Source of the DNA: Vigna angularis
Taxonomy: Eukaryota; Streptophyta; Magnoliopsida; Fabales; Fabaceae
Length of the DNA: 64,000 nt
Direction: 5' to 3'
NCBI RefSeq assembly: GCF_016808095.1
Contig: NC_068973.1
Coordinates: forward strand, 34,590,077-34,654,076
The translations under genes and the position numbers were made by a program. Numbering within the stretch: the stretch's first letter is position 1; every line of letters begins with the position of its first letter. The notes under the pieces are model-generated. The model was not told the origin of the DNA and made no database searches. It worked only from the letters and a program-made list of their open reading frames with translations. Shown here piece after piece: positions 1 through 64,000 of this stretch.

Positions 1-540
1 CAAAAATGTGAAAACAACATATTTTGACATTTTTCAAAAGAAGTAGACTCGAGAAAAAAAAAAAAACAAAGGCCATTGGGCCTAATGGGCTCGAGCACTG
101 TTTTTTTTTAGATTTATTCAAAATGTAGAAGAAGGAGGAATAAAAATCAAACAAAATGGTGTGATGTGAAATTACACACATGCAAAAAAATAATTCTTCA
201 CTCAAATTTATGTTTCAGAAGAATTGGGTTCAAAGAAGGCTAACATGGCAATGAGGCCCAATGAACCTGAAAAATGTCTTTTATCATGCAAATGAAAACA
301 ATTTTGAACACTTCAAATTTTACATCACTCCATTTATTATTTATTTTTTTTTTGAAAAATTTCCTATTTATCACATTTTTTTGATTTTTTTGTTTTATTA
401 TTTTTTTGGTGAAATCGGATCATCCAAGAAGTCTTGAATTGGGCCGGATCGACCCAACAAAACCCTACCCGTTTCAGATTTTCAAAAATTTTTATTATTT
501 TTTTTTTTTTGAAAACTCAGAAAGAAATCAGACCGACACC
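1..540. other. flank upstream of homeobox copy A, no gene seen
   Basis: AT-rich sequence with many T runs. I see no coding region. A short GGCCxxxxGGCC-like stretch near 80-95 and an ACACACATGCA stretch near 172 have no clear meaning. It does not resemble the sequence upstream of homeobox copy B (16560-16920), so the similarity between the two copies begins only near the promoter. Confidence 0.4.
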
Positions 541-587
541 AGGCAGTTGCAGCGACCGGAACTGTAGCTACAGTGGATTTGCTCAGC

Positions 588-595
588 TATAAAAT
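588..595 (+). promoter_or_regulatory. TATA box of homeobox copy A
   Basis: TATAAAAT lies about 30 bases ahead of a CT-rich leader. It follows the segment GACCGGAACTGTAGCTACAG, of which a close version also precedes the TATA box of copy B at 17071. The leader runs to a 5' splice site GTAAGT at 801, and the matching acceptor TTTTAG ends at 1535, 18 bases before the start codon. The same promoter, leader and intron architecture in two copies supports a real transcription unit. Confidence 0.6.
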
Positions 596-1171
596 GGGTA
601 TCCCTTCGGGGTCGAGCGACATTTTCTGATTCTACTCTGTCTAACCTTCTCTCTCTCCCTCTTGCTCTCTCTTTCTCTCTTCTCTCTCTTCCTTGAGCGT
701 CTGTCGAGAGCGTCGGGTTCCTGCGACGAGGTTCTGCCTGTGTGTGCCCTCAAGAGCGTCTGAGTCTTCCGGCGAGCTTCTGTAAGCCTTTCTTCCCCGG
801 GTAAGTCTTCTGAGCTCTAAATCTCTCTTTCCTTTTTTTTGTTCTTCCTTTCTTCTTTTTTTTTTTTCGCTTTCTCTAACTTTCTTTCCCTCTTCCCTTT
901 CTCTATTGTCTTTTTTTTTTCTTTTTACGCTTTCTGTTCTTGCTTTTCTTTCTTGTTCCCTTTAGCTTTCTGTTTTTTTTCTTTTCTTTTATGCTTTCCT
1001 TTATGCTTTTCTTTCCTGATTTCCTTTCCTGCAAGCTCTTTCCTCTTCCTTATACTTTGTCTGCTTTTATTTCCGTCTCACCCTTCTCTGGATTTCTTTC
1101 TGAGTCTTCTTTCTTTTTTTTTTCTTTAATTTCAAAACTTAAAACACTTAAAAACACAACTGTCTTAAATT

Positions 1172-1262
1172 AAGGGGTATATAGGCTGGAAACCAGACGT
1201 TAATCTCCCTTCGATTGAAGGTATGGCAGAGACAATCGGGTAGAACAACGCCACGTACCCCA
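1172..1262 (+). other. conserved block in leader intron, copy A
   Basis: This 91-bp block inside the leader intron (801-1535) matches 17578-17668 in the intron of copy B with only 2 mismatches by eye. That is closer than the coding exons, while the flanking intron is diverged T-rich sequence. A second, weaker conserved stretch follows (about 1328-1385 versus 17738-17798, around GTTTAGGACCC and GCAAGGACCGTGAAACAGAT). The function is unknown. It could act in the antisense gene or in the sense RNA of the retroelement. Confidence 0.6.
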
Positions 1263-1553
1263 TAAAATCAGAAAACTTTAAAAAGAGAATTTTATTTGTA
1301 TGAACCGGACATGGACAAGGACAAAAGGACATAGACCCGTTTAGGACCCTCTTGCAAGGACCGTGAAACAGATCCGAGACCGGACACTGAAATAACAAAG
1401 ACTGACCGGACAAAATAAACTAAAAGGAAACAAAAACGAATAAAGAAAACACTGAAAATACTTTTTTTTTTTTTGTTTTATGCTTTCGTTATGTTTTTGT
1501 TCTTTTTACTTTTTTATTATTTTTTTATGTTTTAGAAAACTTAGAGAGGAAAG

Positions 1554-2122
1554 ATGAGCGAGATGGAGATGGAGAGGTATACCAGTCAGCGGTGGCGACC
1601 TACTGACGATCAGGTCAGAATGATGACCAATATTTACAATTACGGGGTCACACATCCCAGCAGAGCGCAAGTCGTCGAAATTGCGTCTCGACTAAGGGTT
1701 TTCGCAGATGTCACTGAATACAATGTGCACTGCTGGTTTAACAACCACGGCAATCGGGTCAGGCGCTGGCAAGCGGAGATAGACCCTACTGGCACTCAGT
1801 TTTCACAACTGCCGCTATACATGTATGGTAAGTACCCTGATTACCTCCATCTTTTTTTTCTTTTGAAAATTTTCTCCTCATCTTATTATTGACAAAATTT
1901 TTTTGTTTGTTTTTTTTTCTTTTTTTTTTTTGGAAAGAATACGACTGGGTGATCATGAGGGCGCCGAGGCTGCTGAACTTGTTCCCCGTTCCGATCATCA
2001 TTGACGACGACAGGGACGGACGACAAATCGCTCCACCCATGCATCTCACCTTCCGAACCAGAGCTCCCTCGACGGAGCTCTCCCTCAGACCACCGCAACC
2101 AGCTCGGGAATTTTTTCGCTGA
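1554..2122 (+). CDS. WOX-like homeodomain protein, retroelement-borne copy A
   Basis: Two exons, 1554-1827 and 1938-2122, with a GTAAGT donor and an AAAG acceptor, give 152 residues. Residues about 12-74 form a WOX-type homeodomain: RWRPT near the start, SRLRVF before the turn, and a recognition helix NVHCWFNNHGNRVRRWQ that keeps the W-F-x-N-H and R-x-R-R pattern of WOX proteins. The C-terminal exon has LLNLFPV, like the WUS-box (TLxLFP), and ELSL, like an EAR repression motif. WOX proteins are nuclear transcription factors; this one lacks the long tails of host WOX proteins. The start is the first ATG after the leader acceptor and matches copy B. It lies antisense to Ogre-type remnants at 4030-5850. 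The family call is strong, and the role is unknown. A short decayed host WOX paralogue is less likely, because copy B sits inside an intact element. Confidence 0.75.
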
Positions 2123-3730
2123 ATTTCCTTTTTTATTATTTTTATATTTTCATGGTCTGTAACTTAACGATCACCCGTGATCGAACCGCGAACACTGTTT
2201 ATTTGCTTTTGTTTGCCTTATTTGTTTTTTTTTTTTTTGCCTTTCTTTTTTTTGCTGTTTTTTTTTTAATTGTGACTTTGCACCTTTTCTGTTATATCTG
2301 CTTTTTTTCTTATGCATTTTTATTTTATTTATCAAATGTTAAGATCGTATGAGTATTCAGAATGATGTCTTTGTTCAAAAACATCTCTCCGACCTTACTG
2401 TGAATCTTGCCCAAATGATGAAATAAAATTAGATTTTTATGGTCTTTCTTTGATTTCAGTCTAAACAAAATTTCTAATCTAAACGAAAAAATGGAAAACC
2501 GGGTTCATCAGAAAACAAATTATTTACGGAAAAATGACTTCGAATGAAATGAGAGCCAAAGCGAACGCCATGAGCATGAAGAACACAATTTTGAAATCAT
2601 TATGCATATGAGACAAAGAAATGGGAAGAGAAGAACAAAGAAATCGTAAACAAATTTGCACAATTTGAAATTTCGACAAACCTCCTTTTTTTTTTTTTTT
2701 ATATATCATCATTTTTTTTTGTTTGGCGACACCCTATTAGGACATGATTTCCAGTAAACCTTGGAGATACCAAGTAATGAAAGTTCACATGGATGAAAGC
2801 ATGATATCAATGAGCGTAAACCTCATAGTGAGACAAATTAAAGCTCGAGCAAAACAACATCAGTTCCAACTTTTACAATAGCTTATGCTTTCCAAACAAT
2901 CCGAGAGTCCTCTTCACTCGTCCATGGCATTCGTAGAGATGAACTCACGCCTCGCCACAGTGCTGGATTAACTTTCTTCAAACTTTAAATATCTTGAATG
3001 AATCAAAGTTTGCCTTCGCGCTTGAACCACCAGTACTTTTGGAACGATCGATGGCCACTCCGTGGTAATCACCTTTTGTGTATGTTGTATCATGAGTCTT
3101 GAGGTATTGAGGTTTTAAAGGCTCCATGTAACAAGTGGAGACCAACCTTTTTTATGCATAAGACTTGGGAGCAATGTTACATAAGTTATATGAATAGGAG
3201 TGAAACTCGTAGGCCTTTTCTCTTCATCAATCGTTTTCTACCCGACAGCTTGGTGGGAAGTTGAGTTTGGGCTGAGTCCAATCTTGTCTCGGAGTACTTT
3301 CAAAGGGTAGGACAAACGGTATTTGAGCCGTAGGATGTGATTGAGCTCTTTCTTCTCTCCTTGTCCGAGGCTTAGACCAGACTTGATCACATTCGTTCTC
3401 ATGGTAAGACCTTGTACAATCTTCTCAGTCTTCACACCAATTTCAATTCTTTCTTGGATTATCGCAAGTTTGAGAAGCTTTAGGAAAACACTGCTCACCA
3501 TGGTCTTACAGAAGGGTGATTACAGAGTATTTAGGAATGTGTCAACGATCTCGTTGTCAGTTGAAGAGAGAAATGATGGATTAGATGGTGGAAATTGGTG
3601 ATTTTCCACCATGGAAGCCCTTGGAGCATCTACTGCAGCGTCACCCCTAGTCTCCTCTCCGTCCAGATATGCTTTTGCAACCCCTCTGAATCATCTTTTA
3701 AAGAGAAGGGTTCAATAATTGAGTTACACG
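2123..3730. other. repeat-derived region without supported gene
   Basis: The first part (to about 2240) is 3' flank shared with copy B: a segment near 2152-2195 containing GGTCTGTAA and TTAACGATCA matches 18659-18695. From about 2740 the sequence is more GC-balanced and looks like retroelement internal or LTR sequence. An 87-codon frame on the minus strand (3238-3501) has no family I recognise, and I do not call it a gene. Confidence 0.4.
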
Positions 3731-3968
3731 AGCGTCCAATTTTCTGGACGAGCATCCCAATTCTGGACGAGCGTCCACTTTCTAGACGAACGTCCTCTTC
3801 TGGACGAGCGTTTCGAGCGTTATGGACGAGCGTGGACGAGTGTCCACTTTCTGGACGACAAATCGCTTTCTGGACGAGCGTCCACTGCGCGCTGAACGAG
3901 CGTCATTATGGAACGAGCGTGCGCTCGCTATGTGACGAGCGTCCGCTCACTTGGCGACGAGCGTCCAT
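3728..3968. repeat. ACGAGCGTCC motif array, left copy
   Basis: About a dozen irregularly spaced copies of (G)GACGAGCGTCC or close variants lie within 240 bp. The spacing is uneven, so this is a motif cluster and not a clean tandem array. The same core (ACGARCG) forms much larger clusters at 15365-16415 and 30240-31420. Confidence 0.75.
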
Positions 3969-4029
3969 GCAACACTTTCAAACTTGGCGCTTCATCCACC
4001 TTTTATGGCTTTCACAAATTTTCTAGCAC

Positions 4030-5850
4030 CTCAAATTTGTGCCTGACAACCTCAACATTGACTTGGTGAGAAGATTTCAACTCAGGCAGCTTTGTCCTCA
4101 TCGTGCTCACAATACTTGGCTTAATAATTTCCTCAAAGGACCATGCAAGTGGTTGTCCCCAGCTGGTTTCCTCTCTCAAATGTGTTCTCCTTGGTCTTTT
4201 GTGGGCTTCATGACCCGAGTCTGCCTCTCACGGCGGAGTGTAATACGAGGAAAGACCAATAAGGAGGGAAAATTTGTGCCACTCAAACTCTATTGTAGTT
4301 GTGGTGTGAACAAATCTTCAAGTCATTGTAAGGCGCTTAGGGCCTCTAAGATTAAGCTCATTTGTTCCTTTAGTTGTTGGATATCGACTTTCATTCCCTT
4401 TTTTTTGGTTCTCCAAGATTTGTGAACTGGTTCGAGTCCTTTAGGGTATCTTAGATGTTTAGCTGTATTTTAGTTTTTTTTTTTTTGAATGAAAAGAACA
4501 CACAACGCAGTTTAAAATCTCTAGTCAGAAATTATAAAGCTGTGAAAATAATTGCCCCGGTATAATTTGGAAATTAACACGAAACTGAGTCAATAAGGTG
4601 ATTCATCATTCAGAAGTTCCCAAAATGCGAGACATAGGAATTCTTGGTCAACCATCGCAGGCTTTAGTCATCACATTCTTCATTTGTCTGATCAGCTTCT
4701 TGCAGTAATTGAGGAATGTTTCAATCCCCTTAGGCGGGTTGATGATTGATATTACAGACTCAGCATCAACTAAGAACTTAAGGACGTTTTCAATGGCTCC
4801 ATTGGCAAGGGAAGCCAGCTGTGAGAGACTTCTCTTCCAATTCTTTTAACTTGTCCTTGTTCAACGACATATTCTTTCTTCATCTGACTAATCAATCTTT
4901 TATGTTCCCTCTTAGCTAAATGGAAACATTCCTTCTCTAGTTTTGTCATTGATGCTTCTATCCACTGCTCATCATTTCAAAATTTCTTTTCGCAATTTGG
5001 GTAAGGGAAATTAATTACAACTTGATTGTCTTAACCCTTTTTGTGATTCATTGGCTAAGGGAAACTTTCATTAACAGTTCATGATCTTGGGCCTTTCATT
5101 GAAGCGAACAACATTGCCCCCAATTGTCTTTAACTTGATGGAACATTTCAGCGAAGATCCATTCCTCATATGATCTGCAATGTGGCGAGAGATGCAGGTG
5201 TTAGCGATCCTCTCAGGATACTCAAATTATTTTTTGCGCTAACACAGGATTGCAATTAATACAACACCTAATACCCATGAGGGGTACATTAGGATACCTC
5301 CCGCAATGATATGTAATCTGCGATCTATGCTCCCAAGGGACACACCATTTAACTTGTTCTTCATTTAAACTTGCACAAAGTTGCGCCCATTCATTTACTC
5401 TTTTCACATGTGGTTCACAAGGAACAGCCTAAGACAAGCGCAAAAGTGCCTAAAAGTCACTTCTTTTTCCAATGGTGACCCATGTTCACCTGACTGAGTA
5501 CCTGTGATAGACTTTTTGTACAAAATCCAATTTTCTCTCGAGTAATCGTTTACAACGTCCTTGTAATCGATTACATACTACAATAATTCGACCATGGGGT
5601 ACAGGGAATTTAAGGCGTCTCCAGTCTCACGGGAAATGAACCACAAATACACCACTGGTAGACAACATAACATCTTTCCCTCTTTAAGTTCGTAACAACG
5701 ATTAAGGGTCCCATAAACTTCAGCCAGGACGGGACATGGGTATATTGCCCGATTTAGTTGTATAGAGCTTTGGCCTCAAGACTTGCGTTTAATATTTTCC
5801 CAAATTCTTCCCCTCTGACAAACTCACCAAATTCTTATACCCCTTGACTC
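4030..5850 (-). pseudogene. decayed Ogre-type ORF1 and gag start
   Basis: Minus-strand frames contain VPWEHRSQITYHCGRYPNVP followed by LMGIRCCINCNPVLAQ (5407 to about 5225). This matches the PWxxxxxxYxCGxFPNVPLMGxxGCINYNP signature of the plant ORF1 family (DUF7745-like) found ahead of gag in Ogre elements. Charged, coiled-coil-like sequence follows (about 4990-4800). A short stretch near 4400, KVDIQQLKEQMSLILEAL, resembles the N-terminal coiled coil of Ogre gag. Several stops and frameshifts break it, and gag ends near the ACGAGCG cluster. The order ORF1 then gag is as in Ogre. Homeobox copy A lies downstream in antisense, the same topology as in the intact element at 6739-24549. Confidence 0.6.
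5430..5590 (-). repeat. segment shared with the 3.5-kb LTRs, with hairpin
   Basis: In reverse complement this segment is similar to 9868-10010 inside the left LTR of the large element, including AAGTGCCTAAAAGTCA and CACCTGACTGAGTACCTGTG. It contains an inverted repeat: GTAATCGTTTACA at 5542-5554 and TGTAATCGATTAC at 5562-5574. It suggests that the left remnant and the large element derive from related Athila/Tat families. Confidence 0.6.
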
Positions 5851-6280
5851 AAATTCCATGTTAATTTCCATTTTTAGCTTAAGGGCCTTAATCACAACTT
5901 TATAATTTTTGACTAGAATCCACAAAAATGTGACAAGACTATGAAGAAAAACAATGAGCGAAGAAAAAGGAAAAAGCAAAAGAAAAAAAGATAAAAAGAT
6001 ATGATGATATGTACAAGGTGCGTGATTTTTATTAAGCGAACATGAGGGTTATAGGAAAACACATCTCTCCCTTTTGTGCCTTATCAAAGGTTGAATGACA
6101 AAAGTTCTAAGGCCAAATATATGCACTCACAAGGATAGCTTCCTAATGCTTAAATCAGGCCACCAGAGCTATGGCTCTTTTCACTGTTTCTCCACAACAG
6201 TCAGAGTAATCAACTAGATGTGGAGACACAAATGAAAAGAACAGACTCTGGCTGGGGTTCTCACGATAGCCAAACAGGAA
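5850..6280. other. intergenic or repeat flank, nothing identified
   Basis: Purine-rich sequence near 5940-6000 and no supported coding frame. It probably belongs to the left Ogre-type remnant or to the junction with the split Tekay LTR. The boundary cannot be fixed from the sequence alone. Confidence 0.3.
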
Positions 6281-6284
6281 GTAT

Positions 6285-6738
6285 GTCCCAAATGACACCG
6301 CTACACAACCCCTCTATTTCTAAGTTGCGCTCAGACCCGGGTATAGGGCCCCACTCACGATATGCATATTGTGTGTGTGTGAAGGGAGAATGCAATTGTA
6401 CACCCCAAACCCTCACCTGCAAAACAACCAGAAAATTCCCAGGCAGATATAACATGTTTTTCTACCCTAGGGTTCAATATAATCAAAACAAACACACATA
6501 CAATTATAACTGAGACTGTGAAATTGTGCTTAAATAATTTATGCTTTGGTGTTGAACTGGTACATGTGGCAATTATGTTTGTAAGTGTCTCTGTTGAAAT
6601 TAATCTGTTTTGGTTGAAATTGTTCTGGTTGGAGGGTTTGGAGTAAGGGCTCTGTGATAGCATGTATATGGGCAGATACTGTTTAAGGTTACTAGGGAAG
6701 GGTGATATATATAATTGGGTATTTGATGTCTAGAACAG
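6285..6738 (+). mobile_element. probable left part of the split Tekay 5' LTR
   Basis: The large element at 6739-24549 is flanked by the target duplication AACAG, and its right flank is clearly inside a Tekay 5' LTR that ends at 26441. The left flank should therefore be the upstream part of the same LTR. The outer start is uncertain: TGTCCCAAAT near 6285 resembles the expected terminal sequence only loosely. Confidence 0.4.
6734..6738. repeat. target-site duplication AACAG, left
   Basis: AACAG directly precedes the TGGTACGCGG terminus at 6739 and recurs directly after the other terminus at 24550-24554. A 5-bp duplication is the norm for LTR retrotransposons. Confidence 0.85.
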
Positions 6739-6889
6739 TGGTACGCGGGTCGCACCGCGTACAAATTCGATGCAACAAAAATAATGCAGTATAGCTAGGA
6801 AGTGACTCCTAGGTCGTCTCTCAAGGACCAAATATTGTGGTTCAGTCTCAGATCACACACGAAGTGGGGGGGTTTGAAATGGTTGTTTT

Positions 6890-7545
6890 TGCGATGAAAA
6901 TTAAATTACGGTGAAAATTAAACTAAAACAGTAAAACAAAATTTAAATAGTAAAAATTAAACTGCTACAGTAAAAAAAAAACGAAATTACAGTAAAATAA
7001 AACATTAAAATTAATTCTGGAACAGAAAACTAAAATACAGAAAATGAAAATACAGTAAACAATAATTACAGAAAACAGTAAAAACAGTAAAAACACTAAA
7101 ACAGTAAATTTTAGAAAACAGTAAAAAAAAACGAAAATACAGTAACATGAAACAGTAAAAAATAAATCTGAACAGTAAAAACGAAAATACAGTAAAATAG
7201 AAAATTACAGAAAACAGTAAAAACAGAAAACAGTAAAAATAGAAAACAGTAAAAAACGAAAATACAGTAAAACGAAACAGTGAAAATAAATCTGGGACAG
7301 TAAAAACAAAAATACAGAAAAATAGAAAATACAGAAAACAGTAAAAATAGAAAACAGTAAAAATAGAAAAAGAAATTACAGCAGTAAATAATAACAGTAA
7401 AAATAATAAATACAGAAATTCAAAATCAGTAAAACAGTAAAAACAAAATACAGAAAACATAAAATATAGAAAATAGTAAAAACAGAAAATAGTAAAAATG
7501 AAAATACAGTAAAAAGTAAAAACATAAAACAGTAAAATTCAAATC
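6890..7545. repeat. ACAGTAAAA-rich low-complexity tract
   Basis: About 650 bp built from ACAGTAAAA and ACAGAAAA variants. The complement gives long F/C/Y-rich frames on the minus strand (7011-7460, 7376-7579) that are composition artefacts. The right LTR has the same tract at about 21186-21825. Confidence 0.8.
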
Positions 7546-9877
7546 TGAAAACAACATCAACATTACGGCGGCAAAACATTTAAATCCAAACTACAGCTAA
7601 TAATTTAACGTGCAATATTCAACAACGCAGTGCAAACAACGGTAAAAATTAGACGACAGGTAAACAACACAGGAATTAAATTGCTACATAATTAAAAGTA
7701 CAGCAACAAATAAAACAGAGACAGTAAAATGGAATTGACATTTGAGTAACAGGAAATTAAATCACATTTTGCATTGAATGTAAATTCATTACAACTAAAA
7801 ACATAAAATTGGAACCTAGGAGCGTGTACACCAAAATCAGTTATTGTGCATCAACAGTAGCCTTCCGCAATTGTTCCAGTAGCTGTTGCAGCCAGCTTCT
7901 GCCGTGTCCTCCTCTGCTAGACAGGTCCAGCTTCTTCTTCCAATGGTCTCCCACACGGCTCTCTCTACCAAACTCCTTACATCACTCTACATTCCATACT
8001 ATTATGTTTTTCTATGAGGGAAAGACTCCCCCAGACCGTCAACCTCCTCTGCTGAACTGGGACTCCTTCTTTTATACACTAAATTCTCAAGTCTCGTTCT
8101 GGTACTGCTTGTGCGTTTCCAGCCAAGTTGCCATGCTGTTGTCTCCCATTAGCAACCTTCTTAATGAATTTCTTTAATCCACCATTGCTTCTCTGTCAGA
8201 TAAAGCCATGTGGGGCCCTCCATTTTTTTTACTTCTGCATATGCTCTGCACCGAGAACGCCATGCTGTTACTCCACCTAGTCTTCTCTTTGCTGAATTGC
8301 TTGCTTCTGCTCTCCATCCAGCCAATGAATCCATAAACGGTGGCTGCTGTATCAGCCTTCATCACTGTGAATCTCTAACTGATGTTGTTGCTGCTCATCA
8401 AGTGCTGGACATTGAGCACGCTGCTGGAGCAAATATTTTTCTGCTGAAAACGCGTGGAAGCATCAAGTCATGGCTGCAACGTGCATGTGTTCTTGGCTGG
8501 ACAGCAACTCTCAATGACTGTTGTTCTCTCCTTGCTCTGGATGCTCCTGGACATGCAGCTCATCCAAGCTTCTTCTTGAATCATCACCGTCCAACCTCCA
8601 TGAATGTGCCATGCTGCTGTGTGCGTTTTGGAGCTGCTTTCATGAGCTGCCCATGACTTTCTCTCCCTCTCAGTGGTTGCTGGAATGCTGCCAAATGAAG
8701 CTGTAAAAACTCCATAGCAGCTGCAACATGAAGGTGTGCTGGATGCGTGAGAAGTGGTGGAGTTGGACGTGTTGGAGCTGCTGGATGTGTGTTTCTTCCT
8801 AGGTGCAGCCGTGAGTTTTTCTTCTTGACATGGTGGGTGGAACTTTACTGGACCTGCAACCAGCTCTGGATCGAGAGTGCCTCTTCATTTTGCCTCTCTT
8901 CTTCTCCTCCCCTTGGTCATAACACCCATCATGTAGTGCTCATTCCAGCAAGCGTGTAACTCTTTGCATTTCTGGAGGTGGCAAGTGCAGCTTTCGGTCT
9001 CCTAATTGCAGCAAGGAAAAATAATATTTCCATGCTTGTATGTGTTGCTGACATGCATCTTCTTCACGTGTTGTGTGCGTGGCCTCCCACATCCATTCCA
9101 AAATATATTTTGTTCCATGTTTGACAAAAGTGTGCAGGGCCCGTGTGTTAGATGCTTGCCAAAATAAATTCTGATGGCTGTGAAACCTATTGCATTTTGC
9201 AATCCCACATGTGCTTTCAATCAAATTGTCTCATTCAAGAATTGGTGGTCCCCCTTGTGTTTTCATATTTCAGCAAATAAGAAGCAGTGTGGTGCCCACT
9301 TCATTTCCATATTTTTCTTCAACTAAAACTAATAATGGGACCCTTTACTGAAATTTAATTCAGCCGAGACTCATCCAAAGGCCCATGCATATTTTTTCTG
9401 AATTTCATGCTCACACATTTTGCTAAGTTGTTACCATTCCAGCCATGACATTATCACCTTACATGATGTTACTTTTTACTTGCTTCTCCATTTGTAAATG
9501 CCGTGAGATGTCCAAGCCATGTGTCTATGTTTCCAATTCAATTTCAACTTAAATGTGCCCTTGCAACCAAAAGAGTCTTACAATTAAATCACTTATAGCC
9601 ATGAGATGCATTGTCTAATGATCAATTCCAGCCACCACAAGTACCAAACAACAAGCAAACAATGCAAACATATTAGAACACTCAAACAGTAAGCACTGCA
9701 CTGGCATAGGAGAGTAAATAAAATACTGGGAACAACACAGAATGAATTTGAACAAAAGAAAAACTATACTTGAAACTAGACATCCAGACGAAACTATGAA
9801 AAAAAATTTCATGCAAAACGGATAAGAATTGAACTCAAACGAAGACACACAAGTTGACACAACATTCACGCAGCACT

Positions 9878-9912
9878 GGTAATCGTTTACAGCACTCCTG
9901 TAAACGATTACC
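9878..9912. repeat. perfect 14-bp inverted repeat in LTR
   Basis: GGTAATCGTTTACA (9878-9891), a 7-base loop, then TGTAAACGATTACC (9899-9912). A half-site recurs at about 10015-10028. The same structure is in the other LTR (24157-24191), and a diverged form lies at 5542-5574. Confidence 0.8.
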
Positions 9913-10270
9913 CGAGAGGAATTGCAAATTTGTACAGAAAGTCCAACACAGGTACTCAGTTAGGTGAACACAGGTCACCATTGGCAAAAAAACTGACTTT
10001 TAGGCACTTCTGCCCCTGTAAACGATTACCCGAGAGGAATTGGGAATTTGTACAGAAAGTCTAAATGTCCAAAAATATTTTCCAAAATTTTTCATGCACT
10101 CAATAATGTAAATCATTCGTTTCAGATAATTCAAATTAATTAAAATAAGAATTTCTGATCGGATTAGGCTCAATTCAGTAAAATGGGAAAATACTGGACA
10201 ATTAAGCACAATTCCCTGATTAATTCTAGCACAATAAACTAAATGAAGTGAATAAAATAATGATTCATCA

Positions 10271-11381
10271 AAATAGACCACACTTAGTCTTTTGCACTCC
10301 TGGGCAAAATTAAGACGCAAATCAGGGAATAATTCAATGGACATTAGGTGTACGACCAAAAACTCAGCACACAGAAAATAAAAACTCACAAGAAAGAAAG
10401 AAAATTTACACTGTTCTCAAGAAATCTGGACAACGAAAAGATGTAGACAATATCTGACACAAAATCATAGAAAACAGATACTCGCAGAAATCATCCAAGC
10501 AATTCAAAACATGGTAAAACAATTAATCAGTTCAAGAGGTGAATTAAAAGTACCAAAACCTCACAGATGCACTATCAGTGTTTCTCTCAAGTGTCTAGGG
10601 TAAATAATAATATCAGCTCGATGCACTCAAGAAAGCAAACACAAACAGACTTGGCAAGCCTCTAAAATCAACACTCAGAAGTATATGCATGTTTAAATCA
10701 AAAGGTCTTTTATGGCTGTAATGGGGCCAAGGACAAGGGAGGATAAATATGGATAAGTAGCTAAAAACCACAAGAAATAGAGGAGCAATGGGGAACAAGT
10801 GTAAACACAATCAAATCACACCCAAACCTCTAATTCAATCCTTTTCTTGACTCCATTATTCACAAAATTGTTTTTTTTTTCATTTTTCAATTTTTTTTTT
10901 TTCAATTTTTTTTATCACTCAACAAGATCATATTTCCAAAAATAAAACAAGATGAGGAACCAACTAGCCAATTTATAAGAATCCCCACGGAGACCACACT
11001 TATTCCCAAAACACTTCCAAAGCTCCAAATTTTCCTAAGGTTAAGGTAATCATGGTTTTTCACTTAGGGCTATTGTATGAGCTTTAAAACAAAGAAATGG
11101 ATACAGTATAGGCTCAAAGGGGTTATCAAATGATAATAACAGGGTAGGCTTATTTGGCTAATGAGGCTCAAGAACAAAAATGCCTTTGTCACGTCTAAAC
11201 ATGCATATCCATCAAGAATTATCAACAAGAATCAAGCCAAGGCACATGTGCAAGCAATCAAGAGACATGTCACACGCAAGAAAGAAATAAAGTGGCTCAA
11301 ATTCTCACAGGGTATTTGTCACAATCAAATCAACCTCTTAAACAGCATAATCATTTTCCAAGCAGAGAAAAGCAAAGATTT
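10271..11381 (-). other. internal region next to 3' LTR, non-coding
   Basis: About 1.1 kb of AT-rich sequence with T runs near 10870-10910. No supported open frame. It forms the 3' end of the internal region of the large element. The interrupted sequence continues at 16560 after the nested solo LTR. Confidence 0.6.
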
Positions 11382-11386
11382 CATGC
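11382..11386. repeat. target-site duplication CATGC of the solo LTR
   Basis: CATGC lies immediately before TGTCGCAACC and is repeated at 16560-16564 immediately after GTGTTGACA. The perfect 5-bp match dates the nested insertion as later than the host element. Confidence 0.88.
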
Positions 11387-12024
11387 TGTCGCAACCGGAA
11401 TCGCGACGGGACGACGATCCAATAAAGAAAAAGAAATTTTGAAAATAGATTTTGGAGTCGCCACCATAGTTTATTCTGGAAAACTACGGAAAAACCATAA
11501 AATGATAAGGCATGGTCAAATTGAACCAGATTCTTGGTTCGGGAGTCGGTTACGTGTAGGGAAGGTATTAGCACCCTACAACGCCTGCCCTAAAGCAGTA
11601 CCTTTAACTAAATGTGCGAATGTGGATGTGGTTTTCAAAGTATTTAACTTCCCCTTAAAATAAAACGCTAAAGAAAACAAACAAATATTTTTTAGCTTTT
11701 TGGGGCCCGACAAGGATTGACCTTGCTCCTACGTATTCTCATGCAGAATGAGAAATCAGGGTTCCGTAGTTCATTTGAAAACTGTTTGAGAAAATTGTTT
11801 GGAAATTTGTTTGAAAATTTGTTTTGAAATTATTTGGATTTTTGGGGAGAATGAGCCTGACAAGGACTGGCCTTGCTCCTACGTATCTCCACTTTTGATG
11901 GAGAATCAAGGATCACGTAGTTCTGGCAGGGCGATATTGTTTGTTGTATGAAATTGTTGATGTTTTTGGTTTTTGAGGATTTTTATATTTTTTTTTGGTA
12001 TTTTTTTATTTAGGAAAAAAAAAG

Positions 12025-12450
12025 GGAAAAGGTTTTTGGCACAAGGACGATGCGTGCGATCACACATGTGCCTAAACCTTTAAAACGTATTTTTTGGTAT
12101 TTTTGAAGAAAGAGAAAAGGTTTTTGGCACAAGGACGATGCGTGCGATCACACATGTGCCTAAACCTTTAAAACATATTTTTTTGGTATTTTGATGTAAG
12201 AAAGAGAAAAGGTTTTTGGCACAAGGACGATGCGTGCGATCACACATGTGCCTAAACCTTTAAAACGTATTTATTGGTATTTTTGAAGAAAGAGAAAAGG
12301 TTTTTGGCACAAGGACGATGCGTGCGATCACACATGTGCCTAAACCTTTAAAACATATTTTTTGCGTTTTGATGTAAGAAAGAGAAAAGGTTTTTGGCAC
12401 AAGGACGATGCGTGCGATCACACATGTGCCTAAACCTTTAAAACGTATTT
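12025..12450 (+). repeat. five-copy 88-92-bp tandem array in solo LTR
   Basis: GGTTTTTGGCACAAGG starts at about 12031, 12119, 12211, 12299 and 12389, so the spacing alternates 88, 92, 88, 90. Copies 1, 3 and 5 are followed by AAAACGTATTT, copies 2 and 4 by AAAACATATTT. Each unit holds an inverted repeat, GGCACA..TGTGCC bounded by GGTTT..AAACC. Confidence 0.9.
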
Positions 12451-15345
12451 TTGGGATTTTGTCAAATTCATTATTTATTTTATTTATTTATTTTTTGTAA
12501 TTTTTGTTCATTATAAAAAAAAAAGCGTGCGTAGTGTTTAGCAAATAAACAAGACAAATACAGTACAGAGGGATGGGGGTTACTTTACAAGGGGATTACA
12601 CGATATAAATTAATGACCAAACAAATAATAATAAAATTAAGAAACTAAAGCGTAAAAAACAAAACAAGAGAAAATTAACAAAATTAAGGGTACAGAGATA
12701 AAACCAGGATTGACGTGTGAAATTGAAGCTCCTTTGCAACTGCCAGGGGTGTAAAGATGAAATCTGGAGGAGATGCATCTGGTGAATGTGTGTTGGGTCC
12801 AAATCTTCTTCCTTTTTTTTTTATTGCCTAGATAAAAAGGGTGCAGATATATGATCCAGGGGTGCAGAAAAACGGCTGAGACCCTCTTTTTATTTTGTTT
12901 GTGGAAGGGCTTAAGCCCAGATGAAAGGGGATGTGCGGGTGAGAAACAGGGGGTGCTTGAAAGGGAAAATGTAATTTTTTTACTATGTGGATCTGGCCCA
13001 AGGCTTTTTTTTTTGTTCCTGTTCAGGAGAAAGTTAGGGGTTCTCCCATTTTCCCCATCACGCCTCACTCAAATGAAACCCACAGTTTATTTCTCTCCCA
13101 AAAACGCTCAAACGGCCGCCGCTGCCAGTGCCGCTTTCAGTCTTATCGGCGACGACATCACTCCGTCGGAGCCAACACCGGCCACGGCATCACTGTTCTC
13201 TCTCTCGTCTTCGAAAATGGCAACCCAGGGAAGGGTCTGCCTCTGCCGCACACGCACTGCGGCCTCTGCCAGACTCCTCGTCGCTGCGTCGTTGAACCCA
13301 GCTGCTTCCTCCGACACCGGCAGGCCAGGGAGGGGTTCGTTTCTGCCACCAGATCCAGGCCCCTCCTGATCTCTAATGTTGCCGGCAGTTCACAGACGTT
13401 TCCAAGGCCGCCGCTAGCCGCAGCGTCAGATCTTGCCCCTTTCTTCGCTGTTGATGGTGATTTGGGAATGGGTTGGGTTATTTGGTTGTGTGAGTTGGGT
13501 AATTGAAAAATGGTAAGAATGGGTGATACGGTGACGGGAAATGTAGTGGAAATAGTGAGTGAGTTGTGAAGAAGAAATGGTTGGGTGAGAGGAGCAGAGG
13601 GGTTGGAGAATGGTCTGAGAAGATGAAGGGGCTGACCGTGAGTTGTTGGCTGTGTGTGAATATGGAGGATGATGATCAAGTGTTGGAGGTGAATGAAAAG
13701 GAATGGTCAGAGGTTGGAAATGAAGATGATGGGTGTTTGAGGTGAAGGGTAGTGAGAAAGAAACAGGCTTGGTTGGAAAGCTGGAAGATATCGGGAAAGT
13801 TAGGGAAGGTTGATAGGTGTTGGCCGTGTATAAGGTGTAAGGATCAAGATGATGGTCGTGAGGGAATGAGGATGAAGCTGATGATTGGGTGAGGGAATAA
13901 GGATGGTGATGGTGGAAGGGAGTTCACGGGTGATCATGATGGATGTTGGCCGCGAAAAAGAGGAGGGAAGGGCATTAGTGGAGGCTATGGTTTATGAGTA
14001 TGGATGTTGGATATGATGTCCAGAGGTTGAAGATGAAAAAGTATGTGGTTATATGCGATGGTTGGAATTGATGGAGTTGGGGCGGAAAGGAAGTTAGGCC
14101 GTGGTATTCATTGTTGGAGGTGAAACTGAAGAAGAAAAGGATGGAGGTAATGGGTGGATGAAGATCAAGCGTTGGAGGTGATTACGGATCAGATGATGAT
14201 GATAATGGTGGAGATGGTGTAAGGATGATAGGTGCAGTGGGTGAATATGGATGATGACTGTAATTGACGGGTGGAAGATCGTAATCTGTCCCGAGTTTTG
14301 AGTTCACCCCTGGTCTCCCCCAGATGATGGAAAGTGTTGGTTGTGTGAATGATGATGGCCGAGAGGTGTAGTTGCAGCAGAGGATGAATGATGATGGGTT
14401 TTTGGAGGTGATGAAAATGGAGGGAGAAAAGTGAGGTGGTTGGGTCACGGTGGGTGTTGGGGATCCATCAGAAGTGATGAAAAACTGGCCCTTAATCTGG
14501 TTTGGTGGCGTTCCCAGGTGTGGTGAGTGATCAAGGGATGAAGGGGTTCCCCTGTGAGTTGTTGGCTCTGTCTGGGAATATCCAGGATGTATGTTCCGTC
14601 TGGAAGGATTTGGTGTTGATGGTGATATAAGGATGAAAATGATCAGAGAGGGGTCAGTGGTGGATATGGATGATGGGCAGTTACTGGAGTGGGAGTGAAA
14701 AAGGAAAAAATGGTTGGGGTTACGGGTGTTGGCCGTGAGGTATTGGAGGGTGAGGATAGGTTGAAGATAGATGTCTCCAGGTGAGGATAGGTTGAAGATA
14801 GATGTCTCCAGTAGCCGTGGGGGTATTTGGGTTAAGAAAGATGGCCGGAGATGAAAGATAAGCTTGCTGGCTAGGATGGTGATGGGTGAAGTAACTAGCG
14901 TCCCGCTCGGTTTCCCTGATGAGTGAAGAAGAAACAATTTTTATAAAAAAAACTTCAAAACCCGTGAGCCTCTCCTCCTATTCAGAAATAATCTGTGAGT
15001 ACACATTCCATTGCATGCTGAGCAACAGTCCCTGGGCGTGAGGAAATAGGGTAAGGGCCCCTCCATCTTGTCTTCATCTTCATACTGTGGGCATCCTTCT
15101 GTGCGTGTGGTATGCTGGATGGTGATGTTCTCGGTGATGGGTTCAAAAAACATTGGTTTATTGGTTTCGAATGGGTACTTGATGGATGGAACAAAAGGAT
15201 GGAAAGGTGATGAAGCAACGGAGGATAGCACGAATTGCTCATTGAGAGGATAAAGAGGTGTTGGAGATGAAGGCCGTGAGGTTGGAAAATGAGGATGATG
15301 ATCTGGAGATAGTGCTGTTCTTTTTTCCTTTTTGCATTGGGGTTG

Positions 15346-15356
15346 AGCGGTATTTA
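15346..15356 (+). promoter_or_regulatory. putative LTR core promoter (TATTTAA)
   Basis: GCGGTATTTAAGGGG sits at the change from purine-biased U3-like sequence to the ACGARCG cluster. This is the usual place for an LTR TATA box, which would put the motif cluster in the transcribed R/U5 part. This is inference. Confidence 0.35.
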
Positions 15357-15364
15357 AGGGGTGA

Positions 15365-16415
15365 GGTGGACGAGCGCTCAGGACGAGCGTTGTCTGAGGG
15401 GTGAGGTGGACGAGCGCTCAGAATGAGCGTTGAGAAAGGGGTGTTGTGAACGAGCGCTCAGGACGAGCGCTCTGGACGAATGGTAGAAGGGAAATAGGAC
15501 GAACGTTCTCGCAACAAGAGAACGAACGCTCAAAGAACTCAGGACGAGCACTCAGAGGGTTGAGGTGGACGAGCGGCAGAGGATGGGAGTGATTAGGACG
15601 AACGCCTTACACTTTCTTTGACGAATGATGTTTGCTGCTGGGCCGAACGCTAGACAAACGAACGCTGAAGACAAACACATGGAGACCGAACGTTCAAATG
15701 AGACCGAGCGTTCAAGTGAAGACCGAACGCTCATTAAACAATATAAACCGAACGCTCAAAATCAAACGTACACCAATAACGAGCCCCCAAAACCGAACGC
15801 TAAAAAACAATCACACACCAAAAACGAACGTTCAAATGAGTGTAAATAACTTCAAAACCGAACGTTCACTAACACAAAACCGAACGGTAACAAATATGAC
15901 CGAATGCTTGATGAGGAGGACGAACGTCCAAAATGATAAAATGGCCGAACGGTCGAATAGTGAACGTTTGATGACCGAACGGTTGAAGATGAGGACGAAC
16001 GTCCTAAAAGAAACGAAATGCCGAACGGTCAAACAAAGCAAAAGACGAACGGTCGAATCAGTGCAAAGGACGAACGGTCGAACAGTGCAACAAGACGAAC
16101 GGTCACTGTTCGGACGAACGGCAACAGCAACAATGGGGAAGGACGAACGGTTACTGTTTGGACGAACGTCCACAGTATCAGAGGACGAACGTCTGAACAA
16201 CAGTTGGGAAGGACGAACGTTTACTGTTTGGACGAACGGTTGAACAATGGGGAAGGACGAACGGTTCAACAGTGGGCAAGGACGAACGGTTCAACAGTGG
16301 GCAAGGACGAACGGTTCGACAATGGGGAAGGACGAACGTCACAACAGTGGGGAATGAACGAACGGTTCAACAGTTGGGGAAGGACGAACGCTCACTGTTT
16401 GGACGAACGTCTGAT
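15365..16415. repeat. ACGARCG motif cluster in solo LTR
   Basis: Several dozen copies of GGACGAGCG, GGACGAACGGTC, CCGAACGCTC and similar across 1 kb. The first part is mainly ACGAGCGCTC, the middle CCGAACG, and the end GGACGAACGG with spacers such as TTCAACAGTGGG and TTACTGTTTG. Overlapping frames on both strands here (15632-16243, 16018-16488, 15832-16269) are products of the repeat. Confidence 0.85.
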
Positions 16416-16564
16416 CTTTTTTTTTTTTTTTTCTTATTTTTTATTATTTATTATTTTTTTTCTTTTTATATACACACACATTTTTTAATTTTTCCTTTTA
16501 TGAGGATAAAACAATAAAACAAATTATTTAGTCAATCCGGACGAAATTGAGTGTTGACACATGC

Positions 16565-16980
16565 CATGAGTATTAATCAAGTGAAATGAAAGACGAGTCT
16601 ACAACTTAAACAAAGTCCAGAAAATAGAGAAAAAATGTAAAATTGCACACAAAAACACACTAAAAATAATCAAAAACAGAAAAAATTTAACACATAAAAC
16701 AAAGAACAATCAGAATCTCTCCCTATAGACCACACTTAAACTACACATTGTCCTCAATGTGTTCTAAGCATACATCATCAATCAAAACACGAAACATATT
16801 ATGGACAAGTGCAATAAAAGGTAGGGAAATGGGAAGAAATTTTCAGTAACATCCATCAGTAGATGTTATCATTGACATCCATCAGCAGATGTCCAAATCA
16901 CCTAGCACCCATCAGTAGATGCTAAAATAATTTTTTTTTAACTTAATTAATTTTTATTTTTTTTATTTTTTATTTTTTTT
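16565..16980 (-). other. internal non-coding region between homeobox gene and 3' part
   Basis: This continues the internal region of the large element after the nested solo LTR. It contains ATAGACCACACTTA (about 16724), also found next to the 3' LTR (10274). It also has three copies of a CATCAGTAGATG-type motif (16850-16921). No coding frame. Confidence 0.5.
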
Positions 16981-17070
16981 ATTTTGTTTTGAAAAAGGAA
17001 AAGACCGGTACTGTGACAATAGTTTCGGTGGGAATGACCGGAACTATTGCTACAGTGAAAACAATTTGGC

Positions 17071-17078
17071 TATAAATA
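17071..17078 (+). promoter_or_regulatory. TATA box of homeobox copy B
   Basis: TATAAATA is preceded by GACCGGAACTATTGCTACAG, a close match to the sequence ahead of copy A. A CT-rich leader starts near 17100 and runs to the donor GTAAGT at 17267. The acceptor TTTAG ends at 17941, 18 bases before the ATG. Confidence 0.65.
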
Positions 17079-17577
17079 GGCCAACTTCAGCGCCTGAGCG
17101 ACATTTCTGACTGCCATACTCTCTCTCTACTCCTCTCTTCCCTCTCTCTCTTCTCTTCCCTCTCTCTACTCCTCTCTGAGCGTCTGGAGCTGCGCGGAGC
17201 CTCTGCCACCGCGCCTTCTGAAGAGTCTGAGAATTTCGAGGAGCCTCTGCAAGCCCACTTCTCCAGGTAAGTCCTTCTTCACCTGGATCTCCCTTTCTTT
17301 CTGCTTGCTTTTACATTTCCTTCTTTCTGCCTTCTCTTTTCTTCTTCTATTTTCCTTTTCTTTCCTCTGTGTTGCTCTCCCTTTACTGCTTTCCCTTTAC
17401 TGCTTTCCATCTTCTTTCTGTATTTCCTTTCCTGTTTTCCCGTATTTTTCTTCTTTGCACTGCTCTTTATTTTTCTTTCCGCTCCATCTTCTTTCTTCTC
17501 CTTTTCAATTTTTTTTTATTTTTATTTTATTTTTTATTTTAACTAAAAACACTAAAAATACAACTGTCTAAAAACTT

Positions 17578-17668
17578 AAGGGGTATATCGGCTGGAAACC
17601 AGACGTTAATCTCCCTTCGTTTGAAGGTATGGCAGAGACAATCGGGTAGAACAACGCCACGTACCCCA
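17578..17668 (+). other. conserved block in leader intron, copy B
   Basis: Counterpart of 1172-1262 with 2 mismatches in 91 bp by eye. It lies inside the 674-base leader intron (17267-17941). It includes GGCTGGAAACCAGACGTTAA and CAATCGGGTAGAACAACGCC. Confidence 0.65.
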
Positions 17669-17959
17669 CTAAAAACTAAAAACACAGAAACATAAATTAA
17701 AACAAGAACAACACGGACAAGGACAACAGGACAACAGGACGTAGATCCGTTTAGGACCCTTTTGCAAGGACCGTGAAACAGATCAGAGACCAGACCAAAA
17801 ACATCAAAGACAGACAGGACAAAATAAATCTAAAAGGAAACAAGAACAAATAAAGAAAACACAGAACTAAGAAATTGTTTTTTTTTTTTTTAAATTATGC
17901 ATTTTTATGAGTTATGCTTTGTTTTTTTTTTTTTTTTTTAGAATACAGCGAGAGGAAGA

Positions 17960-18524
17960 ATGAGCGAGATGGAAGCAGAGAGATACACCAGTCAGCGGTG
18001 GCGTCCTACCGAAGATCAGACCCAGATGATGACCAGAATCTACAACTTTGGGGTCACACACCCAAGTAGAGCGCAAGTTGTCGAGATCACGTCTCGACTA
18101 AGGATCTTCGGAGATGCCAGCGAATACAACGTGCACTGCTGGTTCAACAATCACGGCAATCGGGTCAGGCGCTGGCAAGCGGAGATAGACCCTACTGGCA
18201 CTCAGTTTTCGCAACTGCCGCTATATATGTACGGTAAGACTCTGATCAAATCTCACTTTTATTTGTTTTTTTTTTTTTTTTTTTCCTTTCCTCTTCTATT
18301 ATTAACACACAATTTTTTTTTTTTTTTTTTTGCCGAAAGATTATGACTGGGTGATTATGAGGGCACCGAGGCTGCTGAATCTGTTTCCCGTTCCGATCAT
18401 CATCGACGACGATAGGGACGTACGACAAATCCCTCCACCCATGCTTCTCACATTCCTAACCAGAGCTCCCTCAACGGAGCTCTCCCTTAGACCGCCACAA
18501 CCAGCTCGAGAATTCTTCCGTTGA
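17960..18524 (+). CDS. WOX-like homeodomain protein, cargo of the Athila/Tat element
   Basis: Exons 17960-18233 and 18340-18524, with exon lengths (274 and 185) identical to copy A and the same phase-1 intron, give 152 residues. The homeodomain spans about residues 12-74 with RWRPT, SRLRIFGD and the recognition helix NVHCWFNNHGNRVRRWQ. The tail has LLNLFPV (WUS-box-like) and ELSLRPP (EAR-like). It lies antisense to the retroelement, downstream of gag, and keeps its own TATA box, leader exon and introns. Retained introns mean it was not taken in as a processed sense-strand cDNA. Relative to copy A there are 16 residue changes; in exon 1, I count 19 synonymous and 11 replacement codons. Likely a DNA-binding, possibly repressing protein; the target is unknown. 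Confidence 0.8.
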
Positions 18525-19176
18525 ATTTTTATGTTTTATGTTTTTTTTTTATGTTTTAGCTGGCCGAGTGTGGCCAGAATTTGAACAAGGCATGTAATCT
18601 GAACACTTAATTTTTTATTTTTTTTTTTTATGCTTTTTTTTTATGTTTTTTTTATTATGGTCTGTAATACTTAACGATCAGAAATGATCGAACCCTGAAC
18701 ATCTTTATTTTATGTTTTTATGTATTTTATTTTATTATCAGCAGTGTAAGACAGAATGTTTTCGGTGAATTAGGTTATTTTAAATAAATGCACTCAGATT
18801 ATATCTCTGCTCAAACCTCACCTCTCTGCCCTATTACTGCAATTTTGCTCTCTGTTTTTTTATTTTTTATTTCTATGTTTTAACAAAAACTAAATAAATA
18901 AATAAAAACAGAACACATATTAACAAAACAAAATACCAAATAACGAACACAAAATATCAAAGCAGATAAAACACATATATTAAAAACAGCAAACAAAACA
19001 CATATTTACAAAACATACATTAACAAAATCACAGACATAAAACAGAACACAAAATTTTTTTTTTTTTTTTTTTTATAAAATAAAAATAACAAATCAAAAA
19101 CTAAGAAAATCAGAATTCTCCCCTAATTCACAAACCAAGAAAATTAAGGGAAGAAGGAACAGGAAAACTCCCCTGG
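18525..19176. other. A/T-run region between homeobox gene and gag
   Basis: The 3' flank of the homeobox gene, with an AACGATCAGAAATGATCG inverted motif at about 18673 that is similar in copy A, followed by A-rich sequence up to the gag stop. No coding frame. The 3' ends of the convergent homeobox gene and gag lie about 650 bp apart. Confidence 0.5.
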
Positions 19177-20805
19177 TTATGGTGGCAGTTGCCAAACTTG
19201 GACAAGCAGAGAGATGTTTTCGATCACAGGATTCAGCAAAGAAAATTTGAGGAAGAACTGCTTCATCAGTATTCTTCTCGTAGCAATTTGTTTCAGCAGT
19301 ATCTCTCCTTCCACTAGCAGTTGTTGAGTGTGTGACACCGGAATAGATATCTCTGGCTCGCTCAAAGAAGTAGCAGTATACTCTTCTTCATCAATCATCA
19401 ATTCTTTAATGTCATCACCTGCATTCTCTTTTAACTTTGCATTCTTGTCATCAAACTCACATTTAATAGCATCTGTAATAAACTTAGAGTTTGGCTGTAA
19501 CGCATAACCAATTTCAGCACAAATGGAGCAAGAACCAGATTCGCAATCACATTCAAAATTTTCAGAAAACTGTGTTAAATCAAAGTTTAGTCCTAACTCT
19601 ATAAAATCATCAGATTGCACAGTTTCTCTTTCAAAATCAATATTGACGCGACTTTGACCAATGGGTTCAATGGCTGACACTGAATTAAAAATTTTAGAAT
19701 GGTCAATCAAATCTGTATCTGTATCAGTTACAAACCCTATATGATCAGTGTGCATCAAATCACAAGCATTTGAATGTGTATGCAAATCAGGTAAAGTAAT
19801 TGGAATATCAGGTTCAGAATAAACCTGTTTTTGCTCATTGAAAAGTTCTTTACCAATCTCTAAGTCATCAACTGCGTCCTCAGGGCTATTAGTGTCAGAA
19901 TCCAGAATAGGTTGCTCAGTGGTAAGCTCATAACTTTGTTCCCCATCTCCTATGTTGATGGCACTGCCATCGTCATCTGGAATCTGAACAGTCTGAAATG
20001 GTATCTCTGAATCTTGAGACTGTTGTTCAGTGAATTGAGTAGTCAACTGCCATATCTGATTATTCGTACTCTGAATGAGAGCTTGTGTCTTTTGTTGAAG
20101 CTCCATGATTTCTCGCTTAAACTGAATGCTCTGCATGGTTTTCTGCTCCAATAACTCCTTCAATGCGGGTTCAGAAGTGAAAAGCTGAGGAGCTATTTCG
20201 GCAGTAACATCATGGAATTGCATCTGCTGTTCTTGCCGGACTGGTGGAGGCATGAAAGTACTCTGGAATGGTGGTTCTTGATATTGATGCTGTAGAGCAC
20301 TGTACCATCCCAAGGTAGGGTCATTCCATCCAGGATTGTTGTTGTTTCCATCATGCACAGGGGAAAATTTGCTCAGAAATTTTTGCTCAAGATCTTCCCA
20401 TCTGGTAATGAGTCCTGGAGAAAGATAATACAGCCAATCCTTAGCTGCTCCTTGTAATGAATGCGGAAATGCCCTCAAGAAAATGTGATCATCTGGGATA
20501 TTTGGAGGTTTCATATAACAGCAAATTCCATATAACTTCTCCAAATGCGCCTGCGGGCATTCATTCGCAACTCCATGAAAATGGGGCAGCAAATTTATCA
20601 GTCCAGTGGGGATCACTAAATGATCATCATCCTCAGTAGGTGGAACCGGCTCACGAGGAGCGGTCTCAGGACATTTAGGACGAGCCATATAATTCTCATC
20701 GTAGAATTCAGCAGAAGTACAATCAGAGTACCAAGCAGAAGGAGAATCATAATCACAGACATTGGCAGAATAAGCATAATTCACATAATCAAAATTGGTA
20801 GACAT
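19177..20805 (-). CDS. Gag of the Athila/Tat-branch element
   Basis: 542 codons from the ATG at 20805, which is preferred over an in-frame upstream ATG at 20847 because it starts a more gag-like N-terminus; both lie downstream of the primer-binding site. Residues about 70-150 form a retrotransposon gag core, with IPDDHIFLRAFPHSLQGAAK and DWLYYLSPGLITRWEDLEQK followed by FLSKF. This is the Athila/Tat style rather than chromovirus. After that comes Q-rich and acidic sequence with no clear CCHC zinc knuckle; a cysteine cluster (CDCESGSCSIC) is different in spacing. There is no protease or pol downstream. Gag would form the particle that packages element RNA. The intact length agrees with a recent insertion. 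Confidence 0.8.
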   Translation of the reverse strand: MSTNFDYVNYAYSANVCDYDSPSAWYSDCTSAEFYDENYMARPKCPETAPREPVPPTEDDDHLVIPTGLINLLPHFHGVANECPQAHLEKLYGICCYMKPPNIPDDHIFLRAFPHSLQGAAKDWLYYLSPGLITRWEDLEQKFLSKFSPVHDGNNNNPGWNDPTLGWYSALQHQYQEPPFQSTFMPPPVRQEQQMQFHDVTAEIAPQLFTSEPALKELLEQKTMQSIQFKREIMELQQKTQALIQSTNNQIWQLTTQFTEQQSQDSEIPFQTVQIPDDDGSAINIGDGEQSYELTTEQPILDSDTNSPEDAVDDLEIGKELFNEQKQVYSEPDIPITLPDLHTHSNACDLMHTDHIGFVTDTDTDLIDHSKIFNSVSAIEPIGQSRVNIDFERETVQSDDFIELGLNFDLTQFSENFECDCESGSCSICAEIGYALQPNSKFITDAIKCEFDDKNAKLKENAGDDIKELMIDEEEYTATSLSEPEISIPVSHTQQLLVEGEILLKQIATRRILMKQFFLKFSLLNPVIENISLLVQVWQLPP

Positions 20806-21008
20806 GGAAAAATAAAAATACTGAAAATTACGAAACAAATAAAACAAAAAACATTTTTTAATTTTTATTTTTTAATTTTTTTTTTTTAACAATCAAAATA
20901 CATATGACATGCGTACAGAAAACAGAACATCACATCACAACACGAGACAAAACACGAAACACAACAAATACAAACACACAACAAAAAATCCAAGACTAAA
21001 CCACTATT

Positions 21009-21028
21009 GGTCCCCGGCAACGGCGCCA
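21009..21028 (-). promoter_or_regulatory. primer-binding site of the large element
   Basis: Read on the minus strand, TGGCGCCGTTGCCGGGGACC follows the LTR end (GCGTACCA) after a few bases. This primer-binding-site sequence is common in plant Athila/Tat-branch elements. Its position between LTR and gag fixes the orientation of the element as minus. Confidence 0.8.
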
Positions 21029-21033
21029 AAATT

Positions 21034-24000
21034 TGGTACGCGGGTCGCACCGCGTACAAATTCGATGCAACAAAAATAATGCAGTATAGCTAGGAAGTGA
21101 CTCCTAGGTCGTCTCTCAAGGACCAAATATTGTGGTTCAGTCTCAGATCACACACGAAGTGGGGGGGTTTGAAATGGTTGTTTTTGCGATGAAAATTAAA
21201 TTACGGTGAAAATTAAACTAAAACAGTAAAACAAAATTTAAATAGTAAAAATTAAACTGCTACAGTAAAAAAAAACGAAATTACAGTAAAATAAAACATT
21301 AAAATTAATTCTGGAACAGAAAATGAAAATACAGTAAACAATAATTACAGAAAACAGTAAAAACAGTAAAAACACTAAAACAGTAAATTTTAGAAAACAG
21401 TAAAAAAAAACGAAAATACAGTAACATGAAACAGTAAAAAATAAATCTGAACAGTAAAAACGAAAATACAGTAAAATAGAAAATTACAGAAAACAGTAAA
21501 AACAGAAAACAGTAAAAATAGAAAACAGTAAAAAACGAAAATACAGTAAAACGAAACAGTGAAAATAAATCTGGGACAGTAAAAACAAAAATACAGAAAA
21601 ATAGAAAATACAGAAAACAGTAAAAATAGAAAACAGTAAAAACAGAAAAAGAAATTACAGCAGTAAATAATAACAGTAAAAATAATAAATACAGAAATTC
21701 AAAATCAGTAAAACAGTAAAAACAAAATACAGAAAACATAAAATATAGAAAATAGTAAAAACAGAAAATAGTAAAAATGAAAATACAGTAAAAAGTAAAA
21801 ACATAAAACAGTAAAATTCAAATCTGAAAACAACATCAACATTACGGCGGCAAAACATTTAAATCCAAACTACAGCTAATAATTTAACGTGCAATATTCA
21901 ACAACGCAGTGCAAACAACGGTAAAAATTAGACGACAGGTAAACAACACAGGAATTAAATTGCTACATAATTAAAAGTACAGCAACAAATAAAACAGAGA
22001 CAGTAAAATGGAATTGACATTTGAGTAACAGGAAATTAAATCACATTTTGCATTGAATGTAAATTCATTACAACTAAAAACATAAAATTGGAACCTAGGA
22101 GCGTGTACACCAAAATCAGTTATTGTGCATCAACAGTAGCCTTCCGCAATTGTTCCAGTAGCTGTTGCAGCCAGCTTCTGCCGTGTCCTCCTCTGCTAGA
22201 CAGGTCCAGCTTCTTCTTCCAATGGTCTCCCACACGGCTCTCTCTACCAAACTCCTTACATCACTCTACATTCCATACTATTATGTTTTTCTATGAGGGA
22301 AAGACTCCCCCAGACCGTCAACCTCCTCTGCTGAACTGGGACTCCTTCTTTTATACACTAAATTCTCAAGTCTCGTTCTGGTACTGCTTGTGCGTTTCCA
22401 GCCAAGTTGCCATGCTGTTGTCTCCCATTAGCAACCTTCTTAATGAATTTCTTTAATCCACCATTGCTTCTCTGTCAGATAAAGCCATGTGGGGCCCTCC
22501 ATTTTTTTTACTTCTGCATATGCTCTGCACCGAGAACGCCATGCTGTTACTCCACCTAGTCTTCTCTTTGCTGAATTGCTTGCTTCTGCTCTCCATCCAG
22601 CCAATGAATCCATAAACGGTGGCTGCTGTATCAGCCTTCATCACTGTGAATCTCTAACTGATGTTGTTGCTGCTCATCAAGTGCTGGACATTGAGCACGC
22701 TGCTGGAGCAAATATTTTTCTGCTGAAAACGCGTGGAAGCATCAAGTCATGGCTGCAACGTGCATGTGTTCTTGGCTGGACAGCAACTCTCAATGACTGT
22801 TGTTCTCTCCTTGCTCTGGATGCTCCTGGACATGCAGCTCATCCAAGCTTCTTCTTGAATCATCACCGTCCAACCTCCATGAATGTGCCATGCTGCTGTG
22901 TGCGTTTTGGAGCTGCTTTCATGAGCTGCCCATGACTTTCTCTCCCTCTCAGTGGTTGCTGGAATGCTGCCAAATGAAGCTGTAAAAACTCCATAGCAGC
23001 TGCAACATGAAGGTGTGCTGGATGCGTGAGAAGTGGTGGAGTTGGACGTGTTGGAGCTGCTGGATGTGTGTTTCTTCCTAGGTGCAGCCGTGAGTTTTTC
23101 TTCTTGACATGGTGGGTGGAACTTTACTGGACCTGCAACCAGCTCTGGATCGAGAGTGCCTCTTCATTTTGCCTCTCTTCTTCTCCTCCCCTTGGTCATA
23201 ACACCCATCATGTAGTGCTCATTCCAGCAAGCGTGTAACTCTTTGCATTTCTGGAGGTGGCAAGTGCAGCTTTCGGTCTCCTAATTGCAGCAAGGAAAAA
23301 TAATATTTCCATGCTTGTATGTGTTGCTGACATGCATCTTCTTCACGTGTTGTGTGCGTGGCCTCCCACATCCATTCCAAAATATATTTTGTTCCATGTT
23401 TGACAAAAGTGTGCAGGGCCCGTGTGTTAGATGCTTGCCAAAATAAATTCTGATGGCTGTGAAACCTATTGCATTTTGCAATCCCACATGTGCTTTCAAT
23501 CAAATTGTCTCATTCAAGAATTGGTGGTCCCCCTTGTGTTTTCATATTTCAGCAAATAAGAAGCAGTGTGGTGCCCACTTCATTTCCATATTTTTCTTCA
23601 ACTAAAACTAATAATGGGACCCTTTACTGAAATTTAATTCAGCCGAGACTCATCCAAAGGCCCATGCATATTTTTTCTGAATTTCATGCTCACACATTTT
23701 GCTAAGTTGTTACCATTCCAGCCATGACATTATCACCTTACATGATGTTACTTTTTACTTGCTTCTCCATTTGTAAATGCCGTGAGATGTCCAAGCCATG
23801 TGTCTATGTTTCCAATTCAATTTCAACTTAAATGTGCCCTTGCAACCAAAAGAGTCTTACAATTAAATCACTTATAGCCATGAGATGCATTGTCTAATGA
23901 TCAATTCCAGCCACCACAAGTACCAAACAACAAGCAAACAATGCAAACATATTAGAACACTCAAACAGTAAGCACTGCACTGGCATAGGAGAGTAAATAA

Positions 24001-24549
24001 AATACTGGGAACAACACAGAATGAATTTGAACAAAAGAAAAACTATACTTGAAACTAGACATCCAGACGAAACTATGAAAAAAAATTTCATGCAAAACGG
24101 ATAAGAATTGAACTCAAACGAAGACACACAAGTTGACACAACATTCACGCAGCACTGGTAATCGTTTACAGCACTCCTGTAAACGATTACCCGAGAGGAA
24201 TTGCAAATTTGTACAGAAAGTCCAACACAGGTACTCAGTTAGGTGAACACAGGTCACCATTGGCAAAAAAACTGACTTTTAGGCACTTCTGCCCCTGTAA
24301 ACGATTACCCGAGAGGAATTGGGAATTTGTACAGAAAGTCTAAATGTCCAAAAATATTTTCCAAAATTTTTCATGCACTCAATAATGTAAATCATTCGTT
24401 TCAGATAATTCAAATTAATTAAAATAAGAATTTCTGATCGGATTAGGCTCAATTCAGTAAAATGGGAAAATACTGGACAATTAAGCACAATTCCCTGATT
24501 AATTCTAGCACAATAAACTAAATGAAGTGAATAAAATAATGATTCATCA
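21034..24549 (-). repeat. 5' LTR of the large element
   Basis: 3516 bp. It matches 6739-10270 except for a 15-bp deletion near 21320, one base fewer in an A run near 21270, and a T/C difference near 21643, as noticed by eye. It carries the same ACAGTAAAA tract and the hairpin at 24157-24191. It drives the minus strand, toward gag. Confidence 0.9.
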
Positions 24550-24554
24550 AACAG

Positions 24555-26441
<1,887 letters not shown>

Positions 26442-26445
26442 TTTA

Positions 26446-26456
26446 TGGTATCAGAG
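26446..26456 (+). promoter_or_regulatory. primer-binding site of the Tekay-type element
   Basis: TGGTATCAGAG, complementary to the 3' end of initiator methionine tRNA and standard for plant chromoviruses, starts 5 bases after the LTR end at 26441. Confidence 0.85.
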
Positions 26457-26587
26457 TAGTTTCCTCCTTAGAAACCTGTAGGTTGTGGGTGTGCATTGTT
26501 TGTGATTGGGTGTTTAGTCGTGTATAGGTAGTTATATTAGTTCCCTTGAGTTGGGCTAATGGTCTTTTCTCCCTATGTGAACAGAAG

Positions 26588-29500
26588 ATGGCACCTAGGC
26601 TTCCTCCTCCTCCTCCCCCACAGGTCGATCCGTCTGACTCTAACCAGATGTTAAATACTGTGCTTCAGGCGTTGCAACAGCAGAATGCTGCACTGGTTCA
26701 GCAGAACACCATAGCCCTACAAAAATTGGAAGCTGCTAGGATATCGGCTGAGAATGCTAGAGTGTCATCTGAGAACACTCAAAGCCAGTTCATGGAAGTG
26801 TTGACTAGTGGCAGGGCCACTCCAGGTGCTTCCTCCTCCGCTATGCCTGTACAAGAATGGAGTTTGGAGAATTTCCTCCAACAACACCCAGCCAGATTCA
26901 CTGGGAAATGCAGCCCTGATGAAGCCGACCACTGGTTTAGAGACATGGAGAGGATTTATGAAGCTAAGGGGTGTTCTGATGATAGGAAATTAGCCTATAC
27001 TCAATATCTGCTGACCGGGGAAGCTGGCCATTGGTGGAGCAGCATGAAGATGATCCTGGAGAGGAGTGAAACTCCTATCACCTAGGAGTTGTTCAGGGTC
27101 AAATTTTACACTGAGTACTTCCCAGACAGTGTGAGGTTTGCAAAAGAAGTAGAATTCATGGAGCTGGTACAGGGCAACAAATCAGTGTCAGAGTATGCAG
27201 ACCGCTTCAAACATCTACTTCGCTTCAACACTATGGCGGTGGATGAAGAATGGCAATGCAGAAAATTTGAAAATGGCTTGAGGAGTGATATCAAGCTGCT
27301 TGTAAAGGGGTTACGCATCAGAGAGTTCCTTGCTCTGGTGGAGATGGCCCGTGATCTAGAGAAGACGAAGAGGGAATCTGAGAGACAGCAGAGTCAGCCT
27401 GCTAGGAGTGGGGGATCATCTGGGTCTCGTGGTGGACTTAGCACTAGGAAGACCCCTTACACTAGACCATCCCTTTCTTCTGGGTCTAGGGGTTCATCCT
27501 CTCAGCCATCAGTACAGTCAGGACCAGCCAGACCATCTGGCACCGTTAGATGTTTTGGTTGTGGAGGACCTCATTACCGGAACAACTGCCCTCTGGCAAA
27601 TGGCGCAAGGAAGTGCTTCAAGTGCGAAAAAGAGGGACACATTGCTGTTGAGTGTACCTCTACAGCAGGGTCAGGGCCTTAGGCGCAGAGGACTCGTTTG
27701 CCTCCACCCAAGGGAGGTGGTAGACCCCAAGCGGTGGGTAGAGTATACGCCATGACAGGATCAGAGGCAGTCAGCTTAGGTAACCTCATCATCGGTGGCT
27801 GTTTGCTTCTTGGTGTGCCTTGTGTGGTGCTATTTGATTCGGGGGCAACACACTCCTTCATATCAGAGGCATGTGTTGAGAAATTGGGTATGTCTGTAGA
27901 AGAGTTAGACTTGATCTGGTGGTGTCTACACCAGCATCAGGGTTAGTCAGGACATCTTCTATGTGTGTCCGTTGTCCGATCGTCATAGAGGGACGTCGGT
28001 TCAAGGTAAACCTCATATTTTTATCTTTGAAGGGGTTAGAGGTGATCTTCGGAATGGATTGGCTATCTGCCAATCGAATCCTCATCGACTGCGGTAATAA
28101 GGAGTTGATATTCCTCGATGAAGGCGAGAACATGCCCTTGTCACTGGGGGTGTTGAGACAAGACCTTATAAAGGGCGCTTGTTGTTTCCTGATCATGTCT
28201 TACATGGACGGAGTTCAGGATCCAAACCTTTCAACTCCGGGAAACCAGAGTGTGGATCTTCGGGTTGTGGATGATTTTATGGACGTATTCCCTGAAGAAG
28301 TTCCTGGCCTACCTCGTCCGAGAGAGGTAGAGTTCTCTATAGACTTGGTCTCAAGATCAGGACCAATTTCTATAGCCCCGTACCGGATGGCGCCAGCAGA
28401 GTTAGCGAAATTGAAGAAACAGATTGAAGAGTTGCTAGAGAAGCAATTCATTAGGCCCAGTGTTTCACCTTGGGGTGTACCAGTGTTGTTGGTGAAGAAG
28501 AAGGATGGCAGCTCCAGATTGTGTGTTGATTATAGGCAACTGAACAAACTCATGATCAAGAACAAGTATCTGTTGCCTAGGATAGATGATCTGTTGGATC
28601 AATTGCATGGAGCCACTGTGTTTTCTAAGATTGACTTGAGATCAGGCTACCATCAAATCTTGGTGAAGGCTGATGACGTACAGAAGACAGCCTTTAGATC
28701 CAGATATGGCCATTACGAGTATGTAGTCATGCCTTTTGGGGTGACTAATGCTCCCGCCATCTTCATGGATTACATGAACAGGATCTTCATACCTTTCTTA
28801 GATAAATTCGTGATTGTTTTCATAGATGACATCTTGGTTTATTCTAAGACTCGAGAAGAGCATGAAGATCACCTTAGAACAGTCCTTGGAATCTTGAGAG
28901 AAAGAAAGTTATATGCAAAACTGTCTAAGTGTGAGTTTTGGATGGATGAAGTGCCTTTCTTGGGGCATGTTATCTCGGCTGGCGGAATTGTTGTTGATCC
29001 AGCCAAGGTACGAGCAGTGATGGAGTGGGAAAGGCCTAAGACGGTTACAGAGGTCAGGAGCTTTGTGGGCTTAGCAGGCTACTATCGCCGCTTCATTGAG
29101 AACTTTGCTCGGATAGTAGCGTCGTTGACCCAATTGACCAGGAAGGATCAGCCCTTTGTTTGGACTGATAGGTGTGAGACTAATTTCCAAAAGGTAAAGC
29201 AGAAGTTGACGAGTGCACCGGTGTTGATTATTCCTGACACAGGGAAACCCTTTGAGGTTTACTGTGATGCCTCCTACCAGAGATTGGAGTGTGTATTGAT
29301 GCAAGAGAAGAGAGTGGTCGCTTATGCCTCAAGACAACTCAAAGTGCATGAGAAGAATTATCGCACTCATGACTTGGAGTTGGCTGCAGTCGTTTTTGCA
29401 TTGAAGATCTGGAGACATTACTTGTATGGAGCTCAATTTCAGGTGTTCAGCGACCACAAGAGTTTGAAGTATCTGTTTGATCAGAAGGAACTGAATATGA

Positions 29501-29812
29501 GGCAGAGGAGATGGATGGAGTTCCTCAAAGACTATGAATTTGAACTCTTGTACCACCCTGGGAAAGCAAATGTAGTAGCTGACGCTTTGAGTCGAAAATT
29601 GGTGCATGTTTCTTGCTTGATGATTAGAGAGTTGGAATTAGTAGAGAGCTTCAGGGATTTGAGATTGCAGGTGGAGTTTGAAGTTGATAGTATTAGATGC
29701 GATAATTTGGTGGTGTCCAATGACTTGTTGAAACGTGTCCAAGAAGAGTAATTGAAAGATGTTGAGCTCCAAACGTCAGTCAGTTTGATTGGGACTGAAC
29801 AAGGTAAAGATT
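26588..29812 (+). pseudogene. Tekay-type gag-pol pseudogene, truncated before integrase
   Basis: The frame opens at the ATG at 26588. Gag core about 26850-27330; a CCHC pair (CFGCGGPHYRNNC and CFKCEKEGHIAVEC) about 27550-27660; protease with LFDSGATHSFIS about 27832; reverse transcriptase about 28380-29000 with [10 protein letters not shown]; RNase H with YCDAS and HKSLKYLF to about 29590. In-frame TAG stops lie at 27083 and 27680, and a one-base shift near 27912-27920 moves the rest to another frame. The similarity ends about 29812 in the linker before integrase; integrase, chromodomain and 3' LTR are absent. Tekay-type chromovirus by gag, protease and primer-binding site. Not functional. 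Confidence 0.88.
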
Positions 29813-30153
29813 AGGGCTTAGATGGTGGAGAAGATGATGGAGGTGCGAAGATGGTGGTTGGTCGTGACCGTGGCGACGACGGTTAAGGTTAGGTGGTGGC
29901 TAGGGTTTCTGTGTAGGAGAAATTAGGGCTTCTGGAGGTAGGAGATGATGATGACGTGTCAAGGGTGATGTGTCATTTATTGAACATCTGGACATCTGGC
30001 CGTTAACGATTTAAACGCCATCTGTAAAAAGGACTAAATTGAACATAAATTACGTTTTTTAGGACAACATTGAACAGCAAAAAAAATTGGGACCATTTCG
30101 AACATTCCCAACCAAAATTGGGACCAAAATAGGTATTATACCTGTTTAATTAA
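29813..30153. other. unclassified repeat end
   Basis: Sequence unrelated to pol begins abruptly after 29812. Its right half has GGGACCAAAATAGGTATTAT, GGACTAAATTGAAC and a CCGTTAACG motif, in the style of a repeat seen again at about 48785-49030 (GGACCCCTAATTTAAC and similar). No coding frame and no clear terminal repeats. Confidence 0.4.
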
Positions 30154-32535
30154 TGTAACATCCCAAAAATATAGCGTGAAACCATATCATAGGATACTCA
30201 CGATTAACAATATTACAGTTCAGTTCTGAGAGAAAAAGGGTACGTTTATGACCGAACGGCCTTACAAAAATACTACATAATTTAAACTTTACAAAACGAA
30301 AGACTAAACCGAATGGTGTACAAAAAGATATATACCTAAACCGAACGGTCATACAGTACTATGTACAAACCGAACGACCCTAAATTAAGAAGATGGGGGC
30401 TCCTCACTCAGCACTTGCTCCATGGAGTCTTCATCGCCTTCTACTCACATCCAAAGGATGATCATTGCAGTGAAGAGAACGACCGAACGGACAGGGAAGG
30501 ACAAGACAGAAAAGTAGGGTAAGCTAGAGTAATTTAAGTAATTTAATTAATCCATACAACACATTATTTAACAAAGATAAAAACCAGCAAAGAAAACAAC
30601 ATATCAACCATACAACCATCATGTACATGTTTCAGGGAATAACCGAGCACACAACAAGCAAAGACCGACCACGTAAACTTTACCATCCAGATTGTATGAA
30701 TTGTGTAGCTAGACGTTTTTGCACCCAGGTGGTGTAGTAGCTGGGATGCCTTCAACAGCTGCCACCCAAGGTAAGTCCGTTATGTTGTCGCCCATCTCAC
30801 CCTATGGACTAGGACCTCCTGCCGTTCTCACACATGAGTTACTCCTCTCTACTTGAGAATGAGTAATCATAGAACATCAGGATAAACGACACTTAGCATG
30901 ACCACATTCATACTTTACCATTCCAAACCATTCATGAGACATTCCGCCTTGGAATTCTCTTCCACATTACTTTAAAGAATTTTCATACACATTATATTTT
31001 CACTCATAAGACCAAACGACCCTGTGAACGTTGGAGATCGAACGGAAGTACTGCTTTAACCTATGAACATAACCGAACGTTAAACCCCTGAACCCTTTTT
31101 AACTTACACTTAACACTATTGGCTTACGCCGAACGCTACTGGCTAAGACCGAACACTATCGCCTTAAACTGAACCCTTATAATTTATACCGAACACTACG
31201 TACAAGACTGAGTTCTCTTCAAAAGTCCGAGTGCCAGTACAAACCGAACACTCTTCAAGAAGCCGAGTGTCAGTACCAACCGAACACTCTTCGAGAGACC
31301 GAGTGTCAGTACAGACTGAGCACTCTTTAAGAATCCGAAAGATAATGAACTGGAAAGTCTCTAAAGAGACTAACCTAGTTATGACCGATAGCAGAACAAG
31401 GTCGAACGATCAACACTAACCATTTCAGCGTTCTGCATAATTCTGCAGAACTTCTGCAGAATTATGAACAACACCCAACATAACCATTTCTAAACACTTT
31501 GGCTAACTTCTAATCCTCAAAACTTGAATCATATATCAATTCACACCTAATCAGATATACTTAATTTTCAAAAACACAAATCTAGAGAGTTTCATGACAG
31601 ATTTCACCTCAATTTACACAAAATAAGAACCCAAGGACCCAAAGTCAGATTTCTCACTTTTCATACCTTATAGAAGAACTTAAAGGCTCTAACAAGTCTA
31701 ACTAAACATGCTCAGACACAATTAATTACCTAATTTCATTTCTAGCCTCAACTTCTCAATTTCACTCATTCACTTTCTCCAACCAAGAAGAAACCGAACA
31801 TTATTTCAGCAGAAACCAAACAGTTCACAAGTCTCGGTCATACACACAAATCAGTAATACAATCATTCAAGCATAGATGCATACATTCAAACAACCAATT
31901 CCAATACAGAAAACGTAATTAAATTACTAGCTTCCCTTACCTTGAATCAAAGAGATCACTTTTACACGTTTCAACCCGAGAACTTCTACAACAGCTACAA
32001 TTTCTGGTCGGTGCAGCGAAACCAACCGAAGAAACCAAAAGAGAAAAGACTCAGGAACAAATGCAAGAACACATGCAAGCCGATCAATGCTTGCATGCAC
32101 AGAAAACGCCGAGAATTCATAGGAAGAAGTTTCGGACCTTACCAGCTTCAAGAGAGGATTTTGATCGGTGCAAAGTGAGGCCCTTGACACCAGGAGTGCT
32201 CAGGCACCAACTGATTGTTGATCGGAAGAAGAAGGAAGGAGAAAATTTAAAGAGAAGGTAAAGAAATATAAGGAAGAAAGTAGAGAGAAGGAGGAGAAAA
32301 TGTGCAGAAGCTTAGTGGAGAAGAAGGTTGCAGCAGGGAAGTTGCACGATTTTTCAAAATCTCAGTTTAAATATTGCTGCCAAAAATCGTTCGGCCATTC
32401 TCTTACTTACACCTGGCTTCCACTCTCTGCATGTTTTCTTGGTCTTCACAATTAACACTTATTTATTTTTAAAAAATTTATCTATAAATCATCTAAAAGA
32501 AAAATCATGGGAAAATTCCAATTATGTATGTTTGT
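30154..32535 (-). mobile_element. Tekay-type LTR, minus strand, probably solo
   Basis: On the minus strand it ends TTTTTGGGATGTTACA and contains ATGATCATCCTTTGGATGTG, homologous to 26160-26220 of the other Tekay LTR. A promoter-like GGCAGCAATATTTAAACTGA (about 32360-32380), then TTCTTCTCC-rich leader sequence, fits U3/R. No gag or primer-binding site is found at either end, so it is solo or truncated. The right boundary is approximate and no target duplication was found. It carries a CCGAACG motif cluster. Confidence 0.7.
30240..31420. repeat. CCGAACGGTC motif cluster in Tekay LTR
   Basis: About 25 scattered copies of ACCGAACGG, ACCGAACACT, GACCGAACG and similar. The core is the same as in the clusters at 3728-3968 and 15365-16415, but the host LTR family is different. 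Confidence 0.7.
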
Positions 32536-32539
32536 AAGG

Positions 32540-33113
32540 GTATCTATCCTATACAGGCTCCATCATGTATGTGTTAATTATGTTTTTTTACGAGAATAAT
32601 ATTGTATATTTTGATAAAGTGTTGAAATACTTCTAATTATAAATTTTTTAACATTTTTTTGGATGATATATAAAATAAATAAATATTCTTCACACATCAT
32701 ATGTATAAATTTTCAAATGAAATCCTCTCCCGTCAAAATACTTGGATTTTATCTGATTTTCTCCTACTTCAAATGCTTTCATCTCATTCCTACTTGCAGA
32801 AGTTTTATTTTTACATCTACTTTTGATGATGTTATTCATCTCTTGTAACTTCTATTTTTATTTATATAAAAAAAAGTGATGTTCAAATAAATGGGTAGAC
32901 CCTCAGCAATTACATGTCTAGTTGAGATTTTCAACCGATGCACTATCAAAACTGGAAAGAAACAAAAGTGTTTCAAAATATAAGTAATAAGATGGAGTAT
33001 TTAGATTTAATGATTTGGTTTGTGCAGTTTTTTTTATCTATTTTTTAATAAAGTTTGTGGATATGATATGATATTTCTTTTTAAACATGATTTTTTATTC
33101 AATCTGAATCAAA
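32540..33113. other. AT-rich spacer, nothing identified
   Basis: AT-rich sequence between the Tekay-type LTR and the next element. I see no gene, repeat termini or regulatory site that I can support. Confidence 0.4.
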
Positions 33114-33549
33114 TGAATTTTATTGAAGAACTGATGAAGTAGAGTTTGTGTGTATAATGGTATATTATCTATTTTATTATAACTCAACAGAAACAATGCA
33201 ATAGGAATAGAATAATTTGTATGGTCTGTGATGGTTGTCCTTAGCTGGAAGAACTAAGGATTCAACCTGATGCATAGAAGAACCTAGAATGAGTAGAGAA
33301 ATAAGAGAGAATAGACAAAGAGTCCAAAAGGTCAGAGAGAATATTCATACCAGGCATATCTCTCTCCTCAAACGTAATCCTCCAAATACCCACTTCTCTT
33401 GTGTTGATGTGTGCTCCTCCTAACCGCTTTGCTACTACATGGATTATTTGTCATCTCCTGCCTTATGCTTGTATTATTTGTGCATCCTTTTTCTGCCCTT
33501 GGCCTTTTATGCATGTTACATTACCCTGTTCATAAAAAACAACCTTGTC

Positions 33550-35267
33550 CTCAAGGTTGAACAAAGGATAAGCCTTTTTCACCTCCTCCACATCTTCCCA
33601 AGTAGGTTCTTTAGGATCTAGAATGTCCCACTGCATTAATATCTGTGACACCTTCTGTTGATTCCTTGTTATCACTCTACAATTAAATATTTTCCAAGGT
33701 TGCACTATGGGACCAAACTCTGAGGTAGTTAACGACAGGGAAAGATATTGTTGTGGTGAACTACCTTGGAACTTCTTGAGCAAGGAAATATGAAACATTG
33801 GGTGGATTTTAGCTGTGTTAGGCAATTGTAGTTTATAAGCAACAAATCCTATCTTTTCAATCACCTCAAAGGGCCCAAAAAACTTTAATCCCAGTTTTTG
33901 AATTTTACGTAAGGTTAGAGATTGTTGCCTATATGGTTGCAGCTTGACCAAAGCAAGATCTCCCACTTGTAGTTGAAAGTCTCGCCTCCTTTTATCTGCT
34001 TGTTGTTTCATATAGTTTTGAGACTTCAATAGATTGACCTTTAATTGTGATATGATTTTATCTCTGGCTGTCAAATCTTCCCTCACTGAAGTGGGATCCT
34101 TTTGATTTTGGTCATATCTTCTAAGTTTCAGAGGAAGTCTTCCAAACACCGCTTGAAAGGGAGTCATACCTAAGTTGTGATGAAAGGAAGTATCATACAA
34201 ATACTGGGCCTAAGAGACATCATATTCATTCAAGACTTAGGATTCTTATACACATAGCACCTCAAATACATTTCCAATGTCTTATTTAGATTCTTCGTTT
34301 GACCATCGGATTGGGGATGATACGTGAATTCCATGACTAAGGTAGTTCCTTGAGATTTAAACAATTATTGCCTGAAGGAGCTAATAAAAACTTTATCCCT
34401 GTTAGATACAATGGAATTTGGAATTCCATGTATCTTACCACCTGTACAATAAAGGCTTCTGCCATAGATTTAGTGGAAAAATCTGATCTTAACATAATGA
34501 AATAGGCAAATTTGGACAATCTGTCAACCAATATCATTATTATTGCGTAACTAGTGACAGATGGAAGATGGGTGATAAAATCCATGACAATGTCCTCCCA
34601 AACCTGTTGAGGAATAGACAATGGTTGCAATAGACCTTTAGGTAAGGCATGAGCCACATTTGCTTGTTAACAAACTACACATTCATTGATGAATTTCCGA
34701 ATGTCCTGTTGCATATTGTATATTTCTGATATAGCATTGGTCTGCATCATTCTTCTGATATGATTTAATTGAGCTTGAGCTGGCATCAATTCCTTATCTC
34801 CTTGTAGTGTAGTAAATCTTTCCTTATGAAGTAATTTCAATAGCAAAGCATCATAATTTCCAATATGAGTACCAATGGTTTTTAACCAACTAGCTCTAAG
34901 AATTAAATCTTCCCCTGAAATTGATAGTAAGAAAACAGGTAAAACAAAGGAAAGTCCTTGTGCCTGCACCTTAAGCTGCTGAATTTTTCCTTCAATCGTC
35001 ATGTAATTTCATTCCCTACCATACTCTAAACAAGGAAGCAGGTTCTACTAGAAGTTTTAAGAATTTTGCAATCCTTGGCTGCAAAAAATTATCAGAACTA
35101 CCACCATTAATTAAGACTTGCATCGAAAGTTTATTAATGTGAGCTAAAAAGTGAATGGTGCCCACACTCATTCCCCTTTTTAAAGCATTCAGAGATAGAT
35201 GATGCTCTTCCTCAGAAACATTTTGGAATATCAACTTTTTCTTGTTTTGTTGCAGTATCCTGCCCAA
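33550..35267 (-). pseudogene. protease, integrase and chromodomain remnant
   Basis: From 35267 downwards: a protease with LINGGSSDNFLQPR, where the usual D of D-(S/G)-G is N; the region after it (35002-34667) reads protease-linker straight into the integrase zinc finger (INECVVC), so about 1.5-2 kb of reverse transcriptase and RNase H is missing. Integrase core about 34657-34340 (WEDIVMDFITHLPS, ILVDRLSKFAYF). C-terminal integrase plus chromodomain 34200-33463, with FHISLLKKF and LMQWDILDPKEPTWEDVEEV. Stops and frameshifts separate the parts. Closest to the Reina-like chromoviruses. Not functional. Confidence 0.82.
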
Positions 35268-35372
35268 TTACATCCTCCTCTTCTAATTCCAGAAACATAT
35301 GTTGTCTGTTGATACATTTGTGATTAAAAGTGAATTTTTCATCACAAAAATAACAAAGACCATTATCTCTTC

Positions 35373-36249
35373 TCAATTGCATTTCAGCTTGCTAATTCTC
35401 TTCACATTGCTATTTTTTATTTGTGGAGTGCTTGGAGTGGGTAACAGAGGTGGAAGGCTTGCTTTAATATTACTTCTCTGATTCTGATAAGTTTGTTGCA
35501 GAGGCTGAGACATAGGTTTCGTTGCATATGTTGAAACCATTGGTTTAGTGAAAGATGGTTTGGTTACAGGACAATATTTATCTTCGTATAGCTTTGCCAA
35601 AGCCACTACTCTCAACAATGAAATTGGGGATAGGGCCATCACATCTCTTTCAATATCCACATTTAACCAACTCAGAAAACAATTCAAAAGTACCTCATCA
35701 CTTAGACCTGCTGATCTATTTTCCAGGGACATAAATTGTAAATAATATTCAGAGACCAAACCTGTTTGTTGTAGTTTGAACAATTCAGCCATTGGAGAAT
35801 CGAAAGGCGAAGGTCCAAATTTTTGATTTAAGAGCACAGGTTAAATCCACCCATGTATTAATAACTACTAGTCATTGTAACATCTGAAACCAAGGTACCA
35901 CTTCACCCTCAAAATACATAGCCGATATTTCCACCCTAGCCATATCCGGTGTATTGTGATAGTTGAAAATTTTCTCCACCTTGAAAATCCAGCTAAGCAC
36001 TGACGATGTGCCATCAAAGTGAGAAAACTCCAAAGAATTATTCCTCATAGGAAACGCTGCATTCAATGGTCTTGGAGAATTTTTTGTCGTCGACTCTTCA
36101 TGTTGTTGGTGCATTGATTTCTCCAGCAACAAGCATTCTAATGTTGCTTGGTTTTTATCAAATCGATGTTGATTTTCTGCCTCTTTTTGTGCATTGTTGT
36201 CATGTTCTTGACGATAGCTCAAATCGTTCCAACAATCTTTGAATCTCAC
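35373..36249 (-). pseudogene. chromovirus gag remnant
   Basis: Two broken frames (36249-35872 and 35837-35373) contain LEFSHFDGTSSVLSWIFKVE and FNYHNTPDMARVEISAMYFE, then LQQTGLVSEYYLQFMSLENR, the chromovirus gag pattern. A short piece between them is out of frame. It lies directly inside the 5' LTR and belongs with the pol remnant to its left. Confidence 0.75.
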
Positions 36250-36395
36250 TACATTGGGTTTTTAATTCAGCTTGAACATCCTTCAACCAGCCATGAAGAG
36301 TAATGAAAGCACCAATGAAACAAATGAATTTTATTGAAGAACTGATGAAGCAGAGTTTGTATGTATAACAATATATTATCTATTCTATTACAACT

Positions 36396-38218
36396 TGTCA
36401 ACACCCAATTTTATCCGGATAAATAAAATTCATCACAAAAATAAATAAATAAAAAAAAATAAAAAAAATAAAAAATAATACTATTTATTTTACTGTTTGC
36501 ACCCCCAAATTGAATTTTTAACTCTTAACCCAATGGCCCAAAATAATCCCACATTTTTTTACTTCCTCACCACTTTTTTTTATCACACCTCACTCTCCAC
36601 ATCACCTTCTGCATCATCCTCCACATCAAATACATTTTTCATTTACTATTACATTTTTTATATATTTATTTTTATTTAATTTTTTTTCTAACTTTTCTAA
36701 TTTTTCCACTTACTTTTTTTATTATATTTTATTTCACCTAATTTCTCCACCCACTTTTTATATTATTTCTTTCACTTATTTTCCACATTAAATTTTACTA
36801 TTTACTTTTTTATTATATTTTATTTCATCTAAATTTTCCACCAACTTATTATATTATTTTTATTCATCAACTTTCTCCGTCCATAATTCTATAAATACCC
36901 ATCCATTCTTCACTCCATTTTTACATAGGCAATTACATAACATCCATCTCTTCTCTCTCAAAACCTCTTCATTCCATCCCAAAACTCTACTTTTTTCTCT
37001 TACACTTTATTATTTCCTAATCCCTCTATACATATTAAATTCCATACCACATTTGTACTACAAGGTCATCTTCTTCACCTTCCACCTACCTCTTCTCACA
37101 ACTTATTACAAGTCAGGTTTTGCTCTATCATTCAAATCTTCAACAAGGTACATATGTTCTTCTCATTCCATTTATATATGCATTTTGATTACTTTTTTAG
37201 TTTATAAATTTATCTTGTTTTCTACCACATTTATTTTATCTTATGCTTTTTTTACATTTGTATGTCATAGATCTTTCAACTCATCTCTCTTTCTTAAAAT
37301 AAAAACAAAAAAAAATGACAAAAATATATAAAGCTTTAAAAAATATATAATAATATAAATATCCGTATGAGTACTCGTACAATCATCCGCCTAATACTCA
37401 ATGCGCAAAACAATAAAATAAACCAAAAAGTTGTGTGAGTACTCGTGCGATCAGCCTAGTACTTATTATGCAACATAATAGAACAAATTAAAAAAGTCAT
37501 ATGAGTACTCGTGCGATCAGCCTAGTGCGCAATACGCAAAATAATAAAATAAACCAAAAATTCATATGAGTACTCGTGCGATCAGCCTAGTTCTCATTAC
37601 GCAAAATCTAAATATTATATAAAAAATACAAAAAAATATATAAAATATCCAAAAACTCCAAAAATATCAAATTCTCATCCTAGCAACTTGAGCCAAAACT
37701 ACGTGATCCTTAATTCTCCATCAAGAGTGGAGATATGTAGGAGCAAAGTTAATCCTTGTCAGGTTCACCTCCCAAAAATCCAAAATAATCTTTCAAACAA
37801 TTTCCCAATCAATTTCTCAAACATCTTTCTAAACTTATTTTTAAAGAACTACGTACCCCTGATTTCTCACATGAGAATACGTAGGAGCAAGGTCAATCAT
37901 TGTCGGGCTTCCTAAAAATAAAAAATATTTTTCTTATTTGTTTTGTCTTGCATTGTTATTTTCAAACCACATCAACTTTGCACGTTTAATTAAAGGTATT
38001 ATTTTCAAGCAGGCGCTGTAGGGTACTAACATCTTCCCTATGCGTAACCGACTCCCGAACTCAAAACTCTGATTTCGTAGACCATGTCTTTATTATATGA
38101 TTTTTTCGTAGTTTTCCATAATAAACTATGGTGACGACTCTAAACTCCTATTTTCAAATCATTAATTAGTTTTAAAGAGTCTCGCTAGTCATTCCCTGTC
38201 ACGATTCCGGTTGCGACA
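36396..38218 (-). mobile_element. 1.8-kb solo LTR, Ogre-like family
   Basis: On the plus strand it reads from TGTCAACACCCAATTTTATC to GATTCCGGTTGCGACA, flanked by CAACT at 36391-36395 and 38219-38223. Its minus strand starts TGTCGCAACCGGAATCGTGA and shares the AACTATGGTG, GGTTACGCATAGGGAAG and CCTACAGCGCCTG features with the solo LTR at 11387-16559, but it is only a third as long and lacks the ACGARCG cluster. It is inserted in the 5' LTR of the old chromovirus. Confidence 0.88.
37360..37610. repeat. four-copy ~66-bp tandem array in solo LTR
   Basis: GAGTACTCGTGCGATCAGCC recurs at about 37370, 37437, 37503 and 37568 (first copy diverged). The position within the LTR corresponds to the 88-92-bp array of the longer relative, and both units share a GTGCGATCA core. 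Confidence 0.8.
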
Positions 38219-38548
38219 CAACTCAACAAAAATAATGCAATAGGAATAGAATAATTTGTATGGTCTTTGATGATTGTCCTTAGCTGGAAGAATTAAGGAT
38301 TCAACCTGATACATAGAAGAACCCAGAATAAGTAGAGAAATAAGAGAGAATAGACAAAGAGTCCATAAGGTTAGAAAGAAAATTCATACGAGACATATCT
38401 CTAATCCTCCAAATACTCATTTCTCTTGTGTAGATGTGTGCTCCTCCTAACTGTTTTGATGTTGCATGGATTCTTTGTCATCTTCTGCCCATGCTTGTAT
38501 TATTTTGTGCATTCTATTTTCTACCCCTGTCCTTTTATACATGTTACA

Positions 38549-39078
38549 CAATCCAGAAATAATTTTTATCAACAATAAATAATATATTAATTATAGAAGA
38601 TATTACACGTTTAGAATATACAAATCAAGTAAAAAGGATAAATATGTGTAGCTTCTATAGATAAGAGGGCAAAAACTTAGATCAACTATAAGAGAGAAAC
38701 ATACATCCAAAATCCTGCATAAATAATACTATGCACATGTTCCTATGACCCTCGGTGTTATTTATTGAAACACTTTTATTAATAAGAGTGTTATAGTTGA
38801 TGGTAATTCAAACCAATTATTATTAAAGATGGGAGTTAATACATGTTATTTGTAAATGACAATCCTCTTCATCAGTTTTGTAAATAACACAGTGAACTTT
38901 TTTTGTAGCATTTTTTTTCAAAAAAATAATAATAATTAAATGAGACAAATGGTTGTCCCAACCTATCTACAGAGGTCGAAAAGAAAAATAAAACTCCAAT
39001 AAACAAAACTTATAAAATTCAAACAATAAAAAAACTTAGAATCAGAAGAAAAAAAACATTTTACAGAAAAATCATTAA
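38549..39078. other. AT-rich spacer, no gene seen
   Basis: Flank of the old chromovirus. I see no coding frame or recognisable repeat end. Confidence 0.4.
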
Positions 39079-39366
39079 GGTTTTGTTCACTTGAATGAAT
39101 TTGGGGAGAGTGATTGAATGAATTTGAGAGGATTTGAAAGTAAATTTTTTGTTGTTTATTTGAATAAATTTGGAGGTAAGTGAAAATGGATTTGGAAGTA
39201 AAGTTTGTGAGAATTAGTATAGGATTTGATTGATGTGACAGATTAAAAAAATATACTTCCAAATCCACTCTTACTTACCTCCAAATCCACTGAAATAAAC
39301 AACAAAAAATTTATCTTCAAATCCATTCAATCAATCTCTTCCAAATTCATTCAAGTGAACAAAGTG
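39079..39366. mobile_element. foldback MITE, Tourist-like
   Basis: Long inverted repeats cover most of the 288 bp: GTTTTGTTCACTTGAATGAA on the left and its complement TTCATTCAAGTGAACAAAG on the right, continuing through TTTTTTGTTGTTTATTT and GATTTGGAGGTAAGT on both arms. It is flanked by TAA (39076-39078 and 39367-39369), which fits the 3-bp duplication of PIF/Harbinger-derived MITEs. It has no coding capacity. Confidence 0.75.
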
Positions 39367-39369
39367 TAA

Positions 39370-41930
<2,561 letters not shown>

Positions 41931-42378
41931 TTATTTGTGAAGGTTAACAGTAATAGGTTGATAGGTAAAGGCAAGCAGCTTCTCAGTGCAGGAAAGAAGC
42001 AGCTTTTCAAAGACAGCATGGTCGGGATGATCTTCATACTCTTGAACACCTTCTATGCTGTCAAAGCTTGATTCAAATATATGAGTGTACCCTTCGTGCA
42101 GGTGTAGGTTAACTTTCTCACTTTCATCGTTGCCCCTGAAACATAATTCATTAAATTATTACGATGATGTTCTGTACTCTAAAACTAGTTAAAAAAAAAT
42201 TAGATAATATGAGAATAATATTATATATGTATGTTTACCAATGGAATGAGTTCATGGCTGGGATGACATCCACGAGTTTTGCATATTCTGTGATGGCCTC
42301 TTCAATCTTCTCAGCAGTAGCATCTTCCTTGAACTTTGCCAATATCACCAGTCTCACTTCTTTCTTTGCTTCTGCCAT
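41931..42378 (-). CDS. A/B-barrel (Dabb) stress-response protein, copy 1
   Basis: Exons 42378-42239 and 42135-41931 (intron 103 bp, GT-AG, with the split tryptophan codon of FHW) encode 114 residues. It starts MAEAKKEVRLVILAKFKEDA and continues through VIPAMNSFHW, then GYTHIFESSFDSIEGVQEY and DHPDHAVFEKLL, the standard dimeric alpha-beta barrel pattern of plant HS1-like proteins. These are small soluble proteins linked to stress and defence; the biochemical activity is poorly known. No signal peptide. The C-terminal end (FTYQPITVNLHK) is a little longer than in the other two copies. A TATA box (TATATATATA, about 42429-42438) precedes it. Confidence 0.9.
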
Positions 42379-42426
42379 TTCTTCTCAGTTCTATTCATTC
42401 ACACAACCTCATTGCCCCTCTCACCC

Positions 42427-42440
42427 TCTATATATATACC
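42427..42440 (-). promoter_or_regulatory. TATA box of Dabb copy 1
   Basis: On the minus strand GGGTATATATATAGAGGG lies about 50-60 bases ahead of the start codon. Copies 2 and 3 have AT-rich TATA-like sequence at the same distance (about 46683-46695 and 52173-52178). Confidence 0.6.
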
Positions 42441-42479
42441 CACATTTACCACAATAAATACGTACATTAAATGATGCCA

Positions 42480-45400
42480 GATGTATAGGTATACGTATTG
42501 TTGTATCCTTTATCAGTTTTTATATTTATGTAGCCTCGATCATTGAGCTTCTCTCTTAATGCCACACAATAACGTTGGGTCCCGAAATACCCATCACATG
42601 CTCCATATTCCAACATTATTGAATAAATTAAATTTTAATTTCATTATTAGTAATTGGAACTTTATCTCCTAAAAGTAAGTTATTGGAACTTTTGTTATAT
42701 ATACATTTCTTATAAATCTTCCTTGTTAGAGGAAAATGATAAATACTTAATGAACGACTAAAATCATAATTTTTTTTTTCTAAATCAATTTAAATAGCAA
42801 ATAATTCCATACGGAGACAAAATGTCGCACTCCAATACACTATCATAAAATAACTTCATTGTTCTTCTTTCATCACTACTATCAATTATTGAAATTGAAA
42901 TGACCTAAACTCTTAATCTCCAGCCTTACTGCTCATTACACTACAACCACAGCTCGATTTCTCAGAAAACAAAAATCCTAAAATTTCAAACTCAAAATCA
43001 CATAAATTGCTCTAAAAAGAAAAAAGAAAAATCAAAATATTTTTTTACAGTATTTTTTCTCTTTATGTTATATAAAAGTAAATCATATTAACATTTGGAT
43101 GCAAAAGGCATGTCTATATTTTTAAATAGATGAGTTAGAGATTTTTATTAAGAGAGTTATTTATAAGAATTATTTGAAATAAAAGATATATGTAATTTTA
43201 ATATAGATCTTTTATATAAATTATTTTAAATTCAGTTATCGATGGGTCTTTTCAGAGGAAAATCACCAAAAAGAAACAACATTGGCAATAAGACCTAAAT
43301 TTAAATAATAGATTATTATTATCATTTTTAACCTAAAAAAGTCAATCTTGATGAATTGAGGTCGGATTTTATTCATTATAGTATCTCTTTAAAACTTTAA
43401 AGTTTTAGGTTATGAATTGAGCTCAGATTTGATTTATTATTGTATCTCCTTGATGAATTTTTTTCCGATAGACCTATCATTTATATAAACCATTTTTTTC
43501 AATTTACAAATAATTATCTTCAATTTTTTGTTAGTTGATAAAAGTTTTAATATCAAATGCCACATGCTTTTTTTTGGAGGATACTCCTGTCACATTCTTA
43601 CTTATATACAAGAGGACAAAGAAAATATGTATTCCAATAAATCCTTACCAAACAATTTCGAAGTGATTAAACGTGGAGAAATGACGAGATTTACTCTCAC
43701 ATTTATAATTTTAATAATATTTTGTAAGTGTAAGTATTTTCCATTGTTACATCTTTTTTAATTTATAATATTCATATCATTTTCAATTTAAAACTTTAAG
43801 TAATAATTTTATAAATATATTCATATAAAATTTAACATTCTTATATTTATTTAATATGAAATTTAATTAATATTTAGATTTTTTATATTAATTTTTTACC
43901 ATGGTACTTATTTAGAAAAATAATACTAAAAATATATTATAATTATACAGAAATCAGATATCACAAAATAATATAAACCCACGTGCAAAAAGAAAGTAGG
44001 TAAGAAAATAAAACTTGTTTAGTTTTTCTTCCTCAATTATTGGCCTGGTGGAATGCTATTCATAATTACTGCATAGAAAAAACCAAAGGCCCATAACTGA
44101 AAATAATGATAATAATAATAAAATAATAAAATCTGTTCTTGCATTCTACTATAGTCACGTACAAATCCAGTTTCGTCCAAACCGAGTCGGGCCCAGGACT
44201 GTCTCAAAATGCCAGGCCGACAATGAAAGAGATCCGTTTCTTTAAATTGTATGACATTTTTTTATTTGAGTTAAATACATCTTTTTCACAAATTATATTT
44301 CATTTTTAAATTAGATATATTTTTATTTTATTTTAATATTTTATAAGTAAAATATTTTTTGGAAATACGAAATATTATTTATAATATGATAAAAAATATT
44401 TATATTAAATTATAATATAATCATTGTTATTAAAAATATATTTAATATATTTTTAAAAATACAGAAATTAAATAAATATTTGATTAGAACATAAAATATA
44501 ACTTTTAAAATAGTTTAAAGAAGAAAAACTATTTAATATTTTTTATTATTTATAAATAAATTAAAATTTATATATAATTTTAAAAATATGATCATGTTGG
44601 TTGTTATTTTCTCCTAATGTATTATATCTACAAATCTTCATTGTTAGTATTTAATAGGGAAAAATATATTTAATCATGTTATAACAATGGTGCCACCTAA
44701 AAATATCTCATTTGGTGGCCATTATTCTGACACCAATGTCAATATGCATGTGGCCATAATTTTTATACCAGTGTTGATGGGTGTGAATTGGTGTCAGGAT
44801 AATTAATTAATTATACATAGATATATGACATATATATTCATCTTATATTTTTCTGTTTTCCTTTCAGTATTTGCAAAAAAATAGATATGCTAAAGTATTA
44901 ATATAATGAGATTCTAACCAATAACATTTAAATAGTAATAGATTAAATTATATATGGTAAGTGTAATTTGCCCTAAGAGGAAATTTTGTCTGCTATTATG
45001 GCCATTAAGCACGCCTTTTGGGTAGGATGACACAAGTTTTAGCTTCAACATAACTGCTTTTATAATTATACCATTTAAGAATAATATTTAATTTTTAAAA
45101 CTTAAAATAATAATATGTCAAATATAATATTATTTTTTTACATTATTTCACTTTTAATGTTTTATGTTTTTCAAATCTTTAGCAATAAATACTAATGTCT
45201 ATTAATGTATTTTTTTAAGTCAACTTAGACTACATATATAATAGATTTTCTTAAAAAATAAGAGAATTTCTTAATCAATAGTTGATAATAATTATGTATT
45301 AGGACTACACCTGATTGTATGTGTTATTAGGTTTCAAATTCCATCTACTTGCTAAAAATATCAAAATGGTTAAGCTTTTCTCAACCACTTGAAAATATTT

Positions 45401-45813
45401 ATTTATTAAACCTAAATTGGGATCTAATATACAACTCAAAAGCATCCTTACTTACCAAATTAAGTATTCCCTTTATTTGAATATACTTTTTAAAATAAAA
45501 ATGAAATCATTTAGACGTTTAGAAAAAGAAAAAAAAAACTTATCAACCATTACCATAATAAAAGTATCAGTATTTTATAGAGTAGATATTTCTTTCTAAA
45601 TATACTAAAACATTCCACAAATATGACACACAAATACATATGTGTAAGCTACATTCAAATATCAAATTCAGATATATGTGTTCATAAAGGAAACCATTGT
45701 AGTACATACAATAATCAAAGTAGAGATTACAATAATTAAGAAGAAACAACCAAACTTATTTTTATGAGTTACTAACAGTGAAATTGAGACATTATTACTC
45801 TCCCAATCAAAGG
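42480..45813. other. AT-rich intergenic region, no gene seen
   Basis: Very AT-rich with many ATTT and TTAA runs. The short frames here (for example 43528-43761) have no recognisable family. A GGTGTCAG/CTGACACC-like pair near 44730-44800 may mark an old small transposon, without support for termini. Confidence 0.5.
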
Positions 45814-46652
45814 TTAACTGGTAGGTTTATAGTCAATGACAAGTATTTTGTCCAGATTGGAAAGTAGCAAATTTCCAAACTCAACATGAGCAGGATGATC
45901 TAAATACTCAGCAATGGCTTCTGTACTCTCAAAGGTTGATTCAAACACATGAGTGAAGCCTTGATGCAGATTTTCAACACTCACATCTTTGCCCCTACAA
46001 TAAATAGTTCGCCTATCAGCTATACATATATGTTGTTCTGAAATATCTCAACTAAGCCACTAGAATGAGTTTATTTAGATGCCAATGTTTAGAAAGTTAT
46101 ACAGTAAAAACTCAATGACTTTGCTCAGTCTATGCAAGTTCCATCTATTGAGACCACATATAATTCTTTCAACAAAATCCAAAATTCTATTCATATAAGC
46201 CTTAATTGTGCCATTAAACTTTGTAAATTTGTCAAACATTTCGAGTGCAAACTTAAGCCTTAAACAATGTATCTTTAAGAAGCAGAACCCCTTCTGTCTT
46301 CTTTTTTTTTACATATGTGGGTAAAATTGTCCAAAAATTACGAAAATAAACCAGTCAGAAAATAATTACAATAACAAAAATCAAAGGACCCTACAGTGCA
46401 GAAAAGGCAGAGATCTTCTGAAACCTACAATTTCACCGATGGACTATTCCAATCATCTTAGCTGTAAGATTTGTGAATACTAGAAGCATGTGCAATGGAT
46501 AAGGTAGCATACCAATGGAAGGATTTCATGGGTGGAATAAGATTGACCAGGTTGGCAAAGGCATTGATGAGTTCTTCAATCTTCTCGGTAGTGACATCGT
46601 CCTGGAACTTTGCGAGCACTATGTGTTTCACTAGTCCTTTTGCTTCCTCCAT
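45814..46652 (-). CDS. A/B-barrel (Dabb) stress-response protein, copy 2
   Basis: Exons 46652-46513 and 45994-45814 with a 518-bp GT-AG intron at the same position as in copy 1 encode 106 residues: MEEAKGLVKHIVLAKFQDDV, then LIPPMKSFHW, GKDVSVENLHQGFTHVFEST and DHPAHVEFGNLL. The whole Dabb domain is present without stops. Its intron shares long similarity with the intron of copy 3 (for example CACTAGAATGAGTTTATTTA), so copies 2 and 3 come from a later duplication than copy 1. Role as for HS1-like proteins, inferred from the family. Confidence 0.9.
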
Positions 46653-46906
46653 TTTTACAACTACCCATTTTTCCTTCTCTCACTCTTTATGTATCTATCT
46701 CAAAAAAAAACACTTTTATTATCATAATTTTGAATGTTTTTAACTGAATAAATTAATTTAAAATTTTATATTTTGTAATTAAATATTTACTATTTAATTT
46801 TTTTTATTAATTAAATAACATAATTATTTTCTTGATTTATGTAACATCTCATTAACTATTTAGAAAGTTTCACAAATTTAATATAATAAAACAATTAACA
46901 ATTAAA

Positions 46907-47592
46907 ACTTTACATTTAGTAAATAAATAGTTTTACCCAAAATATAATAATTTGGAAAATTTATAATCAAAATATTCGAAGAGAATACTTAGTATAAATA
47001 CATTGAAAAGAAGTTGAAGTATAGAAAAAATTTTAAAGTAAAGGATAACTTGACTTAATTTTGAGTGTTTTTTTAGAAATAATATGTAAATATAATTTTT
47101 TCTTCTTTTGTGATATGAGCTTATAGTACTATAACACACAATTTCCATGGAACCGTGCCAAAAGATACCAATCACGTTAAAATTGACTGATATGGAGAGT
47201 AGCGAATTAAATGTAATGAAAGGTCTTATTGTCTCTTTCGTAAAAAAATGAATTTTTTTTTACAAAGATACTTTGACAAAATTTTAACATCATCTACGTG
47301 TCATTCTGTTATTGGTCTATGTTGGTGTTTATGATTATTATTATTGATTTTCTTTTAAGTAAAGTATTTTTAATCATTTTTTTATATTTTTCTATCTCTT
47401 TTAATACATACAAAAAACTTTATATTTAATAAATAAATAGTTTTACAAAAATAATAATAATTTGGAAAATTTATAATCAAAATATATAAATACATTAAAA
47501 AAAAGTTGAAGTATAGAAAAAAATTTAAAGTAAAGGATAACTTGACTTAATTTTGTGTGCCTTAGAAATAATATGTAAATATAATTTTTTTA
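46907..47592. repeat. direct repeat pair upstream of Dabb copy 2
   Basis: Segments about 46907-47103 and 47427-47592 are alike (AAATAAATAGTTTTAC, AATTTGGAAAATTTATAATC, AAGGATAACTTGACTTAATT), offset by 520 bp. The TAAATAAATAGTTTTAC edge may mark a small element or a local duplication. Confidence 0.65.
47140..47240 (-). promoter_or_regulatory. upstream block shared by Dabb copies 2 and 3
   Basis: ATTTCCATGGAACCGTGCCA followed by AAAGATACCAATCACG (about 47140-47175) recurs at about 52390-52425, upstream of copy 3. In copy 3 it lies about 250-290 bp from the start codon and in copy 2 about 490-520 bp. It is either promoter sequence kept after duplication or a shared regulatory block. Confidence 0.5.
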
Positions 47593-47599
47593 GTTTTCT

Positions 47600-48780
47600 T
47601 TTTATAATTATAAGTTATTATATGTATATTCATCTATAATAATACAATACTTCATATTTTATGTCTTGTTTTATTTCTATAATTATCAACATGATTTTTT
47701 TTAGTTTAGTTTATGTTATTTTTTATATCTACACTCCGAAATCGTTTGTGCGATTCTACAAAATACTATAAATTATCCTTTGTAACATAAAAAAAATCTT
47801 ACCCTTAACAAAAAATACATAATAATATCTTTCATAAACAAGATATTATTGAAATCAAACATTTTCCTCTACATCTTTATTTCACCGTTTCTAACACCTG
47901 CTCACTCTGACATTCTTCTAAACTCATACCTGTAAAAGAGAAAACAAATACAAGGATAAACTAATATTGTAAAATAATCAAATCATGCAATTATAATTTA
48001 GATACAACACATTTCACTTTAAAATCAAACAAGAACCTAAACATATATAATCATTCTAGACTTGACAAATCTAGATACAGGTATTGATGTCGAGCTACGA
48101 CGAATTATGCACTTGTGGTGATGGAACAATTATCCTCTGTCCAAGTTACCACACAAGATTAGTTCGTCAATCACCTCTATCCAAGCTCATTAAAGTCCAA
48201 ATCAAAATCATCAACATCGTGCATCAAATAACCAAGCATACTCATCAAAACATATTCAACACTAAAACAATCATTTCAATTATACCAAATCAACATAACA
48301 TTATTCCTCACAACATAACAAACATAAATTCATGTATCATAACACGAAATTAAGGATAAAATCAGTTTCTCTTACTTGTTAGAAGACCAGACGATCCTAA
48401 AGAACCCCAAAACCCTCTCACATATCAAAGGACATTAACTATGCCTACAAACAATGAAATCTCATGATCAAGGTATGTCATTAAGACCATTGGTCGACAA
48501 TGAACTAACAAGAGAGGTTGAATCACACATGCGAGAAATCCCCTTTGCATGTGTCTTAAACTAAAAACTAAAGAAAAAGAAGCATAAATTGACTTACTCT
48601 AAATGAAAGACTGATCGGTTGAAAGGGGAGAACTCACTGTCGTGATCTCCTAGACACCTCTTGATCGTCGAACAGATGTCTCAAGAGTTAGAAATCTTAG
48701 AGAGAAAGGAGAGAGAAGTCAAAGAATGAGTTTTAGAGAGATGACGAGTGTTTTATATAATAAGAAGTGTTTATGAAATT
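47600..48780. other. repeat-like region, possibly an old LTR fragment
   Basis: From about 47930 the base composition is less AT-rich. It includes GATGTCGAGCTACGACGAAT, and on the minus strand a TTATATAAAACACTCGTC promoter-like stretch near 48755. The style is that of a Tekay-type LTR on the minus strand, but I cannot fix ends. The short plus-strand frame at 48084-48353 is not supported as a gene. Confidence 0.35.
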
Positions 48781-48784
48781 ATAT

Positions 48785-49560
48785 TTATATTATTGAATTA
48801 TTTTAAGGTTTAATAGGTTCGGAGGTCCCTATATTTGCAGGTTCGTTTCAATTGGGTGCTCCAATTTTGGAAGTGATCAATTGGACCCCTAATTTAACAA
48901 AATTGAGTCAATAATATCCTTTCCGTTAAATGTAATGGATGGCGTTAAATTTTTAAACAAGTGACATGTTGAGCATCTTTTTATTTCCCGGTGGCACAAT
49001 TTGAACTTAATACGTGGCACAGCAGAAAAGTAATCTCTTATTTGATTGTTGAGATTTTAGGGAAAAAAGAGATAGATTATGCGTTGTTACTGTTAATGTA
49101 GATGAAATGCCAGATCCAACATTAATTTTAATAAAATAATTATTATTAATTTTAATTTATGTATTATTATTTAAATAATAATTAAAACTTTTGTTATAAA
49201 TCTACTAAACGGATGTGGAACATCCGTTGAATTAGTTTTTATTTTTTTAGTTTTTAGTTTTTTATTTTTTTATATTTTAAATTAATATATAAATATTATT
49301 TAATTTTTTAAAAATTATTACTTAATTATTTATAAATTAATTTTGTTTTATTTAATAAAATAACTATTATTAAATTAATTTATATATTATTATTTAAATA
49401 ATAAATAAAATATTTTGTAAAAATCTATTAAATGGATGTGGCACATCCGTTAAAGTTTTTTTTTTTTTTAAATAAAAACAATAAACTAAAATATAAAATA
49501 TGTAAACAGATGTCAACATCCGTACATCCGTTCACAAGATATTGGGTGGTGCAGGGAGCA
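48785..49560. repeat. unclassified repeat with CGGATGT palindromes
   Basis: It begins with phrases such as CAATTGGGTGCTCCAATTTT and GGACCCCTAATTTAAC, similar in style to 29960-30150. Two short palindromes follow: AACGGATGT gga ACATCCGTT at 49208-49228 and AATGGATGT ggc ACATCCGTT at 49431-49451, with a partial third near 49507-49530. No coding frame. Confidence 0.55.
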
Positions 49561-50325
49561 AGTCTCTCAAACTTATAACCTTGTTAAGGATTGTTCTTTT
49601 TATCCTCTTTGATACATCTTTTCATTATATTATATAAGCAGTCGTAAGTTATTTTTGAATGTAATATTTAAAAAAAAAAAACATTAAATTCATGTGTTCA
49701 AAGAGTTTTAATGGTCTTTCCTTATTTTTTTTTTCAACTTTTACTTTGAAAGGTTTAAATGTAACATAGGCTTTTGACTTCTCAAATAATAAATAAAAGC
49801 ATATTTTTCTAAATAATTGTCAATAAAAAAGTACTTAAATACTTTTGCCTCCATGGATAATAGTTTTATTAAGCCACATAAATTTGAATGCACAAAATCC
49901 AAAAGATTATTTGTTTTCTATGATTTCTTTTTTGTTAGGAAATTGAGATCAATATTATTTATTAGCAAATATATTCTTTCCAAACTCGAAAAAGAACATA
50001 AATTTGTGAAAGAAATTTTATCATTTCTTTTTGTTTGAAAAACTTTAATTATCTAATATTTAAATGTCTATAACAATAATGTTGAAACTAAGAAGGATAT
50101 TTTTCTTTGACCATTAAACTAGATTAAATGTTTTCAATCTTTAGAAATAAAAGTTAGTTTGAGCATTATGTTATGGACATAGAAGTAACTCAACCATAAT
50201 ATATGATTTTTCTATCTCAAAAGAAACATGTAAGATAAATTTTTAACAAGTTTCAAGTGAAGAATAACAATCATGTATGTACTGGAGTTGAATGTGACAC
50301 AGATAATGATGGAAAAAGCGTGGTA
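49561..50325. other. AT-rich spacer, probably copia debris
   Basis: AT-rich sequence leading into the recognisable copia remnant at 50330. The 73-codon frame at 49817-50038 could be decayed pol, but I see no motif that proves it. Confidence 0.35.
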
Positions 50326-50329
50326 ACAC

Positions 50330-50640
50330 ATATTTCAAGAAAAATGTCGACCGTATAATGTATCTCATTGTAACTAGGCTAAACATAATGTATTTTGTCA
50401 GTTTGATTAACAGGGACATGAAAAATCATATTGAATTACATTTATTGGCTGCCAAAAAATTCTTCACTATGTACAAGAAACTCGTAACTTTGGAATATAT
50501 TACAAAAAGGGTGAAAAATGTGATTTGATTGGATTTACAAACAGTGATTATGCAGATAATCTAGATGATAAAAGAAACACATTTGGGGGGAGCACTATAA
50601 TTAACAGGTTACCATAATACACTATACCACTCCTCATAAT
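50330..50640 (+). pseudogene. Ty1/copia pol remnant (RT end to RNase H)
   Basis: The frame reads YLIVTRLNIMYFVSLINRDM and then IELHLLAAKKFF, followed after shifts by LIGFTNSDYADNLDD-like sequence. This is the copia pattern from ATRPDIxFAVSxxSR to GFxDSDYAGDxDDRKS. Stops and a TTTGGGGGGAGCACT insertion-like stretch break it. It is an isolated fragment without LTRs. Confidence 0.75.
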
Positions 50641-50956
50641 GTTTATGGTTTTGTAATGAACCTATTTAAAATGTTATACCATTCTGAATGAAAGATACAA
50701 AAAGAGAACACAAATTCTACTAGATTTTAGTGCTAGAGATGATGATAGCCAAGATGGGCAAGTGTGAAGTGAAGGTTGAAAGTTTTATGGTAGACATTTA
50801 TATTTCAAATCCAAATTGATATGCATAAATGAAATCATTGTAGTGCATACACCAAAGGGAATCATTGAAGTTCGTAAAATAACTGAGATCAAACAACCAA
50901 AATTATTTTTATCAGAGCACTAACAGTGAACTGAGCATCAATTTCCCAATGAAAGG

Positions 50957-52143
50957 TTAACTGATAGGCTTATAGTCAATCACAACCACTTTCTCTGCAG
51001 AGGAAAGGAACCAATTTGCAAATTCAACATGAGCAGGATGAACTACATACTCTGCAACGCCCTCTGTACTCTCAAAGGTTGATTCAAACACATGAGTGAA
51101 GCCTTGATGCAGGTTTTCCGCACTCACATCTTTGCCCCTACAATACATAATTCACCTATCAGCTATGCATACATGTTGTTCTCAAATGTCTCAACTAGGC
51201 CACTAGAATGAGTTTATTTAGATGCAAATGTTTAGAAAGTTATATACAGTAAAAGCTCAATGACATTGCTCAATCTATGCAAGTTCCATCAATTGTAACA
51301 ACATATAATTCTTTCAACAAAATCCAAAACTCCATTCATTCAGGCCTTAACTATGCCATTAAACTTGTAAATTTGTCAAACATTTCCAGTGCAAACTTAA
51401 GCCTTAAACCGTGGATCTTTAAGAAGCACGAGGCCGGTCAGATCTAACCCTGGCACTCAAAGCTAGTTGCCACATACAACCACAGATTGGACAATTAGTT
51501 AGAGATCATGGAAGCAAATACCATCATCACAAATTCCCAACATAGTCACTAGTTTTTCCAAAGTCTCCTAAGAAGAGAAAACCAAGCTGTTGTCATTTTA
51601 AAATAATAACCTGAATCAAGCAGGCATCTCCCTGAAATCATACTCGCTTGTTTAAATTAAATAACAAATAACAAAAACATAAGACCCTACAGTGCAGAAA
51701 AGGCAGAGATCTTGTTCTGAAATCCTGCAATTTCACCGACGGACTTCTGAATTCTACAAGCATGTACAATCTCAAAATGTAGCAATAAATAATTTGGAAG
51801 CCAACCCGATCCAGTCAATGTTCCACTCACTCTATTCATCAGTATCATCGCTTTTTCATCAGCAATACTGGGCAAACCTATTTTAATGAAGTTACTGAAA
51901 AATTCAATCTTTTAGATTTTGCAGGCCTTGTTTGCATCAAGATGAAAGTGGGTGTGAGGAAGAATAAGAAAAGGAAAAAATAAACAAGGTAGCATACCAA
52001 TGGAATGCTTTCATGGGTGGGATAAGATTGACTAGGTTGGCATAGCCCTTGATGAGCTCTTCAATCTTCTCTGGCGTGACATCATCCTTGAACTTTGCTA
52101 GCAGTAAGTGTTTCACTACTCCCTTTGTTTCCTCCATTTCCAC
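50957..52143 (-). CDS. A/B-barrel (Dabb) stress-response protein, copy 3
   Basis: Exons 52143-51998 and 51137-50957 with an 860-bp GT-AG intron encode 108 residues: MEMEETKGVVKHLLLAKFKD, LIPPMKAFHW, GKDVSAENLHQGFTHVFEST, then HPAHVEFANWFLSSAEKVVV. The next in-frame ATG (52137) gives the same N-terminus length as copy 2 and may be the true start. DHPAHVEF of copy 2 is VHPAHVEF here. Closest to copy 2 in exons, intron and upstream sequence. The intron holds about 340 bp more than that of copy 2, with no recognisable element. Function as in HS1-like proteins, inferred. Confidence 0.88.
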
Positions 52144-52220
52144 AACAACCTCTTTTTCCCAATTTCACTCTCTATATACCTATCTAAACAAAAATAAATA
52201 AAATAAATAAATAAATAAAT

Positions 52221-52224
<4 letters not shown>

Positions 52225-52281
<57 letters not shown>
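52225..52281. repeat. AT microsatellite upstream of Dabb copy 3
   Basis: About 54 bp of alternating AT lie just upstream of the TATA region of copy 3, preceded by AAAT repeats (52190-52223). It lies between the TATA box and the conserved upstream block. Confidence 0.95.
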
Positions 52282-52283
<2 letters not shown>

Positions 52284-52499
52284 CTTTATTATTGACACTA
52301 TCAAAGTCTTTACACATAAATTGATGAAAAAGGCCTCTCTTTTTTTTCTTCCCTTTTGTGGTATGCGCATATATTATTATAGATACGAAATTTCCATGGA
52401 ATCGTGCCAAAAGATACCAATTACGCTAAATCGATTGATAAAGGGAAAATTGAATTAGATGTAGTAAAAGTTTTATTGTCTCTAAGGTAAAAAAAAAGA

Positions 52500-55260
52500 A
52501 GAACTTTCTTGTTGCGAGAGAGACATGGACAGAACTTGTATTCAACAAAACAGTTTTTAAGATTTTTCCTAGCTAACTGTGCTAAAACTTTTTTTTGATA
52601 TATGTATTTTGTAATGTTACACTTTCATACGTATAAGTAATTTTTAGTTGAAAAATATTGATATATTTTATTTTGTAATATAATAAAAAAAATAAAACCT
52701 TTTATATATGAACTTTAATTTGACTAATTTTATTTATATCTAAAAACACGTTTATTTTTTAATAATTATCATTGATTTTATTAAAGAAAAAATTAATGTT
52801 AATATTTAATTAATCTTATCTTTTTGTTTTGTAAATTTAATATTGGAAGTGATAATTGTATATTAACGATAATTTTTTATTTAATAAACATACACGACAA
52901 TTGTTAAAGAACAAAGCTGCTAAATTACATTAATTATTAATAAAAATTTAAATAAAATTAATAAATTATAATTATTGTACTAAGATTTTAAATTATTTTT
53001 CCATTCTACGAAAAATAATAAAAATAAGTAATACTTGTTATAATGAACTTTCTATTTACCTAAATAAAATTAATAAATAATGTGTCCATCTACATGAGTT
53101 TACATACTTATTAAATATTATAAATAATATGAGATTTGACGAAAACAATATTTAACAATGGAAAATATAATAATTATGCTAACTAAATATAAAAAAATTA
53201 CATGTGCTCGATGATAGAATTCTTACAATAATGAGGGGAAATACTAGTTAGGGATTGAAAAAGTCATATCAACATTTGTTATATATGATTCATGAACTTG
53301 GATTATTTAGTAATAGAGAATCACACAAAACCACAATATTTAAATGCGGTGAAAACTGTTACATATTTTCACATTCAAAATTCCTGCCATAATTTTACAG
53401 GAGAGATTGTTCAACTGTAACAAAAGATGGACGGAAGTAGCATAGGTCCAATTGAAACGTTACTGCCTCTGCTATGTGCTCTACAAAAATCCAAAATGTG
53501 CCAGTGTGGTGTGGACTGCTCAGAAACTATATAATTGTTTTTATAATGTACAAATTGTTAGAGGGGAAAATGCACCATTAGTTTAATGGAGTTTTTCACA
53601 GGAATCAACCATGCCACCACGTGACAGTGATAGTCATTCACGTTATATGGAGTAGCCAACCACTGGATCAGATGAAGATAGATAAAAAAGCATTTGCAGG
53701 TCACCTTCAATTCTTTATAATATCTCCCCTGCAATGCATGAATGTAAAATTCTCAAATTCTGGATTTGTTTGACGTATGACCACACAATATCAAAAACAT
53801 AAACAGTATTCAGTATTCAAAGTATACACATTTCAATTGAAAACTCAAGCAAACGTAAATATCTAGAAAGTATCTCATAATATCTTGATTGTATCTTGTA
53901 ATAATATAGTATTTGATAGGAGATCAATAGAGGAAAGACCATTATTTTGCAATGTTGTGCTTTACAACAAACAATCTTACAAAATCTTAGTTTATTGTTA
54001 GTGGTTGTATAAACAATGAGACTTAATGGCTTCCTCAAAGAGCTGAACAAAGCTACTATTTCCAAAGTCCTAATTGGCAGAGGAAAACATATAGGCAAAG
54101 GAACAACTGCAATGAAAACCTACTCAGGTTGAAAATAATTTACCATGTTCCTAGAATTAATTGATATCCTTTAACCTTTCCACAACGACTGGGACAAAAT
54201 TAAAAGGTGCTGTAAACAAAAATTGTATAATTAAATATACAAAAATATAAGTGAACTAAATTCAAATGAAAGGCAAGGAGGGTGAAAATACAGGTGAAGA
54301 CAAAAAAAGAAAGATCACAGTAACAGAATAGTGAAAATATGTGATGTTCGTCTCCTAATCTCCATCCATGTTTTTCAATGCACTAGTCCTTTTGTTTTTG
54401 GACTAAAACCACCAGGATCATTCATTACCTTGCATTTTATTCATCGTGTTACTGTGCTCTTGCTTGTGTTACAATATGGGTATATAACTCATTTTCTATT
54501 TTGTGTATATTGTAGTAAGAATTTGGTTTCCATGATTCAATCACTCGAATCTCTTCCTTTGATTAAGATAAAATCAACTATGAAGAGAAATCTTATTTGT
54601 TTGGTTGATTTTGATCAGCTGGGAATATCCAAACCCAGGTTTTGTCACCAACAAACTCTTCAAACTCGTAATAATTCCAGTCATCTTGCAAATCTATCTT
54701 CCAACAATCTTATATCTCTTGCCTCCATCTATGTTTTATGGATTCTGCTTCCTTTTTTTTTATTGCATCTATTGTAACAAGCTTAAAGGTAAGGTTTAAC
54801 TTTCAGAGGAGTCTTAAAATAATTTTAAGAAGTTTCATTATATATTTATTACATCTTAGAAAGTCTAGATGAGATAGTGATTTCCTTATTCAGTTATGAT
54901 AAGATGTCTTGAATTAATAATAGAGGTTAGAGCTTTGACTTTACTATTATTGTGTTTGTCTATCAACAAATACTTTCACTTTACTAACATGATCCGCCTT
55001 TATCTATTTTCCCTCTATTGTAACCAAATCTATAATTGTTAACAGTTTCATCCAACTTCAATAAAGAATAAATCTGACAAATAATCAGCTACTGAAATTT
55101 TAGCATTGTTCCAAACATCTACTAGTTAAACTTGAAATATAAAGTGCTGGACAGTGGTTGATTTTAAAACAACCAAAATGGGCTATAGAAGTTTAGAGAT
55201 TAAAGATTTCACTTACAGCCAGGATGAAAATTTACTGCTCTCCACTTCTCCACCAGGATT
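52500..55260. other. AT-rich intergenic region, no gene seen
   Basis: No frame with recognisable domains. The 148-codon frame at 54331-54777 has hydrophobic stretches but no family I know, and its base composition is that of the surroundings. Confidence 0.5.
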
Positions 55261-58200
55261 TCACACAAGTGGAAGCTGAAAAGTGGCATCTAGGTTGTTC
55301 TTTACAATCCATTTTTGCGGATAGGACGAATAAGATGATTCAAGATCGATATGCCAGACCATAACTCTCGAGCAGTTGTCCATCAAGCCCTCCATTTGAC
55401 TTTCATCTTCAACCAGCTGCTCAATCAATGTGCTGACCTGCATATAGAAAAACAAATCCACCACTGATGAGGGCAGGTTCTGAACGCTACATTTTTCTCC
55501 CATCCTTATTGTAGAAAACCATGAGGGCATATAGAACAATTCCCAACCACACTTGACTAATGATAATCTGATTGGATATGTTTTTCAAACCTTGGATTAT
55601 GAACAGAAAATGTCACGTTACGTAATAATAGATAAAGTCAGAAAGATAAAGATATTGTTTAGAAGATAGAAAAGACAGAAAATGAATTTTAAGTGTTAAG
55701 ACCACCATGGAGATGTTCAATTTGTAGCAGAAAGAACATAGTTACAGAATATTCAATAACCCTATTATAGGCTAATAGTAAATTCATAATCAATCTAATT
55801 GATCCTAATATCGTCAGTTACTATATCTATAGGATTCTAACATATCTCTAAGATTCTAACAATCCACCTCAAGTTAAAGCATATAAGTCTGTATAAACAA
55901 GCTTATTATACGTGTAGTTAATCTGAAGACCCTTAGTGACTGTGAATATATTTGCTAGTTGACCATAAGATAGTAGATATTTCCCAAACTTCAGTTCCTG
56001 AAACAAATGTTGAGTCAAATAAACTCCTGAGACTGGCTACAGCAATAGCTCGGTACTTTGTCTCTGCATTTGACCTAACTACAACATGTTGCTCCTTATC
56101 TCAAATATACAAAAACCAGGGGATGACAACGTTGGTGAAAATAAAAGCTTCAGGTTTTAGTCTTGTTATGGATCGGCCCTACAGAGAGAGAGAAAAAAAT
56201 AATCAAACAATGTGAAAAACAATAAAAAATGGTCAACCAAACAGAATAGTCTGCCGAACACTTTCAAAACGGAAGGACCACATATCCATAAACAGCACAA
56301 TAAGGGTAGTTTGGTGGCAAAAACATCTGTTCGGAAGCTCATCAGACGCGACGAAGAAGACTGAAAAGTTGCAAGTGGGGTTTGAATGCATGAGGGGTGT
56401 GAGCCCATTGATGGAGGAATGGTTGTGGTGGTTGGTTGTTGCACAACAAGACTATATCAATGGCATCAGAAAGTCATTGACTGTGAACAGTAAAATACAG
56501 CAAGGGAAAAACAAAAACCGAAAAACTTCCATGGTTTCTTAAACAGGCTCATGATACCATGTTGAGATGAGTAAAACTGAAAAGGCATATGATGAATTTT
56601 ATGTGTCTAAACCTCAGTGGAACTATTCAATTTATACGTAAGAGAACACACTTATAGAATACTCAGTAACCTTATTTTAGGCTGATAACATAACTATAGC
56701 ATCAATCTAACTGATCCTAATATCCTCAATTAATCCTAATATTATCAGTTACTATATGTATAGAATTCTAACTTATCTACAAGATTCTGACAGATATATT
56801 AATTTACTAACCCTCAAACTGTCCTTGACCGAGTCAAGTTGCCTGATAGGTTCTAGAGTAGGGCGATGCCACTTCTTTGGATCCCAGAGTATCGTACTAT
56901 TGAAGGCAAAACCCGACATTTCAGCATGAAATCTTTTGGATTTCCCATTTGGTTCATTCGAATGCCATCCAATTACTCGATTTCCATTACAAATGGGCCC
57001 TTGCAAGACAATTCTACTTTTATCCCCTGATAATCTTGCTACAGTCCATGTCCCAAATCGCCTGCAAATCAAAATGACGATATATCTCAACTAATAAATG
57101 AAAAAACCGTTGAAAAAGCAAAATTATTGTAGGAAAGAGGAATATCCTAGAACACTATGCATGACCCAATTTGATTAAAGACTTGAAAGCTAATAAAAGA
57201 AACATTAGCAGCAGATAGGGCTCATCAATGTTCCTTATGCACATGCACAAATATATACACATTATATTCTTAATTTTTCAAAGGTGTTTAGATTGAAATA
57301 ACTGTTTATTTAGACAATAATTTTCAATTTTGTATTATAATATTTGTATTTTAGAGGCATTTTAGTGGTCTTTTTCATAATAATCACACAACTCAAAACC
57401 AGCGCTAATTCCACACCAAAAGAGGTGAGGCTCAGGGGTTTCCTATCATTTTGGAATCCTATCAAAATAAATGCATGTATGATTGATAGAAATTAATTAC
57501 TAAAGGTGCACAAAAGAAAGGGAATGACCTTCATTCTGACATTACTTTGCACAATGTAGAAGACCTTTGTGGATGCAACATATCTAGATACTAGATAGGT
57601 AGTCTCTATTTCAGAAATTGACAAATTTAAACATGACACCAAACAAATCAACGACACTTATAATGACCCTTCTCACACCTCTCCTTCAATAGGTTAGAGA
57701 GACAAAATAAATGACAATTAGAAATTCATAATAAACAAAATGTATGTATGGTTGTTGTTATCTTATTATTCATGTTGCCTCAGTACATTACTTATCAGAA
57801 GCTAAGGTGTGCAAGAGAAGGAGAAAGAGAAACAAAATTAATATCTCAAAAATTTAGAAAGACCTTATTTCTCTCATTCGCTGAAAGAGGTCCAATGAAT
57901 AGATGTTATCATCATCTGCAAAGTAAACAATTCCATCAAGACGATGAGTTTCGATGTGAGCCATTACAATATTTCTTTGAAGAATGCTCCTATGGCCTGG
58001 GTTTGTTATATTTGTTTTACAAGTGAGATGCCTGTACATAATCCCACTACTCCTTAAGATGTCAGCAGTTTCTTCAGATTGGGAAGTCATCTCAACAACG
58101 ATCCACAAAAAGGGAGGTGAGACCAGTTTTAATGTTTGTGACAAGCGATGCAAGTAATGTGCTTGAAATAGATGATTGTATGTTGAAGTCACAATGATGA

Positions 58201-58738
58201 GAAGCTTCTGAGACTCCACATGTGAATGTTCACGGATTTGGCTATTTGATATATTATATGCCACGCCATCTATTAGACCTGGTTCTTTCACAGTTACATA
58301 CAAAGAAGCATTAAAATTCACAGCCTCGTTGATTGATGGTGTTATATTTATTGCTGCATTTTCAAGCTGCTGGAAATTTCCCATTGCAGATATCACCTCA
58401 AATGAGAAGGTTCGATGTTTTGGCATCAGATTCATTGACATGTGTACTGATGCAAGTGGAATGAGTCCAACAGAAACACCAACCATGAAACAGATGAAAA
58501 AATGGAATAGTACCTTCCTCCAGAGCTGGCCCCTGGGTTTTGATCTCTCAAAACCCCTGAATGACCTTGGGGAGAAAGCACCAAACACAAAAGCACGGTA
58601 GTCCAATCCAACTGAAGGTGACCAGTTCTGAGGACTTGACATCGACTTAGACAAAGGAGAACCTACTGAACAGACTTCAACATTTGTTGCAGTTCCAGCC
58701 CTAGCAACAGGCGACAAAGTTCTTCGAATAGATGCCAT
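55261..58738 (-). CDS. IRX9H: probable xylan beta-1,4-xylosyltransferase, GT43 (IRX9H type)
   Basis: Exons 58738-57864, 57061-56812 and 55437-55261 join in frame to 433 residues. The protein opens MASIRRTLSP, typical of IRX9H, and is a type II membrane protein with one segment near residue 85-105 (FHFFICFMVGVSVGLIPLA). The GT43 domain follows: LLIIVTSTY, PPFLWIVVE, SGIMYRHLTC, a DxD motif in GIVYFADDDNIYSL, then RRFGTWTVARLSGDKSR and GFAFNSTILWD. The C-terminus has VEDESQMEG and WHIDLE. GT43 proteins act in the Golgi in building the xylan backbone. The start was chosen at MASIRR; 18 upstream in-frame codons look like leader. Intron 2 (1374 bp) carries a copia remnant. Confidence 0.93.
55683..56792 (-). 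mobile_element. deleted Ty1/copia element in intron 2 of the GT43 gene
   Basis: Direct repeats 55683-55861 and 56593-56792 both run from TGAATTTTA to GATTCTRACA and look like LTRs. Between them on the minus strand is an RNase H fragment (SNAETKYRAIAVASLR, about 56075-55960) and the stretch AACTTGAGGTGGATTG ahead of the left repeat, as in a copia polypurine tract. Most of the body is gone. It has the same orientation as the host gene; its right end lies about 20 bp from exon 2. Confidence 0.8.
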
Positions 58739-59500
58739 CAATAGAAATCCAAAACAAAGTTTAGTAACCCCAAATGATCCCCGTGCGTACAATAATGGCT
58801 AGAAAGTATCCAAATTCCAAAACAATAATAAAACTCTTGTCTTTCAACACCAAAAACAACAGTTGTCATGACCTATTGGCTTTGACCAAGACCTTCCAAG
58901 TGACCATGTTACAGAGCCAAAGATGCAAAATAAAGCTGGCATCATAAAACAATGTAAGCAAAGCATGTCAGGTTAAATACTTCAGCAAAGTAAATTACAA
59001 GTAATCCTTCCAAAAATACATCAAGAGTAAGCCATCTCAAATCACAAAAAGTCTGCAAAACACGTTTCGTAATGCATATACAAAAACACCCCAAGTCTCT
59101 ATATATTAAAGCAACCAAAATGAGTAATCAACCAATAATGAGGAGCCGCCAGCAACTGTGAAAATGGACACGCCAAACATCAAGGTGTCTTATTCAATAT
59201 AGCATTTTTAGAAACTTGGCAATTAACACAAGAAGTTTGAAACAAGTTACCCAAATGACAGCGAAGCAAAATGGAGTGTTGTTCCAACTTTCCAAACAAG
59301 TGGGGCGCTAAAAGGGAAGAACTTCGACACTGTAGAATGTTTCCCTTCTGCCGCAACTAGTTCTGTGGTCGTGTCTGAGTCAAATTAACAGAGATTCAGG
59401 AATCAGTGGAGGTCTTTAGATCTAAAAGGAAGGAACTTCAAACCAGAAAATGAAAACAAATCCTGCAAAAAAACAAAAATGGAAAAGCAAAGGAAAAAAA
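58739..59500 (-). other. leader and promoter region of the GT43 gene
   Basis: About 700 bp without AT-satellite character directly upstream of the start codon. On the minus strand a TTTTTTTGCAG acceptor-like site at about 59463-59473 suggests a leader exon or intron, which I cannot confirm. No clear TATA box was identified. Confidence 0.35.
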
Positions 59501-59603
59501 AACATAAAGACAGCGACAGTCATATGTTTCTTTCAATTTTTAAAGAAAATTAATACCGCTTTTGCCATGTGACTGACGATGCCAATGGGCGGGACAGGAA
59601 AGT

Positions 59604-59878
59604 AAAACAATAAAAATTAAAAAAAAAATCTGTAAACAAAAATCCTATAAAGATTTACTATTATTAGAGTAAACATACGAAAATCCAATAATGGTTTTAC
59701 AACAATAAAAATTAAAAAAAAAATCTGTAAACAAAAATCATATAAAGATTTGCTATTATTAAAGTAAACATACGAAATCCAATAATGGTTTTAAAACAAT
59801 AAAAAAAAAAAAACTGTAAACAAAAATCCTACAAAGATTTGCCATTATTAGAGTAAACATACGAAAATCCAATAAAGG
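59604..59878. repeat. three-copy 89-95-bp tandem repeat
   Basis: Units contain CTGTAAACAAAAATC at about 59630, 59725 and 59814, and AGTAAACATACGAAA each time. The third unit is the most diverged at its start. Confidence 0.85.
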
Positions 59879-59879
59879 C

Positions 59880-62800
59880 ATGAATGTGATTGAAGTTTGT
59901 TTACGTTATTAATTATAAACATACACTTTTATGTTTTTTTCATTTTCTTTTCAATTATCTTTTTTCATTACACTACTTAATAATTTTTTCACTATTTATA
60001 TTCTTTGATTTTTTTATCTATTTTTTTTCCGGCATCTATTCCCCCATTGGAGTTTAGGTTAACATTTCTAAAACAATGAAAGGAAAGTGGAGACAATAAA
60101 AAATGAAACTTTAATTGAAACAAAAGTTGAACAACATATTTTGAATCTTTATTTTATTTTTAAAAGCCTTGTTTTCATTTTTCTCAGATAAAAAGGGTTA
60201 TCTTAATATTTTCTTTTTCTTTTTCATCTAAAGTCATAATACAAAGTAAGATTAATCACTTCATCATATAAAGCAAGTGCCATGTCTTAGATTTTAATCC
60301 ATTTTCAACTAATTGAGATTTTGTGTTAAACAAGTTGTGAGTATAATTGGTTCGGATCCAAAGGCATTGTTATGGTTGTTACATTTTTATGACATTAAAG
60401 TGTCAATTAGATATAAGAGAAGAAATATGTTACACTACTTCAAATCTCTCAAAATACAATTAGAACAAAAAGATAAGATCACAACATAGGGAAAAAATTG
60501 AAATTGGATAATTCTCTTGTCTAATATACATTTTCACTTATTCTTCCTCTCCTATTTTCAGTTTTTTATTATTATATGTTTGCTAATTTTGTGAGTCTCA
60601 GCACATAACGTTTTGAAGGTTTTTATTATAGTTTAAAAACTTACATGATATATGAAAGGTAAGTACTTGAAAGTAATATTGTGACAAACCTAAAAAAATA
60701 TGATACATAAAAGAAGATAATTAAAGGGATGTTTTTTTCCTGCTGCATAAATTATGTATGAAATCATCTATAAAGAAAAGAAAGAAGAACATGCGAAGCA
60801 AAATAATGGTCAATGTGTTACATGAACATGATCAACATCGAAAGTGATCAGATTTTAAACAAGACAATAGACAAGTTTAAAGCCAAGTGAGTTGTCGCCT
60901 TTCCTTAGCAAATACATTTTTCTTGTTTTCTCCACTTTTTTATTTTAAATTTTATTTTGTGGTTTTGGTTTTGATATGATTGAGATTGTGTTGCATGTGT
61001 GCCTGATGATTAATTCAATATTTTGTTGTTATGTGTAATATTTTGGAATTCAATTTTAATGTGGTTTAGGTGAACCTTGGTTATTGTTTTTGAATTCAAT
61101 TGAATGCTTCGTGTTTTCTTGCGTCATTTATCATCTATGATCTTATGAGAATTTGAGTGCTTCCATGCAAATGTAGTTGTGCAATTACAATAAGCTTTAT
61201 GATTTTATGGAAATCCCCAAACATTTTCTCTCTTATCTTCCACAAACTTGTGTATTCGTAATTATCACATCTGCTTAAAATGAAGAACACGAGACACATC
61301 TTCTATAACATTTCTTCTAACTTCCTTTTCAGGAATAAAAAGTAAAATAATTTTTTAATAAATTTAAATAAAGAATCATTTAAAAGATAAAAATAATAGA
61401 ATAATATTTTTAGTTTACAAAACACCTATTTAAAGGATAAAATAAAAAATGTTATGTTAAATTTAAATAAATGCTTACTCTAAAAGTAATAAAGTAATTA
61501 TTTTAATTTTAAAAAATTACTTAAAAAAATAAAAATAGACAAAATTATGTAGACGGAAAAGTTAAATGATGTATTAATAGTATAAATACTAAAGTCATTA
61601 GTTTTTAGAATAATAATATTTAAAATATAACTATTAAACGTTTTTTATTGAAAAGTTTCACAAATGAATATTGTTATTCCATTTTCAACAATTTTTATTT
61701 TTGAACATTTTGTATTTAAGATTTATAACAAAATTTATAATTACATGGAAATTTGTAACCACAAAATATTGAAAGTTCTAAATCAATAACCAATATTATA
61801 TATGAACATTCTATCGAATACAACCTGATAGAAGTTTTCACAAAAAATTGAGTTAAAAATTATTTTCTTACTATTTTTAATTAATTTTACAAAATCACAT
61901 GGGTTAAGTTAAAATATTTACACGTAGATAGGAAATGAGAAAAACTAACCTTAATGGATGAAAAATGGAACCGTAGGCACACAACAATGACAATCCATAA
62001 TGATTATAATGCACATAATGCTTCTGTTCGCTGGTCTAAAGTTTTTGTTTGCACGATGAAGAAAGTGAGCGAAAAAGGAGAATACTAAGATTTTTTAAAC
62101 AAATCTACGTTTCATATATAAATACCAGACTTAAAAAATGATTTTTATGTCTAACCCTTATATGTCAAACATAATTTTTTTTTACCTTTTACACTTATAA
62201 GACAATCATGATTTTTAATAACTTAATTATAAAAAATGTCATACATATTTTTCACTTTTGATTTTTATTTTGATTTTTATAGATCAGACATAAATGGAGA
62301 GAACTAATAAATATAATGCTAGTAGAAATGGTCCTATTTTGAACAAAAAAAAAATATACAAAAGTTTCATCATAATATTGTTTGGTAAGATTATTTTGTC
62401 ACTTTGATGTTTTCAGTTAGTAGGCTATAAACCATTTTTAATCCAATGCAACCAAATCATGGAGATAAATTCATCTAAAGTAAAAAATTTGATCTTGACA
62501 ATGACTTGCAACAAGTTAATGAACAATTAGAAAACATAATATATACGTCCAATATATATACAAAAATTATACGTCCAAACAAAATATATATATTTTTTAG
62601 TTTCTATGATCAACTAACACATACATAAATGGACATCTCAAATTAACTACATATACAACAAACTTGTGACATATAGTCCATATATTCCAATTTGAACACG
62701 AGAAGGATGTTAAATATAGATAAAGTAACTACTGATATTAAATTTATGTTATCAGTTCAGGTACCATAATCGATCTTTTGGTACTTATATTTTCTTTTAC

Positions 62801-63330
62801 AATTGAATAACTCGTAATAATTTAGAAACACAAAATTTATGAAGATGTGAAAATAGTATAACAGTATAATTCCTTCTGAAGTATACTTTTTTGAGCCAGG
62901 TTTTTACTCTCTTTTTTCAATTGAATTTTTGAACTCTTATTTGATTGAATAAATTTCTGTAGCAAGTCATTCTATTTTTAATTAATAATATCACCTAGTT
63001 AAAACAATATAAATGTAAATATTTATTTGAATTTTTTTAAATAAATCAAGACTCGGTTAAAAATGATCAAATAATTTAAATCACGATAAATTCAAGTATA
63101 TATATATATATGTATATATATTTATTATTATTATTATTATTATTTTAGTTTTAGTCCATTATTTTCAAATATAAATTAATTTCCTAAATATTTTCTTTCG
63201 AAATTTCCACGCCCTCATTCTCTCTTGTTGGTTCTTGTTAACAAGTTGGAAGTCTGCGTTTGTGCGAGAAGCCGGCTTATAGTCCTGAACTGAGCAAGGC
63301 GGAGACGAAACACTATCACTCCCCAGATCC
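59880..63330. other. AT-rich intergenic region, no gene seen
   Basis: No supported coding frame. Simple AT and ATT tracts lie at about 63098-63145. The sequence becomes more balanced after 63200, in the leader of the EMC1 gene. Confidence 0.55.
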
Positions 63331-63350
63331 GTCCTCGTGGCTGAATCGCC

Positions 63351-63855
63351 ATGGCCATGGCGATTAGGGTTTTTCTCCTCCTTCTCTTCTTTCTCTCATC
63401 AACTAATATCGGTTTTTCTCTTTTCGAAGATCAAGTTGGTCTCATGGATTGGTGAGTTCGACGACTCTTACTTATTCACGCACTTACTGAATGCTCCCTT
63501 AACCCTTTCGATTACTCGATTGGTTTTCGTTCTATTCCTCCAATTCAATACGTTCTCTTTCTCCACTTGTAATTATCGCCCGAGCACTACGATCTGATTT
63601 CACCTACGCGTTGAATTGCGTTGTTGATGGATTATTATATTGGATAAAGAGATTTCCGATTCTAATTGTTGATTGGTCTCTTGTGCAATGTAAATGTTAG
63701 TGACTACTGAATATGTTTGACTACTAGGCACCAGCAGTACATCGGGAAAGTAAAGCACGCTTTGTTCCACACTCAAAAGACTGGCCGGAAGCGTGTTTTG
63801 GTGTCCACTGAAGAGAGCGTTGTAGCTTCACTCGACCTTCGTCATGGAGAAATTT
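63351..63855 (+). CDS. EMC1: ER membrane protein complex subunit 1, exons 1-2 (runs off window)
   Basis: Exon 1 (63351-63451) starts MAMAIRVFLLLLFFLSSTN, a signal peptide, and continues FSLFEDQVGLMDW. Exon 2 (63728-63855) reads HQQYIGKVKHALFHTQKTG, RKRVLVSTEESVVASLDLRH and GEI, the very conserved start of the N-terminal beta-propeller of plant EMC1. GT-AG introns split the tryptophan codon and a codon after GEI. EMC1 is the large lumenal and membrane subunit of the EMC insertase for tail-anchored and multi-pass proteins. A second in-frame ATG at residue 3 could also be the start. Only the N-terminal 77 residues lie in this window. Confidence 0.95.
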
Positions 63856-64000
63856 GTAAGTTTGGTTTGTTTAACTGCTTTTGCTGACTCCATTAAAATA
63901 TTTGTTATATCATATTGTCTAAGGTAATGCTCCAATTAAATGTTACCATAACTCCATTTAGTGAAGTTGAACTGGTGAAAAGTAAATCAAGCCTTCCCAA

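Follow-up and report, generated by a model that had tools for sequence, protein, structure and literature searches.

An antisense WOX-type homeobox unit with its own promoter and introns carried by LTR retrotransposons of Vigna angularis

How does a homeobox gene with introns and a promoter come to stand inside an LTR retrotransposon, and does it serve the element or the plant? This question is raised by a locus of the adzuki bean, Vigna angularis, within a window of 64,000 nucleotides, i.e. the whole stretch of DNA that was analysed. The element in question occupies positions 6739-24549 (17,811 bp), and both strands were read, its sense strand being the minus strand. A preliminary description had assigned to it a pair of LTRs, an AACAG duplication, a primer-binding site and gag, with an antisense homeobox gene and no pol; each of these was re-found in the window. 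In the sense (minus) direction, the element runs from the 5' LTR (24549-21034) through the primer-binding site, a gag-like ORF (20847-19177) and the homeobox unit (17036-18524, plus strand) to the 3' LTR (10270-6739), with a long tract that contains tandem repeats and no recognised domain between the last two. The LTRs, aligned as 6739-10270 and 21034-24549 and both in minus orientation, show a single substitution over 3515 aligned columns, besides a 15-nt gap and a 1-nt gap, and the AACAG target-site duplication lies outside the pair (6734-6738 and 24550-24554). Substitutions accumulate at about 1e-8 per site per year, and at this rate the near-identical LTRs mark a very young copy, roughly ten thousand years old; nothing examined here pointed to an assembly error behind the LTR pair.

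The primer-binding site, TGGCGCCGTTGCCGGGGA (complement TCCCCGGCAACGGCGCCA; 21011-21028, minus strand), is the sole match in the window at ≤3 mismatches, with 0.01 expected. The gag-like ORF of 556 aa (19177-20847, minus strand) matches the Retrotrans_gag profile PF03732 at E 1.7e-4, with 22.2 bits lying below the curated 24.1. Its 33 homologues at E≤1e-3 are by name 22 from V. angularis, 10 from Trifolium and one from Lupinus; those of V. angularis reach 7e-143, and one Trifolium protein has PF03732 at E 1e-24. A search for pol yielded no outstanding Pfam match in the ten longest ORFs of 10270-17070 and no tblastn match in the internal region with either chromovirus-type or Ogre-type queries. 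The Ogre-type reverse transcriptase (RT) query is able to detect distant pol, since it matches the other gypsy pol of the window at 5e-69. The internal region further contains an 88-bp tandem repeat of 4.9 copies (12021-12460, plus strand) and an array of 24 matches to the motif GACGARCG, all on the same strand (15369-16409, plus strand). No enrichment of patterns presumed to represent WOX-type sites was seen in the LTR of this element.

The unit itself is best understood alongside two others: a second copy of the gene in the window (554-2122) and L070, a copy borne by an Ogre-type element. It opens with a conserved, palindrome-like promoter element, GACCGGAACTATTGCTACAGTG (17036-17057, plus strand), with counterparts in both. 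Within it, ACTGTAGCTACAGT forms a 14-bp palindrome that is perfect in L070 and the second copy and imperfect in the window element; the palindrome stands about 15-20 bp upstream of TATA, and GCTACAGTG is found in 21 of 22 aligned units. The TATA box, TATAAATA (17071-17078, plus strand), has a counterpart at like spacing in the other two units. It is followed by a leader exon of approximate start (17096-17266, plus strand), whose GTAAGT donor at 17267 is common to the second copy (801) and L070, a predicted GT..AG leader intron (17267-17941, plus strand; acceptor AG 17940-17941), coding exon 1 with the homeodomain (17960-18233, plus strand; GT/AG splice sites), a predicted GT..AG coding intron (18234-18339, plus strand) and coding exon 2 (18340-18524, plus strand), which on translation gives a WUS-box-like LLNLFPVP and an EAR-like ELSLRP. 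Across 40 copies fetched from the genome, the coding-intron donor falls in the same codon in the 37 that a script could parse, and the remaining three were read by eye. The antisense gene of the preliminary description, with its TATA box, leader exon, leader intron and two coding exons, was thus re-found by sequence and predicted splicing, and we regard it as confirmed that the window element carries a putative WOX-type homeobox unit in antisense, with predicted introns and a conserved promoter of its own.

Two conserved non-coding blocks lie within the leader intron. Block A (17580-17667, plus strand) is identical at 86 of 88 positions to the second copy, is partly exon in gene model P0049, and is matched in 18 of 20 family copies studied with their flanks, being absent from L018 and L026; across the aligned copies it has almost no variation by which base pairing could be tested. 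Block B (17719-17850, plus strand) is recognisable in Ogre-type elements. A search for structured RNA in block A found no Rfam family at gathering score and folding z values of -1.1 to -2.8; below the gathering score there was one chance-level match, near block B.

The predicted spliced product of 152 residues matches the homeodomain profile PF00046 (E 1.8e-6, scoring 28.1 bits where the cut-off is 22.9), and in the PDB its sequence is matched at E≤1 by STENOFOLIA (STF; 4.5e-11) and WUSCHEL (WUS; 1.8e-10) alone. The profile search that the preliminary description had called for therefore found the homeodomain and sustains its claim of a 152-residue WOX-type protein. The AlphaFold model of the homologue P0001 has three helices with pLDDT of about 70-83, the remainder being poor (mean 58.8), and a Foldseek search with this model places STF and WUS homeodomains at all of ranks 1-9, with E of 3e-3 to 1.3e-2 and none ≤1e-3. 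By these matches and the model, we predict a homeodomain protein with the three-helix fold and a homeodomain of the WOX type. Like STENOFOLIA and WUSCHEL, it has the homeodomain spacing, the asparagine of the WF.N stretch, which is the retained homeodomain asparagine, and WUS-box-like and EAR-like motifs. Unlike them, it is 152 aa long, has a changed recognition helix, is transposon-borne and belongs to a separate clade of the homeodomain tree. Across the family alignment, HCWFNNHGNRVRR stands in the recognition helix where WOX proteins have FYWFQNHKARERQ, and a diverged group of the family mostly retains WFQNHGNR. The WF.N stretch itself is WFNNHG in the element protein versus WFQNHK in WUS and STF, and we take the altered residue to be position 50, a classical specificity position.

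The C-terminal half of the protein bears LL.LFP.P and STELSLR. The window protein has a WUS-box without its threonine (LLNLFPVP) and an EAR-like tail with two of three leucines. The diverged members have TLDLFPIPP followed by VELTLRLP or ELSLRLS, the full TLDLFPIPP occurring in P0073 and L070 and a near-full TLDLYPIPP in L069. TLDLFPIPP and VELTLRLP of the Ogre-borne L070 fit the WUS-box and EAR consensus, given as T-LX-LFPXX and LXLXL (PMC9968055). For Medicago HEADLESS, the combination of WUS-box and EAR is described as recruiting TPL (PMC6305195).

The second copy in the window and the genome-wide family to which it belongs are both absent from the preliminary description. This complete gene (554-2122, plus strand) has its promoter at 554, TATA at 588-594, a leader intron at 801-1535 and a CDS at 1554-1827 and 1938-2122. 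The exons of the two window copies are 86 and 88% identical, and their coding introns 65%, upstream regions 51% and 3' flanks 50%, i.e. 86-88% in exons versus 50-72% in introns and flanks overall. Their coding differences number 7, 11 and 43 at codon positions 1 to 3 (43 of 61 at the third), with dN 0.058, dS 0.584 and omega 0.10 (Fisher p 2e-16). Beside the second copy lie remnants of an Ogre-type gag (3145-3558, minus strand; tblastn E 8.6e-13) and of a DUF7745 ORF (5018-5736, minus strand; E 5.7e-18). Since these remnants are on the opposite strand, the second copy too appears to stand antisense to a retroelement, in this case of Ogre type; no pol was detected beside it, and LTRs were not found around it. 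Across the whole window, GACGARCG is matched 31 times, always on one strand and next to one or the other homeobox copy. The stretch 6349-6511 is found again in gene model P0004, where it follows a further copy of the gene.

A protein search (E≤10) returned 58 clusters with 257 member sequences, all named V. angularis, and an alignment-based search 73 clusters, including the diverged group, which by the names shown are from V. angularis except for one from V. radiata. In the 448-Mb V. angularis assembly, a genome search gave at least 298 matches, those listed lying on contigs C1-C11. An in-frame stop occurs in nine of the listed matches, counted by eye, two of them among ranks 1-30. For 20 copies from these ranks, 4 kb upstream and 6 kb downstream were retrieved; the ten others include the two with a listed stop. 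The preliminary description had asked whether matches lie between gag and the 3' LTR, a question put here to the window's own genome: antisense gag stands 1.1-2.9 kb 3' of the gene in 19 of the 20 flanked copies (weak in L028, absent in L021), and LTR sequence lies on both sides in 18 and on one side only in L011 and L027, so that in all 20 LTR-like sequence flanks the gene on one side or both. What was examined gave no sign of homologues at fixed genic loci. The exact primer-binding site occurs in 8 of the 20, and chromovirus-type and Ogre-type queries found pol in none of them.

In 16 of the 20, the LTR pieces agree at 99.2-100% over 770-1838 bp (at 100% in five), with several LTR matches among the flanked copies ending at the stretch boundary. 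In L010, the LTR match continues beyond the LTR end into internal sequence, a tandem arrangement, and hence its LTR identity does not date an insertion. The usual family member here is thus compact, with LTR, gag, antisense homeobox and LTR and about 5-6 kb inside, and the window copy is an enlarged member of the family. Arrays of GACGARCG, tried as candidate binding sites, have no matches in 13 of 20 family members and were dropped as a family feature. Locus tags, a rougher measure that the flanked copies supersede, tell of the same association: 4 of 11 chromosomal gag tags, a count that excludes three LR48 gag tags, lie within two tags of a homeobox tag, as against none of 200,000 random placements. 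One gene model, P0105, fuses a gag tail and a homeodomain on one strand and looks rearranged.

The 40 fetched copies comprise 20 long and 20 short stretches, the latter from lower ranks, all from matches without a listed stop. Every one of the 40 keeps both exons open, as scored by script for 37 and by eye for three; this fraction is biased toward constraint, as is omega, since similarity and openness guided the choice of copies. The start codon stands at or just before codon 1 in 39 and is lost in L024; L037 has a shifted tail, and the script placed a different acceptor in L041. The ratio pN/pS was computed for 38 copies, namely 36 of those fetched, with L041 and the three that the script did not parse excluded, together with both window copies. 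The six bins with pS >0.02 account for 700 of the 703 pairs and give values of 0.12-0.21; the three closest pairs give 0.47. Omega is 0.21 on terminal and 0.16 on internal branches, which do not clearly differ (p 0.11), and this likeness leaves room for selection after insertion. These substitution patterns show the signature of purifying selection on the coding sequence of the V. angularis family. Synonymous divergence between copies reaches 0.5-0.6. As most dated insertions are young and yet copies differ at up to half of their synonymous sites, the divergence would mostly have arisen in replicating element lineages; the element, rather than a host locus, would then have kept the gene.

Where the gene came from can be approached through the host WOX genes, which a V. 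angularis genome search with the STF homeodomain returned together with the element series. Of 20 homeodomains fetched, 18 were assigned by tree groups to what we take to be the ordinary WOX clades, 11 to WUS, four to the intermediate and three to the ancient clade. In a homeodomain tree of few columns, the element proteins form a clade of their own (93/96) with the 18 ordinary WOX homeodomains outside; such trees, too short for placement, do not put the element clade within the WUS clade. The homeodomains H66 and H67 group with P0073, and have a mean identity of 47% to the WUS clade versus 37-38% to the others. A middle group (P0060-P0063 and P0069) is 45-50% identical to the intermediate clade versus 35-39% to the WUS clade. 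H66 and H67 are encoded antisense, 0.55-0.58 kb after pol, on two chromosomes. The pol ORF of L069 has RVT_3 (E 2.8e-17), rve (4.3e-11) and Integrase_H2C2. That of L070 is in two pieces, the first with RVT_3 (2.8e-18) and Integrase_H2C2 (2.1e-8) and the last (162 aa) without a Pfam match. L072, which lies upstream of the L070 gene, has RVT_1 (RT), gag with a G-patch and a DUF7745 ORF. We take RVT_3 in L069 and L070 to be an archaeal-type RNase H domain, and the extra ORF ahead of gag, as in L072/L070, to represent an Ogre-like order. Archaeal-type RNase H is described as a mark of the Tat clade (PMC6317226). The link to the Tat/Ogre branch drawn in the preliminary description was thus right in spirit, as a homologous gene stands antisense after pol in L069 and L070.

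Jointly, L069, L070 and L072 present a DUF7745 ORF, gag, RT, RNase H, RVT_3 and integrase and then the antisense unit, whereas the window element has only the gag-like ORF. The promoter of L070, GACCGGAACTGTAGCTACAGTGG, is identical to that of the second window copy and is followed by CTATAAATAG, the GTAAGT donor and intron block B; the homeodomains of the Ogre-borne and window families are only 39-42% identical. Aligned in this way, the units show that the pol-less window family and a pol-bearing element of Tat/Ogre type share a predicted transcription unit that is homologous as a whole. The window gag-like ORF has no tblastn match in L072. L071 and L072, compared for an LTR pair around L070, did not match, and these stretches may stop short of the element ends. 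Given that the window gag is unlike the Ogre-type gag and that the second copy lies beside an Ogre-type gag, the cassette seems to have crossed between element lineages, unless gag has diverged beyond recognition.

Elements of the TR-GAG type are non-autonomous and gag-only, with LTRs, a primer-binding site and gag but no pol; the window element shares these traits and adds the antisense gene. Within the Ogre/Tat/Athila superclade, antisense ORFs are an established trait, and the domains named for them include TRP28 and plant mobile (PMC7264820, PMC11963269, PMC6317226); papers of 2020 and 2025 call their origin and function unknown (PMC7264820, PMC11963269). Those termed aORF-3R or eORF-3'R, such as Grande gene23 and Retand TRP28, are, as far as these accounts go, likewise antisense and 3' of gag or pol, and for the Grande ORF an upstream promoter of its own and nuclear localisation are reported (PMC7264820, PMC11963269). 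In common bean, an ORF2 in antisense is present in 15 gypsy families and includes an SMC domain in some of them (PMC4093653). The known antisense ORFs, as these sources present them, have TRP28, plant mobile, SMC-like or unknown domains, whereas here there is a WOX-type homeodomain with introns, which in the flanked copies lies in pol-less elements. Orchid Ty3/gypsy elements with an AlkB-type demethylase and Aegilops tauschii elements with a B3 domain (PMC9289625) share with our case, by the account given of them, a host regulatory domain fixed in a gypsy lineage, and differ in the domain itself. The screen of 121 angiosperm genomes behind those cases found AlkB, B3 and others, and the string 'homeo' is absent from its main text (PMC9289625); it used reverse transcriptase as its marker and so would miss pol-less elements. 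The surveyed literature, which covers subscription journals thinly, names no homeodomain gene in an LTR retrotransposon, and a homeodomain antisense ORF is likely to be new to this superclade.

What emerges is a putative promoter, a predicted leader intron and a two-exon WOX-type gene standing antisense in a recently inserted LTR retrotransposon with gag. The reading that we favour, and hold to be fairly probable, is that the unit encodes an element-maintained mini-WOX repressor with homeodomain, WUS-box-like and EAR-like motifs, whose DNA target and function we infer. The gene would descend from a WUS-clade WOX gene and now serve the element. Its introns would outlast retrotransposition because the unit is antisense, the genomic RNA being the opposite strand, on which they are presumably left unspliced. 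The protein would be made from its own promoter, bind DNA by means of a homeodomain whose recognition helix is altered, and repress by contacting TOPLESS with its WUS-box and EAR motifs. Self-limiting expression is suggested by the pairing of a short homeodomain repressor that has TOPLESS-type motifs with a palindrome next to its own TATA. That conserved palindrome would be the likeliest target, and the pay-off could lie in effects on promoters of the host or the element in tissue of the stem cells or germline.

It is very improbable that the gene is merely a fragment of a host WOX gene that was captured by chance and multiplied by the element without function for it. Plant transposable elements are well documented to capture genes (PMC13317346), many insertions are young, so that open frames alone prove little, and the fetched copies are those without listed stops. 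Such a passenger is nevertheless hard to reconcile with omega of 0.10 between the window copies, pN/pS of 0.12-0.21 among 38 copies, and the persistence of the unit, promoter included, in both pol-bearing and pol-less elements. Even less credit is due to a homeobox family that expanded in adzuki under ordinary selection by the host and that retrotransposons repeatedly overtook. In its favour, P0046, P0060, P0062 and P0067 are annotated as WUSCHEL-related homeobox genes, and gene models, which may or may not rest on reads, exist in an annotation that is described as using RNA-seq (PMC5389050). Such a family would have to accommodate LTR-like sequence beside all 20 flanked copies and near-identical LTR pairs in 16, which speak for mostly new insertions, synonymous divergence of 0.5-0.6 between copies despite that newness, and the position of 18 of the 20 fetched homeodomains, those of ordinary WOX genes, outside the element clade.

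The antisense RNA rather than the protein could be what matters, either as double-stranded RNA against gag/pol RNA or through functional intron blocks, and such action has been proposed for antisense transcription (PMC7264820). Blocks A and B are conserved about as well as the exons or better, and block B extends to Ogre-type elements. This is still quite improbable, as the constraint is codon-shaped in the differences between the window copies, block A is missing from two of 20 copies with open frames, and the blocks drew neither an Rfam match at gathering score nor pronounced folding. An action on the host, in which the protein imitates WOX/TOPLESS control of meristem or germline cells, or obstructs it, and thereby secures the inheritance of new insertions, is unlikely but has more to recommend it: its motifs resemble those that recruit TPL in Medicago HEADLESS (PMC6305195), and its domains follow one another as in the WUS clade. 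Against it stands the WFNNHG recognition helix, where WUS and STF have WFQNHK, a change by which host targets may have been lost. Returning to the element-maintained repressor, we venture, as a tentative and more doubtful extension, that a portable WOX-like repressor cassette in antisense, with a palindromic operator-promoter and introns that survive only by facing the other way, belongs to Vigna Tat/Ogre-type elements and has spread from them to a swarm of pol-less elements whose gag is different. With this cassette the element may tune its own expression and exploit the host WOX/TOPLESS programme of stem cells or germline.

For the antisense ORFs of these elements, the finding would supply a recognisable source (WOX), predicted DNA binding and TOPLESS recruitment, a candidate operator, and evidence of selection during replication; with these in hand, the question of what antisense ORFs do becomes testable by standard assays. 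For the adzuki bean itself, it means a genome with at least 298 transposon-derived WOX-like matches, as compared with 18 ordinary WOX homeodomains among those fetched. Some copies borne by elements are named WOX2, WOX4 or WOX8-like, which matters for genome annotation, and the transposon-derived WOX-like copies may have consequences for development.

The leader intron of the element's antisense homeobox gene holds two conserved non-coding stretches, which we term blocks A and B. Block A (17580-17667) spans 88 nt with complementary ends (GGGGTA..TACCCC), and is identical at 86 of the 88 positions between the window's two homeobox copies, a pair whose synonymous divergence is 0.58. Part of this block is counted as exon in the P0049 gene model. 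Block B lies at 17719-17850 in the element's gene and at 1300-1400 in the second copy, around the sequence AGATCCGTT..AGGACCC..TTGC.AGGACC. It also occurs in L069 and L070, Ogre-type relatives elsewhere in the genome, and is conserved between the pol-less window family and the Ogre-type elements, despite a homeodomain identity of only ~40% between them.

The motif GACGARCG, found 31 times in the window and always on the + strand, is confined to 3766-3956 and 15369-16402, where it adjoins the two homeobox copies only. The second copy is further adjoined by remnants of an Ogre-type gag and a DUF7745 ORF (3145-5736, - strand). Within the element, a tandem repeat at 12021-12460 comprises 4.9 copies (92%) of an 88-bp unit that includes GGACGATGCG. 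To the right of the element lies a very long (TA)n-type microsatellite (24849-25548).

A further Ty3/gypsy element (26546-29751, + strand) has an ORF at 27919-29751 that encodes domains of protease, RT and RNase H. The segments at 45651-47248 and 50794-52495 match in the same order with 79-89% identity; they are either one stretch duplicated locally or a pair of related repeats. A domain of glycosyltransferase family 43 (E 3.5e-31) is encoded by the ORF at 57854-58792, which is probably an exon of an ordinary host gene.
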